In this document: positions 1 through 64,000 of the stretch, piece by piece | How the letters are laid out: every line of letters begins with the position of its first letter | How positions within the stretch are numbered: position 1 is the stretch's first letter | Assembly: GCA_030650395.1 (NCBI GenBank) | Contig: JAUSDY010000004.1 | Location: 1 to 64,000, forward strand | DNA length: 64,000 nt | Direction of reading: 5' to 3' | DNA from: Acidobacteriota bacterium | GTDB taxonomy: Bacteria > Acidobacteriota > Vicinamibacteria > Vicinamibacterales > UBA2999 | Made by a program: the position numbers and the translations under genes | The notes under the pieces: generated by a model | What the model saw: only the letters and a program-made list of their open reading frames with translations | Told to the model about the DNA's origin: nothing | Databases searched by the model: none

Positions 1-155
1 CCATGCGGTCGTTGCTGCCGGGCATTTCGCCGCTCGATCCGATCACGTTCATCTCGGTCCCGATTGTGCTTGGCCTGATCGCGCTCCTCGCTTCATGGAT
101 TCCCGCCAGACGAGCAGGGCGGGTCGACCCGTTGGTTGCGCTCCGTTACGAGTAG
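1..155 (+). CDS. ADOP-type FtsX-like permease, C-terminal fragment
   Basis: This is the 3' end of a gene that begins before the window. In the frame that stops at TAG 153-155 it encodes about 50 residues. There is a hydrophobic segment ([17 protein letters not shown]) followed by an arginine-rich loop and the ending [10 protein letters not shown]. That ending is the hallmark C-terminus of MacB/FtsX-type permeases of the ADOP group; the gene at 314-2815 ends almost identically (VDPMTALRYE). It was probably one of two neighbouring ADOP paralogues. The two genes converge and are separated by a large repeat hairpin. Confidence 0.8.
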
Positions 156-163
156 CGCCCGGC

Positions 164-306
164 GATCTCAGATGGCAGATCTCAGATCTCAGATCAATTG
201 TCGATTGCAGATTGAAGATGATTTCAATCACGGTGAATCTGCAATTGATCTGCAATCTGAGATCTGAGATCTGAGATCTGAGATCTGAGATCTGAGATCT
301 GAGATC
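164..306. repeat. Inverted array of GATCTCA / GATCTGA heptamers (convergent-gene hairpin)
   Basis: The left arm (about 164-212) carries tandem GATCTCA units. The right arm (about 233-306) carries tandem GATCTGA units, the reverse complement. Motifs such as CAATTG and GATTGCAGATT also pair between the arms, leaving a loop of roughly 20 nt. The element sits between two convergent ADOP genes and would form a very stable stem on either transcript, so it may act as a bidirectional terminator. No poly-T tract is seen. Confidence 0.85.
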
Positions 307-313
307 GACAGAG

Positions 314-2815
314 TCACTCATAGCGCAGCGCCGTCATTGGATCTACCCGCGAAGCCCGTCGGGCGGGTAAATAGCCCGCTGCGAACGAGACGGCCGTCAT
401 CAACGCCACCGCTGCCGCCATCGACCACACATCGGTAGCGGTCAAGCCGTATAACACGCTGGCGATGAGCCGTCCGGCCGCGATCGCGCCAGCGAGGCCG
501 AGCACGACGCCGATGGCCACCATGATCATCGATTCGCGCAGCACCATGCCGATCACGCCGCCGCGCTGGGCGCCGAGCGCCATGCGGATGCCGATCTCGT
601 TGGTGCGGCGCGACACGCTGTACGACATCACGCCGAACAAGCCGATGCACGCCAGCAGCAGCGCGAGGCCGCCGAACAGCGAATAGGCCATCGCGAACAG
701 CCGCTCCTGCGCGAACCGGCCTTCGAGTTGCTCCGTCTGCGTGGTCATCCCGGCTAACGGCACCTCCGGATCGATCTGCTGCACCGCGTTCCGTACCGCC
801 GCGATCAGGCCGGACGGATCGCCCTCAGTGCGCATCAGCACCCAGACAGACCCGGCGTTCCCCCGGATGGAGGTGTACATCGTCGGCGGCACCTCGTCAC
901 GGATGCTGTTGTACTTCGTGTCGCGGATCACACCGACGATCTCGCTCTGGCCGCTTTCCTCGAGCGACGGACCGATCCGCCGGCCGAGGGGACTCTCGTT
1001 GGGGAAGTACTTGCGGGCCGCGGTTTCGTTGATGACGGCCGAGGCCGTCGGGTTCGCCACGTCGTGCTCGTTGAAGTCGCGGCCAAGCAGCACGGGGATC
1101 TCCATCGTCTTGAAAAACCCCGGCGACACCGACATCGCATAGACGCCGTGGTTGACCGTGTTGCCCTGGATGAACATCCCTGCCGTTGTCTCACTGCCGG
1201 AGAGCAAGGCGGTTTGTGACAGGCCGACCGAATGGGCACCCGGCAGCGTCTCTAGCGAGGTCTGCAATTCCCGATAGAGCTGTGAAATGCGCTCGGGCTC
1301 GTAGCGGTTGAGCTGCGGGTTCACGCGGAACATCAGGATGTTCGACGGGTTGAACCCGACGTCAACGGCGCGGAGATTTTGCAGCGTGCGAAGGAACAGG
1401 CCGGCGCCAATCAGCAGGACCAGCGAGACCGCCACCTGCATGACGAGGAGCCCCTTGCTCAACAGCGTTCGCGAGCCGGTCAGGCTTCGGCTGTTGTCTT
1501 TCATGGCCCCGGCCAGGTCCACGCTCGTGGCCCGCAGGGCCGGCACCAGGCCGAAGACGACGCCGGTCAGGACGCTGACGCTCGCGACGAACGCCAGGAC
1601 CCGCCAGTCCATTTCTGCGTTCTGCCCGAAGGGCAGCAGCTTCTTGCTCCAATAGCCGACAAGAATGCCGAGTGCCCCGCCGATGCCGGAGAGCAGCAGG
1701 CTTTCGGTGAGCAGTTGCCGGACCAGCCGTGTGCGCGACGCGCCCATCGACAGTCGCACCGAGATCTCCTTGTAGCGTGATGCGGCGCGCGACAGGAGCA
1801 GGTTGGCGACATTGGCGCACACGATGAGGAGGAGCAACCCGACGATCACGGACAGAATCGTGGCCGATCGGGACGAGTTGGTGTCGAGCGCGTAGACCCC
1901 GCGGGCACCGGATCTGACCAGGAGCTGGGGCACGGCGTCACCCCGGCTCCGATTCTGTGACAGTTTGCTTTGCTCGGCTGTCAGGCCCGACATGTAGGAC
2001 GCCATGCCCGCGCGCGCCGCCTCGCGGAACGGACCCTCGAGGTTGCCCGCCACCTGCTCGTACGTCGCTCCGGGCTTCAACCGGCCCATGACCTGGAGCC
2101 ACCAGGAGGTGGGCACTTGGAGCCTGGCGTTGGCGAGGTTCAGCTGAGGATCGAGCGCGAGCGGCACCGTGACATCGGCGGGGACGGCACCGAGGCGCTG
2201 AAGGCTCGTGAAGCCGGCGCCCGTGACGCCGATGATGGTGACCGGGACGTTGTTGATCCGAACGGTGCTGCCGATCACCTGAGGGTCGGACGCAAAGCGG
2301 CGGCGCCAGTAGGCGTGGCTGAGTATCGCGACCGGCGCCGCACCCGGCCTGTCGTCGGTCTCTTCGATCACCCGCCCGATCGCGGCAGGCACCCGCAGTA
2401 CCCGAAAGTAGTTGCCCGAGACGATGACCGCCGTGGCGATTTCCGCCGACCCGTCCACGACGACGTTGAAGCTCCCAATCGGCGCGCTCGCGACCAGGTC
2501 GGTCAGCGTCTGGTTGGCGGACCTCAGCTGTTCGTAGACCGCGTACGAAAATGTGGCGCGGACGTCGCGTCCCTGATACGGCGGCGAGTAGCCGTAGTTG
2601 CTCGAACTGCGTCTCATGTTGTTGTCGCGGGCTGACGACAGCTTCACGAGCGATTCGGGGTCCGGCACGGAAACCGTCTGAAGCAGCAGGCCGTTGACGG
2701 CGGTGAAGAGCGCGGTATTCGCGCCGATGCCGAGCGCGAGTGACAACAGGACCACGGTGGTCCAGCCCTTCGTGTGCAGCAACACTCGAATCGCGTGTCT
2801 CAAGTCGTGCAGCAT
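314..2815 (-). CDS. ADOP-type ABC permease (MacB/FtsX-like), 833 aa
   Basis: This is a full-length inner-membrane permease of the acidobacterial duplicated orphan permease type: MacB-like periplasmic core domains and FtsX-like four-helix units arranged twice, with no ATPase gene beside it. A TM helix lies near residues 20-40, a first periplasmic domain at about 50-260, and a TM block at about 315-435 (VIVGLLLLIVCANVANLLLSR). The second TM, periplasmic and C-terminal TM set ends with VDPMTALRYE. The ATG at 2815 has a strong ribosome site (GGAGG, 5 nt upstream). It is divergent from rsgA, with start codons 32 bp apart. Its ATPase partner and substrate cannot be read from the sequence; a macrolide-exporter label would be over-specific. 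Confidence 0.9.
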   Translation of the reverse strand: MLHDLRHAIRVLLHTKGWTTVVLLSLALGIGANTALFTAVNGLLLQTVSVPDPESLVKLSSARDNNMRRSSSNYGYSPPYQGRDVRATFSYAVYEQLRSANQTLTDLVASAPIGSFNVVVDGSAEIATAVIVSGNYFRVLRVPAAIGRVIEETDDRPGAAPVAILSHAYWRRRFASDPQVIGSTVRINNVPVTIIGVTGAGFTSLQRLGAVPADVTVPLALDPQLNLANARLQVPTSWWLQVMGRLKPGATYEQVAGNLEGPFREAARAGMASYMSGLTAEQSKLSQNRSRGDAVPQLLVRSGARGVYALDTNSSRSATILSVIVGLLLLIVCANVANLLLSRAASRYKEISVRLSMGASRTRLVRQLLTESLLLSGIGGALGILVGYWSKKLLPFGQNAEMDWRVLAFVASVSVLTGVVFGLVPALRATSVDLAGAMKDNSRSLTGSRTLLSKGLLVMQVAVSLVLLIGAGLFLRTLQNLRAVDVGFNPSNILMFRVNPQLNRYEPERISQLYRELQTSLETLPGAHSVGLSQTALLSGSETTAGMFIQGNTVNHGVYAMSVSPGFFKTMEIPVLLGRDFNEHDVANPTASAVINETAARKYFPNESPLGRRIGPSLEESGQSEIVGVIRDTKYNSIRDEVPPTMYTSIRGNAGSVWVLMRTEGDPSGLIAAVRNAVQQIDPEVPLAGMTTQTEQLEGRFAQERLFAMAYSLFGGLALLLACIGLFGVMSYSVSRRTNEIGIRMALGAQRGGVIGMVLRESMIMVAIGVVLGLAGAIAAGRLIASVLYGLTATDVWSMAAAVALMTAVSFAAGYLPARRASRVDPMTALRYE

Positions 2816-2833
2816 GCCGCCTCCAGCGCCTGT

Positions 2834-2840
2834 TATCCTA
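2834..2840. promoter_or_regulatory. Overlapping divergent -10 elements (rsgA / ADOP permease)
   Basis: The + strand reads TATCCT at 2834-2839 and the - strand reads TAGGAT at 2840-2835. One 7-bp stretch therefore offers a -10-like hexamer in both directions. For rsgA the start GTG follows 8 nt later with no Shine-Dalgarno sequence, suggesting a leaderless transcript. For the permease the leader would be about 15-20 nt with a good GGAGG. Confidence 0.45.
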
Positions 2841-2847
2841 CCTGCGA

Positions 2848-3924
2848 GTGACGTTCGATTTGAAAGATCTCGGCTGGGATGACGAATGGGCCCGCGTCTT
2901 CGCGCCGCACGCCGCCGACGGGCTGCTCCCGGCGCGCGTGGCCATCGAGTTCAATCACATCTTCCGGCTCTATGCCGAAGCGGGCGAGCTGCAGGCCCAG
3001 CATTCGGGACGGCTGCTGCACCGCGCCGAGGGTAAGCAAGAGCTGTCGGCGGTCGGCGACTGGGTGGCGGTCCTTCCGACACCGGGTGAGGCGATGGCCA
3101 CCATCGAAGCGGTGTTGCCGCGGCGCAGTCGTTTTTCCCGGAAGGTAGCCGGCGAGCTGACCGAAGAGCAGATCGTCGCGGCCAATATCGACACCGTGTT
3201 TCTCGTGATGGGGCTCGACGGCGACTATAACCCGCGGCGCCTGGAGCGGTATCTCGTGATGGCGTTCGAGAGTGGCGCCAGCCCCGTGGTGCTGCTGAAC
3301 AAGTCGGATGTGGCCGCTGACCATCTTGCTGCCCATCTAGACGAGATCTCGACCCTGGCGGTTGGCATTCCCGTGCACGCCGTCAGCGCGCGCACCGGCC
3401 AGGGCCTCGACGTGTTCGAGCGATACATGGGCCCCGGACGCACGGCCGCGTTGCTGGGTTCATCGGGCGTCGGGAAGTCCACCCTCGTCAACTCCCTGGT
3501 CGGCGAGGAGCTGCTCAAGACCAAGGATGTCCGCGCGCACGACTCGCGCGGGCGCCACACGACGCGCCATCGGCATTTGATCCTGCTGCCGGGACGCGGC
3601 CTGTTGATCGACACGCCTGGCATGCGCGAGCTGCAGTTGTGGAGCCAGGAAGGTGCGATCGAAACCTTCGACGACGTCGAGGCGCTGGCGGCAGGCTGTC
3701 ATTTTACGGACTGCCGGCACAAGGAAGAGCCGCGATGTGCCGTGAAACAGGCGATTGCAGACGGCACGCTCGCGCCGGGCCGGTTGGAAGGCTACCTCAA
3801 GCTGCAGGACGAGATTCAGAGCTTCGGCGCGCGAAAGAACGTCCGCGCGCAGATCGACGAGAAGCGAAAGATGAAGACGATCAACCAGTCGCTGAAGAAG
3901 CTGTACAAGTCCCGCGATCGTTAG
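2848..3924 (+). CDS. rsgA: Ribosome biogenesis GTPase RsgA
   Basis: Circularly permuted GTPase that checks late maturation of the 30S ribosomal subunit. I choose GTG 2848 (358 aa). The longer open frame from 2740 would run into the divergent permease gene, and the family starts close to this point. An OB-fold-like N-terminus is followed by the permuted G motifs in the RsgA order: NKSD (about 151), GSSGVGKST (about 203), a G2-like RGRHTT segment, and DTPGM (about 255). A C-H-C zinc cluster (CHFTDCRHKEEPRC, from about 284) follows. Length is typical. The gene stands alone, with a repeat hairpin directly after the stop codon. There is no Shine-Dalgarno sequence before the GTG. Confidence 0.95.
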   Translation: MTFDLKDLGWDDEWARVFAPHAADGLLPARVAIEFNHIFRLYAEAGELQAQHSGRLLHRAEGKQELSAVGDWVAVLPTPGEAMATIEAVLPRRSRFSRKVAGELTEEQIVAANIDTVFLVMGLDGDYNPRRLERYLVMAFESGASPVVLLNKSDVAADHLAAHLDEISTLAVGIPVHAVSARTGQGLDVFERYMGPGRTAALLGSSGVGKSTLVNSLVGEELLKTKDVRAHDSRGRHTTRHRHLILLPGRGLLIDTPGMRELQLWSQEGAIETFDDVEALAAGCHFTDCRHKEEPRCAVKQAIADGTLAPGRLEGYLKLQDEIQSFGARKNVRAQIDEKRKMKTINQSLKKLYKSRDR

Positions 3925-3926
3925 AC

Positions 3927-3990
3927 AAGGCAGAAGGCAGAAGGCAGAAGGCAGAAACGTTTTTGCCTTTTGCCTTTTGCCTTCTGCCTT
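3927..3990. repeat. Inverted AAGGCAG heptamer array between convergent genes
   Basis: Tandem AAGGCAG units (left arm) are followed by a short ACGTTTT loop and the complementary CTGCCTT/TTGCCTT units (right arm). The array fills the whole gap between rsgA and the convergent ExeA-like gene, whose stop codon is at 3992-3994. The hairpin would form on both transcripts. The same family recurs at 24287, 27273 and 30932. Confidence 0.9.
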
Positions 3991-3991
3991 T

Positions 3992-5338
3992 CTAGGGCAC
4001 GATTCTCAGTCTTTCCAACTCTCCCGGAATCACGCGCGCATCGTTCATCACCGGTCCAAGCTTCTGCCTCACGGCGTCCGCCTCTTCCCGCGTCGGATAG
4101 CGGCCCACCAGCACCCGGCGGCGGATGTCGTCGATCGCCAACGCGATGTCGATCATGTAGATCGGCAAGCGCTGCGAGCGAAGGGAGAATTCCACGACGG
4201 CGACCTGCTTCGCGGAATCGTAGGTGCCGACCAGCACGGAAAACGACCCGGGAATCGCCGGCGGCGGTCCGATCGCCGTCACCTCGGCGGGGACTGCCAA
4301 CGGCTCGACGCGAAGGGGCAGCACTGCGCCTGGCCGGCCCTTGATGGCCGGCGCCACCCCCGGGGTCATGAGCGCCATCGGGCTGCCCAGAAAATAGAAC
4401 GCGCCGGCGGCGGCAAGTAGCAGCGCCACGATGCCGAGGATCAGTGCGCGTCGCGACGAGCGTGAGCTCGACGTCGCGCGCTCGCCTCGGATCTTGCCTT
4501 TCGGAATGTCGTGACCCACTTGCCCGGCCGCCTTGACGATGTGCTCTTCGGCGATCCGGCTGGTTTGCGCTTCGCAGCCGACCATCAGGGCGCGATCGCA
4601 GAGCAGGTTGATCATCCGCGGCACGCCGCCCGAGACCGAGTGCACCAGGTCGAACGCCTTGGGCGTGACCGACACCGAGGTGGAGCCGCGCGCCACCCAG
4701 AGGCGGTGCGTCACGTACGCTTCAACCTCCTCGCGCGTCAGCGCCTTCAGCGAGCAGCGGATCGAGATGCGCTGGTCGAGTTGCCGCAGCTCGTTACTCG
4801 CCAGCACGTCGAGCAGGTTCAACTGGCCGACGATCACGATCTGCAGCAGCTTCTGATCGTTGGTCTCGAGGTTCGAGAGGATCCGGATCTCTTCGAGCAC
4901 GTCGGGCGACAGGTGCTGCGCCTCGTCGATGATCAGCACGGCGCTGCCGTGCAGCGGCACCAGCGACAGCAGAAAGTCGTGCAGCGTGCGGATCAGCTCG
5001 TGCTTGCTGGCCGTCGCCAGCCGGCTGGTCTTGAGCGCGTCTTTCGACACCACGCCAAAACTGAGCAACACCTCGCGGAGCAGCTCTTCGACCGACAGGA
5101 ACGGATTGAGGATGAGGGCGGTGAACGTGGTCTGGTCGAACTGCTCGAGGAGGGTACGGCACAGCGTCGTCTTGCCGGTGCCGATGTCGCCGGTCAGGAC
5201 GATGAAGCCCTCCTTGCGGCGGATGGCTTGCCACACCTGTTGCAGCGCGACGTCGTGGGATTCGCTTCGGTACAGGAAGCGAGGATCCGGCGTCAAGCTA
5301 AACGGCGGCTGAACGAAGCCGTAGTACTCCTCGTACAT
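3992..5338 (-). CDS. ExeA/GspA-like AAA ATPase with C-terminal SPOR domain
   Basis: A 448-aa protein beginning with the ExeA-family signature (YYGF..PPFSLTPDP). An AAA ATPase core follows: Walker A GDIGTGKTT at 50-58, Walker B AVLIIDEAQ at 133-141, and a winged C-terminal lid to about 270. A basic linker leads to one TM helix (about 299-318). The outer part includes a SPOR-like repeat (about 365-445), a fold that in known cases binds denuded peptidoglycan glycans. This layout fits the GspA-type ATPases that open the cell wall for type II secretion or pilus machines, with a cytoplasmic ATPase and a periplasmic wall-binding tail. No secretin or pilus genes lie nearby, so the partner is unknown. 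A sigma70-like promoter lies at 5391-5420. Confidence 0.85.
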   Translation of the reverse strand: MYEEYYGFVQPPFSLTPDPRFLYRSESHDVALQQVWQAIRRKEGFIVLTGDIGTGKTTLCRTLLEQFDQTTFTALILNPFLSVEELLREVLLSFGVVSKDALKTSRLATASKHELIRTLHDFLLSLVPLHGSAVLIIDEAQHLSPDVLEEIRILSNLETNDQKLLQIVIVGQLNLLDVLASNELRQLDQRISIRCSLKALTREEVEAYVTHRLWVARGSTSVSVTPKAFDLVHSVSGGVPRMINLLCDRALMVGCEAQTSRIAEEHIVKAAGQVGHDIPKGKIRGERATSSSRSSRRALILGIVALLLAAAGAFYFLGSPMALMTPGVAPAIKGRPGAVLPLRVEPLAVPAEVTAIGPPPAIPGSFSVLVGTYDSAKQVAVVEFSLRSQRLPIYMIDIALAIDDIRRRVLVGRYPTREEADAVRQKLGPVMNDARVIPGELERLRIVP

Positions 5339-5390
5339 GCTTGGTCAGGCAAGACAACCAGGGGGTGAGGGGGGCCGCTCGCCTGACACA

Positions 5391-5420
5391 GCATAACAGG
5401 AACGGACACGAACGTCACAA
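5391..5420 (-). promoter_or_regulatory. Candidate sigma70-type promoter of the ExeA-like gene
   Basis: On the - strand, TTGTGA (5420-5415) is followed by an 18-nt spacer and TTATGC(T) (5396-5390), about 45 nt before the ATG at 5338. It lies inside the HELQH-containing remnant. Confidence 0.4.
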
Positions 5421-5548
5421 CTTGTCGCTGTCTGTTCGACGACGTGCTGCAGCTCGTGCGCGATGGAGGAAATGATCTGATCGCTCCCGAGCTCGGTGCT
5501 GATGACGGCGCGCAGGTACCTGTAGCGTTCCCCCTGTAAGACTTGCAA
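5400..5548 (-). pseudogene. Remnant of a zinc-protease-like or hypothetical gene (HELQH motif)
   Basis: A short - strand frame reads YLRAVISTELGSDQ, then IAHELQHVVEQ, before losing resemblance to protein near 5400. HELQH matches the HExxH zinc-binding pattern, and the flanking residues look like a real conserved helix. There is no credible start, no upstream half, and the downstream part turns into the promoter region of the ExeA-like gene. I read this as a decayed fragment. The rest of 5339-5646 shows no gene. Confidence 0.4.
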
Positions 5549-5646
5549 ACGATCAGACTCGGGGGGTTAGACGGGGCAGCGCGTGCAGGGTTCGTCTCTT
5601 CGACTCGATTGCTGACGTGAACGGAGGGATGGATAGAATGACAGTG

Positions 5647-5700
5647 GTTCTTCACGGAGGTTCCGCACGACGGTTCCTCACGAGGGTTCCTCACGGAGGT
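5647..5700. repeat. GGTTCCTCACGAA-type tandem repeat running into a ribosome binding site
   Basis: About four units of the form GGTTCyTCACGGA / GGTTCCGCACGAC sit head to tail. The last unit supplies the ACGGAGG that serves as Shine-Dalgarno sequence for the ATG at 5705. The same family occurs at 17453, 49158 and 52931. Confidence 0.85.
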
Positions 5701-5704
5701 TCGA

Positions 5705-6778
5705 ATGGTGGGACGGATGGTGTTGGTGGTATGTCTGTTGTGCGCGCCGGCTCATGCACAAGTGGCTCCCAAGCAAGCGGTGCTCGACACCACGACCGGC
5801 ACCATCGTGATGGATCTCTTGGCGGATCGCGCGCCCAATCATGTCGCGCTCTTCATCAAGACCGCGGAGTCGGGCGGCTACGACGGCACCACATTCTTCC
5901 GGATGGTGAAGTACGGAATCATCCAGGGCGGCGATCCGGTGACGAAGGATGCGGCGGCACGCGCGAGGTATGGGACCGGCGGGCTGAACCTGCTGAAGCC
6001 GGAGACCAACGACGAGAAGCACACGCGCGGCGCGGTGTCGGCCACGCAGATCCCCGGCAAGGCGGAGAGCGCCGGCTCGCAGTTCTTCATCTCGATTTCG
6101 GATCAGCCCGCGCTCGACGGCAAATACACGATCTTCGCCCGCGTCGTCGAAGGCATGCTGGCGGCGCAGAAGATCTCGGAGACCGCGGTTGACGACAAGG
6201 GGCTGGCCGTCGATCGCGTGGTCGTCAACAAGGTCACGATTCGCGACAAGCCCGCGGAGACGCCCGAGCCGTTTGCCACCGAATCAATCGAGGAGCTCGC
6301 GCGGTATCGCGCGGTGCTCGAGACATCGTTCGGCGAAATCACGCTCTCGTTCACGCCCGACCAGGCGCCGATGCACGTGCGTAACTTTCTACGCCTCGCG
6401 CAGGCCGGCGTCTACGACGGCATGAGCTTCCATCGTGTCGTGAAGGGATTTGTGATCCAGTCGGGGCACCTGCCGACGCGGACCGCCCAGCTCGGCGAGA
6501 CGCAGCAGAAGTATGTGAGGCAGATGAAAGCGGAGTTCAACGACCAGCGGCACGAGAAGGGCACGCTGTCGATGGCGCGGCTCGCCGAGCCCGATTCGGC
6601 CAGCGCGTCGTTCTTCATCGTGACGGCGAGGGCCGAGGCCCTCGACGGTAAATACTCTGCGTTTGGCAAGGTCGAAAGCGGATTGGACGTGGTCGAGAAG
6701 ATCGAGGCGGTCGCCGTGAACGGCGAGACGCCGGTGGACCGGGTCGAGCTGAGGCAGGCAACGGTTGTCAGGAAATAG
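5705..6778 (+). CDS. Tandem cyclophilin-type peptidyl-prolyl isomerase, exported
   Basis: A 357-aa protein with a cleavable signal peptide (MVGRMVLVVCLLCAPAHAQ) and two cyclophilin domains, about residues 22-165 and 185-352. Each has the family core: the first has GGYDGTTFFRMV, GSQFFIS and LDGKYTIFARV; the second has GVYDGMSFHRVVKGFVIQSG, ASFFIV and LDGKYSAFGKV. It would catalyse cis/trans isomerisation of Xaa-Pro bonds and assist folding of exported proteins. Domain 2 keeps the FHR motif containing the usual catalytic arginine. Domain 1 has FFRMVK, also arginine-bearing. The gene is monocistronic. The ribosome site comes from the repeat array immediately upstream. Confidence 0.93.
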   Translation: MVGRMVLVVCLLCAPAHAQVAPKQAVLDTTTGTIVMDLLADRAPNHVALFIKTAESGGYDGTTFFRMVKYGIIQGGDPVTKDAAARARYGTGGLNLLKPETNDEKHTRGAVSATQIPGKAESAGSQFFISISDQPALDGKYTIFARVVEGMLAAQKISETAVDDKGLAVDRVVVNKVTIRDKPAETPEPFATESIEELARYRAVLETSFGEITLSFTPDQAPMHVRNFLRLAQAGVYDGMSFHRVVKGFVIQSGHLPTRTAQLGETQQKYVRQMKAEFNDQRHEKGTLSMARLAEPDSASASFFIVTARAEALDGKYSAFGKVESGLDVVEKIEAVAVNGETPVDRVELRQATVVRK

Positions 6779-6902
6779 GTAAGCACGGCGGCGAGAGAAG
6801 GTTGCTGCGGGTAACCTGCTGTCGGCAGCAATGCAAGACTAGCGACCGGAGCCGCGAGGCGGCCGAACGCGCGGAGAGAGGGCCGCTCCGGCGTTCGCTC
6901 GC

Positions 6903-7070
6903 CCGCCGAGAGGCACCGGCCCGCGCGAGCGTTCGAGTGAGCCGAGAGACAAATGGAGCGGAAGCCACGCTGGCGCCGTGCGGCTTTTGACGTCCATCGC
7001 TCCCGCGCTTAATGCGCTGAGCGACATTTGTCCGGCGAACGAGAGCGAGCGGGGCGGTGCCTCTCGGCGG
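6903..7070. repeat. Long imperfect inverted repeat in a 390-bp gene-free stretch
   Basis: The arms 6903-6935 and 7036-7070 are near-perfect reverse complements (core CCGCCGAGAGGCACCG). They enclose about 100 nt in which GACAAATG and GCG motifs also partly pair. The whole 6779-7167 stretch has no convincing gene. It also holds a 7-bp stem (TTGCTGC/GCAGCAA, 6802-6831) after the cyclophilin stop and a short GAGCTCA tandem (about 7132-7154) before dinB. It could be a structured RNA, a MITE-like element or a compound terminator. I do not recognise a known RNA family. Confidence 0.6.
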
Positions 7071-7167
7071 AGCGCCTTCTCCAGGAGGCCGAGTTGGGAT
7101 CGCGAGATCAGCGGATCAAAAGATGGATCAACAGCTCACGAGCTCAAGAGCTCAATAGATGTGCGAC

Positions 7168-8247
7168 TCAGTTAAACGGTAGGCGGAGATCGATCGACTG
7201 CTCCTCAGCGTCGTCGGTGGCCTGACCAAAGTTGTGGACGCTCACGCCGAGCAGGCGGACCGGGCGAACGCCGGCCTCGGTTTTTGACAGTAAGGCAACC
7301 GCGCGCGTGACGATCGATTGGGCATCGCTGGTCGGCTCGGGCGCGCTTTGGCTGCGGGTGACGGTCGTGAAATCCGAGTAGCGAACCTTGATCGTCACGG
7401 TCCGTGCGGTGATCGACTTGCGGTCGAGCCACGCCGCCACCTCGCGCGCCATCTTCTCGATCTCTTGCCGGATCTCCGTCAGGCTCGACAGGTCGCTCGC
7501 GTATGTTTCTTCCGAGCCCGCTGATTTCGCCGCGCGATTTGGCTCGACGGCGCGGTCGTCACGCCCGTGGGCAAGATCGAGCAGCCACGACGCGAGGCTG
7601 CCGACGATCGCCTCGAGCTCGGCGGCCGGCCTGGCACGGATGTCGGTCAGCTTCTCGATGCCGTGCTCGCGGAGGCGGGCCGCCGTCACCGGCCCGACGC
7701 CCCATAGCGCGTCAACCGGCAATCCTTGCAGGAACGACTCGACCCGCTCCGGCGCGACCACGGTCAGCCCGTCGGGCTTCTTCCATCCTGATGCGATCTT
7801 CGCGAGAAACTTGTTCGGCGCCACGCCCGCCGACGCGGTCAGCTGCGTCGCGTCGCGAATGGCCGCCTTGAGACGCCGCGCGACGTTCACACCCAGCGGT
7901 TCATCCCACGCGTTCTGCGTCACGTCGAGATAGGCCTCATCGAGCGACAACGGCTCGACCAGCGGCGTGACCTCTCGAAAGATCGCAAAGACCTGTTGAG
8001 ACACCGCGCGGTACTTCTGAAAGTCGGGCCGGACGATGATCAGCGATGGGCACAGCCGCACCGCGCGCGACATCGGAATCGCCGAGCGCACGCCGAACGG
8101 CCGCGCCTCGTAGCTGGCCGCCGCCACCACGCCCCTCGTCGTCGGGTCGCCGCCCACCGCGACCGGCTTGCCACGCAGCGACGGGTTGTCGCGTTGCTCT
8201 ACGGATGCGTAAAAAGCATCCATATCGATGTGAAGGATCTTTCTCAA
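7168..8247 (-). CDS. dinB: DNA polymerase IV (Y-family)
   Basis: A 359-aa error-prone translesion polymerase. The N-terminus has the Y-family first motif HIDMDAFYASVEQ with its metal-binding aspartate pair, then SLDEAYLDV at about residue 103 with the catalytic D-E. The helix-hairpin-helix thumb (GVGPVTAARLREHGI) is near 180, and a little-finger domain follows. The start is TTG at 8247 (MRKILHIDMD). There is no Shine-Dalgarno sequence; the TTAACTC repeat lies directly before the start. On the same strand as dut (start 8703), it is probably co-transcribed, which links dUTP clean-up with lesion bypass. I see no LexA-type palindrome in the short gap. Confidence 0.95.
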   Translation of the reverse strand: MRKILHIDMDAFYASVEQRDNPSLRGKPVAVGGDPTTRGVVAAASYEARPFGVRSAIPMSRAVRLCPSLIIVRPDFQKYRAVSQQVFAIFREVTPLVEPLSLDEAYLDVTQNAWDEPLGVNVARRLKAAIRDATQLTASAGVAPNKFLAKIASGWKKPDGLTVVAPERVESFLQGLPVDALWGVGPVTAARLREHGIEKLTDIRARPAAELEAIVGSLASWLLDLAHGRDDRAVEPNRAAKSAGSEETYASDLSSLTEIRQEIEKMAREVAAWLDRKSITARTVTIKVRYSDFTTVTRSQSAPEPTSDAQSIVTRAVALLSKTEAGVRPVRLLGVSVHNFGQATDDAEEQSIDLRLPFN

Positions 8248-8278
8248 GAGTTAAGAGTGCAGAGTTGTGAGTTAAGAG
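8248..8278. repeat. TTAACTC/GAGTTAA heptamer repeat between dut and dinB
   Basis: GAGTTAA-type units (- strand TTAACTC) fill the gap between the dut stop codon (8272-8274) and the dinB TTG start. The family recurs at 12674 and 28748. Confidence 0.75.
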
Positions 8279-8703
8279 CCAGTGCTTCCGAAACCACCGC
8301 GGGTAGGCGCCGCCATTTCGGCGACCTCTTCCCATTCGATTTGTGGGCAGGGGAGCACGATGCCCTGTGCAAGCCGGTCGCCTTTGACGACCCTGACGGG
8401 CGCATCCGTCACGTTCAAGACCTGGATTTTTATTTCGTCGTTCGGCCCGCAGTAGTCCGCGTCGATCACGCCGACGCCGTTGGCGACGATCAGGCCGCGC
8501 TTCAGGGGGGTGCTGCTGCGGGCGAATATCCCCAGGAAGTAGCCGTCCGGCACGCTGATCACCAGTCCCGTCCCGACGAGCCGGATCCCGCCGGCCGGGA
8601 TCTCGAGGTCGACCGCCGACGCCAGGTCGAATCCTGCGGCCCGGCCGGTTGCCGGCGCGGGCAGGCCAACGGCGCCATCCAGGCGTTTAATCTTTAGGAA
8701 CAT
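8272..8703 (-). CDS. dut: dUTP diphosphatase
   Basis: A 143-aa trimeric dUTPase that hydrolyses dUTP to dUMP and pyrophosphate. Conserved motifs are visible: AAGFDLAS (motif 1), ARSST (motif 2, about 61), the uracil-pocket strand GVIDADYCG (motif 3, about 78), GDRLAQG (motif 4) and the C-terminal arm RGGFGSTGS (motif 5). I choose ATG 8703 because it starts directly at the family's KIKRLDG start. The much longer open frame on this strand (to 11463) is an antisense shadow of the M16 peptidase. The start lies 33 bp from the divergent M16 gene. It forms an operon-like pair with dinB. Confidence 0.95.
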   Translation of the reverse strand: MFLKIKRLDGAVGLPAPATGRAAGFDLASAVDLEIPAGGIRLVGTGLVISVPDGYFLGIFARSSTPLKRGLIVANGVGVIDADYCGPNDEIKIQVLNVTDAPVRVVKGDRLAQGIVLPCPQIEWEEVAEMAAPTRGGFGSTGS

Positions 8704-8736
8704 GAGCAATAGAATAGCGAAGAAAGCGGAGGCAGC

Positions 8737-11604
8737 ATGGGTCGCGTGAGCTCGATGTTTGTGGCGGGACTGTTGTTGGTGGTCGGCTTGTCGGCGATGC
8801 CGCGGGCTGTCGTGGAAGCGCGGCAAGCGGTAGCGTCGCCGCAAGCGCCGGGGACGCCGCCGGCCGAGCTGGCGCTCAATCGCGAGCTGCCGATCGACTC
8901 CGCCGTACGCGTCGGGCGGCTGCCTAACGGCCTTCGCTATTTCATCCGGCAAAACAGCCGGCCCGAAAAGCGGGTCTCGATGCGCCTGGCCGTCAACACC
9001 GGATCGATTCAGGAAGATCCCGATCAGCGCGGGCTCGCGCATTTCCTCGAGCACATGGCGTTCAACGGCACCGAGAACTTCAAGCCCGGCGAGCTGGTGT
9101 CGTTTCTGGAAACCATCGGCGCGCGGTTCGGTCCGCACGTCAACGCCTCGACCTCGTTTGACGAGACCATCTACATGCTCGACATCCCGACCGATCGGCC
9201 GGGGTACGTCGATCGCGGCATGCTCGTGCTCCACGACTTTGCGGCGGGGCTGTCGCTGTTGCCGGCCGAGATCGAGAAAGAGCGCGGCGTCGTACTCGAG
9301 GAATGGCGCGGCCGGCTCGGCGCGGGCTCGCGGCTGCTCGAGAAGCAGCTGCCGGTGATCTTCCAGGGCTCGAAGTATGCGGACCGCCTGCCCATTGGTC
9401 TGCCCGAAGTCCTCAAGAGCGCCCCGCGCGAGCGGTTGCTGGCGTATTACCAGAAATGGTACCGCCCCGATCAGATGGCGGTCGTCGTGGTCGGCGACAT
9501 TCCGGTCGCGGAGGCCGAGCAGCTGATACAGAAGCGCTTTGGTGTGATTCCCGCGGCGAAGGGGGCGGCGGCGTCTGTCGATCAGAACGTGCCTGGGCAC
9601 AAGGACACGCTCATCAGCATGTCGACCGACCCCGAAGCGCAGGGCTGGACGGTGTCGATGGCCTTTAAGGGCAAGGTCGAGCACGACACCACCGTCGCCG
9701 GCTATCGCAAGTCGCTGGTGAAACAACTCGTGTCGCAGATGCTGAACCTGCGGTTGCGCGAGATCGCGCGCCGGCCCAACGCGCCGTTCCTCGGCGCGCA
9801 AGCCGGCAGCAGCGGGATCGGCCGCACGCTCGAGCTCTTCGAGATCGAAGCGACTGTGCCGGAGGGCCAGATCACGGAAGGCCTTGGTGCGCTCATGGTC
9901 GAGGCCAAGCGCATGCAGCAGTACGGATTCAGCAACGACGAGCTGAACCGCGCGAAGGCGGCACTGATCGCCGGCTACGAACGCGCCTATAAGGAGCGCG
10001 CGACCGCCGAGAGCCCGAGCTACGCCAACGAGTACGTGCGGCACTTCCTCGAGCAGGAGCCGATCCCCGGCATCGAGTTCGAGTACCAGATCGCGTCGAC
10101 CTACGTGCCGTCGGTGACGGCGGAAGAAGTGTCGGCGCTGGCGCGCAGCCTGATCACCGACGAGAACCGCGTGGTGCTTGGTGTGGCGCCGGAGAAGAAA
10201 GACATGCCGCCGCCCAGTGCCGACATGCTGAGGAGCGCGATCGCGCGCGCCAGCGCGGCGCCGGTCGAGCGGTGGGCCGATGCCACGTCGGGACGTGCCC
10301 TGGTTGAGAAACCTCCGGCCGCAGGCAAGGTGACCGCGACCCGCGCCGTTTCCGATATCGGCGCCACGGTGCTGACGCTGTCGAACGGCGTCGAGGTGTG
10401 GCTCAAGCCGACCGACTTCAAGACCGATCAAGTCCTGTTCACCGCTTATGCGCCCGGCGGCGTCTCGCTCGCCAACCAGGCTGAATTCAAGAGCGCGGCG
10501 CTGGCCACGGCCATGGTCGGTGTCGGCGGCATGGGCGGGCTCAGCCCCGTCGATCTCAGCAAGATGCTGTCGGGCAAGATCGCCCAGGCGTCGCCGTCGA
10601 TTTCTGAATACACACAAAGGGTGAGCGGGTCGAGCACGCCGAAAGACCTGGAGACCGCGCTGCAGTTGAACTACCTCGCGCACACGGCGCCGAACATGAC
10701 GCCCGAAGTGCTCGACCTGCTCAAGCGCCGGCTGGCCGGGTCGCTGCAGAACCGCGATCAAAACCCGCGCGCGGTGTTTGGCGAGAGGGTCGAGCAGGTC
10801 AACTCGTCGAACCATTACAGCGCGGCCGCGCTCACCGCTGCCGACGTGCCGACGCTCAACCTCGACACGATGAAGAACTTCTACAACGCACGCTTCGCCA
10901 ACGCCGCCGACTTCACCTATTTCTTCGTTGGTGCGTTTACCGTCGGCGAGATCACGCCGCTGCTCGAGAAATGGCTGGCGACGCTGCCCTCGACCGGCAA
11001 GCGCACCTCGAGCTTCCGCGACATGGGCGTCAAGTTCCCGACGGACATCGTGAAGGAAGAAGTGAAGAAGGGCAAGGAGCCGGCCAGCCAAACCGTGCTG
11101 TCGTTCTTTGCCGACCCGGGATTGGATGAATTCGAAATGCACCGGGCGCGGGCGGCGTCGCAGCTGCTCGGCATCCGCCTCCGCGAGATCCTGCGCGAAG
11201 AGCTCGGCGGGACCTACGGCGTCTCGGTCGGGTTCGACAGCTCGCCACCGCTCAAGGGCTACGGCGCCATGACGATCCAATTTGGCAGCTCGCCCGAGAA
11301 CCTCGACAAGCTGGTGGCCGCGTCGATGAAGGAGATCGAGCGGCTCAAGAAGGAAGGACCGTCGCTCGAGGATGTCAACAAGGTCAAGGAGCTCGAGCGC
11401 CGCGACCTCGAGACCAACGCCAAGCAGAACGCCTACTGGCTGGGTTCGATGCAGACCGTGCACATGTTCGGCTGGGACATCACCGGCATCAACCGCCGGC
11501 TCGATCGCACCGAGAAGCTGACGCCCGAGATCCTGAAGGCGATGTTCAACAAGTATTTCCCGATGGATCGCTACACGCTGGTGACGCTGAAGCCGGAAGC
11601 ATGA
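8737..11604 (+). CDS. M16 family zinc metallopeptidase (insulinase/pitrilysin type), exported
   Basis: A 955-aa protein with a signal peptide (about residues 1-30) and the four-domain M16 layout. The inverted zinc motif HFLEH is at 102-106, with the third ligand expected in the EKER stretch near 180. An M16C-like domain follows at about 230-410. The second, inactive half runs from about 530 and ends near 950. A second M16C-like stretch is near 830 (RLREILREELGGTYGVSV), which matches the conserved RxxLxxxxGGTY element. It probably degrades small peptides in the periplasm. A GGAGG Shine-Dalgarno sequence precedes the ATG. The next gene overlaps its stop by 4 bp (ATGA), so the two are probably translationally coupled. 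Confidence 0.93.
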   Translation: MGRVSSMFVAGLLLVVGLSAMPRAVVEARQAVASPQAPGTPPAELALNRELPIDSAVRVGRLPNGLRYFIRQNSRPEKRVSMRLAVNTGSIQEDPDQRGLAHFLEHMAFNGTENFKPGELVSFLETIGARFGPHVNASTSFDETIYMLDIPTDRPGYVDRGMLVLHDFAAGLSLLPAEIEKERGVVLEEWRGRLGAGSRLLEKQLPVIFQGSKYADRLPIGLPEVLKSAPRERLLAYYQKWYRPDQMAVVVVGDIPVAEAEQLIQKRFGVIPAAKGAAASVDQNVPGHKDTLISMSTDPEAQGWTVSMAFKGKVEHDTTVAGYRKSLVKQLVSQMLNLRLREIARRPNAPFLGAQAGSSGIGRTLELFEIEATVPEGQITEGLGALMVEAKRMQQYGFSNDELNRAKAALIAGYERAYKERATAESPSYANEYVRHFLEQEPIPGIEFEYQIASTYVPSVTAEEVSALARSLITDENRVVLGVAPEKKDMPPPSADMLRSAIARASAAPVERWADATSGRALVEKPPAAGKVTATRAVSDIGATVLTLSNGVEVWLKPTDFKTDQVLFTAYAPGGVSLANQAEFKSAALATAMVGVGGMGGLSPVDLSKMLSGKIAQASPSISEYTQRVSGSSTPKDLETALQLNYLAHTAPNMTPEVLDLLKRRLAGSLQNRDQNPRAVFGERVEQVNSSNHYSAAALTAADVPTLNLDTMKNFYNARFANAADFTYFFVGAFTVGEITPLLEKWLATLPSTGKRTSSFRDMGVKFPTDIVKEEVKKGKEPASQTVLSFFADPGLDEFEMHRARAASQLLGIRLREILREELGGTYGVSVGFDSSPPLKGYGAMTIQFGSSPENLDKLVAASMKEIERLKKEGPSLEDVNKVKELERRDLETNAKQNAYWLGSMQTVHMFGWDITGINRRLDRTEKLTPEILKAMFNKYFPMDRYTLVTLKPEA

Positions 11605-12656
11605 TGCGCTGGCTGTGCGCCCTCGGGCTCGTGGTCTTTCTCGGTGGGGATAAATCTTCTGGTGGCGACAAACCTTTCTTGTCCGCCGAAGCGCCGGGCG
11701 CGAAGGCGGAAGGTTTGTCCGTCACCCAGGCCACGTTGCCCACTCCCGGCTTTCACCATCTGCACCTGAACTCGATCAATCCCGACGCGGCGATCGAGTT
11801 CTACACAAAGCAATTCCCGACGACCTCAAAGGGAACCTTCGCCGGTCAGCCGGCGTTTCGATCCCCGAACAATGTGTGGGTGTTATTCAACAAGGTCGCT
11901 GCACCACCAGCGACGCAGCCTCAAACCGCGTTCTGGCACTTCGGTTGGCACGTCACCGACGTGCACAAGAGCAGGCAGGCGTTCACGGAGCGCGGTGTGA
12001 CGCTGCTGCCGCTCTACGTAGAAGAAGCCGGCGGCACAGTGTTCACCAGCGCCGACACGTGGCCCGGCTCGGGCGGCGCGCTTGGCCTGACCAAAGCCGG
12101 CATTGCCGACGCCAAAGCCAAGGGCGTCAAGCCGACCTTCGGCGCGGGCTTCGCCTACATGCGCGGCCCGGACGATGCGCTGATCGAGTACCAGGGGAAT
12201 CAGCCGGCCGAGCGCTTCAATCACATCCACATGTTCCAGGACCAGCCGTTCTGCGCGCAGATCTGGTACCAGACGCATCTAAATATCGCGGTCCGTCAGG
12301 CTGCGAATCAACCGGTGCGGACCGCCGCCAACTGCCGGGTGGAGCGCGGCCCCGACAAGACCTGGCCGGCCCTCGATCACACCGGCATGTATCGCACGCC
12401 CGGAGTCACGAGCACGGTGTTCGGCGATGTCTCGATCTTCTGGTACATGAATCAGGGCGCCACCCCGGCCGGCCCGACGCGCGGCCACCTCATGGATCAC
12501 ATCGCGCTCAGCGTGCAGGACCTCGACGCCTGGATCGCCAAGCTGCGGGCCGAAGGCGTGAGGTTCCTCGAGCAGCCCTACCAAGTTGGCGACTATCGCG
12601 CCGTGATGATCGAAGGCCCGAGCCGCGAAGCCATCGAGGTGATCGAAATCAGGTGA
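11601..12656 (+). CDS. Exported double VOC (glyoxalase/bleomycin-resistance fold) protein
   Basis: A 351-aa protein with two vicinal-oxygen-chelate domains. The first is at about 50-195 (FHHLHLNS..., ending ALIEYQGN) and the second at about 200-350 (FNHIHMF..., GHLMDHIALSVQDLDAW, ending AIEVIEIR). Candidate metal ligands are the histidines opening each domain and the glutamates near their ends. The N-terminus is hydrophobic (MMRWLCALGLVVFLG), but residues about 22-40 are encoded by an inserted repeat, so the signal peptide and mature start are unclear. It overlaps the M16 gene by 4 bp. Substrate unknown: VOC folds serve lyases, dioxygenases and resistance proteins. Confidence 0.85.
   Translation: MMRWLCALGLVVFLGGDKSSGGDKPFLSAEAPGAKAEGLSVTQATLPTPGFHHLHLNSINPDAAIEFYTKQFPTTSKGTFAGQPAFRSPNNVWVLFNKVAAPPATQPQTAFWHFGWHVTDVHKSRQAFTERGVTLLPLYVEEAGGTVFTSADTWPGSGGALGLTKAGIADAKAKGVKPTFGAGFAYMRGPDDALIEYQGNQPAERFNHIHMFQDQPFCAQIWYQTHLNIAVRQAANQPVRTAANCRVERGPDKTWPALDHTGMYRTPGVTSTVFGDVSIFWYMNQGATPAGPTRGHLMDHIALSVQDLDAWIAKLRAEGVRFLEQPYQVGDYRAVMIEGPSREAIEVIEIR
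11667..11720 (+). repeat. In-frame palindromic repeat inside the VOC gene (CCGCC..GGCGG family)
   Basis: The outer arms GACAAACCTT and AAGGTTTGTC flank an inner CCGCCGAAGC...GCGAAGGCGG palindrome. It encodes the linker between the hydrophobic N-terminus and the first VOC domain. Related cores occur at 55795 and 62932. Confidence 0.7.
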
Positions 12657-12673
12657 TATAGTCCGGGGGTCCT

Positions 12674-12704
12674 TCTGAACTCTTAACTCTGCACTGTTAA
12701 CTCC
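12674..12704. repeat. AACTCTT / TTAACTC repeat abutting the ettA start
   Basis: Units AACTCTT, AACTCTG and TTAACTCC occupy the gap between the VOC gene and ettA and end 2 nt before the ATG at 12707. No Shine-Dalgarno sequence is visible in them. Confidence 0.75.
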
Positions 12705-12706
12705 GA

Positions 12707-14383
<1,677 letters not shown>

Positions 14384-14399
14384 AAGTCTGACGGTGTAG

Positions 14400-14419
14400 C
14401 GCGGAACTTTAGTTCCGCG
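14400..14419. terminator. Perfect stem (CGCGGAACT/AGTTCCGCG) after ettA
   Basis: A 9-bp stem with a TT loop lies 17 nt after the ettA stop and just before the ribosome site of the next gene. There is no U-tract. It may be a terminator-like hairpin or a dispersed palindromic repeat; the stem at 28727 has the same architecture. Confidence 0.45.
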
Positions 14420-14434
14420 ATAAAGGAGACAACG

Positions 14435-14929
14435 ATGAAGGCAGACCAGGCGAAATTTCTAGCGGAGACTCTCGGGCAGAACCTGCAGGGCGAATGGATG
14501 CACACCTACAAGGCGATCGCCGCCGTGCCCGACGCCAAGAAAGACTACAAGCCGCAGGGCGATTCCCGCAGTGCATGGGACCTGGCGCACCACATCGCGA
14601 TCTGCGATGTCGGCTTTCTGCACGCGGTCGCCGAGAACAGCTTCAAGGGGTTTCCCGCAAAGTGCGACGCCACCACGGTGCCGGCCCTCGCGGACTGGTA
14701 CAAGCACGAATTCCCGAAGGCGCTCGAAAGGGTGTTGGCGCTCGACGGCAACCATCTGACCCAGATCGTCGAGGCCTTCGGCATGAAGCTGCCTTCGGTG
14801 AGCTACCTGATGTTCTGCAACAACCACATGATTCATCATCGCGGCCAGCTCACGACCTACCTCCGCCCGATGGGTGGCAAGGTGCCGGCGATGTACGGCC
14901 CGAGCTTCGACGAAAAGCTCGGGGGCTAG
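14435..14929 (+). CDS. DinB-fold (DinB_2-like) putative metal-dependent protein
   Basis: A 164-aa four-helix-bundle protein of the DinB/YfiT superfamily, unrelated to polymerase DinB. Likely metal-ligand histidines are in LAHHIAI (about 50) and MIHHRGQL (about 133), the latter being the hallmark HxxHRGQ-type motif. Family members are thiol-dependent S-transferases or other hydrolases, so the exact activity is open. A good ribosome site (AAAGGAG, 6 nt before ATG) follows a hairpin. The next gene starts 11 bp after the stop. Confidence 0.85.
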   Translation: MKADQAKFLAETLGQNLQGEWMHTYKAIAAVPDAKKDYKPQGDSRSAWDLAHHIAICDVGFLHAVAENSFKGFPAKCDATTVPALADWYKHEFPKALERVLALDGNHLTQIVEAFGMKLPSVSYLMFCNNHMIHHRGQLTTYLRPMGGKVPAMYGPSFDEKLGG

Positions 14930-14939
14930 GACCGTCGCC

Positions 14940-16016
14940 GTGCTGGCGCCCTCGCCTCGCGAGCCCGTGCTGTCGTTGTGCCTGGTCCTCGCCGGTGCGC
15001 TGGCGCTGCCGATGGGCCTGCGGGCCGTCAACCGGCTGTTGCCGGACGAGGGCGTCAAGCCGAGCTACCTGCCGAGCGTCGAGACACCGCGGGGGCGCGA
15101 GCCGTTCGACGAAACGGCGGCGGCGGATCTGCGCGAGGCGCGGCCTGATTTTTTCATCATCGGCGACTCGATGGCCGGCACGCGGATCGATCCGCGCCAC
15201 CTGTCGCGGCGGGCCGGCAAGAGCGTGGCGGCGCTGCTCGCGCCGGGCAGCCCGGTGGCCTACTGGTATCTCGAATTCAAGAACCTGATCGTCGACAACG
15301 GCCTGGCCAGCCGGGCCCCCAGCGCGGCACCCGCGCTGGGGTGGAACGTGCAGGCCGTGATCTTTTTCTTCCGTGACGATCAGCTGACCACGCAAGTCCA
15401 GGTGACGCCGGGCGTGCTCGATCGCGTGGCGCGCGACTACGAGCCGGAGGTTGACGGCGTCGTCGCCGCGCATCGCCTCGGGGCGTTTTCCGGCGTCCAC
15501 CGTGCGGCCCGTTCCATCTATCAGTTCGATCGCACGCGCGAGTGGCTCGAGCCTCGCCTCACACGCGCACCGGTGGTGGTCGTGGCGCCCGCCGCTCAGC
15601 GCGTCGAATTCCTCGATACCGTCAACAGTCAGATTTTTCCGCTCGAGCGCCTGCGGCACATGACCGTGGCAGATCTGCCTGAGGCTGCGCTTGCGATCGA
15701 TTTCAATTCGCAGGTCGGGCGATCGATCCTGCCGGAGATCTTGCGGCTCGGCGAGCGCGCGAAGATCCGACTGGCGTTCATCCGTGTTCAGCGCCGGCCG
15801 TCGGCCGATGGCCCGCCGGCCCAGCCCGAGGTGCTGACGCGCTACATGCGTGACCTGAAGGCGTATCTCGAGGAGCACGGCGCGTATTTCCACGACGACT
15901 GGGGTGATCCGGATCAGCCTCTTGCCATGTATGCCGACGGCGACCACCTGGTGCGAGAGGCCCGCATTCCGTACACCGATCGTTTTCTCGAGAAGCACGC
16001 GCCCATCTTCCGGTGA
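14940..16016 (+). CDS. SGNH-hydrolase-like membrane-anchored partner of an MBOAT acyltransferase
   Basis: I choose GTG 14940 (358 aa), just after the DinB_2 gene; an earlier ATG would overlap that gene heavily. One N-terminal TM anchor (about 9-28) precedes a periplasmic SGNH/AlgX-AlgJ-like domain. GDSMAGTRID near residue 80 holds the candidate nucleophile serine, and ADGDHL near the C-terminus matches the SGNH block-V DxxH. It overlaps the MBOAT gene by GTGA. In AlgI/AlgJ and DltB/DltD-type systems such a pair moves an acyl group across the membrane and onto a polymer. The acceptor here cannot be read from context. Confidence 0.75.
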   Translation: MLAPSPREPVLSLCLVLAGALALPMGLRAVNRLLPDEGVKPSYLPSVETPRGREPFDETAAADLREARPDFFIIGDSMAGTRIDPRHLSRRAGKSVAALLAPGSPVAYWYLEFKNLIVDNGLASRAPSAAPALGWNVQAVIFFFRDDQLTTQVQVTPGVLDRVARDYEPEVDGVVAAHRLGAFSGVHRAARSIYQFDRTREWLEPRLTRAPVVVVAPAAQRVEFLDTVNSQIFPLERLRHMTVADLPEAALAIDFNSQVGRSILPEILRLGERAKIRLAFIRVQRRPSADGPPAQPEVLTRYMRDLKAYLEEHGAYFHDDWGDPDQPLAMYADGDHLVREARIPYTDRFLEKHAPIFR

Positions 16017-17446
16017 TCTTTCACAGTCTCGAGTTCCTCGCCTTTGTCATCATCACTCTCGCTGCGTACTGGGTGCTGCCGATGCGCGCCCAAAACGTGC
16101 TGCTGCTGGTAGCGAGCTACCTGTTCTATGGCTGGATCCACCCATGGTTCGTTGCACTGATCTTCGCGACCAGCGTGATCGATTACTGGTCGGCGCGCGG
16201 CATGACGATGTTCCCGGAGCGCAAGAAGGCCTTTCTCTGGCTCAGCATCGTCACCAACTTCGGGCTGCTCGGCTTCTACAAGTACTTCGGGTTCTTCGTC
16301 GACAACGTCGCTGCGGCCGGTGACAGCCTGGGGTGGAACATCCCACACATCGCCCTTCGCGTGGCGCTGCCGGTCGGGATCTCGTTCTACACGTTCCAGT
16401 CGATGAGCTACACCATCGACGTGTATCGCGGGCATGCGCCGGCCCGCAGGCGATTTGTCGACGTCGCGGCGTTCATCGCCTTCTTCCCGCACCTGGTCGC
16501 CGGTCCGATCATGCGCGCCACCAACCTGCTGCCGCAGTTCGAGCGCGAGCGCCGGTTTTCGGCGGCGGCGGCGCGCGATGCGACGGTGCTGATGGTGTGG
16601 GGCTTCTTCAAGAAGCTGGTGATCGCCGACAACGTCGGCGTGATCGCGAACAAGGTGTTCGCGCTCGCGGACCCCGAGTTCTTCGTGTTGTGGGCAGGGG
16701 TGTTCGCCTTTGCGATCCAGATCTATGCGGACTTCTCGGCTTACACCGATATCGCGCGCGGGGTGGCCAAGTGGTTTGGCTTCGAACTGATCAAGAACTT
16801 CGAGCGCCCGTACCTCGCGACCGGGCCTGGCGACTTCTGGCGGCGGTGGAACATCTCGCTGTCGACCTGGTTCCGCGACTACGTTTACATTCCGCTCGGC
16901 GGCTCCCGGCGCGGGCCGTGGCGCCAGGCGGCCAATATCCTGATCACGTTCCTGGCGTCGGGCCTGTGGCACGGCGCGAGCTGGAATTACGTGTTGTGGG
17001 GCGCGTACCACGGCATGCTGCTGGTCGTCGCGCGCGCCCGCGGCCCGGCATCGCCGCAGCGGCACGCGACGCGAGGGTGGCTGTGGCCGCTGCAGGCCGC
17101 CGGCATGTTCGTGCTGACGTGCATCGGCTGGCTGATCTTCCGCGAAACGGAATTCGCGCAGCTCGCGCGCGATCTACGGCTGGTGCCGTGGCAGTCGAGC
17201 GCGATCGGCACATCCGCCGGTCTCTATTTGTTTCTGCTCGCTGCTCTCTACTCGGTTCCGCTCTGGATTCACGATCTGTGGGCGGAGTTGAAGGGTGCCG
17301 ACCTGGTTGCGGCGATCGAGACGCCAGAGGTCGACGTCAACTGGCGTCGTACCGCCGCTCAGGCGCTGCTTAGCGGGGTGCTCGTGACCGCGATCGTCAC
17401 GCTCCGCAGCCGCACAGCGCTGGACTTCATCTACTTCGCGTTTTAA
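16013..17446 (+). CDS. MBOAT family O-acyltransferase (AlgI-like)
   Basis: A 477-aa polytopic membrane protein starting at GTG 16013, overlapping the SGNH gene by 4 bp. It shows the AlgI-type signatures: FHSLEFL.F start, LLLVASYLFYGW, PVGISFYTFQSMSYTIDVYRG, the SLSTWFRDYVYIPLGGSR cytoplasmic loop, and the catalytic-histidine helix SGLWHGASWNYVLWG. It would transfer an acetyl or other acyl group across the membrane to the SGNH partner. No alginate, cellulose or teichoic acid genes are adjacent, so the acceptor may be a different glycan. Terminates before a large inverted repeat array. Confidence 0.93.
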   Translation: MIFHSLEFLAFVIITLAAYWVLPMRAQNVLLLVASYLFYGWIHPWFVALIFATSVIDYWSARGMTMFPERKKAFLWLSIVTNFGLLGFYKYFGFFVDNVAAAGDSLGWNIPHIALRVALPVGISFYTFQSMSYTIDVYRGHAPARRRFVDVAAFIAFFPHLVAGPIMRATNLLPQFERERRFSAAAARDATVLMVWGFFKKLVIADNVGVIANKVFALADPEFFVLWAGVFAFAIQIYADFSAYTDIARGVAKWFGFELIKNFERPYLATGPGDFWRRWNISLSTWFRDYVYIPLGGSRRGPWRQAANILITFLASGLWHGASWNYVLWGAYHGMLLVVARARGPASPQRHATRGWLWPLQAAGMFVLTCIGWLIFRETEFAQLARDLRLVPWQSSAIGTSAGLYLFLLAALYSVPLWIHDLWAELKGADLVAAIETPEVDVNWRRTAAQALLSGVLVTAIVTLRSRTALDFIYFAF

Positions 17447-17452
17447 TCCGTC

Positions 17453-17569
17453 GGTTCTTCACGAGGGTTCCGCACGAGGGTTCCGCACGATCGTTCTCGA
17501 CGAGGGTTCGTTGAGAACCTCCGTAAGGAACCTTCGTGAGGAACCTTCGTGAGGAACCTTTGTGAGGAA
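17453..17569. repeat. Large inverted array of GGTTC(C)TCACGA units between convergent genes
   Basis: Four to five GGTTCyKCACGAG units run forward (17453-17512), then GAACCTTCGTGAG units run as their reverse complement up to the stop codon of the convergent gene (17570). The symmetry predicts one long hairpin on either transcript. Confidence 0.9.
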
Positions 17570-19765
17570 CTATTGTGGAATCCGCGCAAGTCGAATCGCA
17601 CCCACGCGCGCGCCCAGCAGCCGCGTATCGTTGCCGCCGACGAGCGCTGCCGGCGACACCAGCGGCGACGATTGCAGCCACAACTGATTGACGCCCGCGC
17701 GCCAACAGCGCTGCTCGACATCCCAGTCGTAATCGGCCTGTCCCGGCGGCATCGGCCGAATGGGTAGCTGGCAGTCGTTGATCGCCAAACCGAGCGTCGG
17801 ATGTTGCGTCGCGCGCGCTGCCGGCGTGGCGGTGACGGTGATGCGCACCGGCCCGGGCGGCGCCATGCTGATGCGCAGCGAAGCGTTTGGGGCGGCCGTC
17901 CAGCGAAACGGATCCGGATCGGCTTCGGGTGAATGCCAACCCGTTCCAAACGGCGGTGAGAGGTTCATTCGAAGGGCGGCGCTTGCGGTGGGCAGGCGGC
18001 CGAGGGTGAGATCGGCGCGCGCAACTCCCGGGCATAGCGTCACGGTCGAGGGTCCGTCGGCCGTGGCGACCACGGTCTGCGGGGACGCGGCGAACGTGAA
18101 GGTGATCGGGTCGCGCCGGCCGGTCTCGCGAATGCGAAGCGTCACGACTTGCGGCACGCCCGCTCTCGCCGCGGCCCGCTCCAGGTCACCGATTCCCGCC
18201 GCTGCGTCGTGAACGACGGGGCCCATCTCGAATGGGATGCTGCGCGGTTCGATGCTCGCGAAGCGCACCGGCTGCGGATCGGTCAGCCGCAGCATCACAC
18301 CGCCGGGCGCCGAGGCGGGCGTGGCGCCGTGCAGGATGAAGGATCCATTGGCGACGAGCAGCGAAACGTCGGGCCATTTGCCGGGCTCGAGCGCCACGCA
18401 CGGGATCTGTCCCGTCAACACCGCGATCGCCGTCGGGCCCAGCCATCCGCGCTCGAACAGGAAGCCCATGCGCTCGAGGTGCGAGCGCCCATTGGCGAAG
18501 GCGACGATCTGGCGGCCGCGACTGACCAGCGACTGCACCTGTTCGAGGCCCTGCGGAATGATCAGCGCCAATGACCCGGCGTGTTGCGAAGACAGCAGGA
18601 GGGTGGCATCGACCCGGCGGCTCTCGGCGATGATCGCCGTGCCGGACGGCAGATCCGTCACCTTGAAGTCGTACGCCATGCGGGCTGCTGCCTCCGAGCT
18701 GCGATCTCTTCCTAAGGCAGAGAGACGCACGCGTGTCAGGCCGGGATCTGCGATCAGCAGCACGCCGACTACCGCCACGAGCGCCCGGCCAGCGCCGGGC
18801 CGCACCGCTTGCGCCAGCCATGCCAGCGCGACCGCCACGGCTGCCCAGCCGCAGATCGACAACGGCACGCTCACGATCTCGAGGCCTGAGCGAGGCACCA
18901 GCCAGAACCACGCGATCAACCCAGCGACGAGCGCGGCGAGCGCGCGGCGATTACGAGGAACGCTCCACAGCACCACCAGCCCGATCAGGATCAGCAGCGC
19001 ACCCATCGGCGTGAATTCGCGCGACACCGACGTCACCGCCGCTCCCAGCGACGAGCCGTGAATGGGAAGAATGCGTTGGGACCCTCTGGCCAGCAATGGC
19101 AGCGTCGCAGACGCGGCCGCAACCGCAATGGCCGCGAGGGTACGCACTCGATTCGTGCGATCGGGCACGCGGCTCCAAAACAGCAGGGCCACTCCCGGCA
19201 GGCATGCCAGCCACGATGCGTCCTCCGCGAGCGCAAGGACGGCCGCACTCACGGCGACGATCGCGAAAATCGCGCGTGGCGACTGCAACCATCGCCCCCC
19301 CGCCCAGGCCGCCAGCAGCGCCAGCGCCGGCGATAACGCGTCGGCCGACCAGTAGATCCCGCGCCACCAGAACGTCGCGCTCGCGCCCATCGCGAGCATC
19401 GCGAAGAGAACCGAGTACAGCGGAACACCGGCCGCACTCAACCAGGCGCCGAAGGCCACGATGGCGAACCCGGCGGCGATGGCGGCGAAATCGCGTAGCG
19501 CCGTGCGGCGGCCCTTGGCGATGGCGATCGATCCGCGGCCCGCCACCGACGACGGCGACCACGGCACCGCGAATGGCGTCTCGAGCGCGGGCAACAGCGA
19601 CTGCGCCCACGGTGCGTCCGCCGGAGAAAATATGTGATCGCGATCGGCGGTGCCGATGCCGAGCGCGGCGCCGGACAAGTACGTCAAACCGGCAGCGAGG
19701 CCGACGGCCGCGATGACCGCGCGCGAGGCCCAGCGTGGTGCGCGGGCCGCTAGGTGAAGAGGCAT
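17570..19765 (-). CDS. Multi-TM membrane protein with large extracytoplasmic C-terminal domain
   Basis: I choose ATG 19765 (MPLHLAARAP, 731 aa), 20 nt after a perfect TATAAT; an upstream ATG at 19801 would overlap that promoter. About 9-10 hydrophobic helices fill residues 15-350. A soluble C-terminal half of beta-rich character follows. The segment around the third helix (ASATFWWRGIYWSADAL) resembles the DUF2723/GT-C style of membrane glycosyltransferase, but I cannot identify a catalytic aspartate pair. It is divergent from a GT-C-like gene, which suggests a shared role in cell-surface glycan assembly. Function not assigned. Confidence 0.75.
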   Translation of the reverse strand: MPLHLAARAPRWASRAVIAAVGLAAGLTYLSGAALGIGTADRDHIFSPADAPWAQSLLPALETPFAVPWSPSSVAGRGSIAIAKGRRTALRDFAAIAAGFAIVAFGAWLSAAGVPLYSVLFAMLAMGASATFWWRGIYWSADALSPALALLAAWAGGRWLQSPRAIFAIVAVSAAVLALAEDASWLACLPGVALLFWSRVPDRTNRVRTLAAIAVAAASATLPLLARGSQRILPIHGSSLGAAVTSVSREFTPMGALLILIGLVVLWSVPRNRRALAALVAGLIAWFWLVPRSGLEIVSVPLSICGWAAVAVALAWLAQAVRPGAGRALVAVVGVLLIADPGLTRVRLSALGRDRSSEAAARMAYDFKVTDLPSGTAIIAESRRVDATLLLSSQHAGSLALIIPQGLEQVQSLVSRGRQIVAFANGRSHLERMGFLFERGWLGPTAIAVLTGQIPCVALEPGKWPDVSLLVANGSFILHGATPASAPGGVMLRLTDPQPVRFASIEPRSIPFEMGPVVHDAAAGIGDLERAAARAGVPQVVTLRIRETGRRDPITFTFAASPQTVVATADGPSTVTLCPGVARADLTLGRLPTASAALRMNLSPPFGTGWHSPEADPDPFRWTAAPNASLRISMAPPGPVRITVTATPAARATQHPTLGLAINDCQLPIRPMPPGQADYDWDVEQRCWRAGVNQLWLQSSPLVSPAALVGGNDTRLLGARVGAIRLARIPQ

Positions 19766-19784
19766 TCGCGTTGCAGAGGGAAGT

Positions 19785-19790
19785 ATTATA
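19785..19790 (-). promoter_or_regulatory. Consensus -10 (TATAAT) in a divergent promoter
   Basis: TATAAT on the - strand (19790-19785) lies 20 nt before ATG 19765. The same bases give TATTAT on the + strand (19784-19789), 14 nt before ATG 19804. No convincing -35 at 16-18 nt in either direction. Confidence 0.45.
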
Positions 19791-19803
19791 CCGAGCGACA
19801 CTG

Positions 19804-21297
19804 ATGTCGATTACCGATCGGCGGCTCACGATCGCCATGGCCGCGGCCGTCGCGCTCGTCCTCGCCCGCGCCGCCGTGTTCCTGTTCTGGGAACAAGCCG
19901 GCTTCGATGCCGACCAGGCGATCTTCGGATTGATGGCCAAGCACATCGCGGAAGGACGCGCCTTTCCGATGTTCATCTATGGCGATCAATACATGCTCGG
20001 CCTGCAGGCCTGGCTGGCGGCGCCGCTGTTCGCCGTATTCGGTCCGTCGGTGGCGGTGCTAAAGCTGCCCGTGGTGCTGGTCAACATCGCCACCGCCGTG
20101 ATCCTGGTGTGGATCCTGCACCGCGACGGCGGGCTGCGGCCCGTCACCGCTCTCGTCTGCTCGCTGTTTTTCGTCTGGGCCCCGCCTGTTCTCGCCGCAT
20201 CGCTGGTCGAAACCGGCGGCGGCAATCCCGAGCCGTTTCTGTATGTCCTGCTGTTGTGGCTGCTGCGTCATCGGCCGCTCGCATTCGGCATCGTCTTTGG
20301 CATCGGATTCACGCATCGCGAGTTCACCGCGTACGGCGTGAGCGCGATCGTCGGACTCGCGCTCCTCGACGACTGGCGCGTGACCTATGCGCGGCTGAGG
20401 GCGGTCGCGCTGGCAGGGATTGGTTACATGGTGGTGTGGCAGCTGGTGCGCACCGGCTTCGTATTTTCCAACCCGTTTGGTCCCGGCGCTGCGATCGCGG
20501 CGCCACTTGGCGGCGGTACTAACATCGAAGGACTCGCGAGCCGCTATTGCTGGGCGCCGGAAACGATTCTGCCCGGCCTTCAAGGCTTGTTCGGAAGCTA
20601 TCTGGGGATCCCGTTCGGCGCCGACAATCACCGCCTCGCGGACGTCGGCGTCAGAAGCGTGATTGTGCGCACCAACGTGCCGGGCATGCCGGCATTCTGG
20701 CCGCTGCTGGGCGCAGTCTTCGTGGTCGCGATGGGGCGCGTGATCTGGATTAGTCTCCGCGACCGCATGCCGATATGGCGGGGGCGCGGCGCCGTGGGCG
20801 CGTTCCTGCTGCTGGTCGGCTTGCAGGCCGGCGTGTTCTACTCGGTGGCGCGATGCGGACGGCTCGACCTCGTGACGCTTCGCTACGCGCTCCTGACCCT
20901 GTACATCGGCGTCGGCGTCATGGCGCTCTTTTTCATTTACGAAACCGAGCGCCGCTGGCGGTGGGCGATGGTGAGCGTGATGCTGGCATGGGCGCTCGCG
21001 AGCGGCGCGGCACACGCGCGGTTGCTGAACGAGTACCTGTTTCACGAGCCGCCGAATTCGCGGCGGCAGCTGGCGACCTACCTGGTTGACCACGGCATCC
21101 GCTACGCCCGCGCCGATTACTGGACCGCGTATGCGACGACGTTTCTCGCGGGCGAGCGCGTGGTGATCGCGTCGACCGACACCGTGCGCATCAGCGGGTA
21201 TCAGAGTGAGGTGGACGCCCATCGAGCCGAGGCCGTGACGGTGCAGCGCGAGCCGTGTAAGACCACCGCCGGGCCCGAGGCCGTGCCCGGCATGTAA
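19804..21297 (+). CDS. GT-C type membrane glycosyltransferase (PMT/ArnT-like)
   Basis: I choose ATG 19804 (497 aa); the frame is open to 19735, but that part overlaps the divergent gene. A first TM helix (about 9-29) is followed by the periplasmic-loop signature [18 protein letters not shown] (aspartates 35 and 37), the position of the catalytic acidic residues in GT-C polyprenyl-phosphate-sugar transferases. [12 protein letters not shown] follows, then about ten more helices. It would move a sugar from a lipid carrier to a protein or glycan outside the membrane. The next gene starts within its stop codon (TAATG). Confidence 0.8.
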
Positions 21298-22478
21298 TGG
21301 ATCTGCCGCGAATGACCTCGACGACGCGCATCGGAATCCTGATGGGGGCGGCGCTTGTCAGCGCATGTGCACCCGCGGCTCCAGACACCATCCTCTTGAA
21401 CGGCAAGATCTTTACCGCCAATGCCGCTCAGCCGTGGGCGGAGGCTCTGGCGATCCGCGGCGAGCGCATCATCGCCGTCGGCGCCAATACGGCGATCGCC
21501 GCCCAGGCCGGGACGTCGACGCGCCGCCTCGACCTTGGCGGACGCACGGTTGTTCCCGGCTTCAACGACGCGCATATCACGGTTACTCGTCCGGCCGTCG
21601 ACACGGCGCGGCTGCTCGGCGCCGACGCCATCGCGCGCGGCGTGACGTCGATCCAGATCTTCTCGGCCGGTCCCGTTCCGGCCGCCGTTCAGGCCTTTCG
21701 CAATGCGGATCTTCCGCAGCGCGTTCGCGTGATTCGCATGCCCGAGCCGGACGAATCGGGCGCCAACCGCGACAGCCGTCCGTATTTTCCGCCGCAGCCC
21801 AGGCCGCGCCTCGAGGCGCGAGGCATGGGCTTTGTACTCGGATCGTCGGATGGCGCGCGCCTGCAGCAAGCGATCGGGTGGGCCTACGGAACTGAAGACC
21901 CGCTGGCGATCGACTGCGAGGACACGGAGATGCTGGAAGCGTACGTGGCCGCGCTCGAGAGCCATGGTGCGGCGGAGGTGTGGAAGGCGAAGCGGCCCCG
22001 CATCGAGCGGCCGGCGTCTCTGCCGGCCAATGCGGCCGCACGGCTGACGAAACTGGGCGCGGTCATCGTGCAGGCGCCCTTCGACTCGCGGGCCTCCGGC
22101 GACGCCGGAGGCCCGCTCGCTCAGGGCAGGCCACGCGCCGGCGTGCCGCTGAAATCGATTCTGATCGCGCGCGTGTCACTGGCGCTTGGATCGGGCGGAT
22201 CGCTGCGCGGGCTCGATATCATCAGATCGGCCGTCGATCCATCGCAGGGCGGCGAAGCACTCACCAGAGAAGAGGCCGTCACGGCGTACACTCGCGGTTC
22301 GGCCTTCTCGGAATCCGCCGAGCGCGACAAGGGCCGGCTGGCGGTCGGAATGCTCGCCGACCTCGCGGTGCTGTCTGCCGACATGTTCACCGTGCCGCTG
22401 GAACAGATGGCAGCGATTCGAAGCGTGATGACGATAATCGGCGGGCGTGTTGTGCACGACACCGGAGTGCTGCGCTGA
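21297..22478 (+). CDS. Amidohydrolase-family lipoprotein with altered metal site (probably degenerate)
   Basis: A 393-aa protein with a lipoprotein-type leader (ALVSAC) and the amidohydrolase/YtcJ-like beta-sandwich start ([15 protein letters not shown]). The PGFNDAHI motif follows at about 87-94. In the family this is PGFxDxHxH. Here the second histidine is replaced (H93-I94-T95), so one metal ligand is missing. The protein is also much shorter than typical YtcJ members (about 530 aa). The C-terminal part is kept ([33 protein letters not shown]). A palindromic repeat is inserted in frame at 22077-22128. Overlaps with both neighbours point to co-transcription. Probably inactive or re-purposed. 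Confidence 0.75.
22077..22128 (+). repeat. In-frame repeat with constant arms and palindromic core (CCCTTCGACTCGC family)
   Basis: The arms CCCTTCGACTCGC and GCTCGCTCAGGGCAGG enclose a palindrome (GGGCCTCCGGCG...GGAGGCCC, 22090-22114). The same arms with a different palindromic core occur in metH (47066-47117). It encodes about residues 261-278 of the amidohydrolase. Confidence 0.8.
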
Positions 22479-24283
22479 TGTTTGCGGACCTTCGCGCCTT
22501 TATCGATCAGCTCCGCCGCGATCGCGACCTCGTCGAGATCACCGCGCCGGTCGATCCGGTTCTCGAAGCGGCCGAGATCCATCGGCGCGTGATCGCCGCC
22601 GGCGGCCCGGCGCTGCTGTTCACCAACGTCAAGGGCGCAGCGTTTCCGCTCGTCACCAACCTGTTCGGCACGGCTCGCCGCGCGGAGCTGGCGTTCGGCC
22701 GCCGGCCGTTGGAGCTCGTCAAGCGAGTGGTCCATCTTGCGGAAACCATCCTGCCGCCGACGGCGGCGAAGCTCTGGAGCGCGCGTGACGTCGGCCTGGA
22801 TCTGCTGAAGGTCGGCACGCGCCGGCAGTCGTCGGGCCCGGTGCTCGACGTGGTAACCAGGGAGGTGCGGCTCGATCGCCTGCCGGTCGTGACCTGCTGG
22901 CCCGAAGACGGCGGCCCGTTCGTGACGCTGCCGCTCGTCTACACGCAGCATCCCGACAAGCCCGGCCACAACCTCGGCATGTATCGCATGCACGTCTACG
23001 ACGCGACATCGACCGGCATGCACTGGCAGATTGGCAAGGGCGGCGGCTTTCATTACGCGCGCGCGGAGGCGCGGGGCGAGGCCTTGCCGGTGACGGTGTT
23101 TCTCGGCGGGCCTCCGGCGCTGATCCTGTCGGCGATCGCGCCGTTACCGGAGAACGTCCCCGAGTTGATGCTCGCGTCGCTCATTGCGGGTTCGAAGCTG
23201 CCGCAAGCGCCGGGCCCGAACGGCCATCCGCATCCCCTGATTGCGACGGCGGAGTTCGCGCTGATGGGGCAGGTTGCGCCGAAGGTCAGGAAGCCTGAAG
23301 GACCGTTCGGCGATCACTACGGATATTACTCGCTGCAGCACGATTACCCGATCTTCACGATCGATCAGATCGCGCACCGCCGCGACGCGATCTACCCGGC
23401 GACGGTAGTGGGGAAGCCCCGGCAGGAGGATTTCTTCATCGGCGACCTGTTGCAGGACCTGTTGTCGCCGCTCTTTCCCCTTGTGATGCCCACGGTCGAG
23501 CGCCTGTGGTCGTACGGCGAGACCGGTTATCACTCGCTGGCGGCCGCGGTGGTGAAACAGCGCTACAAGCGCGAAGCCATGGCCAGCGCGTTTCGAATTC
23601 TCGGCGAAGGGCAGTTGTCGCTGACGAAGTTTCTGCTCCTGACCGATCGGCTAGTGGATCTGAAAGACTTTCGTGCCACGCTGGAGCACGTGCTGGCCCG
23701 CACCGACCCCCGGACCGATCTCTACGTGTTCTCGAACCTGGCGATGGACACGCTCGACTACACCGGCCCCGTCGTCAACGAGGGCTCGAAGGGGGTGTGG
23801 GTGGGCCTTGGCGATCCGGTGCGCGAGCTGCCGCGCGCGTTTGCGCCCGCGACGCCGCCGCCGTCGGACGTGACCGACGTGCGGGTTTACTGCGGCGGGT
23901 GCCTGGTCGTCGGCGCGCGGCCGTTCGCCGACGATCCGCAGGCGCCGTCGCGCATCGCCGCTCATGCCGCGTTCAAGGACTGGCCGCTCGTGGTGGTGAG
24001 CGACGAGCCCGCCCGCGCCACGCGCAGCGACATGAACTTTCTGTGGACGACCTTCACGCGGTTCGAGCCCGCCGCCGACATTCACGCGGCCGGCCAGCGC
24101 GTAGTGCGCAATCACATTTCATACCAGCCGCCGATCGTGATCGACGCCCGCATGAAGCCCTGGTACCCGAAGGAAGTGTCGTGTGACGCGGCCACGGCCG
24201 CGACGGTCACGCGCCGCTGGGCCGAGTACTTCCCGTCCGGTGGGGTACAGATGGGCGACTCGGATCGCGGGCACCTCGATTGA
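22478..24283 (+). CDS. UbiD family (prenylated-FMN dependent) decarboxylase
   Basis: A 601-aa protein starting at ATG 22478 inside the stop of the previous gene (TGATG). The start [21 protein letters not shown], the NLFGTARR segment and the strongly conserved KPEGPFGDHYGYYS block (Glu274) mark a full-length UbiD enzyme. UbiD uses prFMN to add or remove carboxyl groups on unsaturated or aromatic acids. The best-known member decarboxylates 4-hydroxy-3-polyprenylbenzoate in ubiquinone synthesis, and others act in futalosine-type menaquinone synthesis or aromatic degradation. No ubiX is nearby, so the substrate stays open. Confidence 0.93.
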   Translation: MFADLRAFIDQLRRDRDLVEITAPVDPVLEAAEIHRRVIAAGGPALLFTNVKGAAFPLVTNLFGTARRAELAFGRRPLELVKRVVHLAETILPPTAAKLWSARDVGLDLLKVGTRRQSSGPVLDVVTREVRLDRLPVVTCWPEDGGPFVTLPLVYTQHPDKPGHNLGMYRMHVYDATSTGMHWQIGKGGGFHYARAEARGEALPVTVFLGGPPALILSAIAPLPENVPELMLASLIAGSKLPQAPGPNGHPHPLIATAEFALMGQVAPKVRKPEGPFGDHYGYYSLQHDYPIFTIDQIAHRRDAIYPATVVGKPRQEDFFIGDLLQDLLSPLFPLVMPTVERLWSYGETGYHSLAAAVVKQRYKREAMASAFRILGEGQLSLTKFLLLTDRLVDLKDFRATLEHVLARTDPRTDLYVFSNLAMDTLDYTGPVVNEGSKGVWVGLGDPVRELPRAFAPATPPPSDVTDVRVYCGGCLVVGARPFADDPQAPSRIAAHAAFKDWPLVVVSDEPARATRSDMNFLWTTFTRFEPAADIHAAGQRVVRNHISYQPPIVIDARMKPWYPKEVSCDAATAATVTRRWAEYFPSGGVQMGDSDRGHLD

Positions 24284-24286
24284 CTA

Positions 24287-24320
24287 AGGCAAAAGGCAGA
24301 AGGCAGAAGAGTCTGCCTTC
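24287..24320. repeat. AAGGCAG repeat hairpin before apaG
   Basis: AAGGCAA and AAGGCAG units (24287-24309) are followed by the complementary CTGCCTTCTTA. It forms a compact hairpin after the ubiD stop. Confidence 0.8.
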
Positions 24321-24330
24321 TTACTTGAAC

Positions 24331-24336
24331 TATCAT
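24331..24336 (+). promoter_or_regulatory. -10-like TATCAT just before a leaderless apaG start
   Basis: TATCAT is separated by 7 nt from GTG 24344, with no Shine-Dalgarno sequence between. Confidence 0.4.
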
Positions 24337-24343
24337 CAATTAC

Positions 24344-24727
24344 GTGAGCGATACGACGACCAACGGGATACGTGTGCAGGTGACGACGAAGTTTCTGGCT
24401 GAGCACAGCTCGCCGAAAGACAAGGAATACCGGTTCGCGTATTTCATCCGGATCTCGAACGTCGGCACGGAAACGGCGAAGCTGGTGACCCGCCACTGGG
24501 TGATCACCAACGCCGACGGCGAGGAAGAAGAAGTCCGGGGCGAAGGCGTGGTCGGGGAGTTCCCGGTGCTGCCGCCGGGCACGAGCTTCGACTACAACAG
24601 CTTTTGCAATTTGAAGACGCCGGTCGGCTCGATGCACGGCAGCTATCAGATGGTCAGGCCCGACGGCGCCGAGTTCGACGCGCGCATTGCGCCGTTCACG
24701 CTCGCCGTCCCGAACGCGTTGAATTAG
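24344..24727 (+). CDS. apaG: ApaG domain protein
   Basis: A 127-aa immunoglobulin/fibronectin-III-like protein with the ApaG signatures. These are IRVQVTTKFLAEHSSP, YRFAYFIRISNVG, RHWVITNADG, VRGEGVVGEFPVLPPG and PVGSMHGSYQMV. ApaG is a small conserved protein of unsettled biochemical role, linked in enterobacteria to the apaH/rsmA locus and to divalent cation phenotypes. Here it stands alone, starting with GTG and with no Shine-Dalgarno sequence. A TATCAT hexamer 7 nt upstream suggests a leaderless message. Confidence 0.92.
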   Translation: MSDTTTNGIRVQVTTKFLAEHSSPKDKEYRFAYFIRISNVGTETAKLVTRHWVITNADGEEEEVRGEGVVGEFPVLPPGTSFDYNSFCNLKTPVGSMHGSYQMVRPDGAEFDARIAPFTLAVPNALN

Positions 24728-24733
24728 GAAACC

Positions 24734-24805
24734 GAGGGCTTGAGGGCTGGAGGACTTGAACGACTGACAATCAAGCCCGCAAGCCCTTAAGCCCCCAAGC
24801 CCTCA
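24734..24805. repeat. Inverted AGGGCTT / AAGCCCT heptamer array
   Basis: GAGGGCTTGAGGGCTGG (left arm) pairs with CAAGCCCTTAAGCCC... (right arm). It fills the gap between apaG and the ABC exporter. The same AAGCCCC units appear inside thrC at 62916-62995. Confidence 0.85.
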
Positions 24806-24813
24806 GATACACA

Positions 24814-26748
24814 ATGGCCCTTCTCCGATCCGGCGTCCCCAGCATGCGTAAGGCCGAGCGCTCCAGCAGCGCCCGCGCGATGAGTGCTGCCGCCGGGGCG
24901 ACGCCGGCCGCCGCCGCAAAGAAAAAGAAGATCGATTCCGCGGCCGCGTGGCGCGAGTTCCGCGAGCTGGTCTGGGTCCATCGCCGGCGCCTCACGATCG
25001 GCCTGTCGCTGATGCTGATCAGCCGCCTCGCCGGCATCGTGTTGCCGGCGCTTTCCAAGTACGTGATCGACGATGTGATCGGCAAGGGGCGGCATGAGCT
25101 GTTGATGCCGATCGCGCTCGCCGCGGGCGCGGCCACCGTCGTCCAGGCGATCGCGAGCTTTTTTTTAGGCCAGACCCTCGGCGTGGCAGCACAGCGGGCG
25201 ATCACCGACATGCGCAAGCGGGTGCAGGCCAAGGTGATGCGGCTGCCGGTGCGCTACTTCGACTCGACGCAGTCCGGCGTCCTGCTGTCGCGCATCATGA
25301 ACGACGCCGAAGGGATCCGGAACCTGGTCGGCACGGGCCTGGTGCAATTGGTCGGCGGCGTGCTGACCGCGTTCATCGCTCTCGGGGTGCTGCTCTATTT
25401 GAACTGGCGGATGACGGTGGTGACCGCGATCGTGTTGGCGCTGTTTGGCGGCGGCATGGCCTACGCTTTCCAGCGGCTGCGGCCGCTGTTCCGCGAGCGC
25501 GGCAAGATCCAGGGTGAAGTGACCGGCCGCCTGACAGAGGCCCTCGGCGGCATCCGCATCGTCAAGAGCTACACGGCCGAGAAGCGCGAAGAGATCACCT
25601 TCACCAAGGGCGCGCACCGGCTGTTCCGCAACATCGCGCAGTCGATGACGGGCGTCTCGGCGACGACCTCAGGCAGCACCGTGATCGTCGGGGTGGTGGG
25701 CGTCATCATGATCTGGATGGGCGGCAACGACATCCTCGCCGGCAAGATGACGCTCGGCGACTTCGTGATGTACATCTTCTTCATCGGCCTGCTCGCGGCG
25801 CCGATGATTTCGATCGCCAGCATCGGCACGCAGATCACCGAAGCGTTCGCGGGGCTCGATCGCATCCGCGAGATCATGAACATGCAGACCGAGGACGAGG
25901 CCGACGAAGGCAAGCCGTCGCTCGGCCCGATCCGCGGCGACATCCGGTTCGAGAGTGTGTGGTTCGAATACAACCCGGGGGCGCCGGTACTGAAGGACGT
26001 GACGTTCCGGGCGGCGCCGGGCACGACCACGGCGCTGGTCGGCTCGAGCGGCTCGGGCAAGAGTACGCTGATCAGCCTGGTGATGGCGTTCAACCGGCCG
26101 CTGAAGGGCACCATCTTCGTCGACGACAAGCCCCTCAACGACGTGCCGCTGCGCGATTACCGCGAGCAGCTGGCGTCGGTGCTGCAGGAGAACTTCCTGT
26201 TCGACGGCACGATCGCCGAGAACATCGGCTACGCCAAGCCGGGCTCGACGCTCGACGACATCAAGCACGCCGCGCGCGTCGCGCACTGCGAAGAATTCAT
26301 CATGAAGTTCCCCGAGGGCTACCAGACCGTCGTCGGCGAGCGCGGCATCAAGCTGAGCGGCGGCCAGCGCCAGCGCGTCTCGATCGCGCGCGCGATCCTG
26401 GCGCAGCCCACCGTGCTGATTCTCGACGAGGCGACGTCGAGCCTCGACAGCGAGAGCGAAGAGATGATCCAGGACGGCCTGAAGACGCTCCGCACCGGCC
26501 GGACGACGTTCGTGATTGCGCACCGGCTGTCGACGATCCGCAGCGCCGATCAGATCCTGGTGATGGAAGGCGGCGAGATCGTCGAGCGCGGCACGCACGA
26601 CGATCTGCTGGCGCGCGACGGCCGGTACCGTCAGCTCTACGATAAGCAGTACAAGCTCGAGACCAACCGTTTCATCAATCCGGGTGAGGACTGGACTCCC
26701 GAACTGCCGAAACCGGTTCCGGTAAAACCCGCTTCATCACAAATCTAA
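24814..26748 (+). CDS. ABC exporter, fused TMD-NBD half transporter (MsbA-like)
   Basis: A 644-aa type IV ABC half-transporter that should work as a homodimer. A low-complexity Ala/Lys N-terminus (1-45) precedes six TM helices (about 55-340). The nucleotide-binding domain has GSSGSGKST (about 410), the signature LSGGQRQR, Walker B VLILDEATSSLDSES and the H-loop IAHRLSTI. It ends in a Pro/Lys tail. The closest functional analogy is the MsbA-type lipid flippase/exporter group. Substrate cannot be decided from sequence alone; no lpxK or kdtA is adjacent. ATG 24814 is the first start after the repeat, and ATG 24844 or 24880 are alternatives. Confidence 0.9.
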   Translation: MALLRSGVPSMRKAERSSSARAMSAAAGATPAAAAKKKKIDSAAAWREFRELVWVHRRRLTIGLSLMLISRLAGIVLPALSKYVIDDVIGKGRHELLMPIALAAGAATVVQAIASFFLGQTLGVAAQRAITDMRKRVQAKVMRLPVRYFDSTQSGVLLSRIMNDAEGIRNLVGTGLVQLVGGVLTAFIALGVLLYLNWRMTVVTAIVLALFGGGMAYAFQRLRPLFRERGKIQGEVTGRLTEALGGIRIVKSYTAEKREEITFTKGAHRLFRNIAQSMTGVSATTSGSTVIVGVVGVIMIWMGGNDILAGKMTLGDFVMYIFFIGLLAAPMISIASIGTQITEAFAGLDRIREIMNMQTEDEADEGKPSLGPIRGDIRFESVWFEYNPGAPVLKDVTFRAAPGTTTALVGSSGSGKSTLISLVMAFNRPLKGTIFVDDKPLNDVPLRDYREQLASVLQENFLFDGTIAENIGYAKPGSTLDDIKHAARVAHCEEFIMKFPEGYQTVVGERGIKLSGGQRQRVSIARAILAQPTVLILDEATSSLDSESEEMIQDGLKTLRTGRTTFVIAHRLSTIRSADQILVMEGGEIVERGTHDDLLARDGRYRQLYDKQYKLETNRFINPGEDWTPELPKPVPVKPASSQI

Positions 26749-26749
26749 G

Positions 26750-26806
26750 GTGCGTACGGTGCGTACGGTTCCAAGGGTGCGTACGGTGCTTTGGTGCGTA
26801 GGGTGC
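26750..26806. repeat. GTGCGTACG tandem repeat
   Basis: GTGCGTACGG units with a TTCCAAGG interruption fill the gap between convergent genes (stops at 26748 and 26807). A near copy, including the same TTCCAAGG interruption, lies at 27823-27893. Confidence 0.85.
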
Positions 26807-27211
26807 CTAATGTCCGCGGTCGAAAACGATGACCTGCTCGAACGCCTTGCCCTGTCCATCGATCCCCGCGACGGTCGCCGTCAGCGTTTGTCCATCCTGG
26901 GCGACCTCGTAGGTGCCGCGGCCGAGTATGGCCTCGCCGCGTTTCCCGGTGGTCTCGAGCATATGAGTCCCGATCCACTTCGAGATCACAACTACGCCCG
27001 GCGCCTGCGGCGAGACGGCATGTTCTTGGCCATCCGCGACGAGGGTCAACGTGCTCGACTCGTCTTTGCCGGACATGTTGACGCCTGATTGCGTGAGCGA
27101 CACGTCGTTCCCCGACACTTCGAATCGCAGCGTCGCGCTCTGGAACTGGTGGTTTTCGTGCCGGCGAGACTTCTCCAGGTTTGCGATCCATGTGCCCGTC
27201 AATGGATTCAT
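26807..27211 (-). CDS. Small lipocalin-like beta-barrel protein (hypothetical)
   Basis: A 134-aa protein from ATG 27211, preceded by GAGGAA at good spacing. It starts MNPLTGTWIANLEKS and alternates hydrophobic and polar strands (ATLRFEVSGNDVSLTQSG, QTLTATVAGIDGQGKAFEQVIVF), as in short lipocalin-like domains common in Acidobacteriota. There is no signal peptide, and the ligand is unknown. The longer open frame upstream crosses the divergent gene and its repeat, so it is not coding. Divergent from the SnoaL-like gene. Confidence 0.75.
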   Translation of the reverse strand: MNPLTGTWIANLEKSRRHENHQFQSATLRFEVSGNDVSLTQSGVNMSGKDESSTLTLVADGQEHAVSPQAPGVVVISKWIGTHMLETTGKRGEAILGRGTYEVAQDGQTLTATVAGIDGQGKAFEQVIVFDRGH

Positions 27212-27272
27212 TGCTATTCCTCGCTGGGGGCATCCTACTTCCGAATCCGGATCCGGTATTGTCTCGGAAGAC

Positions 27273-27300
27273 AAAGGCAGAAGGCAGAAGGCAAAAGGCA
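27273..27300. repeat. AAGGCAG/AAGGCAA repeat directly before a start codon
   Basis: Four heptamer units end 2 nt before ATG 27303. They form the leader of the SnoaL-like gene and contain no standard Shine-Dalgarno sequence. Confidence 0.8.
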
Positions 27301-27302
27301 AA

Positions 27303-27815
27303 ATGAAGACAGCATTCCCGTATGTCGCGTCGGTAGCGCTGCTCGCCTTGGTCGCAGGTGTGCGGCCGGACCCGCCGATGCAGGCGAGGGCCCGGCAATC
27401 GGGCGACGAACCACTGATTCGCGCGGCGCGGGAGCGGTCAAACCAGGCCATCGCGGCGCACGACCTGACCGCGATTGCGCGCGTGTGGATGCCCGACGTG
27501 CACGTTGTCTCGTCGACGAGCGCCCAGACCGCCGGACGAGACGCCAACCGCGCCCGCATGACGCAGCAGTTCACTAATCGTCCAGACACCATTTACGTTC
27601 GGCGACCGGCCGTCGTCGATGTCTATCCGCAGTGGGCCGTGGCCTCGGAGCGCGGCGAGTGGACGGGAACGTGGACCGAGCCCGACGGCGCGCTCGAGAT
27701 CGGCGGCACCTACCTCGCGCAGTGGCGCAAGGTCGACGGGCGGTGGTTGATCCAGGCCGAGCTGTTCGTTCCCACTCGCTGCACCGGCGCCAAGTACTGT
27801 ACCCAGAGGCCCTAA
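27303..27815 (+). CDS. Exported SnoaL/DUF4440-like (NTF2 fold) protein
   Basis: A 170-aa protein with an N-terminal hydrophobic signal (MKTAFPYVASVALLALVAG). An NTF2-like domain follows: IRAARERSNQAIAAHDLTAIARVWMPDVHVVSS, then WTGTWTEPDGALEIGGTYLAQWRKVDGRWLIQAELFVP. This is the usual DUF4440 arrangement of helix, cavity strands and a final WRK.dGrW strand. The ligand or enzymatic role is unknown. Two cysteines near the C-terminus (CTGAKYC) could form a disulfide. Start codon directly follows a repeat. Confidence 0.8.
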   Translation: MKTAFPYVASVALLALVAGVRPDPPMQARARQSGDEPLIRAARERSNQAIAAHDLTAIARVWMPDVHVVSSTSAQTAGRDANRARMTQQFTNRPDTIYVRRPAVVDVYPQWAVASERGEWTGTWTEPDGALEIGGTYLAQWRKVDGRWLIQAELFVPTRCTGAKYCTQRP

Positions 27816-27822
27816 AACCTCA

Positions 27823-27893
27823 GAGTGCGTACAGTGCGTACGGTTCCAAGGGTGCGTACAGTGCTGGTGCCCGGTGTGCTGAGTGCCCCGAAG
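27823..27893. repeat. Second copy of the GTGCGTACG repeat
   Basis: GTGCGTACAGTGCGTACGGTTCC followed by AAGGGTGCGTACAGTGCT is almost identical to 26750-26800. The remaining 27894-28091 holds no recognisable gene. A short open stretch there does not continue. Confidence 0.8.
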
Positions 27894-28091
27894 TAACGAG
27901 CCTCCATTGGCTGCGACGATTTAAATTCCAGCGTTATGGTCGCGCCGAGCGGCTGCTTGACGCAGCGTGACGATCAGCGCGGCGACGGCTGAACTGCAGA
28001 CCGGGCATCACGACCAGTTCCCTCAGCGCAGGGTGGTACCGGAACTTCTCGAGTCCTCTTCCAGTATTCTCTGTGTTGAGGGACGAAGAGA

Positions 28092-28727
28092 GTGCTCAAT
28101 AACCCGGTGGATCTTCTGTCGGTCGTTTTGGGTGGCGCGCTCGGGCGATCCGGGCGCAAGCGGGCGCGCAGGGCTGCCCACTTTCTCGGCGGCCGCGGCG
28201 GGTTCCTGTCTGCCAGCACGTTGATCGCCGCCGCCGGCGTAGCGTGGGGTATCTACGACAGCGTCAAAGGACAACAACAGGGTGCCTTCGGTGCCTCTGG
28301 TGCCATGGGGTCGGTGCCAGGGCCACCGGTGCCACCGGTGCCGGTGCTTCCCGAGCCGCTTCCCGATCCGGTGCTGCGAATCATTCGCCTCGCCGTGTCG
28401 GCCGCGCGCGCTGATGGCGATCTCTCAGAGAAGGAACGCGCCCTCATCCTGGAGCGCGCCCGCGAGGCCGGCCTCGAAGCCGTGATCGAAGCGGAGCTGG
28501 CGGCGCCGCACCCGCTTGCCGACATCGTTCGCGGCCTCACCCATGCGGAAGGCCGCAAGGAGCTCTACGTCCTCGCCTTCACCATCGTGCGCGCCGACGA
28601 AACCGTGTCGGGCGCCGAACGCATCTACCTCGCGCAGCTCGCGCACCAGCTCGGGCTCGACGCCGCGACCGTGGCCGCGCTCGAGAGCGAGACCGCGACT
28701 AAGATCGACGCGCAGCCTAACTCGTAG
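28092..28727 (+). CDS. TerB/DUF533-like protein
   Basis: A 211-aa protein from GTG 28092. The N-terminus (LGGALGRSGRKRARRAAHFLGG, then a hydrophobic STLIAAAGVAWGIYD) is DUF533-like. A Pro/Gly/Val linker encoded by GGTGCC repeats follows (about 65-90). The C-terminal all-helical TerB domain has the acidic motif AARADGDLSEKERALI and a second half beginning IVRADETVSGAERIYL. TerB-fold proteins bind divalent cations through such acidic helices. The real role, tellurite-related or not, is unproven here. A hairpin begins at its stop codon. Confidence 0.8.
   Translation: MLNNPVDLLSVVLGGALGRSGRKRARRAAHFLGGRGGFLSASTLIAAAGVAWGIYDSVKGQQQGAFGASGAMGSVPGPPVPPVPVLPEPLPDPVLRIIRLAVSAARADGDLSEKERALILERAREAGLEAVIEAELAAPHPLADIVRGLTHAEGRKELYVLAFTIVRADETVSGAERIYLAQLAHQLGLDAATVAALESETATKIDAQPNS
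28280..28350 (+). repeat. GGTGCC-type repeat encoding a protein linker
   Basis: GGTGCCTTC, GGTGCCTCT, GGTGCCATG and then CCACCGGTG units encode the flexible Gly/Ala then Pro/Val linker of the TerB-like protein. Confidence 0.65.
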
Positions 28728-28746
28728 GCGGGTCTAAAGACCCGCC
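28727..28746. terminator. Perfect stem GGCGGGTC-TAAA-GACCCGCC at the stop codon
   Basis: An 8-bp GC-rich stem with a TAAA loop starts at the last base of the TerB-like gene stop codon. There is no U-tract. It resembles the stem at 14400 in style. Confidence 0.5.
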
Positions 28747-28747
28747 T

Positions 28748-28790
28748 CTACACTGTTAACTCTTAACTCTTAACGCTTAACTCGGACAAG
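28748..28790. repeat. TTAACTC/TTAACGC repeat before the AIM24-like gene
   Basis: CTGTTAACTCTTAACTCTTAA plus a CGCTTAACTC unit end about 10 nt before ATG 28798. Same family as 8248 and 12674. Confidence 0.8.
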
Positions 28791-28797
28791 GATCACT

Positions 28798-29844
28798 ATG
28801 GACGGCTCGAATCAGTGGTACATGGCCATCGGCGGCCATCAGGTCGGACCGGTGGGGCAGAGCGAGATCATCTCGAACCTCCAGAACGGCAGCATCGACG
28901 CCGAGACGCTGGTGTTCACCGCCGGCATGACGTCGTGGCAGAAGGTCAAGGACGTTCCCGCCTTCGCGGCCTTTGTCAGGAACCCTGCGGCCGCTTCGGC
29001 GGGGCAGGCGCCTGGTTTTGGACCGCCGCCCGCGCCAGGCCGCCGGGCGCACGACATCGATTTCGAGATCCACGGCAACGAGATGCAGTTCGTCGAGGTG
29101 GCGCTCGATCCGGGTGAAGGCGCGGTCGCCGAAGCCGGCTCGATGATGTACATGACGCAAGGCATCAACCTCGAAACCATCTTCGGCGACGGCAGCCAGC
29201 AGCAATCGAAGGGCGTGCTCGACGCGCTGCTCGGCGCCGGCAAGCGCATCCTGACCGGTGAGAGCCTGTTCATGACGGTGTTCACCAACCAGGGCCAGGG
29301 CAAGCAGAAGGTCGCCTTTGGCGCGCCGTATCCCGGCAAGATCATCCCGATGGATCTGCGCGCGCTGGGCGGGCACCTCGTGTGTCAGAAGGACTCATTC
29401 CTCTGCGCCGCCCGCGGCGTCTCGGTCGGCATCGCCTTCCAGAAGAAGCTCGGCGTCGGCATCTTCGGCGGCGAAGGCTTCATCATGCAGAAGCTCGAAG
29501 GCGACGGCCTCTGTTTCGTGCACGCCGGCGGCACCATTCATCACTTCGAGCTCGCCCCCGGCGAGACGATGCGCGTGGATACCGGGTGCCTGGTGGCGCT
29601 GCAGCCGAGCGTGAACTACGACATCCAGTTCGTCGGCAAGGTGAAGACGGCGCTGTTTGGCGGCGAAGGATTGTTCTTCGCCACGCTCACCGGCCCCGGA
29701 CGCGTATGGCTGCAGTCGTTGCCGCTCAGTAGGATGGCGGATCGCATCTACGCCGCGGCACCGCAGAGCAAGGGATGGCGCAAAGAAGAGGGGTCGATCC
29801 TCGATCGGGTTGGGGGCCTGGGCGATCTGATCGATGGACGGTAG
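28798..29844 (+). CDS. GYF_2 plus AIM24 (TIGR00266-like) protein
   Basis: A 348-aa cytoplasmic protein. The N-terminal GYF_2 domain (about 6-55: WYMAIGGHQVGPVG, then GMTSWQKVKDVPAF) is a small peptide-binding module found beside membrane or adaptor proteins. The rest is an AIM24 domain (about 78-310), rich in glycine-turned beta strands (EAGSMMYMTQGI, GEGFIMQKLEGDG, PGETMRVDTGCLVAL). AIM24-family proteins are conserved but of unknown biochemical function in bacteria. It stands between TerB-like and MBL genes, all on the + strand. Confidence 0.9.
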   Translation: MDGSNQWYMAIGGHQVGPVGQSEIISNLQNGSIDAETLVFTAGMTSWQKVKDVPAFAAFVRNPAAASAGQAPGFGPPPAPGRRAHDIDFEIHGNEMQFVEVALDPGEGAVAEAGSMMYMTQGINLETIFGDGSQQQSKGVLDALLGAGKRILTGESLFMTVFTNQGQGKQKVAFGAPYPGKIIPMDLRALGGHLVCQKDSFLCAARGVSVGIAFQKKLGVGIFGGEGFIMQKLEGDGLCFVHAGGTIHHFELAPGETMRVDTGCLVALQPSVNYDIQFVGKVKTALFGGEGLFFATLTGPGRVWLQSLPLSRMADRIYAAAPQSKGWRKEEGSILDRVGGLGDLIDGR

Positions 29845-29846
29845 TG

Positions 29847-29903
29847 CCGCAGATAACGCAGAACAATCAACGGGGCCGCAGATGACGCAGATTACGCAGA
29901 TCT
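29847..29903. repeat. CGCAGATNA repeat (outer arm of a promoter-spanning inverted repeat)
   Basis: CCGCAGATAACGCAG..., GGGGCCGCAGATGACGCAG and ATTACGCAGAT units precede the MBL gene. Their reverse complements (TCTGCGTCA...) occur at 29957-30058 inside that gene, so the promoter and start codon lie in the loop of a large inverted repeat. Confidence 0.85.
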
Positions 29904-29925
29904 AAAGACTCGACAAGCGGCGTGG

Positions 29926-29931
29926 TACCAT
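29926..29931 (+). promoter_or_regulatory. -10-like TACCAT before a leaderless MBL start
   Basis: TACCAT is followed after 8 nt by ATG 29940, with no Shine-Dalgarno sequence. Confidence 0.35.
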
Positions 29932-29939
29932 AGCGCGCC

Positions 29940-30932
29940 ATGGCGTTAACACGTTTCGTGAAGTCTGCGTCATCTGCGTCATCTGCGGCCCGCCTTTTGA
30001 GATCTGCGTTATCTGTGTCATCTGTGGCCCTGTTGTTCTTATCTGCGTCATCGGCGGCGCAGGTCAGGACGGCTGATCCCGCCAAGCGCGGCTTGAGCCG
30101 CTCGGAGTTCCCGCGCACCATCAAGCTGGCCGATAACGTCTACGGCTACGAAGACATTCGCAATCCCGGCTTCACCACCGTCAGCCTGTTCGTCGTCGGC
30201 AACGACGGCGTGCTGATCGCCGACGGGCAGGGCAGTCCCGACGCCACGCGCAACCTGCTTGAGGCGATCGTGAAGGTCACGCCCAAACCGGTCAAGTGGT
30301 ACATCGTCGGATCCGATCACGGCGATCACACCGCCGGTAATGCCATCCTCCCCAGAGATATCACCTACATCGTGTCGAAAGCGTCGAAGATGCAGATGGA
30401 GCGCGACGCGGCCAATCCGAATCGGCCGCTGACCGCGCTACCGGTGATCGTGCCGCCTGTGGCGATGACCAGCGATAAGCAGGTGGTGAATGTGGGAGGC
30501 ATCGAGGTCCAGGCGCTCTATCTGGGTCGCGCGCACACGGGCGGCGACCTGTTGGTCTACCTGCCCAGGCAGAAGATCCTCTTCATGAGCGAGGTCTACC
30601 TCAATCGCGTGTTCCCGGCCATGCGCTCCGCCTATCCCACGGAGTGGGTGTCGGTGATCGACAAGGCGCTGAAGCTGGACGTCGATCGCTTCGTGCCCGG
30701 CCACGGCTTTATCGAAGGGCCGAACGCATCGCGTGAAGAGCTCGTTGAATATCAGAAAGCGCTTCGCGCCGTGATCGCCGAGGTCAACCGCCTCCACAAG
30801 CTTGGGCTGTCCGCGGATGATGCGGCGAAGCAGGCGAACTGGGGGCCGTACAAAGAGTGGTTTCTCGTGGAGCAGCAAGGGCCGATTGCGGTCCGCAAAA
30901 TCTACGAAGAGATCGAGGGCAAGCTCAAGTAA
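29940..30932 (+). CDS. Exported metallo-beta-lactamase-fold hydrolase with variant metal site
   Basis: A 330-aa protein. Residues about 9-41 form a Ser/Ala-rich hydrophobic signal sequence encoded by a DNA repeat. The MBL fold follows (VSLFVVGNDGVLIADGQGS). Where class members have HxHxDH, this protein has S125-D-H127-G-D129-H130. A further ligand, H199 (GRAHTGGDLLVYLP), and the late H255 (VPGHGF) are kept. The usual bridging aspartate position reads MSEV (E218) instead of GD. So one zinc ligand appears to be lost and another conservatively changed. It could be a mono-metal or non-zinc MBL enzyme; beta-lactamase activity should not be assumed. Confidence 0.85.
   Translation: MALTRFVKSASSASSAARLLRSALSVSSVALLFLSASSAAQVRTADPAKRGLSRSEFPRTIKLADNVYGYEDIRNPGFTTVSLFVVGNDGVLIADGQGSPDATRNLLEAIVKVTPKPVKWYIVGSDHGDHTAGNAILPRDITYIVSKASKMQMERDAANPNRPLTALPVIVPPVAMTSDKQVVNVGGIEVQALYLGRAHTGGDLLVYLPRQKILFMSEVYLNRVFPAMRSAYPTEWVSVIDKALKLDVDRFVPGHGFIEGPNASREELVEYQKALRAVIAEVNRLHKLGLSADDAAKQANWGPYKEWFLVEQQGPIAVRKIYEEIEGKLK
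29957..30058 (+). repeat. TCTGCGTCA repeat encoding a signal peptide
   Basis: Units TCTGCGTCATCTGCG, TCTGCGTTATCTGTG and similar are nine bases long, so every unit encodes the same SAS/SVS-like triplet. The repeat yields a Ser/Ala-rich signal peptide ending about residue 41. Confidence 0.8.
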
Positions 30933-30981
30933 GGCAGAAGGCAGAAGGCAGAAGGCAGAAGGCAGAAGGCAGAAGGCAGAA
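30932..30981. repeat. AAGGCAG heptamer array (about 7 units)
   Basis: Seven nearly perfect AAGGCAG units run from the MBL stop codon to 5 nt before ATG 30986. This is the longest single-orientation run of the family in the window. Confidence 0.9.
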
Positions 30982-30985
30982 ACCG

Positions 30986-31411
30986 ATGGCTGAACAAAGT
31001 TACGAACACCACACGCATCGCCCCATTCCAACGACGATCGTCGGCCTCTTCGCGCTGACGGCGCTGGTGCTGATGATCGGCCAGATGGCGTTTGGCTGGC
31101 AGACGCGCGACTGGGCGATTCTCGCCGTGATCTCGGCGGTGTTCCAGCTTGGCGGCATCAGCCGCCTGTACACGATCAACCTGCAGGACCGCATCATCAT
31201 GCTCGAGACCAAGGTCCGCTGCGCCGAAGTGCTGCCGGCGGGGCAGGATGCCAACCTGGCGAAACTGTCCAAGCGGCAAATCGTCGCGCTGCGCTTTGCG
31301 TCAGACGAGGAGCTCGGCTCGCTGCTGGAGAAGGCGGCTCGAGAGAACCTGTCGCCCAAAGACATCAAGGCTTCGATCAAGACATGGCGTCCAGACCCGT
31401 ATCGCACGTAG
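30986..31411 (+). CDS. DUF6526-like two-TM membrane protein
   Basis: A 141-aa protein. A short cytoplasmic start (MAEQSYEHHTHRPIP) leads to two TM helices (about 19-38 and 46-66), then a soluble helical tail. The tail reads LQDRIIMLETKVRCAEVLP and KRQIVALRFASDEELGSLLEKA, as in DUF6526-type proteins. Function unknown; the layout suggests a membrane-anchored coiled helix. I choose ATG 30986 right after the AAGGCAG repeat, since the earlier open frame overlaps the MBL gene. The next gene begins 28 bp before its stop. Confidence 0.75.
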   Translation: MAEQSYEHHTHRPIPTTIVGLFALTALVLMIGQMAFGWQTRDWAILAVISAVFQLGGISRLYTINLQDRIIMLETKVRCAEVLPAGQDANLAKLSKRQIVALRFASDEELGSLLEKAARENLSPKDIKASIKTWRPDPYRT

Positions 31412-32220
31412 CGCGCGCGCTGATGGCGTTGGCCGTCACGGCCTCGCCGGCATTTGCCACCTGGTCGGTGATCGCCGTCGATCAAAAAACGCGGGCGGTC
31501 GTGATTGCCTCGGCGACCTGCGTGCCCCAGGCGAGCTTCGCCGGTTTTCCCGCCAAAGGCTTGATGGACGTGCAAGCCATCGTGGTGCCCGGCAAGGGCG
31601 TCGCGGCGGCGCAGGCGGGCGTCGACCGCACGCGCAAGAATCAGCAGTTGATCTACGACGAGATCGCCAAGGGCACCGACCCGGTCAGGATTCTCGAGCT
31701 GCTCAAGACGGATCCTGAACTCGAGGTCCGCCAGTTTGCGATCGTCGACCTGCAGGGCCGCATGACCGGGTTCTCCGGACAGAAGAACAGCGCGGTGTCG
31801 CTCAGCCGGCAAGACCATGTCGCGCGCACGGATATTTACTTTTCGATCCAGGGCAACATCCTGACGAGCGATGAAGTGGTGACGGCGGCGGTGGACGCGT
31901 TCAAGAGCGCCGACGGCACGCTGGCCGATCGCGTGATGGCGGCGATGGAGACCGCCGACGCGATGGGCGGCGACAAGCGCTGCACCTGCGAGAGCAAGCC
32001 ACTGCCCGCCGCCACGGCCGCCTGCCAGACCAAGACGTCGCACGTGGCGTACATTCTTCGTGCAGATCCCACCGACAAGGCCGGCGCCTCGTTCAACGAC
32101 GGCCAGTACGCGATGTATGTCTCGGTGACCAACGACGACATCAGACCCACTGAAAACGCGAATCCCGTGAAGACCCTGCGCATGCGCTACGACGCTTGGA
32201 AGAAGGCCCACCCGCAGTGA
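31384..32220 (+). CDS. Exported DUF1028 protein
   Basis: A 278-aa protein with a signal peptide (MASRPVSHVARALMALAVTASPAFA). The mature part begins with TWSVIAVD, the usual DUF1028 start (T/S at the new N-terminus), and continues with ATCVPQASF, GKGVAAAQA and QFAIVDLQGRMTGFSG. DUF1028 adopts an Ntn-hydrolase-like fold, which makes the exposed Thr27 an attractive candidate nucleophile, but no activity is established for the family. It overlaps DUF6526-like by 28 bp and the following small gene by 4 bp. Confidence 0.85.
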   Translation: MASRPVSHVARALMALAVTASPAFATWSVIAVDQKTRAVVIASATCVPQASFAGFPAKGLMDVQAIVVPGKGVAAAQAGVDRTRKNQQLIYDEIAKGTDPVRILELLKTDPELEVRQFAIVDLQGRMTGFSGQKNSAVSLSRQDHVARTDIYFSIQGNILTSDEVVTAAVDAFKSADGTLADRVMAAMETADAMGGDKRCTCESKPLPAATAACQTKTSHVAYILRADPTDKAGASFNDGQYAMYVSVTNDDIRPTENANPVKTLRMRYDAWKKAHPQ

Positions 32221-32450
32221 CCCCGGAGGAACAAGAGGAAGTCCGCCGCGTGATCGAGGCGCACGAACGCACGCTTCAGATCTGCCGTGCCTGTGCCGAG
32301 ACGACGCGCGACCTGGCGTGGGAGGTGAAGCGCGGCAGCGTGCCTCCGCCCGAAGCGCTCAACGCCACGCTCGCCGAGGTCGAGCGCGTGCTGGACGATC
32401 TTGGCAAGGTCGAGATCGCCATCGCGGAAATGAAGGCCGTCCTCTGGTAA
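32217..32450 (+). CDS. Small hypothetical helical protein, 77 aa
   Basis: Starts at GTG 32217 overlapping the DUF1028 stop (GTGA); a TTG at 32196 is a possible alternative. The product is acidic and almost wholly helical (EEQEEVRRVIEAHERTLQICRACAETTRDLAWEVKRG, split by a PPPEAL turn). It contains a CRAC cysteine pair. No homologue recognised. The overlap with DUF1028 suggests translational coupling. Confidence 0.6.
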   Translation: MTPEEQEEVRRVIEAHERTLQICRACAETTRDLAWEVKRGSVPPPEALNATLAEVERVLDDLGKVEIAIAEMKAVLW

Positions 32451-32470
32451 TCCCCTCGTCGGGGCCGCAC

Positions 32471-32476
32471 TAGAAT
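32471..32476 (+). promoter_or_regulatory. -10-like TAGAAT upstream of the histidine kinase
   Basis: TAGAAT lies 33 nt before GTG 32510. This would give a leader of about 27 nt that includes GGAG before the start. Confidence 0.35.
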
Positions 32477-32509
32477 AGAAGAGATGTCGTCAGCCAGTCG
32501 GAGATCGCG

Positions 32510-34380
<1,871 letters not shown>

Positions 34381-34384
<4 letters not shown>

Positions 34385-35403
34385 TTCGGAAGCCAGTCGT
34401 ATTGATCACGGGCGCGGGCGGCGAGATCGGCCACGGGCTGATCGCGCACATCGCGACAGCCGGCGCGCAGCCGGTGATCACCCTCGACGTGAACCCGCTC
34501 GAGCCCGCGCTCGGCAAAATGGTGCAGCGCGAGTTCACCGGATCGATCACCGATAAATCACTGCTCGAGCGCGTGCTGTCGGAGTTCGAGGTCGAGACCG
34601 TCTATCACCTGGCGGCGCTGCTCTCGACCCGCTCGGAATTCACGCCGACGACCGCACACCAGGTGAATGTGGAGGGCACGCTCAACCTGCTCGAGTTCTC
34701 GCAGCGCGAGGCCGAGTCGCACGGGCGGCCCGTGACGTTCATGTATCCCTCGTCCATCGCCGCGTATGGGTTGCCGGATCTCGAGACCAAGCGGCGCGCG
34801 GGCAAGGTGAAGGAAGACGACCACAACACGCCGTCGACCATGTATGGCTGCAACAAGCTGTACTGCGAGCATCTCGGCCGCTACTACGCGCGCTTCTACA
34901 AGCAACTGGCGGCGCAGCCGCAATCGGGATGCGTCGACTTTCGCTGCGTCAGGTATCCGGGCTTGATTTCGGCGCTCACCGTCCCCTCGGGCGGCACGTC
35001 CGACTATGCGCCCGAGATGATCCACGCGGCGGCCAAGGGCGATCCGTATGCGTGCTTCGTCAGGCCTGACACGCGAATTCCGTTCATGGCGATGCCGGAC
35101 GGCGTCGAAGCATTGTTGAAACTGGCGTCGGCCCCCAAAGCGAAGCTGACGCGGACCGCGTACAATCTGGCAGCGTTCAATCCCTCGGCGGAGGAGGTCC
35201 GTGACGAAGTGGTGCGCGCCTTCCCGGGGGCCGACATCTCCTGGCACACCGACACCAAGCGGCAGGGCATCGTCGACTCGTGGCCGGAAGACGTCGACGA
35301 CAGCGCGGCGCGGCGCGACTGGGGCTTCGCCCCGAACTACGATTTCACCCGTGCGTTTCGCGATTACCTCATTCCCACGATTGGTTCACGCTATGCGAAA
35401 TAG
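34381..35403 (+). CDS. NAD-dependent epimerase/dehydratase, L-threonine 3-dehydrogenase-like SDR
   Basis: A 340-aa extended short-chain dehydrogenase from TTG 34381 (4-bp overlap with the kinase). The nucleotide-binding motif GAGGEIG is at 11-17 and the catalytic YxxxK is Y155-GCN-K159. RYPGLIS...GGTSDYAPEMIHAA is the segment typical of SDR-type L-threonine dehydrogenases, which oxidise threonine to 2-amino-3-ketobutyrate with NAD. No 2-amino-3-ketobutyrate CoA ligase (kbl) is nearby, so a related nucleotide-sugar or other epimerase remains possible. The DUF885 gene starts within its last codons. Confidence 0.83.
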
Positions 35404-36742
35404 GTTCAGAAAGGTTCGGAAGGGTTCTGAAGGGTTCAGAAAGGTTCTCGCGATGTGTGCGCTGATCGCCTTCCCGATGATCATGACCGCTCAGACACGA
35501 CCGGCAGATCCGTTCAAGAGCGTTGCCGAGCGCTACGTCAAGCTGGTGCTCGCCGTCGGCCAGCACGACGCCGATTACGTGGATGCGTTTTATGGTCCGC
35601 CTGAGTGGCGCAAGGAAGCCGAGGCGGCGAAGGTCCCGCTCGACGCCATCGATCAGCAGGCGGCGGCGCTCGAACCGGCGATTGCCGCGGTGCTGATCGC
35701 GCCCCGTGAGGCGCGCGATCGGGAGTTGTGGGCGCTGCGCCGGCAATACCTGGTTCGGCAGGTCGCAGCCCTGCGCGCCCGGGTCGCAATGCTGAAAGGC
35801 AGGACGTTCACGTTCGACGAGGAATCGCTCGCTCTGTACGACGCGGTCGCGCCGACCAAGACCGAGGCCGAATTCGAGCTGGTGCTCAAACAGCTCGAAG
35901 CGAAGCTGCCTGGCGCCGGCACGCTGATCGATCGCTACGATCGCTTCAAACAGGCGTTCGTCATTCCGACCGCGCGGGTTGATCGCGTGTTCCAGGAGGC
36001 GATTCGCGGCTGCCGCCAGCAGACGCTGTCGTTCGTGACGCTGCCGCCCGACGAGCGCTTTACCGTCGAGTACGTCACCGGCAAGTCGTGGAGCGGATAC
36101 AACTGGTATCAAGGCGGCTACAAGAGCCTGATCCAGGTCAACACCGACCTGCCGATTTACATCGACCGGGCCATCGACCTGGCGTGCCACGAGGGTTACC
36201 CCGGCCATCACGTCTACAACGTGCTGCTCGAAAGGCACCTGGTCAAGGATCGCGGCTGGATTGAATACACGGTGTACCCGTTGTTCTCGCCGCAGTCGCT
36301 GATCGCGGAGGGCACGGCCAACTTCGGCATCGAGGTGGCGTTCTCGCCGGCGGATCGGGTGCGCTATGAGATAGACGTGCTGTTTCCGCTGGCAGGCCTC
36401 GATGTGAAGAGGGTGCAGGAGTATTACGACGTGCTCGCACTCGTCGACAAGCTGTCGTACGCGGGCAACGAGGCGGCGCGCCGCTATCTGAACGGCACGA
36501 TCGATCGCGCCGGCGCCGTCGCGTGGCTCGAGCGCTACGCGATGTACACGAAGCCGAGAGCCGAACAGCGCGTGAAGTTCATCGACCAGTACCGCAGCTA
36601 CGTGATCAACTACAACCTTGGTAAGGATCTGATCCGCGCCTACATCGAGAAAAAAGCCGGGCGAGATGCGACCCCTCAGCAGCGCTGGCGCGAGTTCGCG
36701 GCGTTGCTGTCATCGCCCAGACTGCCGTCAGGGTTAAAGTGA
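35393..36742 (+). CDS. DUF885-like exported zinc metallopeptidase
   Basis: A 449-aa protein if started at ATG 35393 (inside the previous gene's end), or 429 aa from ATG 35453. Between the two lies a repeat that would encode the basic n-region RNRFRKVRKGSEGFRK before the hydrophobic ALIAFPMIMTAQ, so the longer form makes the better signal peptide. The catalytic motif HEGYPGHH starts at H266. It is the HExxPGHH hallmark of DUF885, with a later glutamate in LIAEGTANFGIE. These proteins behave like M3/M32-type peptidases. Substrate unknown. Confidence 0.87.
   Translation: MRNRFRKVRKGSEGFRKVLAMCALIAFPMIMTAQTRPADPFKSVAERYVKLVLAVGQHDADYVDAFYGPPEWRKEAEAAKVPLDAIDQQAAALEPAIAAVLIAPREARDRELWALRRQYLVRQVAALRARVAMLKGRTFTFDEESLALYDAVAPTKTEAEFELVLKQLEAKLPGAGTLIDRYDRFKQAFVIPTARVDRVFQEAIRGCRQQTLSFVTLPPDERFTVEYVTGKSWSGYNWYQGGYKSLIQVNTDLPIYIDRAIDLACHEGYPGHHVYNVLLERHLVKDRGWIEYTVYPLFSPQSLIAEGTANFGIEVAFSPADRVRYEIDVLFPLAGLDVKRVQEYYDVLALVDKLSYAGNEAARRYLNGTIDRAGAVAWLERYAMYTKPRAEQRVKFIDQYRSYVINYNLGKDLIRAYIEKKAGRDATPQQRWREFAALLSSPRLPSGLK
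35402..35450 (+). repeat. GGTTC(A/G)GAA(A/G) tandem repeat within the N-terminal coding region
   Basis: Units GGTTCAGAAA, GGTTCGGAAG, GGTTCTGAAG, GGTTCAGAAA and GGTTCTCGCG run head to tail across the start of the DUF885 gene, in frame with it. Confidence 0.85.
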
Positions 36743-36746
36743 AACC

Positions 36747-36775
36747 CCTCCTTCGTGGCCTTCGTGGTTGCCTTT
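36747..36775. repeat. CCTTCGTGG repeat before the quinone oxidoreductase gene
   Basis: TCCTTCGTGGCCTTCGTGG followed by TTGCCTTTT ends 1 nt before ATG 36777. No Shine-Dalgarno sequence. Confidence 0.75.
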
Positions 36776-36776
36776 T

Positions 36777-37754
36777 ATGCGAGTTATTGAAATCACCCAA
36801 CCCGGTCCACCCGACGTCCTGAAGCTCGCCGAGCGTCCCGATCCGACGCTTGCCGCCGGTGAAGTGCTGATCGACGTGGCCGCGGCGGGTGTGAACCGGC
36901 CCGACATTCTGCAGCGCTTCGGCAAGTACCCGCCTCCGCCGGGCGCGTCGGATATTCCCGGTCTCGAAGTGGCAGGCACGATTGCCGCGATCGGCAAGGA
37001 CGTCACGGCGTGGGTTGGCGGCGAGCAGGTCTGCGCGCTCCTGGCCGGCGGCGGCTACGCCGAACGCGCCGCCGTGCCGCAGGAGCAGGTATTGCCGGTG
37101 CCGAAAGGGCTCTCGCTGATCGAAGCCGCGGCGATTCCAGAAACGTTCTTCACGGTGTGGACCAATGTGTTCGAGCGCGGCCGTTTGAAGAAGGGCGAGT
37201 CGATCCTGATTCACGGCGGCACCAGCGGCATCGGCACCACCGCCATCCAATTGGCGAATGCGTTTGGCGCGCGGGTGTTGACGACGGCGGGGAGCGATGA
37301 GAAGTGTGAGGCGGCGCGACAGCTGGGCGCCGCGCATGCGTTCAATTACCGCACCACCGACTGGGCCGCCGCGGCGATGGATGCCACCGATGGCCGTGGC
37401 CTCGACGTGGTCCTCGACATGGTGGGCGGCGATTACATTCCGCGTAACCTCGCCCTGCTCGCCACCGATGGCCGGCTGGTGCAGATCGCGTTTCTCAAGC
37501 AGCCCAAGGCCGAGATTGATTTCTCGGTGATGATGCGCAAGCGCGCGTGGATCACCGGATCGACCCTGCGCCCGCGAACGCCGGTCGAGAAGGGCGCGAT
37601 CGCCGCCGAGCTCAAGCGGCATGTCTGGCCGCTGCTCGAAGGCGGCACCGTCAAGCCGATCATCTACAAGGTGTTTCCGCTCGCCCAGGCCTCGGAGGCG
37701 CACCGGCTGATGGAGGCCGGGACTCACATTGGAAAACTCGTCCTCCAAGTCTGA
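36777..37754 (+). CDS. NAD(P)H quinone oxidoreductase, PIG3 family (MDR superfamily)
   Basis: A 325-aa medium-chain dehydrogenase/reductase without the zinc ligands of alcohol dehydrogenases. GroES-like part: AGVNRPDILQRFGKYPPPPGASDIPGLEVAG. Rossmann part: IHGGTSGIGTTAIQLANAFGA (NADPH site). PIG3-type features include VPEGL-like VPKGLSLIEAAAIPETFFTVW and the C-terminal HIGKLVL. It would reduce quinones with NADPH. The length is typical (about 325). The ATG is chosen because MRVIEIT matches the family start. MFS gene begins inside its end. Confidence 0.92.
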   Translation: MRVIEITQPGPPDVLKLAERPDPTLAAGEVLIDVAAAGVNRPDILQRFGKYPPPPGASDIPGLEVAGTIAAIGKDVTAWVGGEQVCALLAGGGYAERAAVPQEQVLPVPKGLSLIEAAAIPETFFTVWTNVFERGRLKKGESILIHGGTSGIGTTAIQLANAFGARVLTTAGSDEKCEAARQLGAAHAFNYRTTDWAAAAMDATDGRGLDVVLDMVGGDYIPRNLALLATDGRLVQIAFLKQPKAEIDFSVMMRKRAWITGSTLRPRTPVEKGAIAAELKRHVWPLLEGGTVKPIIYKVFPLAQASEAHRLMEAGTHIGKLVLQV

Positions 37755-38916
37755 CAAACTGTTTACGCCGCTCTTCTTCCTGATGTGCAGCTACAGCTTC
37801 ACCGTCTTCATGTCCGCGTTCCAGTTGTTGCCGGCGGCGCCGTTCCACATTCTCGCTCTCGGCGGGTCGCACACCGAGGCCGGCTTGTTTCTCGGATTCC
37901 TGACCTACGCGTCCGCGATCTCGGCGCCGATCACCGGCGCGATCGGCGATCGGTTCGGCAAGCGCCGAGTGCTCATCACCGCGAGCCTCGCGATCACGGT
38001 GTTCTCGTTGATGTATGCCTTTGCGCCGGCGTATCAGCTGCTTCTCGGGCTGGTCCTGATTCACGGCATCTTCTGGTCGGGTCTGCTGTCGTCGTCCAGC
38101 GCGTACATCACCGACATCGTGCCAAAGTCACGCCGCGCCGAGGGGCTGGGCTACGCCGGGTTCGCCAGCATACTGGCCGTCGCCATCGCGCCCTGGATCG
38201 GCCTGTATGTGCTCGACCACGGTGGCTGGCGATGGCTCTGCCTCGAAATGGCGATCCTCAACGTGATCATGGCCGCGATCGCATGGCGCCTGCCGGCCGA
38301 CAACCCGGGTGCAACCAGGGCCTTATCGCTCCGGCCCGCCGACCTCGTCGAGTGGCACATCCTGGTCGGCGCGGTCACGCTGTTTCTGTATTCGTTCAGT
38401 TACGGCGGCATCACGAGCTTCGTCGCCGTCTATGCCGAGCAGCTGGGCCTGTCGCCGCGCGCGCTGTACTTCACTGCGTTCTGCCTCACGATCTGCGCGA
38501 CGCGGCCGTTTCTGGGCCGCTACGCCGATCGCGTCGGCCACGCGCGGGTGATTGTGCCGTGCCTGGTACTGATTGTCCTCGGCGTGGCGCTGCTGTCGTG
38601 GGTGACCACGCGCACCGGGTTTGTCGTATCGGCGATCCTGTTCGGCGCCGGCTTCGGGTCGGCCTACCCGATCTTCGTGGCGCACCTGATGCACCACGTA
38701 CCCGATAACCGGCGCGGCGCGACGTTCGGCGCGCTGATCGGGGCGTTCGACACCGGCATCGGCACCGGCTCCATTACGATCGGCTGGCTTGGTGAGCACT
38801 ACGGCTTCAACCGCGCCTTTGCGGTTGCGGCGGCCATCGCGATGCTCTCGATTCCGTATTTCCTGGTCATGGAGAAACGACAGTGGACTACGTCCGCCTT
38901 GGTACCACCGGCCTGA
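37729..38916 (+). CDS. MFS transporter
   Basis: A 395-aa permease from TTG 37729, overlapping the previous gene by 26 bp, with GGAGG about 12 nt upstream. Twelve hydrophobic helices. The MFS loop 2-3 motif is seen as GAIGDRFGKRRVLITASL, and the half-repeat as GRYADRVGHARVIVPCL near the middle. It would be a proton-coupled exporter or importer; the substrate is not readable. It overlaps the aldo/keto reductase downstream by 34 bp. The two may handle one small molecule, but nothing in the sequence proves this. Confidence 0.9.
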   Translation: MENSSSKSDKLFTPLFFLMCSYSFTVFMSAFQLLPAAPFHILALGGSHTEAGLFLGFLTYASAISAPITGAIGDRFGKRRVLITASLAITVFSLMYAFAPAYQLLLGLVLIHGIFWSGLLSSSSAYITDIVPKSRRAEGLGYAGFASILAVAIAPWIGLYVLDHGGWRWLCLEMAILNVIMAAIAWRLPADNPGATRALSLRPADLVEWHILVGAVTLFLYSFSYGGITSFVAVYAEQLGLSPRALYFTAFCLTICATRPFLGRYADRVGHARVIVPCLVLIVLGVALLSWVTTRTGFVVSAILFGAGFGSAYPIFVAHLMHHVPDNRRGATFGALIGAFDTGIGTGSITIGWLGEHYGFNRAFAVAAAIAMLSIPYFLVMEKRQWTTSALVPPA

Positions 38917-39860
38917 GAGTCTCGCGCTTGTGTCTCGGCACCATGACCTACGGCACGCCGAACTGGCGGCCGTGGGTGCTGGATGAGGCAACCAGCCGTC
39001 CCTTCATCAAGCGGGCCCTCGAGCTCGGCATCAACTTCTTCGACACTGCCGACATGTACTCACGCGGGGTGAGCGAAGAGGTCGTCGGCCGCGCCTTGAA
39101 GGACTTCGCCAGGCGTGAGGAAGTCGTGCTCGCCACCAAGGTGTTCTACCCGGTCGTCGATCACTCTAACGGCAAGGGCCTGTCGCGCAAGCACATCATG
39201 GAGGCGATCGACGGGTCATTGAGACGGCTCGGCACCGACTACGTCGACCTTTATCAGATTCATCGCTTCGATCCGCACACGCCGATCGAGGAAACGCTCG
39301 AGGCGCTGCATGACGTGGTGAAAGCCGGCAAGGCGATCTACCTCGGCGCCTCGAGCATGTACGCCTGGCAATTCGCCAACATGCTCGCCACGCAGCGCCT
39401 GCATGGCTGGACCCGATTCGTCTCGATGCAGAACCACTACAACCTGGTGTATCGAGAAGAAGAGCGTGAGATGCTGCCGCTCTGCCAGGCCGAGGGCATT
39501 GGCGTGATTCCATGGAGCCCGCTGGCGCGCGGCTTCCTCGCCGGCAACCGCAAGCGCGGCACAAAGGACGCGACTCCGCGCGAGCAGCACGACGAGTTCG
39601 GTCACGGGCTGTACTACGCCGACGAAGACTACGACATCGCCGACCGGGTCGTGGAGCTGGCGAAGCGGAAGGGCGTGCGGCCGATTCAGGTCGCGCTCGC
39701 CTGGGTCGCGCAGCAGCCCGGTGTCACGGCGCCGATCGTGGGCGCGTCGAAGCTGGAACAGCTGGATCAGTTGGTGGAAGGCTTATCGATCGAGTTGACG
39801 CCAGAGGACCGCGCGTTTCTCGAGGAACGCTACGTGCCCCACAAGGTATTAGGTCTCTAG
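38883..39860 (+). CDS. Aldo/keto reductase
   Basis: A 325-aa (alpha/beta)8 NADPH oxidoreductase from GTG 38883 (MDYVRLGTTGLRVSRLCLGTM). The catalytic tetrad is visible: D in FFDTAD, Y in MYSRG, K in VLATKVF, H in LYQIHRFD. The NADPH-binding C-terminal part includes IPWSPLARGFLAG and the ending ...GASKLEQLDQLVEGL. It belongs to the general YajO/IolS-like, potassium-channel-beta-like group. Physiological substrate unknown. Last gene of the overlapping + strand run. Confidence 0.93.
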   Translation: MDYVRLGTTGLRVSRLCLGTMTYGTPNWRPWVLDEATSRPFIKRALELGINFFDTADMYSRGVSEEVVGRALKDFARREEVVLATKVFYPVVDHSNGKGLSRKHIMEAIDGSLRRLGTDYVDLYQIHRFDPHTPIEETLEALHDVVKAGKAIYLGASSMYAWQFANMLATQRLHGWTRFVSMQNHYNLVYREEEREMLPLCQAEGIGVIPWSPLARGFLAGNRKRGTKDATPREQHDEFGHGLYYADEDYDIADRVVELAKRKGVRPIQVALAWVAQQPGVTAPIVGASKLEQLDQLVEGLSIELTPEDRAFLEERYVPHKVLGL

Positions 39861-39867
39861 TCCACGA

Positions 39868-39912
39868 CGTCGCCACAGAGGACACGGAGGACACAGAGAT
39901 GGCAGAATGGCT
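39868..39912. repeat. CACAGAGGACACGGAGGACA repeat before a small gene
   Basis: Nine-base units CACAGAGGA / CACGGAGGA / CACAGAGAT lead up to ATG 39915. GGAGG inside the array is too far upstream to be the ribosome site. Confidence 0.75.
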
Positions 39913-39914
39913 CC

Positions 39915-40136
39915 ATGCGACCCACCCTCGAAGACGGGCTGCGCGCCCTTCAAGAAGCCGCCGAATCGGCGAAGTCGATTCGGATTGATCTGGACGAGGA
40001 CTACCTGGCCAACATTGCCCGCGTCGAAGCACGCCCCGAGAACCAGTCCGGCGCCGACAAGAGCTGGGTGTGGCAGCTGGACTGGGCGTTCAGGGACATG
40101 TTCAAGAAGGCCAAGTACGTCGGACGGCTGCCGTGA
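39915..40136 (+). CDS. Small protein paired with a nucleotidyltransferase (antitoxin candidate)
   Basis: A 73-aa acidic-then-basic helical protein (LEDGLRALQEAAESAKSIRIDLDEDYL, ending FRDMFKKAKYVGRLP). No domain recognised. Its stop overlaps the GTG start of the nucleotidyltransferase gene (GTGA), the tight coupling typical of two-gene toxin-antitoxin modules in which the small partner comes first. Antitoxin role is an inference from layout only; it could also be an unrelated small protein. Confidence 0.6.
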   Translation: MRPTLEDGLRALQEAAESAKSIRIDLDEDYLANIARVEARPENQSGADKSWVWQLDWAFRDMFKKAKYVGRLP

Positions 40137-40648
40137 ATCCTCTCGCCCCCCTGGCACGCGCACTAAGCGCGCGGTCGGTCAGGTACGTGATGATCGGAGT
40201 GGCCGGCGCGAACTTCTATGCACCGCAGGGGTCGGCTGTCTTCGTGACCGAGGATTCCGATCTGTTTCTGCCGCTGGATCCGGACAACTTGGTTCGAGCC
40301 TGGAGCGGCTGTGACGACCTCGGGCTCGACCTCTGGAACGGGGTGGAGCCGCTCGACGCGCCGCGCGACCGTTGGCTCGCCGATCGCGTAATCGAACGCC
40401 GCGCACTGACTCGCGTGACTGGCGCCGGCTTGAACGTGGATCTCACACTCGTCATGGCGGGCCACGAATTCGACGCCGTCTGGAACGAGCGCCGAGGGTT
40501 CGAGGTTGACGCCGTGCAGATTCCGGTCGCGCGTCTCCTGCACATCGTCACGTCCAAGCACGCCGCCGGCCGCGACAAGGATCGGCTCTTCCTCGCCACC
40601 CACCGCGACGCGCTGGAGCAGCTCCTCAAGCGCGAGGAATCCGACTGA
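40133..40648 (+). CDS. Nucleotidyltransferase-fold protein (DUF6036/AbiEii-like), toxin candidate
   Basis: A 171-aa protein from GTG 40133. It resembles minimal nucleotidyltransferases: a helix and strand VRYVMIGVAGANFY, then VTEDSDLFL with the D-x-D metal pair, and LNVDLTLV with a third aspartate. A LLHIVTSKHAAGRDKDRLFL segment is typical of DUF6036/AbiEii-type proteins (xxSKxAAxRxKDxxxL). Such enzymes can nucleotidylate tRNA ends or partner proteins. It is coupled to the 73-aa gene. The usual GS motif before the D-x-D is not clearly present. Confidence 0.78.
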   Translation: MNPLAPLARALSARSVRYVMIGVAGANFYAPQGSAVFVTEDSDLFLPLDPDNLVRAWSGCDDLGLDLWNGVEPLDAPRDRWLADRVIERRALTRVTGAGLNVDLTLVMAGHEFDAVWNERRGFEVDAVQIPVARLLHIVTSKHAAGRDKDRLFLATHRDALEQLLKREESD

Positions 40649-40651
40649 AGG

Positions 40652-41869
40652 TCACTCGAACCGCAGCGCGTCAATCGGGTCGAGCGCGGCGGCTTTGCGG
40701 GCCGGGTAGAACCCGAAGAACACGCCGGTCGCGGCGGCGAAGACGAACGCAATCGCCACGGCCTCGGGCGAGACCTCGGTCGGCCACGTCATCCACGCCG
40801 TGACGCCGCGCGACAGGCCGAGCCCGAGCGCGATGCCGATGCCGCCGCCCACCATGCTCAAGACGATCGCCTCGACCAGGAACTGCAGCAGCACGTCGCG
40901 CCCGCGCGCGCCGATCGCCATGCGCAGGCCGATCTCGCGCGTCCGCTCGGTGACCGACACCAGCATGATGTTCATGATGCCGATGCCGCCGACGAGCAGC
41001 GACACGCCGGCGATGCTCGCCAGCAACGCCGTCATCGTTTCGGTGGCCTGCACGCGGACGCTCGCCATTTCTTCCATCGTGCGCACCATGAAGTCGTCCG
41101 AGTCGCCCTCGGACACCTGGTGGCGCGAGCGCATCACATTCGCGATGCGATCTGCCGTCGGCGTCGTATCCGCGGCGGAGGCCGCCGACACGGTGATGTT
41201 CTGGATGAACTGGATGCCGCGCAGCTTCTTCATCACCGTCGTATACGGCACGTACACCACATCGTCTTGATCCTGGCCCATACCCGATTGGCCTTTAGCC
41301 GACATCACGCCGACCACGATGAACGGCTGGTTGTTGATGCGCATGATCTGGCCCACCGGATCGACGTCGGCGCCGAACAACTGCTCGTGGACGACGGAGC
41401 CGATCACGGCGACTTTCGATGCGGAGGCGACGTCGGCCGGGCCGAAGAACGCGCCGAGTTTGGCGGGCCACGAGCGGATCAACGGCAGATCGACGTCGGT
41501 ACCCTGGATCTGCGTGCCCCAATTCATGTTGCCGGCCACGACTTGCCCGCGCGTGCTCACACCAGGTGCGACGTACTGCACGCCCGGCACGCTCTGAATC
41601 GCGATGGCGTCTTCCGGCGTCAGCGTGCTGGCGTTGCCCTGGCCCATGCGCACGCCGCCCTGCTGGAAGTTGCCGGCGCTCACCATGATCATGTTGGTGC
41701 CCGCGGCCTGAATCTGCGACTCGATCGACGATTGGGCGCCGGTGCCGAGCGCCACCATCGTAATGACGGCGGCGACGCCGATGATCATCCCCAGCATGGT
41801 CAGCGCCGTGCGCATCTTGTTGCGCGCCAGCGCCTTGATCGCGACCCGAAGCACCATGAGCGTCGACAT
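40652..41869 (-). CDS. MacB-like ABC transporter permease
   Basis: A 405-aa permease with one TM helix near 20-42, a periplasmic MacB_PCD domain (about 45-250) and three C-terminal helices of the FtsX unit (about 282-400), ending AALDPIDALRFE. It is a separate gene from its ATPase, unlike E. coli MacB. The partners are the ATPase 3 bp upstream and the MacA-like adaptor before it. Together they form a mechanotransmission-type exporter. Substrate unknown; macrolide, lipopeptide or toxin export are all possible for the family. Confidence 0.93.
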   Translation of the reverse strand: MSTLMVLRVAIKALARNKMRTALTMLGMIIGVAAVITMVALGTGAQSSIESQIQAAGTNMIMVSAGNFQQGGVRMGQGNASTLTPEDAIAIQSVPGVQYVAPGVSTRGQVVAGNMNWGTQIQGTDVDLPLIRSWPAKLGAFFGPADVASASKVAVIGSVVHEQLFGADVDPVGQIMRINNQPFIVVGVMSAKGQSGMGQDQDDVVYVPYTTVMKKLRGIQFIQNITVSAASAADTTPTADRIANVMRSRHQVSEGDSDDFMVRTMEEMASVRVQATETMTALLASIAGVSLLVGGIGIMNIMLVSVTERTREIGLRMAIGARGRDVLLQFLVEAIVLSMVGGGIGIALGLGLSRGVTAWMTWPTEVSPEAVAIAFVFAAATGVFFGFYPARKAAALDPIDALRFE

Positions 41870-41872
41870 CGA

Positions 41873-42626
<754 letters not shown>

Positions 42627-42640
<14 letters not shown>

Positions 42641-44342
42641 GTCCGCCTTGCCCCCCGGGGCCGCCGCGCCCCGGCATCATCGGATTGCCTGCGCCACCTT
42701 GCGGCGTGGCTCGTGTCGACGCCAGGCCCGTGACGCCGGTGACCACTGCCATGTTTTCCTGCAGCTCCTCTGACAGCAGCTCGGTGTAAGAGCCGTCGCT
42801 GATCCCGAGCCGCAGGTTCACGGGCTTCAACTGGCGATCCATGAATAGCCATGCGCGCCCGCGCGATTCAACCGGCGGCAGCGGCGCAAACAGCGCGTCG
42901 ATGGTTTGCGCTTGCATCGGAGCGGCCGCTCGCGGTGTCTTGCCCGGTGCGCGGGGCGCGGTCGTTTCGAATGCGCTCGTATCGGCGCCGCGCTCTTTCA
43001 TGCGCGCGATGAACGCCTTCTGCTCATCAGGCGACATCGTCTTGAATCGCTCGAGCAAGCGGCCCTGGAAGTCGCCGCCTCCACCACCGCCGCGGCCCTG
43101 AGAGTCTCCGCCGCCACCGCCGCGTCCAGCACCACCACGCCCGCCGCGTCCAGGTGTTCTTTCGGGACTCGCCGAAGCGCTCGGCCGGCTCGCCTCAGGC
43201 GTCACCGCAGGCGCTTGCGTCGGACTCGCGGTGCCCGGCGTCATCCCCGGTCGTTGGAATCCCCCGCCACCCCCGCGTCCACCACGGCCGCCATTGGCGA
43301 AGGCGGTCATCTCGGGCGGCGGAGTTTGACCCAGAGCCGCGAACACGTCGGCCGAGGGACGGAAGCGCAGCGCGGCATTGGCGATGCGCAACGCGTTGGT
43401 GCGTTTGGCAATCTCGATCTTGACGTTGGCCGTCATGCCCGGCTTGAGCTTGAGCGCGGTGTTGGGCACCGTGATGACGGTGCCGTAGGTGGTGACGTTC
43501 TGCACCACCACCGGCTGCAAGCGGATCTGCGTAACGGTCCCCTGAAAATCGTCGGTGGGGTAGGCATCGACCTTAAACGTGACGTGCTGGCCCGGGCGAA
43601 TGCGGCCGACATCGGCCTCATCGATGTTGGCGTTGACCTGCATCTCCGTCAGATCCGCGGCGATCACGAACAGCGTCGGCGCCGACATGCTGGCCGCCAC
43701 GGTTTGACCCACATCGACGCTCCGCTGCGTCACGATGCCGTCGATGGGCGCCATGATGATGGTGTGCTGGCGATTGACTTGCGACTGGTTGACGGATGCT
43801 TCCGACTGCGTCACCGCCGCCTGCGATTGGACGACGGAGGCCTGCTGCGATGCGACCGCGGCGACGGCGGAATCGACCGCCACCTTGGCCGAGTCGAGCT
43901 CGCTTGCGGCCAGCAGGTTTCGCGCTGACAACTCGATCGCGCGCGCGTGCTTCTGTTTCGCATCGGTCAACTGCACGTTGGTTCGGTCCAGCTCGCTGCG
44001 GGCCCTCGTGAGGTTGGCGCGGGCCTGGCTCAGGTTGGCCTGCACCTGCTGGAGCTGCGCGTCGAACAACGACGGGTCCAGCCGCGCGATGACCTGCCCC
44101 TTCTTGACGATGGTATTGAAGTCGGCGCCGAGCCACTGGATGTTGCCCGAGACCTGGCTGCCGACCTGCACCGTGGTGACGGCCTGGAGGGTGCCGGTGG
44201 CGCCGACGGTGTCGATGATGTCACCGCGCGTAATCGGCACGGTATTGACCTCGATCTCCGGCTGACCGCGGCGGGTGTACCAGGCTCCGGCGCCGGCGCC
44301 AACCACCACCACCAGCAGGACAACGATGATCGCTCGCTTCAT
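42627..44342 (-). CDS. MacA/HlyD-type periplasmic adaptor with Gly/Arg-rich insertions
   Basis: A 571-aa adaptor. An N-terminal signal anchor (IIVVLLVVVVGAGAGAW) leads to the first lipoyl half (VGSQVSGNIQWLGADFNTIVKKGQVIARLD), a coiled-coil hairpin (about 75-165), the second lipoyl half (IMAPIDGIVTQRSVDVGQTV) and a beta-barrel. Then come two segments not typical of MacA: a Gly/Arg/Pro-rich stretch (about 345-430) and a Gly/Arg-rich C-terminus (GGAGNPMMPGRGGPGG...). Between them is an acidic-basic helix (LLERFKTMSPDEQKAFIARMK) that resembles the heat-resistant/Spy-like protein style. It heads the efflux operon. Confidence 0.92.
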
Positions 44343-44373
44343 AACTCGGTTACGCGCGCGGCAGCACGGCCGT

Positions 44374-48120
<3,747 letters not shown>

Positions 48121-48129
48121 CAGTCAGGG

Positions 48130-48160
48130 TTGGTTATTCGTAATTCGTTATTGGTTATTT
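48130..48160. repeat. AATAACG/GTTATTC repeat between arsR-methyltransferase and metH
   Basis: Units GGTTATTCG, TAATTCG, TTATTGG and TTATTT span the stop codon of the upstream gene (48155-48157) and end about 10 nt before the metH start. Confidence 0.75.
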
Positions 48161-49102
48161 CTTCCGTGTCGGCTTGGTACCGACCGCGAGTAGTACCGCA
48201 AATGGATCGTTGGTCTTGCGCGCGCCGAGCGCGACGCGGACGTCCTTGAATCCGGCGCGGGTGAGCAGCCCGTTCAGGTGATCGTCGCTGAAGCCGAACC
48301 ACTGGTCGCCAAGCTTTTCGCGCACCCAGGTTTCGTCGTGCGGGCGCAAGTCGAGGATCAACAGCCGGCCGCCCGGCTTGAGAATGCGCGCGGCTTCGGC
48401 CAGCGCGCCGGCCGGATCGCCCGCGTGATGCAGCGCCTGCGACAGCAGCGCCACGTCCATGGCGCGATCGTCGATGGGGAGCTTCTCGAGCTCACCCTTC
48501 TTCCACGTGATGTTCGACAGGCGCTTGCGCGACGCGAGCGCTTTCGCCCGCGCGAGCACACCCTGCGAGCGATCCACGGCGGTGACGTGCCGCGCCCAGC
48601 GCGCGGTTTCCACCGTCAGGTAGCCTTCGCCGCACCCCAGGTCCGCGACCTCGAGCGGCGGCAGCAACATCCCCATGGCGCGCGACCACGCCGCCCAGCT
48701 GCGCCCCGGCACGAGCTGGCGGCCGTCGCGGGTATCGGGACCGACGTGCTCGAAGTTCTCGCGCCGCAGCCGCAGCACTTCCTGCAATCGCGCCTCGTCT
48801 GCCTTGACGAGAGCCGAGGCGGCGGCCACCTTGAACTGCGCTTGCAGCAGTGGCCACAGCGGGCCCTTGCCGGTGCCGCGGATGTCCGGCGACAGGCGAT
48901 AGAACGTGTAGGCGCCGTCGCGCTCTTCGGCGACCAGATCCGCTTCCTTCAACAGGCCGAGATGGCGCGACACGCCGGACTGCGCCAGCCCGAGGATGCC
49001 GGTCAGCTCCTTGACGTTGAAGCGGTCCTGTTCCAGCACACGCAGCAACCGCAACCGGGCCTCATCTCCCAGCAGGCGATAGAGCGCGGACGCCTCTTTC
49101 AT
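48155..49102 (-). CDS. ArsR-family regulator fused to a SAM-dependent methyltransferase
   Basis: A 315-aa protein. An ArsR winged helix-turn-helix is at about 5-75 (LLGDEARLRLLRVLEQDRFNVKEL, QSGVSRHLGLLKEADLV). A class I methyltransferase domain is at about 140-300 with the AdoMet motif VADLGCGEGYL (152-162) and an acidic strand-2 residue in AVDRS. No metal-binding cysteines of arsenite sensors are seen. Its position before metH suggests it senses SAM or SAH and controls methionine synthesis, much like ArsR-type SahR regulators, but here sensor and methyltransferase are one chain. It is probably autoregulated through the palindrome at 49103-49118. Confidence 0.9.
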   Translation of the reverse strand: MKEASALYRLLGDEARLRLLRVLEQDRFNVKELTGILGLAQSGVSRHLGLLKEADLVAEERDGAYTFYRLSPDIRGTGKGPLWPLLQAQFKVAAASALVKADEARLQEVLRLRRENFEHVGPDTRDGRQLVPGRSWAAWSRAMGMLLPPLEVADLGCGEGYLTVETARWARHVTAVDRSQGVLARAKALASRKRLSNITWKKGELEKLPIDDRAMDVALLSQALHHAGDPAGALAEAARILKPGGRLLILDLRPHDETWVREKLGDQWFGFSDDHLNGLLTRAGFKDVRVALGARKTNDPFAVLLAVGTKPTRKK

Positions 49103-49138
49103 ATCTACTAATGTAGATTAATGGATTTATTTTGGCAA
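49103..49138 (-). promoter_or_regulatory. Promoter and operator of the arsR-methyltransferase/metH operon
   Basis: On the - strand, TTGCCA (49138-49133), a 17-nt spacer and TACATT (49115-49110) form a good sigma70-type promoter. The inverted repeat ATCTAC-N4-GTAGAT (49103-49118) covers the -10 and the predicted start point. The ATG at 49102 lies 7 nt after the -10 hexamer with no Shine-Dalgarno sequence, so the transcript should be leaderless. The palindrome is a natural operator for the encoded ArsR domain. Confidence 0.65.
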
Positions 49139-49157
49139 CTTTGGCGAACGACCGACC

Positions 49158-49224
49158 GTCGTGAGGAACCTTCGTTGGGAACCTCCGTGGGGAACCTCCG
49201 TAAGGAACCCTTGTGAGGAACCCT
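49158..49224. repeat. GTGAGGAACCTTC-type tandem repeat in a divergent promoter region
   Basis: Units GTGAGGAACCTTC, GTTGGGAACCTCC, GTGGGGAACCTCC, GTAAGGAACCCTT and GTGAGGAACCC run between the divergent arsR-methyltransferase and DsbA-like genes. Reverse orientation of the 5647 and 52931 arrays. Confidence 0.9.
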
Positions 49225-49251
49225 GCCGGATCCCGTGCGATAATGCCCCTC

Positions 49252-50001
49252 TTGTCCTTCATCACGATCCGGCCATTCGTCATGGCGATTGCGGGTGCGC
49301 TGGCGCTCGCCGGCACCGCTTCGGCTCAAACGACCATCACCTCTCAACAGGCTGACGAGATCCTCAAGGAACTGCGAGCGATCCGCCAGGCGGTCGAGAA
49401 GCTGCAAGTCGCCGCGCCCCCGGCCCTGCCGCAGGCGCCGCCGGCTCCGCCCGCGAAGGTGCACATCGCCAACGTCAGCGGCTACATGCTGGGCCGCCCG
49501 GACGCCCCGATCACCATCGTCGAGTTCACCGATCTGCAGTGCCCGTTCTGCAACCGCTTCGCGACCCAGACCTTCGATCGGCTGAAGAAGGACTACATCG
49601 ACACCGGCAAGGCGCGTTTCATCTCGCGCGACTATCCGCTGGACTTCCACCCGCAGGCCAAACCCGCGGCCATTGCGTCGCGATGCGCGGGCGAGCAGGG
49701 CAAGTTCTGGGACATGCGAATGGCGCTCGTCAAGAACGCCGGCCGGTTGTCGCCGGCCTTGATCGCGGAAACCGCAGCGTCGCTCAAGCTGGACCTACCG
49801 GCGTTCAACGCGTGCGCGGCCGGCCCGCAGCATGCGGCCGCGATCCAGAAAGACATTGCCGAAGCGTCGAGCATCGACGTCTCAGGCACCCCCACGTTCT
49901 TCGTCGGCCAAACCACCGCTCAGGGGTTTGACGGGTTTCGCATCGTTGGCGCACAGGATTACTCTGTGTTCCAGGCGCGGCTCGACTCGCTCCTGAAGTA
50001 A
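49252..50001 (+). CDS. Exported DsbA-like thioredoxin-fold oxidoreductase
   Basis: A signal peptide (ending ALAGTASAQ) and a short coiled stretch (QADEILKELRAIRQAVEKLQ) are followed by a thioredoxin-fold domain. It has active-site CPFC in FTDLQCPFCNRF and the cis-proline loop GTPTFFVG. It should form or shuffle disulfides in exported proteins; the family includes DsbA-like and ScsC/BdbD-like members. The start is uncertain. TTG 49252 follows a GATAAT hexamer by 7 nt and gives a signal peptide with a basic residue. ATG 49243 and ATG 49282 are the alternatives. Confidence 0.87.
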   Translation: MSFITIRPFVMAIAGALALAGTASAQTTITSQQADEILKELRAIRQAVEKLQVAAPPALPQAPPAPPAKVHIANVSGYMLGRPDAPITIVEFTDLQCPFCNRFATQTFDRLKKDYIDTGKARFISRDYPLDFHPQAKPAAIASRCAGEQGKFWDMRMALVKNAGRLSPALIAETAASLKLDLPAFNACAAGPQHAAAIQKDIAEASSIDVSGTPTFFVGQTTAQGFDGFRIVGAQDYSVFQARLDSLLK

Positions 50002-50057
50002 CAGCAGGAAGGAAGGCGCCGGCCGGACTCAGGGGAGTCGCCGGAGTCTGAACCACA

Positions 50058-52931
50058 ATGGGAATTCTCGATAAGCTCCGTCCGCAGACCAAGTCCACGC
50101 ATCCCGACCCCAACATCCGAATCGAAGCGGTGCACGAGATCGACGCCGATGACGTCGCGTCGCTCGGCGCGTTTGCCAAGGACGATGCCGACGCGCGAGT
50201 GCGCCGTGCCGCGGTGTCGCGCATTTCCGATCCCGCAGTGCTGGCCGACATTGCCCGCAACGAATCCGAAGGGATGGTGCGCGACCACGCGGTCGGGCAG
50301 CTGGTCGAGCAGGCCTCGAAGCACGACCCGGCCGTCGCATCAGCGGCAGTGTCGGCGCTCGCGTCGCTCGGCAGAGAGCGTGAGCTGGCCACCGTCGCGA
50401 AGGGCGCCGGTCCCGAGGCCGTTCGCCGCGCGGCCATTGCCGCGGTGCGTGATGAAAAGGCGCTCGGCAGCATCGCCCGCCACGCCGCGGAATCGAGCGC
50501 GCGCTTGCTGGCCGTTGAACGGCTGACGAGTGCCGCCGAGATCGAGGACGTCGCCATGCGCGGCGAGCACGCCGATGCGGCGGTTGCAGCGGTCGATCGT
50601 TTATCAAATCCATCGCCGGAAACGCTTGCGGCGCTGAGCCAGAAGGCTCGCGCCAAGGCCGCGCAGAAAAAAGCACGCACCTTGATTAAGGCCGCCGAAC
50701 AACCCGTGGCCCCGACCGAGTCCGGAGCCGCTTACAAGGAAGCCGATCAGCAGCGCGCCAAGGATCTCGTCGCGCAGATGACGAAGCTGTCCGACGTAAG
50801 CGACTTCACTCAACTGCGCGAAGCCTACGCGGCCGCGCGCGTTGCGTGGGTCGAGCTGCTCGCCGATGCCGGTGTCGAGCCGGCGATCGAAACCGAGTTC
50901 GAAAAAGCATCTGAGATCGTGCGGGCGCGGCTGGCGGCCGACGAAGCCGCCCGTGCCGATGCGCAACGCCAGCGCCGCGCGCTCGAACAGGAACAAACCG
51001 ACCGCGCCGCCGCGTGCGCGTGCGTCGAAGGCTTGAGCGGCGACGATGTGCTCGATCGCCTCGCCGAGTCCCGCGCGACGTGGGAAGGCATGCCGCCGAT
51101 GCCCGGGGAATGGGCCGCCGCGCTCGAGCACCGTTTCCAGGAAGCATGCCGCGCCGCGGAGAAACGATTCGAGCGGCGCGTGCAGGCGCAGCAATCCGCC
51201 GAGCGCTTGCCGTCGATCGTCAGCGAGATCGAAGAGCTGGCCGCCAACCCGTCGTACGCCGACGTCCGGAGCCAGTGGTACGCGTTGCGCAAGCAGTGGC
51301 TGGCCATCGCCCGCGACGTCGAGATCGATTCCGAATTGAAGACCCGCTACGACGCCGCGGCGACGACGCTCGAGGCGCAGGAGCAGACCTATCGGGACGG
51401 CAAGGGCCAGCAGCAGACCGAGAATCTCCATCGCCTCCAGGCCGTCGTGCAGAAGTTCGAGACGCGCGCGACGGCCGAGCAGCTCACTCTCAAGCAGACC
51501 GATCAGCTGCTGAAGGACGTGAAGCTGGCGGTTGGCACGATGGGCCCGCTGCCCACCAAACAGGATCGCGAAGACCTGATGGTGCGCCTGCAGGCGGTGC
51601 GGACGTCGCTGACCCCGCGCATCCAGGAACTGCGCGAGGCCGAGGAATGGAAACGCTGGGCCAACGTCCAGGTGCAGGAAGAGCTCTGCGCCAAGATGGA
51701 GGCGCTTGTGCCGCAGGCCGAGACCGATCCTGAAAAAGCCTCGAACGAGATGCGGACGCTGCAAGAGCGGTGGAAGTCGGTGGCCGCCGCGCCACGCTCG
51801 CAGGCCGAGACGCTGTGGACGCGCTTCAAGACCGCGCAGGAGCAGGTCTACGACAAGTGCAAGGACTTCTTCGCGCAGCAGGCGGTCGAACGCGTCGAGA
51901 ACCTGAAGAAGAAGGAAGAGCTGTGCGCGCGCGCCGAAGCGATGGCCGAGTCCACCGACTGGGTGAGGACAGCCGACGCGATGAAGGCGCTGCAGGCCGA
52001 GTGGAAGGCCGTGGGCGCGGTGACCCGCGGCAACGAGAAGGCGGTGTGGGAGCGGTTCCGCGCGTCGTGCGACAAGTTCTTCACGCGCCGCCAGGACGAC
52101 CTCAAGCAGCGCAAGCAGGATTGGACCGAGAACCTCAAGCGCAAGGAAGCGCTCGTCGCCGAGGCGGAGAAGCTGTCGCAGTCGACCGAGTGGGAGCAGG
52201 CCGCGTCGCGCATCAAGCGGCTGCAGGTCGAGTGGAAGACGATCGGCCCGGTCAAGAAGAGCAAGTCCGATGCGATCTGGAACCAGTTCCGCGCCGCGTG
52301 CGATCTGTTCTTCGACCGCTTCAAGAATCGCGACCAGGTCGCGCTGACGGGCAAGATGGCCGATCGCGAGACGACGGTCGCCGAGCTCGAGGCGCTGGTG
52401 CCGCCGCCCGACGCGGCGGACGCGACCGCGCCTGAAGATCTCTACGCGAAGGTCCAGGCGGCGCGCGCCCGGTGGGTGCAGGGACCCGAGCTGCCGCGGC
52501 ACACGCTGGCGCCGCTGGCCGAGCGGGTCAACACGGCGCTCTTCACGCTCGTGACGCGGTGGCCCGACGGCTTCAAGGGCACGGACCTCGATCCCGAGCT
52601 CACGCGCGGCAAGATGGAAAAGCTCGTCGCCAAGGTGGAGAAGCTGCTGCCGACCGAAAGTGCGGAGCCGGCGAAGAACCTGTCGCCGGCGGAACTGCTG
52701 GCGCGGCAGTGGCGCGAAGCGCTTGCCGCCAACACCATGGGCGCCGGATCTGCGCGGCAGGCGGAAGACGCGCGCCAGCGCGCCGCCGAGCAGGAAGTGC
52801 GCAGCGCGCAAGCGGCGTGGGCGCGCCTCGGGCCGTTATCGCCCGATCAACGCAAGCCGTTGCAGGAGCGCTTCGATCGCGCCGTTCGGAAATTCTCTGA
52901 GATGAGGCGCCGCAGCACCGCACGAGCATAG
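50058..52931 (+). CDS. Large DUF349-repeat protein with HEAT-like N-terminus
   Basis: A 957-aa, almost wholly helical cytoplasmic protein. Residues about 15-190 look like HEAT-type repeats (PNIRIEAVHEI, ARVRRAAVSRI, EGMVRDHAVGQL). Then follow at least five DUF349 units marked by a tryptophan in LQERWKSVA, LQAEWKAVGAV and LQVEWKTIGPV, each followed by KAVWERFRASCDKFF-type helices. DUF349 is a repeat found in bacterial proteins of poorly known role. The repeats and heavy charge suggest a long rod or scaffold. Stands alone between a DsbA-like gene and a repeat array. Confidence 0.85.
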   Translation: MGILDKLRPQTKSTHPDPNIRIEAVHEIDADDVASLGAFAKDDADARVRRAAVSRISDPAVLADIARNESEGMVRDHAVGQLVEQASKHDPAVASAAVSALASLGRERELATVAKGAGPEAVRRAAIAAVRDEKALGSIARHAAESSARLLAVERLTSAAEIEDVAMRGEHADAAVAAVDRLSNPSPETLAALSQKARAKAAQKKARTLIKAAEQPVAPTESGAAYKEADQQRAKDLVAQMTKLSDVSDFTQLREAYAAARVAWVELLADAGVEPAIETEFEKASEIVRARLAADEAARADAQRQRRALEQEQTDRAAACACVEGLSGDDVLDRLAESRATWEGMPPMPGEWAAALEHRFQEACRAAEKRFERRVQAQQSAERLPSIVSEIEELAANPSYADVRSQWYALRKQWLAIARDVEIDSELKTRYDAAATTLEAQEQTYRDGKGQQQTENLHRLQAVVQKFETRATAEQLTLKQTDQLLKDVKLAVGTMGPLPTKQDREDLMVRLQAVRTSLTPRIQELREAEEWKRWANVQVQEELCAKMEALVPQAETDPEKASNEMRTLQERWKSVAAAPRSQAETLWTRFKTAQEQVYDKCKDFFAQQAVERVENLKKKEELCARAEAMAESTDWVRTADAMKALQAEWKAVGAVTRGNEKAVWERFRASCDKFFTRRQDDLKQRKQDWTENLKRKEALVAEAEKLSQSTEWEQAASRIKRLQVEWKTIGPVKKSKSDAIWNQFRAACDLFFDRFKNRDQVALTGKMADRETTVAELEALVPPPDAADATAPEDLYAKVQAARARWVQGPELPRHTLAPLAERVNTALFTLVTRWPDGFKGTDLDPELTRGKMEKLVAKVEKLLPTESAEPAKNLSPAELLARQWREALAANTMGAGSARQAEDARQRAAEQEVRSAQAAWARLGPLSPDQRKPLQERFDRAVRKFSEMRRRSTARA

Positions 52932-52996
52932 GGTTCCCCACGAAGGTTCCTCACTGAGGTTCCTCACGAAGGTTCCTGACGAAGGTTCGAGGAACC
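52931..52996. repeat. GGTTCCTCACGAA tandem repeat after the DUF349 gene
   Basis: Five units (GGTTCCCCACGAA, GGTTCCTCACTGA, GGTTCCTCACGAA, GGTTCCTGACGAA, GGTTCGA) end with a short GGTTCGAGGAACC palindrome. Confidence 0.9.
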
Positions 52997-53191
52997 GTGT
53001 TTGCGGTGCACGTTCACGCATTCGCCTTTGCCGGTCTCACGCTTTCGGAAGCGGTTAAGTTCAGCCGCATCGACGCCGTGCAAGCGGTGGTGGGCTACGG
53101 CTTGAGGGCGGCCGCCATCGGCTTCATCTACCTCGTGGCATCGATCCCCGCGTCTGTCATCATCCTGGCGTGGGCCGCCATTGCGTCGTGA
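52997..53191 (+). pseudogene. C-terminal remnant of a DUF3667-like membrane protein
   Basis: A 64-codon frame opens directly after the repeat (GTG 52997) with FAVHVHAFAF, a phrase typical of the C-terminal membrane region of DUF3667-type proteins. It continues with [27 protein letters not shown], a TM helix. The N-terminal half is missing because the DUF349 gene and the repeat array lie upstream. I read it as a truncated gene; it could still be expressed as a two-TM peptide. Confidence 0.45.
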
Positions 53192-53216
53192 CGTCCGTTC
53201 TCGAGGTCTGAATTTC

Positions 53217-53885
53217 ATGCCGCCGCCAACCTTCAGTCCGCTGCCCGAATACCAGCAACACACTCCCGACGACATGAAGCGCCGCGCCGCGGAGTTCTAT
53301 GCCGACATCCGCCGGCGCCGGACCGTGCGCCAGTTCTCGACGCGGCCGGTGCCGCGCGAGGTGATCGAGGACTGCCTGCGCGCCGCGGGCACGGCGCCGA
53401 GCGGCGCCAACATCCAACCCTGGCACTTCGTCGTCGTGTCTGATCCGGCCATCAAGAGAACGATCCGCGTCGAGGCCGAGAAGGAAGAGCACGAGTTCTA
53501 TCATCACAAGGCGCCGCAGGAATGGCTGGATGCGCTGGCCCCGCTTGGCACCGACGAGCACAAGCCGTTTCTCGAAGATGCGCCGTACCTGATCGTGATC
53601 TTCGCCGAGAGTTATGGCGTCCTTCCCGATGGCCGCAGGGTGAAGCACTACTACGCACAGGAGTCGGTTGGGATCGCGACCGGGCTGCTCGTCGCCGCCG
53701 TGCATCACGCCGGGCTGGTATCGCTGACCCACACGCCGAGCCCGATGGGTTTTCTGAACGAGATTCTCGGCCGGCCTGCGCACGAGCGGCCGTTTCTGAT
53801 TCTCGTCGCGGGCTACCCGGCCGAAGGCGCCACGGTACCGGCGATCACGAAGAAGCCGCTCGAACACATCGCCACGTTCATCTGA
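53217..53885 (+). CDS. Iodotyrosine-deiodinase-like nitroreductase-fold flavoprotein
   Basis: A 222-aa FMN enzyme of the nitroreductase superfamily. FMN contacts are visible in [27 protein letters not shown] and the C-terminal GYP. The lid carries E91, Y95 and K116 (in EEHEFYHHK and [13 protein letters not shown]). This E-x3-Y-x20-K triad is what iodotyrosine deiodinases use to clamp the zwitterion of halotyrosine, and the spacing is the same here. The enzyme may therefore remove halogen from halogenated tyrosine, or act on a related phenolic amino acid. ATG 53217 is the first sensible start. Confidence 0.88.
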
Positions 53886-53924
53886 CATGGTGAGTCTGTC
53901 TACGAAGGATCTGGGCTGACCGCC

Positions 53925-54728
53925 ATGGCCGTGGTCGCGCGCGAAGGTTGTTATTTGCACTACACCGTCCGCGGCAGCGGCCCGCCGGTGCTGTTCATCC
54001 AGGGCGTTGGCGTGCAGGGCGACGGGTGGCTGCCGCAGGTCGACGAGCTGTCCTCAGACTTCACGTGCATTTCATTCGACAACCGCGGCATGGGCCGGAG
54101 CCAGCCGGTCGAGGCTGTCATAACCGTCGATCGATTGGCCAACGATGCCGCGGCAATTCTCGACGCCGAACGAGTGCGCTCGGCTCACGTCGTCGGGCAT
54201 TCGCTCGGCGGCGTCATCGCCCTGCGGATGGCGTTGGCACACCGCGAGCGGGTGAAGAGCCTCGCGCTGCTGTGCACGTTCAGTGGCGGCAAGACGGCCG
54301 CGCCGATGACTCGCCGTTTGTTCTGGCTGGGGCTCCGCACACGCCTCGGCACCCGCCGAATGCGGCGTCGCGCATTCTTGAAACTGGTGATGCCGCCTGG
54401 CGAGATCACCGACGGCGACGAGGCGGCGGAGCGATTGTCGAGGCTCTTCGGCCACGACATCGCCGATCAACCGCCGATCGCGAAGCACCAGCTTGCGGCG
54501 CTGCGACAAGCCGACCTGGCTCCGTATTTGTCGGAGCTCGAAGGGTTGCCGACACTGGTGATGGCTGGCGCCCACGATCCGATTGGGCCGCCGTCTGCCG
54601 GGTCGGCGCTCGCCGCGCCTATTCCGGGGGCGCGCTATATCGAGGTCCCCGACGCGTCGCACACGCTCCCGATCACGCACGCGGACTTGACGAACCGGCT
54701 GTTACGCGAACATGTTGGGATGACATGA
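53925..54728 (+). CDS. Alpha/beta hydrolase
   Basis: A 267-aa hydrolase with the fold's landmarks: oxyanion region FIQGVGVQGDGW, strand FTCISFDNRGMGRSQP, nucleophile elbow VGHSLGGV (serine about 90) and acid-bearing AGAHDPIGPP. The late histidine is in DASHTLPI. A cap domain lies in between (about 125-195). It is like the many 3-oxoadipate enol-lactonase or esterase relatives; substrate not assigned. Follows the flavoprotein by 39 bp and overlaps the next small gene. Confidence 0.9.
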   Translation: MAVVAREGCYLHYTVRGSGPPVLFIQGVGVQGDGWLPQVDELSSDFTCISFDNRGMGRSQPVEAVITVDRLANDAAAILDAERVRSAHVVGHSLGGVIALRMALAHRERVKSLALLCTFSGGKTAAPMTRRLFWLGLRTRLGTRRMRRRAFLKLVMPPGEITDGDEAAERLSRLFGHDIADQPPIAKHQLAALRQADLAPYLSELEGLPTLVMAGAHDPIGPPSAGSALAAPIPGARYIEVPDASHTLPITHADLTNRLLREHVGMT

Positions 54729-55018
54729 CCAGATTGATCGTGGTGGCTCTTGCCGTGACGGCGTGGCTGACCGGTCGCGCGTCCGCGCAGAGCTCAGCGG
54801 ATTCATTCCAGGTGGGCGCACAGCTCACCGTGGCCCGGTCCGGACAATTCGACTCGACCGAGCTCGGCATCGGTGGGCGAGTGTCATGGCATCCGATCGC
54901 GCTCGTCGGGATCGAATCGGAGATCGGTCCTTCGTTCGCCGACGGCTTTACCTTGCGCGACACGGCTTTCTTCAGTCACGACTTCCGGGTGAGCTTCGGC
55001 GGTGGTCTACGTTTCTGA
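54725..55018 (+). CDS. Short exported beta-rich protein (truncated outer-membrane barrel?)
   Basis: A 97-aa protein from ATG 54725, overlapping the hydrolase by 4 bp. A signal peptide (LIVVALAVTAWLTGRASA) precedes four amphipathic beta strands (FQVGAQLTVARS, STELGIGGRVSWHPI, VGIESEIGPSF) and the terminal DFRVSFGGGLRF, ending in phenylalanine as outer-membrane barrels do. Complete barrels of this style are about twice as long, so an internal deletion is likely. Function unknown. Confidence 0.65.
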   Translation: MTRLIVVALAVTAWLTGRASAQSSADSFQVGAQLTVARSGQFDSTELGIGGRVSWHPIALVGIESEIGPSFADGFTLRDTAFFSHDFRVSFGGGLRF

Positions 55019-55195
55019 TGCGCCGCAGATGAGTCCAACGGGGCCATAGATGACACAGATGACGCAGATCAAATTCTTTTCTTAACGCGGCCGCAGATGA
55101 CGCGGATTACACAGATCGGGTGTATGCGGAAGCTAGATCTGCGTCATCTGTGTCATCTGTGGCCCCGTTGTATTGAATCTGTGTTATCCGCGGCC
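55019..55195. repeat. Inverted array of CGCAGATNA units before the penicillin-acylase homologue
   Basis: GCCGCAGATGA, ACACAGATGACGCAGAT and GGCCGCAGATGACGCGG units (left) face TCTGCGTCATCTGTG, TCATCTGTGGCCCCGTTG and TCCGCGGCCCCGTG units (right). Same family and same style as 29847-30058. No gene in this stretch. Confidence 0.88.
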
Positions 55196-55220
55196 CCGTG
55201 TGTGGCACAATCCCGGGGCT

Positions 55221-57434
55221 ATGAAACGACTAGTCATCCTCCTCGCGTTGGCCGCCGCATCGTGCTCGTCGCAGCCCCAGGCGGCACCAGTCAGTCCCGA
55301 GGTTGCCGCCTGGCAGAAGCGCGCCGAGGGCGTGACGGTCATTCGCGACGACTGGGGCGTGCCGCACATTTACGGCAAGACCGACGCCGACGTGGTGTTT
55401 GGCCTGATGTATGCGCAGGCCGAAGACGACTTCAACCGCGTCGAGACCAACTTCATCAACTCCCAGGGCCGTCTCGCCGAGGCAGAGGGCGAAAAAGAGA
55501 TCTACCGCGATCTCCGCATGAAGCTCTTCATCGACCCGGCCGACATGAAGGCGCAATACGGCAAGAGCCCGCAGTGGCTCAAGGCGCTGATGGACTCGTG
55601 GGCCGACGGCCTCAACTTCTACCTGGCGACGCATCCCAACGTACAGCCGCGGGTCATCAAGACATTCGAGCCGTGGATGGCGCTGAGTTTCAGTGAAGGC
55701 AGCATCGGCGGCGACATCGAGCAGGTCAACCTCACGCAGCTCGAAGCCTTTTACGGGACTAGCCGAGCGCCACAAGTATCGAGAGGCGCGAGTCCCGCCG
55801 AAGCCGACGTAGTCGGCGAAGGCGGACCACCCGAAGAGCCTCGCGGCTCGAACGGCATTGCGGTCGCGGGCATGAACACCGCATCAGGCAAGGCGCAGCT
55901 GCTGATCAACCCGCACACCTCCTTCTTCTTCCGCGAAGAAGCGCAGATGGTGAGCGAGGAGGGCCTGAACGCCTACGGCGCGTTGACGTGGGGACAGTTC
56001 TTCATCTACCAGGGTTTCAACGACAAGGCCGGCTGGATGCACACCTCCAGCAGCGTCGACAACATTGACCAATACCTGGAGACCGTCACGAAGAAGGCCG
56101 ACGGCACTTACGCCTACCGGATCGGGACCGAGGAGCGGCCGTTGACCGTGTCGAAGATCACCGTGCCCTACAAGAGCGGCAGCGGCCTGGCGACCAGGGA
56201 GTTCACGGTGTACAAGACACATCGCGGGCCGGTCGTCCGCGACGCCGACGGCAAATGGGTCAGCATCCGGCTGATGCAGGAGCCGATGACCGCGCTGACG
56301 CAGTCGTACTCGAGGACCAAGGCCAGGAATATCGCCGAGTACAAGAAGGTGATGGACCTGCACACCAACTCGTCCAACAACACGCTGTATGCGGACGCCG
56401 ACGGCAACATCGCGTACTTCCATTCGAACTTCATTCCCAAGCGCGATCCGAAGTTCGACTGGACCAAACCGGTCGACGGCACCAACCCCGCCACCGAATG
56501 GAACGGCGTGCTGTCGTTCGACGAGACGCCGAACGTCGTGAACCCGCCGAACGGCTGGGTCTACAACACCAACAACTATCCGTTTTCCGCGGCGGGGAAG
56601 AACAGCCCCAAGCAGAGCGCCTTTCCGGCCTACGTCGATTCGGGCAGCGAGAACCCGCGCGGCGTCCACGCCATCAAGGTGCTCGACGGCAAGAAGGGCT
56701 TCACGCTCGACAGCCTGATCGCCGCTGCGTACGACAGCTACCTGCCTGAATTCGAGCTCCTGATTCCGAGGCTGCTGAAGGCGTACGACCAGACACCCGC
56801 GAGCAACCCGTTGAAGGCCAAGCTCGCCGATCAGATCAAGGCGCTGCGCGATTGGGACTATCGCTGGTCGGCGACCTCGGTGCCGACGGCGCTCGCGGTG
56901 TTCTGGGGTGAAGACCTCTGGCAGCGCGTCACCCCGGACGCGCGCAAGGCCGGCATGTCGACCTACGCCTTCATGGAGACAAAGGCCACGACAGCGCAGC
57001 TGCTCGAGTCCCTGTCGGCCGCGTCCGACAAGCTCGCCGCCGATGTCGGCAAGTGGAACACGCCGTGGGGCGACATCAACCGCTTCCAGCGCAACAACGG
57101 CGACATCGTGCAGAAGTTCGACGATGCGAAGCCGAGTACGCCAGTCTCGTTCACGTCGGCACGATGGGGTTCGCTGGCGTCGTTCGGCGCGCGCGCTTAT
57201 CCCGGCACCAAAAAATGGTACGGCACCAGCGGCAACAGTTTTGTCGCGGTCGTGGAATTCGGCGACCAGGTCAAGGCGAAGGCGGTCACGGCCGGCGGCC
57301 TGAACAGCGATCCCGCGTCGCCGCACTTCAACGACCAGGCCGTGCGTTATGGCACCGGTGACCTCCGAGACGTCTATTTCTATCGTCCCGAGGTCGAGGC
57401 CCACGCCAAGCGCACCTATCGCCCGGGTTCATGA
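55221..57434 (+). CDS. Penicillin-acylase-type Ntn hydrolase, lipoprotein
   Basis: A 737-aa precursor from ATG 55221 with a lipobox-like LAAASC. The alpha part (about 35-175) has GVTVIRDDWGVPHIYG and FGLMYAQAEDDFNRVE. The spacer peptide follows, then the self-cleaving beta-chain serine S210 in RGSNGIAVAG. The beta part has NPHTSFFF and THRGPVV. Family members cleave amide-linked acyl groups (penicillins, acyl-homoserine lactones, other N-acyl amino acids). A repeat lies in frame at residues 179-205, exactly in the spacer that should be cut out during maturation. The next gene overlaps by 4 bp. Confidence 0.92.
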   Translation: MKRLVILLALAAASCSSQPQAAPVSPEVAAWQKRAEGVTVIRDDWGVPHIYGKTDADVVFGLMYAQAEDDFNRVETNFINSQGRLAEAEGEKEIYRDLRMKLFIDPADMKAQYGKSPQWLKALMDSWADGLNFYLATHPNVQPRVIKTFEPWMALSFSEGSIGGDIEQVNLTQLEAFYGTSRAPQVSRGASPAEADVVGEGGPPEEPRGSNGIAVAGMNTASGKAQLLINPHTSFFFREEAQMVSEEGLNAYGALTWGQFFIYQGFNDKAGWMHTSSSVDNIDQYLETVTKKADGTYAYRIGTEERPLTVSKITVPYKSGSGLATREFTVYKTHRGPVVRDADGKWVSIRLMQEPMTALTQSYSRTKARNIAEYKKVMDLHTNSSNNTLYADADGNIAYFHSNFIPKRDPKFDWTKPVDGTNPATEWNGVLSFDETPNVVNPPNGWVYNTNNYPFSAAGKNSPKQSAFPAYVDSGSENPRGVHAIKVLDGKKGFTLDSLIAAAYDSYLPEFELLIPRLLKAYDQTPASNPLKAKLADQIKALRDWDYRWSATSVPTALAVFWGEDLWQRVTPDARKAGMSTYAFMETKATTAQLLESLSAASDKLAADVGKWNTPWGDINRFQRNNGDIVQKFDDAKPSTPVSFTSARWGSLASFGARAYPGTKKWYGTSGNSFVAVVEFGDQVKAKAVTAGGLNSDPASPHFNDQAVRYGTGDLRDVYFYRPEVEAHAKRTYRPGS
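55755..55830 (+). repeat. In-frame double palindrome in the acylase spacer
   Basis: A first palindrome (GGGACTAGCC...GCGAGTCCC) is followed by CCGCCGAAGCC-GACGTAG-TCGGCGAAGGCGG (55795-55825). The latter belongs to the same family as 11667-11720 and 62932-62957. Confidence 0.75.
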
Positions 57435-58255
57435 GCGAACAGAATCCGCAGGATCGGTTCACCAAGACGCCGGTCGCGTATCAGATGCCGGGCACCGATC
57501 GCGTCGCGGTGCAGGCCGACATCCAGTTTCGCGGCGCCGACGGCGGCCCGCTGCCGATGGATGTTTACCTGCCGCCCGACCTGAAGAACGGCGACCAGAG
57601 ACCGGCTGTCGTGATCGTGAACGGGTATCCCGATCCCGGGTTCGAGAAGATGTTCGGGCTGAAGTTCACGCAGCTTGCCGCGATTTCGTCGTGGGGCCGC
57701 CTGATTGCCGCGTCCGGGTTGATTGCGGTGGCGTACTCGAACCGCGATCCGGTCGCCGACCTCGACGCGGCGCTCGATCATGTCGAGAAGAACCTCACCT
57801 CGCTCGGCATCGACGGCGCCCGCACCGGCATCTGGGCCTCGTCTGGCCACGCTCCGCTGGCCTTGTCGGCGCTGATGAAGAGGCGCGAGCTGAAGTGCGT
57901 GGCCTTACTGTATCCATACACACTCGATCTCGATGGCGCCACGGGCGTCGCCGCTGCGGCGAAGATGTTCCGGTTCGCCTACGCCGGCGAGGGCAAGACC
58001 GTCGACGACCTGCCGGTGGCCACTCCGCTGTTCGTGGCGCGGGCCGGCAAGGACGAAATGCCGGGCCTGAACGACGCCCTCGATCGAGTCCTGGCGAAGG
58101 CGATCGCACGGAACCTGCCGCTCACGTTCGTGAACCAGCCCGAAGGGCTGCATGCATTCGACATCTATCAGGACAGCGCGATGTCGCGCGCGGTCGTGCG
58201 CAGCGTGCTCACCTTCCTGCGGTCTCACCTGTCTTTGGATAGAATCAGCGGGTGA
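57431..58255 (+). CDS. Alpha/beta hydrolase (dienelactone-hydrolase-like)
   Basis: A 274-aa protein overlapping the acylase gene (ATGA). Fold landmarks: PAVVIVNGYPDPGF (oxyanion side), nucleophile elbow GIWASSGHAPL (candidate serine in SSGH, an atypical GxSxG), acid in ARAGKDEMPG and histidine in EGLHAFDI. There is no signal peptide. It may act on a product of the exported acylase, but nothing in the sequence shows this. Next gene overlaps by GTGA. Confidence 0.85.
   Translation: MSEQNPQDRFTKTPVAYQMPGTDRVAVQADIQFRGADGGPLPMDVYLPPDLKNGDQRPAVVIVNGYPDPGFEKMFGLKFTQLAAISSWGRLIAASGLIAVAYSNRDPVADLDAALDHVEKNLTSLGIDGARTGIWASSGHAPLALSALMKRRELKCVALLYPYTLDLDGATGVAAAAKMFRFAYAGEGKTVDDLPVATPLFVARAGKDEMPGLNDALDRVLAKAIARNLPLTFVNQPEGLHAFDIYQDSAMSRAVVRSVLTFLRSHLSLDRISG
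58240..58245 (+). promoter_or_regulatory. -10-like TAGAAT before the GNAT start
   Basis: TAGAAT inside the end of the hydrolase gene is followed after 6 nt by GTG 58252. It would give a second, leaderless promoter for the acetyltransferase. Confidence 0.35.
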
Positions 58256-58838
58256 TTCACCCGAAACCGGTCGCGCTCGAGGGCCACGGCATCCGGCTCG
58301 AGCCCTTGGGCGCCGATCACGCTGATGGTCTTGCCACCGCCGCCGCCGACGGCGAGCTGTGGCAGCTGTGGTTCACGTCGGTGCCGGAGCCGTCGAGGGT
58401 CCGCGGTTACATCGACACCGCCGCGAAGGGGCAGCAGGAGGGCCACATGCTGCCGTGGGCGGTGCGCGACGTGGCGACGGGAGAGGTCGTCGGCAGCACG
58501 CGCTATCACGACATCATGCCGGCGATCGACCGGGTGGAGATTGGTTACACGTGGTACGCGAAGAGCCGGCAGCGCAGCTCCGTCAACACCACCTGCAAGC
58601 TGCTGCTGCTCTCGCACGCCTTCGACACGCTCGGCTGCAAGGTGGTCGGCCTGCGGACCGATAACTTCAATGTCGCGTCACAGAAAGCGATCGAGGGCAT
58701 TGGCGCGAAGAAAGACGGAGTGATTCGTCATCATCAGGCGCGGCCTGATGGCACCGTGCGCGATACGCACATCTACAGCATCCTCGTCACCGAGTGGCCG
58801 GACGTGAAGAGGCACTTGGAGCTCCGCCTCGCGCGCCA

Positions 58839-58842
<4 letters not shown>
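58252..58842 (+). CDS. GNAT family N-acetyltransferase (RimJ/RimL-like)
   Basis: A 196-aa protein from GTG 58252. It reads as the RimJ/RimL type: VALEGHGIRLEPLGADHADGL start, RYHDIMPAIDRVEIGYTWYAKSRQRSSVNTTCKLLLLSHAFDTLGCKVVGLRTDNFNVASQKAIEGIGAKKDG in pieces, with the acetyl-CoA loop partly replaced (RQRSSVN). It would transfer acetyl from acetyl-CoA to an amine, perhaps a protein N-terminus. It converges with speA: stop codons overlap at 58839-58842. Confidence 0.9.
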
Positions 58843-60806
<1,964 letters not shown>

Positions 60807-60809
60807 CTT

Positions 60810-60851
60810 CTGGTTCACCAGAATAAACGAACCTGGTTCATTTCTTATCCT
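60810..60851. promoter_or_regulatory. Divergent speA-thrB control region with direct repeats
   Basis: Two CTGGTTCA copies (60810-60817 and 60833-60840) lie 23 bp apart, about two helical turns. A -10-like TATTCT points to speA (- strand, 60825-60820) and TATCCT to thrB (60846-60851). It is a candidate site for a regulator shared by both genes. Confidence 0.4.
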
Positions 60852-60873
60852 TTTTCGGCTCGAGCGGAAAAAA

Positions 60874-61833
60874 ATGCAGGCTAAGCTGTCGCGTGCCCGC
60901 ATGATCGCCGCGTACGCTCCCGGATCCGTTTCCAACGTTGCCTGCGGGTTTGACGTGCTCGGTTTCGCCATGGACGAACCCGGCGATATCGTCATTGCCG
61001 GTCAGAAAGATGATCCGGGCGTTCGGATCGAGAAGATCCATGGCGACGGCGGCCGATTGCCCCTCGACCCGGCGAAAAACACCGCGGGGGCGGCGGCGCT
61101 CGCATTGCTGCAGCGGCTCGAGACGACGCGGGGAGTGACGCTGACGATTCACAAGGGCTTGCCGCTGGCGAGCGGCGTCGGCAGTAGCGGCGCCAGCGCG
61201 GTCGCCGCGGTCGTCGCCGTCAACGAGCTGCTCGGGCGGCCGGCTTCACTGGATCTGCTGCTGACGTGCGCCATGGTGGGCGAGCAGGCCGGCTGTGGCG
61301 CGACTCATCCCGACAACGTCGCGCCGTCGTTGTACGGGGGATTCATCCTCGCCCGCAGCGCCAACCCCCCGGACATCGTCAGGCTGCCCGTGCCGGAGGG
61401 GCTGGCGTGCGCGGTGCTGCATCCGCATGTCGAAATCGAGACCGGCGCGGCCCGGGCGCTTCTCGGCGAGACGGTGCCGCTGCGCGACGCGGTTCGCCAG
61501 TGGGGAAATCTCGGCGGCCTCGTGGCGGCGCTCTTCACCAACGATCGAGCCCTGCTGTCGCGATCGCTCGAGGACGTCATCGCTGAGCCCAAACGTGCCG
61601 GGCTCGTGCCGGGATTCTTCGACATCAAGGCGGCGGCGCTTGCCGCCGGTGCCTTGGGCTGCAGCCTGTCGGGATCCGGCCCGTCGGTATTTGCACTCGC
61701 GGGTTCGTTGGAGGATGCGCAGAGGGCCGGCGATGCCATGGTGAAGGCGTTCGCCTCGGCGAGCAATGTGGGCGCGGACTTATGGGTGTCGCTCGTTGGG
61801 CGGCAGGGCGCGCGCGTCGTTAGTCGGCCATGA
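60874..61833 (+). CDS. thrB: Homoserine kinase
   Basis: A 319-aa GHMP-family kinase that phosphorylates homoserine. Motifs: APGSVSNVACGFDVLGFA (motif 1), the ATP loop PLASGVGSSGASAVAAVVA (motif 2, near 105) and the late GCSLSGSGPSVFAL (motif 3). I choose ATG 60874 (MQAKLSRARMIAAYAPG), close to the family start. ThrC overlaps by 4 bp (ATGA). With it, this makes the last two steps of threonine synthesis. Confidence 0.95.
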   Translation: MQAKLSRARMIAAYAPGSVSNVACGFDVLGFAMDEPGDIVIAGQKDDPGVRIEKIHGDGGRLPLDPAKNTAGAAALALLQRLETTRGVTLTIHKGLPLASGVGSSGASAVAAVVAVNELLGRPASLDLLLTCAMVGEQAGCGATHPDNVAPSLYGGFILARSANPPDIVRLPVPEGLACAVLHPHVEIETGAARALLGETVPLRDAVRQWGNLGGLVAALFTNDRALLSRSLEDVIAEPKRAGLVPGFFDIKAAALAAGALGCSLSGSGPSVFALAGSLEDAQRAGDAMVKAFASASNVGADLWVSLVGRQGARVVSRP

Positions 61834-63158
61834 TCTGCGTCAGCACGCGCGGGAAGTCGCCCGCCGTTCCTTTCAGGGACGCCGTTCTTGCGGGGCTGGC
61901 TCCGGATGGCGGTCTCTATGTTTCTGCGACGCTGGAACGCCGTTCCGAGGAGTGGTGGAACGCGCTGCGAGGTCGTTCGTTTCAGGACGTCGCCGTTGCG
62001 ATGGCGCAAGCGCTCATCGGCGATGAGTTCGCGCCGGGCGAACTGACCGCGCTCGTCACCAGCGCCCTCGACTTTCCGATCCCGATCATCCACCTCGAGG
62101 ATCGGCTGCAGGTCGTTGAGCTGTTTCACGGTCCGACGTTTGCCTTCAAAGACTTCGGCGCGCGCATGCTGGCGCGGTTCATGTCGCACGTTCACGCCGG
62201 CGCCGAGCCCCTCACGGTGCTGGTCGCGACGTCCGGTGACACCGGCAGCGCCGTGGCGCACGCGTTCTTCGGCGTGCCCGGGACCCGGGTGGTCGTGCTC
62301 TATCCCGAAGGACAGGTGAGCGCGGTGCAAGAGGCGCAGTTCACGACCCTTGGCGGAAATGTCAGCGCGGTGGCGGTCGCCGGCACGTTCGACGACTGCC
62401 AGCGCCTGGCGAAAGAGGCGTTCGCGAACGAGACGCTGAAGGCGCGCGTCACACTGACCTCCGCCAACTCGATCAGTCTTGGGCGTCTTGTCCCGCAGAT
62501 GTTTTATTACGCCTATGCCGCGCTGCAGGCCGACCGACGGCAGCCCATCACCGTCTCGGTGCCGAGCGGCAACTTTGGGAATCTCGTCGCGGGCGTGATG
62601 GCGTGGAAGATGGGCGCGCCGCTCGCGTCGTTTGTGGCGGCGACGACGGTGAATGATACGGTGCCGAGGTATCTCGACAGCGGCCGCTTCGAGCCGCGGC
62701 CGTCGGTGGCGACGCTGGCCAACGCGATGGACGTCGGCAATCCCAGTAACTTCGAGCGGCTGCAGTGGTTATTCGACGGCGACCGTGCCGCGATGCGCGG
62801 AGCGATCTCGTCCAGCGTTCACACTGATGACGACGTCAGGCGCGCGATTGGCGAACTGCATCGCCGATACGGCTATGTTGCGGACCCGCACACCGCGATT
62901 GCGTATCTCGGGACTCAAGCCCCCAAGCCCTCCCGCCTTCGCCAAGGCTACGGCGGGCAAGCAAGCCCACCAGCCCCCAAGCCCTCAAGTCCTCTCGTAT
63001 TCCTATCGACCGCGCACCCTGCGAAATTTCGCGAAGTTGTCGAGCCGGCGATCGGCAAGACTGTGCAACTACCAGACGCGCTCGCGGCGGCGCTGGAGCG
63101 GCCGCGCTTCGTGGAGCGCATCGGCGCCACGCTCGGCGAGTTGTCGAAGTTGCTATGA
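61830..63158 (+). CDS. thrC: Threonine synthase with repeat-derived insertion
   Basis: A 442-aa PLP enzyme turning O-phosphohomoserine into threonine. The PLP lysine is K107 in FAFKDFGARM. SGDTGSAVAHAFFG and the phosphate-binding SGNFGNLVAG are present, and the substrate loop has NSISLGRLVPQ. Near the C-terminus a stretch of about 26 residues (363-389, rich in Pro, Lys, Gly: QAPKPSRLRQGYGGQASP) is coded by two kinds of repeat DNA. After it the normal fold resumes (VFLSTAHPAKFREVVEPAIG). It lies where the family has a surface connection, so the enzyme may stay active. Pairs with thrB. Confidence 0.94.
   Translation: MICVSTRGKSPAVPFRDAVLAGLAPDGGLYVSATLERRSEEWWNALRGRSFQDVAVAMAQALIGDEFAPGELTALVTSALDFPIPIIHLEDRLQVVELFHGPTFAFKDFGARMLARFMSHVHAGAEPLTVLVATSGDTGSAVAHAFFGVPGTRVVVLYPEGQVSAVQEAQFTTLGGNVSAVAVAGTFDDCQRLAKEAFANETLKARVTLTSANSISLGRLVPQMFYYAYAALQADRRQPITVSVPSGNFGNLVAGVMAWKMGAPLASFVAATTVNDTVPRYLDSGRFEPRPSVATLANAMDVGNPSNFERLQWLFDGDRAAMRGAISSSVHTDDDVRRAIGELHRRYGYVADPHTAIAYLGTQAPKPSRLRQGYGGQASPPAPKPSSPLVFLSTAHPAKFREVVEPAIGKTVQLPDALAAALERPRFVERIGATLGELSKLL
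62916..62995 (+). repeat. Composite repeat inside thrC
   Basis: A palindrome CCGCCTTCGCC-AAGGCTACGGCGG (62932-62957) sits between AAGCCCCCAAGCCCT-type heptamer arrays. The heptamers match the intergenic array at 24734-24805, and the palindrome matches the family at 11667 and 55795. Confidence 0.85.
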
Positions 63159-63159
63159 T
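63154..63159 (+). promoter_or_regulatory. -10-like TATGAT before a leaderless pepF start
   Basis: TATGAT overlaps the thrC stop region and is followed after 6 nt by ATG 63166, with no Shine-Dalgarno sequence. Confidence 0.4.
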
Positions 63160-63165
63160 CGAGAT

Positions 63166-64000
63166 ATGTCTTCGACTGCCGCGCCGGTGCCCCCCACCGT
63201 CGTTCCTGCCAGAGCGTCGCTCGATCCGAAGTACACCTGGGACCTGAGCTCGATCTTCCTCGACTGGGACGCCTGGGAATCGGCGTTCACCGAGCTCGAC
63301 CGTGGCACCGAGAAGTACAAGGCCTATGAAGGCACGCTGTCGCAGGGCCGCGAGCAGCTGTTGCGCGCGCTGAAGGATCGCGACGCGCTCGGCCAGCTGA
63401 GCTATCGCGTCTGGTATTACCCGTCGCTTCAGTACGACGAAGACCAGCGCAACAACACCATCAACGCGCGGCGCCAGCGCGTGCAGCTGCTCGTCGCCAA
63501 GTTGCAGCAGGCGACCTCGTGGTTCAACCCCGAATTACTGCGCCTGCCGATCGCGACCGTGCGGCAATGGATGGCCGGGTCGAGCGAGCTCGCGGTCTAT
63601 CGATTCGCGATCGAGGAAGTGTTCCGCCTGCAGGAACACGTGCTCGACGTCCAGGGCGAGCGCCTGCTGTCGTTGTCTGAGCGGCTCGGCAGCGTGCCGA
63701 AAGACGCCTATGCGGCGCTCTCGACGGCCGATGCGCGCTTCCCGACCATCACGCTCTCGACCGGCGAATCCACGCAAGTGAGCTACGGGCAGTACCGCAA
63801 GCTGCTGGCGACGTGCCGCTCGCAGGCGGATCGGCGCGCGGCCTACGAAGCGCTGTACGACACCTACACCGCCAGCCTCAACACCTATGCCGCGATCTAC
63901 AACGGCGTGATGCAGGGCGACTGGTTCGAGGCGCGCTCGCGCGGTTACAAGACCACGCTCGATGCCGCCCTCTTCGGCAACGCCATCCCAACGAGCGTCG
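63166..64000 (+). CDS. pepF: Oligoendopeptidase F (M3 family), N-terminal part
   Basis: The frame is open from ATG 63166 to the window edge (about 278 residues), so the gene is cut off. The visible part is the helical N-terminal region of PepF/M3 peptidases. It starts DPKYTWDLSSIFLDWDAWESAF, continues with SLSERLGSVPKDAYAALSTADARFPTI and then YRKLLATCRSQADRRAAYEALYDTYTA. The HExxH zinc motif lies in the missing C-terminal half. Expected to be a cytosolic oligopeptidase. No signal peptide. Starts 8 bp after thrC. Confidence 0.9.
   Translation, partial: MSSTAAPVPPTVVPARASLDPKYTWDLSSIFLDWDAWESAFTELDRGTEKYKAYEGTLSQGREQLLRALKDRDALGQLSYRVWYYPSLQYDEDQRNNTINARRQRVQLLVAKLQQATSWFNPELLRLPIATVRQWMAGSSELAVYRFAIEEVFRLQEHVLDVQGERLLSLSERLGSVPKDAYAALSTADARFPTITLSTGESTQVSYGQYRKLLATCRSQADRRAAYEALYDTYTASLNTYAAIYNGVMQGDWFEARSRGYKTTLDAALFGNAIPTSV

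Follow-up and report, generated by a model that had tools for sequence, protein, structure and literature searches.

Rickettsia palindromic elements (RPEs) are palindromic repeats that lie in frame in many protein genes of one bacterial lineage. The GTAG and CGTC super-families of REP sequences are described, in the available text of PMC3733652, as palindromes of 20-40 nt that reach high copy number and often form head-to-head dimers. According to the same text, some REPs sit entirely inside open reading frames, where dimers or groups encode 20-30 residues, and its authors suggest that flexible linkers and loops may be places where an insertion is neutral; RPE-1 is given there as longer than such repeats, and Koribacter is mentioned for other repeats (PMC3733652). 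Among self-processing enzymes, glutaryl-7-ACA acylase (PDB 1keh, 3s8r and others) releases its spacer autocatalytically, with a second cleavage that needs E159, as stated in the accessible portion of PMC2739207.

Here we analyse a 64,000-nt stretch of Acidobacteriota DNA (the window), in which a relative of glutaryl-7-ACA acylase carries a palindromic repeat in frame between its predicted alpha and beta chains; the solved relative has a shorter spacer and no repeat. We consider it very probable that this repeat is a copy of a REP-like family persisting in a dispensable linker. Intragenic REP- or RPE-like palindromes are in our judgement already known as a kind, to which the window family belongs. 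It resembles the GTAG/CGTC REPs, as portrayed in the available text, in palindromic form, copy number, head-to-head pairs and copies within open reading frames, and differs from them in carrying the tags only sporadically and in its Acidobacteriota hosts. With RPEs it shares, at the level of description, in-frame palindromes in many genes. Within the open-access literature searched (listed titles and abstract openings, with subscription papers outside the scope), we found no description of the family and no report of a palindromic in-frame insertion in an acylase; by title, nothing relevant appeared on repeat insertion in an acylase linker, and a search for REP elements in frame in bacterial proteins had no match. 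In a bacterial order with few cultured members, the family adds short peptides to many proteins. Its copies amount to natural, repeated insertion experiments at one loop of one enzyme, and the linker of the acylase offers a direct way to ask whether self-excision can hide mobile DNA from a mature protein.

An in-frame palindrome upstream of the acylase serine

Four features of the window define the locus.

55221 to 57434, plus strand: acylase gene, encoding a 737-aa penicillin-amidase-family precursor with a lipoprotein-like N terminus (lipobox by eye)
55758 to 55847, plus strand: codons 180-209, a hypervariable linker that joins the alpha region (ending ..LEAFYG) to the serine of the beta chain
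55792 to 55827, plus strand: palindromic unit GTCC-CGCCGAAGC-CGACGTAGTCG-GCGAAGGCGG-AC, 36 nt, in frame, encoding S-P-A-E-A-D-V-V-G-E-G-G-P
55848 to 55850, plus strand: S210 codon, the predicted beta-chain N-terminal nucleophile, from alignment to solved beta chains

The gene product matches the PF01804 profile over residues 38-727 at 413.7 bits, against a curated cut-off of 21.3 (E 2.9e-123). This places it in the penicillin amidase / S45 Ntn-hydrolase family and bears out the original prediction of a penicillin-acylase-type enzyme. Its best solved matches are cephalosporin (glutaryl-7-ACA) acylase precursors (profile match 616 bits). In alignment, S210 falls on the first residue of many solved beta chains, and G209-S210 is invariant in 25 of 25 rows of alignment A1, in agreement with the earlier choice of S210 as the predicted beta-chain nucleophile. 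By alignment, therefore, the protein has a Gly-Ser junction with Ser as the beta-chain N terminus; it is probably self-cutting.

The palindromic unit starts within codon 191 and takes in only the first base of codon 203. Between its end and the S210 codon lie 20 nt, about 7 residues, so that it occupies positions of about -19 to -7 relative to the serine. The repeat had been predicted to fill 55755-55850, to encode residues 179-205 and to stop five residues before S210; a copy does lie inside the gene, but its extent, its residues and its distance from the serine are corrected here to those just given. The full 96-nt span was rejected as the repeat, since it folds unremarkably (z -1.44, with 24 of 200 shuffles folding equally well); the 36-nt unit, folded as single-stranded DNA, has a z score of -3.55. 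The segment 55755-55791 is common to the sister genome G001, lacks repeat arms and is read as native linker. With up to three mismatches allowed, the unit's 30-mer is matched once in the window and never in 100 shuffles. A covariance model of the family matches the unit at 41.3 bits (E 8.8e-07), the unit being itself one of the 32 from which the model was built. No Rfam family matched 55000-57600 at E 1 or better.

A REP-like family in one order of Acidobacteriota

The family was defined by the pattern CGCCGWAGC-N(0-30)-GCGRAGGCGG, with the reversed pattern as control. The window's own genome (G000) holds 176 matches, a few of them nested, against none for the reversed control, which upholds the claim that repeat DNA lies in frame inside the acylase upstream of S210. 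Of the 162 genomes that represent the order, most of them drafts, 127 hold at least one match; the reversed control gives 1-5 matches in some, so low counts there mean little. The family is spread through one order of Acidobacteriota. There are four copies within the window, three of them outside the acylase gene.

11684 to 11709, plus strand: exact family copy, pattern match
28958 to 29001, minus strand: exact family copy, in frame inside a plus-strand open reading frame (residues 62-77 of the printed frame)
62933 to 62955, minus strand: exact family copy, pattern match

The family is absent among the best 20 of 54 direct-repeat families and the best 25 of 73 inverted pairs of the window.

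Each unit forms a hairpin with conserved arms (CGCCGWAGC and GCGRAGGCGG), an internal mismatch loop and an inner stem that is variable but self-complementary. Across 32 units, 88.7% of the hairpin cells are paired, compared with 36.7-52.0% when the pairing is slid, and the covariation score is attained by none of 500 shuffles; these units were picked by hand out of 48 and their arms are set by the search pattern, so only the inner stem and foot are informative. Copies occur in both orientations. We collected 99 own-genome units. They come from the surroundings of the pattern matches listed, from the window and from one further stretch (L253), which was added because in-gene copies were already apparent there. 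A complete head-to-head partner lies 5′ of 28 of the 99. The family thus combines a short palindrome, high copy number, paired arms and head-to-head pairs, as expected of REP-like repeats. The unpaired GTAG or CGTC tag at the stem end that marks the two super-families is no regular feature of the 99 units: GTAG and CGTC occur in 0 and 3 of them, respectively, in the 7 nt that adjoin the left arm, in 2 and 5 in the left 14 nt, and in 1 and 6 in the right 14 nt.

The window's own genome encodes one REP-transposase-like Y1 transposase (L091, 1462-2352, 296 aa), which scores 61.4 bits against NF047646, below the cut-off of 80. No Y1 hit was obtained in G061 or G052, despite 87 and 57 pattern matches, respectively, and a link between the family and a Y1 transposase was sought and not found.

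In-frame copies in other proteins

Stop codons are distributed very unevenly over the six frames of the 99 units: 49 units carry a stop in one frame and 14 in another, and the other four frames are each interrupted in 1-3. In 27 of the 99 units, falling in 23 open reading frames, the unit is in frame with coding-like flanks as judged from codon usage, a heuristic, as are the gene calls. L253 contributes two of the 27, and one of the 23 frames (L064, 2700) scores poorly overall. Six proteins were compared with NCBIfam models. PurH, PheS, PcnB and AtpG (ATP synthase gamma) score above curated cut-offs, a threonine/serine dehydratase match falls below its cut-off, and the sixth protein is the Y1 transposase described above. 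We know of no excised spacer in PurH, PheS, PcnB, AtpG or the threonine-dehydratase-like enzyme.

Three of these sites bear units in other genomes as well. Units lie within about 15 residues of the same site in 3 of 50 PurH loci, 3 of 30 PheS loci and 3 of 30 PcnB loci, each count including G000 and one hit at one mismatch. For each gene 30 loci were taken, from 144 (PurH), 139 (PheS) and 142 (PcnB) matching genomes, and the 20 extra PurH loci were chosen for an alignment break near the site. Among the aligned relatives, the loops of PurH and PcnB are shorter where the repeat is absent, and that of PheS varies in every row. Tallied by eye at 0-1 mismatch per 30 loci, units number 5 in the acylase, 3 in PheS, 3 in PcnB and 2 in PurH, a comparison for which we claim no significance and in which the reversed control covers the acylase only. 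The acylase linker is therefore not alone as a permissive landing site; it may be the best of those seen, without clear superiority.

In the stretch L253 (G000:C121:1-6000), two units lie close together at 2604-2717, in frame in a protein that by eye is TPR-like.

The proposed mechanism builds on these features. A short REP-like palindrome would spread genome-wide in both orientations, with four of its six frames almost free of stops, and in-gene copies would persist, by tolerance, where the encoded residues (12-13 in the acylase and roughly 10-30 in other genes) fall in a loop or linker that the protein can spare. One such place would be the alpha/beta linker of the acylase, probably entered at least three times.

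Recurrent insertion in the acylase linker

We measured the linker from the residue after FY through the Gly preceding the Ser. It spans 31 residues in the window acylase, 15-52 across 54 orthologues of the order and 17-59 in 70 of 80 relatives in which it could be located, these relatives coming from named records that overlap with the order genome set. Linkers of repeat-free relatives are likewise hypervariable. Among the 80 relatives, repeat arms were flagged only in L092 and L096, which correspond to G001 (C14) and G007 (C12) and so add no new insertions. Because the linker is unalignable, neither a target duplication nor a clean empty site could be read there.

At a threshold of E 1e-150 or better, 56 of the 162 order genomes have an orthologue. 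The linker is readable in 55, initially in 54 and in G088 once more sequence was included; the match in G036 starts past it. Units occupy the linker in 8 of the 55, exactly in seven (G000, G001, G007, G060, G061, G091 and G088) and with one mismatch in G077. Across about 112 kb of orthologue genes, no exact unit lies outside the linker. At the genome-wide density of exact units, the linkers would be expected to hold 0.036 and the remainder of the genes 0.91; with G088 excluded, units were seen in the linkers of six genomes and nowhere in the remainder. The single one-mismatch match outside the linker, in L201, encodes a conserved Y-x-Y-R stretch and is for that reason read as chance.

The covariance model, which derives from units of the own genome, recovers all eight linker units with E values between 8.8e-07 and 2.9e-04. 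A further 15 hits of the model up to E 1 include a unit in L044 that lies outside the gene (E 6e-06) and the L201 match (0.016); the remaining, weaker hits start at E 0.047. These values bear on whether high-GC Ala, Glu and Gly codons in a disordered linker could have produced the palindrome by chance, with no mobile repeat involved. The linkers are indeed Ala-, Pro- and Glu-rich, and at up to three mismatches the detector returns many hits on the real orthologue genes and 54 on the reversed ones, a count that led us to leave matches weaker than one mismatch uncounted. At 0-1 mismatch, however, the reversed control is empty, and the eight linker units reach E 3e-4 or better under the model (32 own-genome units, the window's included). 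Together with the 176-to-0 contrast in the genome, this already contradicts a chance origin, to which we give almost no credence.

The strands, frames and tree positions of the units suggest at least three insertions into the linker. G000 and G001 have one unit in common, the G007 unit lies on the opposite strand, and those of G060, G061, G077 and G091 lie on the strand of G007 in a different frame; these three strand/frame types hold separate positions in the tree. On a tree built without the linker, the state 'unit present' requires at least five changes (G077 counted as present, G088 absent from the tree), the tree coming from a quick method that leaves 13 of 51 inner branches open. The minus-strand copies of G060, G061, G077, G088 and G091 share their orientation and, where checked, their frame; a single old insertion may be the source of them all.

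Other linkers show, by eye, decayed remnants, which were not counted. Read by eye, the 52-residue linker of G091 (L180) contains three repeat-like blocks in succession (..SALRRDEP, ..TAFRRDAP and ..TLRKDEAVEP), as if units had entered sequentially. In G088 (L257, G088:C278:1200-4800), the reading frame changes within the linker, at about 1990-2150, beside an exact unit, and the GSNG nucleophile region was not found in this orthologue. Either the gene is broken, in which case not every landing is harmless, or the assembly is faulty.

Possible self-excision and the persistence of the copy

The original prediction explained the survival of the copy by self-excision: the repeat-encoded peptide would lie wholly within the segment that the enzyme cuts out of itself, leaving the mature protein unchanged. 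The unit adjoins the beta-chain serine, and within these genes exact units are confined to the linker between the chains, which they appear to have entered separately more than once; to this extent the predicted location stands. Placing the spacer by alignment to characterised acylases succeeds at its downstream end, where S210 corresponds to beta-chain residue 1, and gives a less favourable answer upstream. The beta chain of glutaryl-7-ACA acylase begins at residue 170 in the deposited structures, and of its nine deposited alpha chains three end at 158-160, two at 166 and four at 169, the deposits ending at 166 or 169 including the spacer or part of it. The spacer reportedly comprises about 9-10 residues. 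On the three shorter chains, excision in this closest solved relative is apparently confined to the 9-10 residues that precede the serine, and by analogy the window unit, at -19 to -7, would straddle the excision boundary. The GEGDPP of this relative lines up with a partly repeat-encoded GEGGPP in the window acylase; the GEG motif common with the E159 site was set aside as coincidence, because repeat-free orthologues were seen without it.

A longer spacer is known from penicillin acylase of E. coli, where it is said to total 54 residues. In the available text of PMC2845550, the alpha chain of this enzyme ends at A209 and K227 still belongs to the excised spacer. Alpha chains extended by 1 or 18 residues into the spacer accompanied a drop of activity to 49% (PMC2845550, same text), so partial retention of linker residues might be bearable. 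For the window acylase, we put removal of most repeat-encoded residues during maturation at somewhat below an even chance; complete excision is possible.

Self-excision is also not needed to account for survival. The same repeats lie in frame in PurH, PheS, PcnB and AtpG, enzymes not known to have excised spacers, the loops of the first three bear units in other genomes too, and the acylase linker is hypervariable even where it contains no repeat. Tolerance of dispensable loops is sufficient, which makes self-excision unnecessary as an explanation, and we regard the view that the copy survives because its peptide is wholly cut away as plausible but rather unlikely.

Possible selection on the repeat and possible renewal of the linker

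The repeats could instead be functional, the hairpin acting in DNA or mRNA or the peptide tuning self-cleavage. The pair G000 and G001 (84.6% DNA identity over the gene) lends this some support, as codons 191-203 show no synonymous change and the sole difference inside the 36-nt unit falls in the hairpin loop. Windows of that size without synonymous change number 27 of 724 in this comparison, but as few differences (two or fewer) are found in 82 of 724; recent arrival or conversion between copies fits equally, and the place and strand of the unit vary between lineages. We therefore hold a function to be improbable, and persistence in a dispensable linker remains the preferred reading. The linker might also, as the three blocks of G091 could suggest, be a standing landing pad, which mobile palindromes re-enter as selfish DNA, supplying spacer sequence, rebuilding the propeptide and perhaps providing the place of the second self-cleavage; we think this, too, quite unlikely.

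Other repeats in the window

Directly upstream of the acylase gene lies an inverted pair of a 'GATGACGCAGATC'-type repeat (55036-55070 and 55136-55170, 97% complementary), with related copies at 29869-30047. Arrays with a 13-nt period (GGTTCCTCACGAA type) occur at 5633-5717, 17427-17590, 49142-49254 and 52906-53003, in both orientations, and form long inverted pairs with one another.
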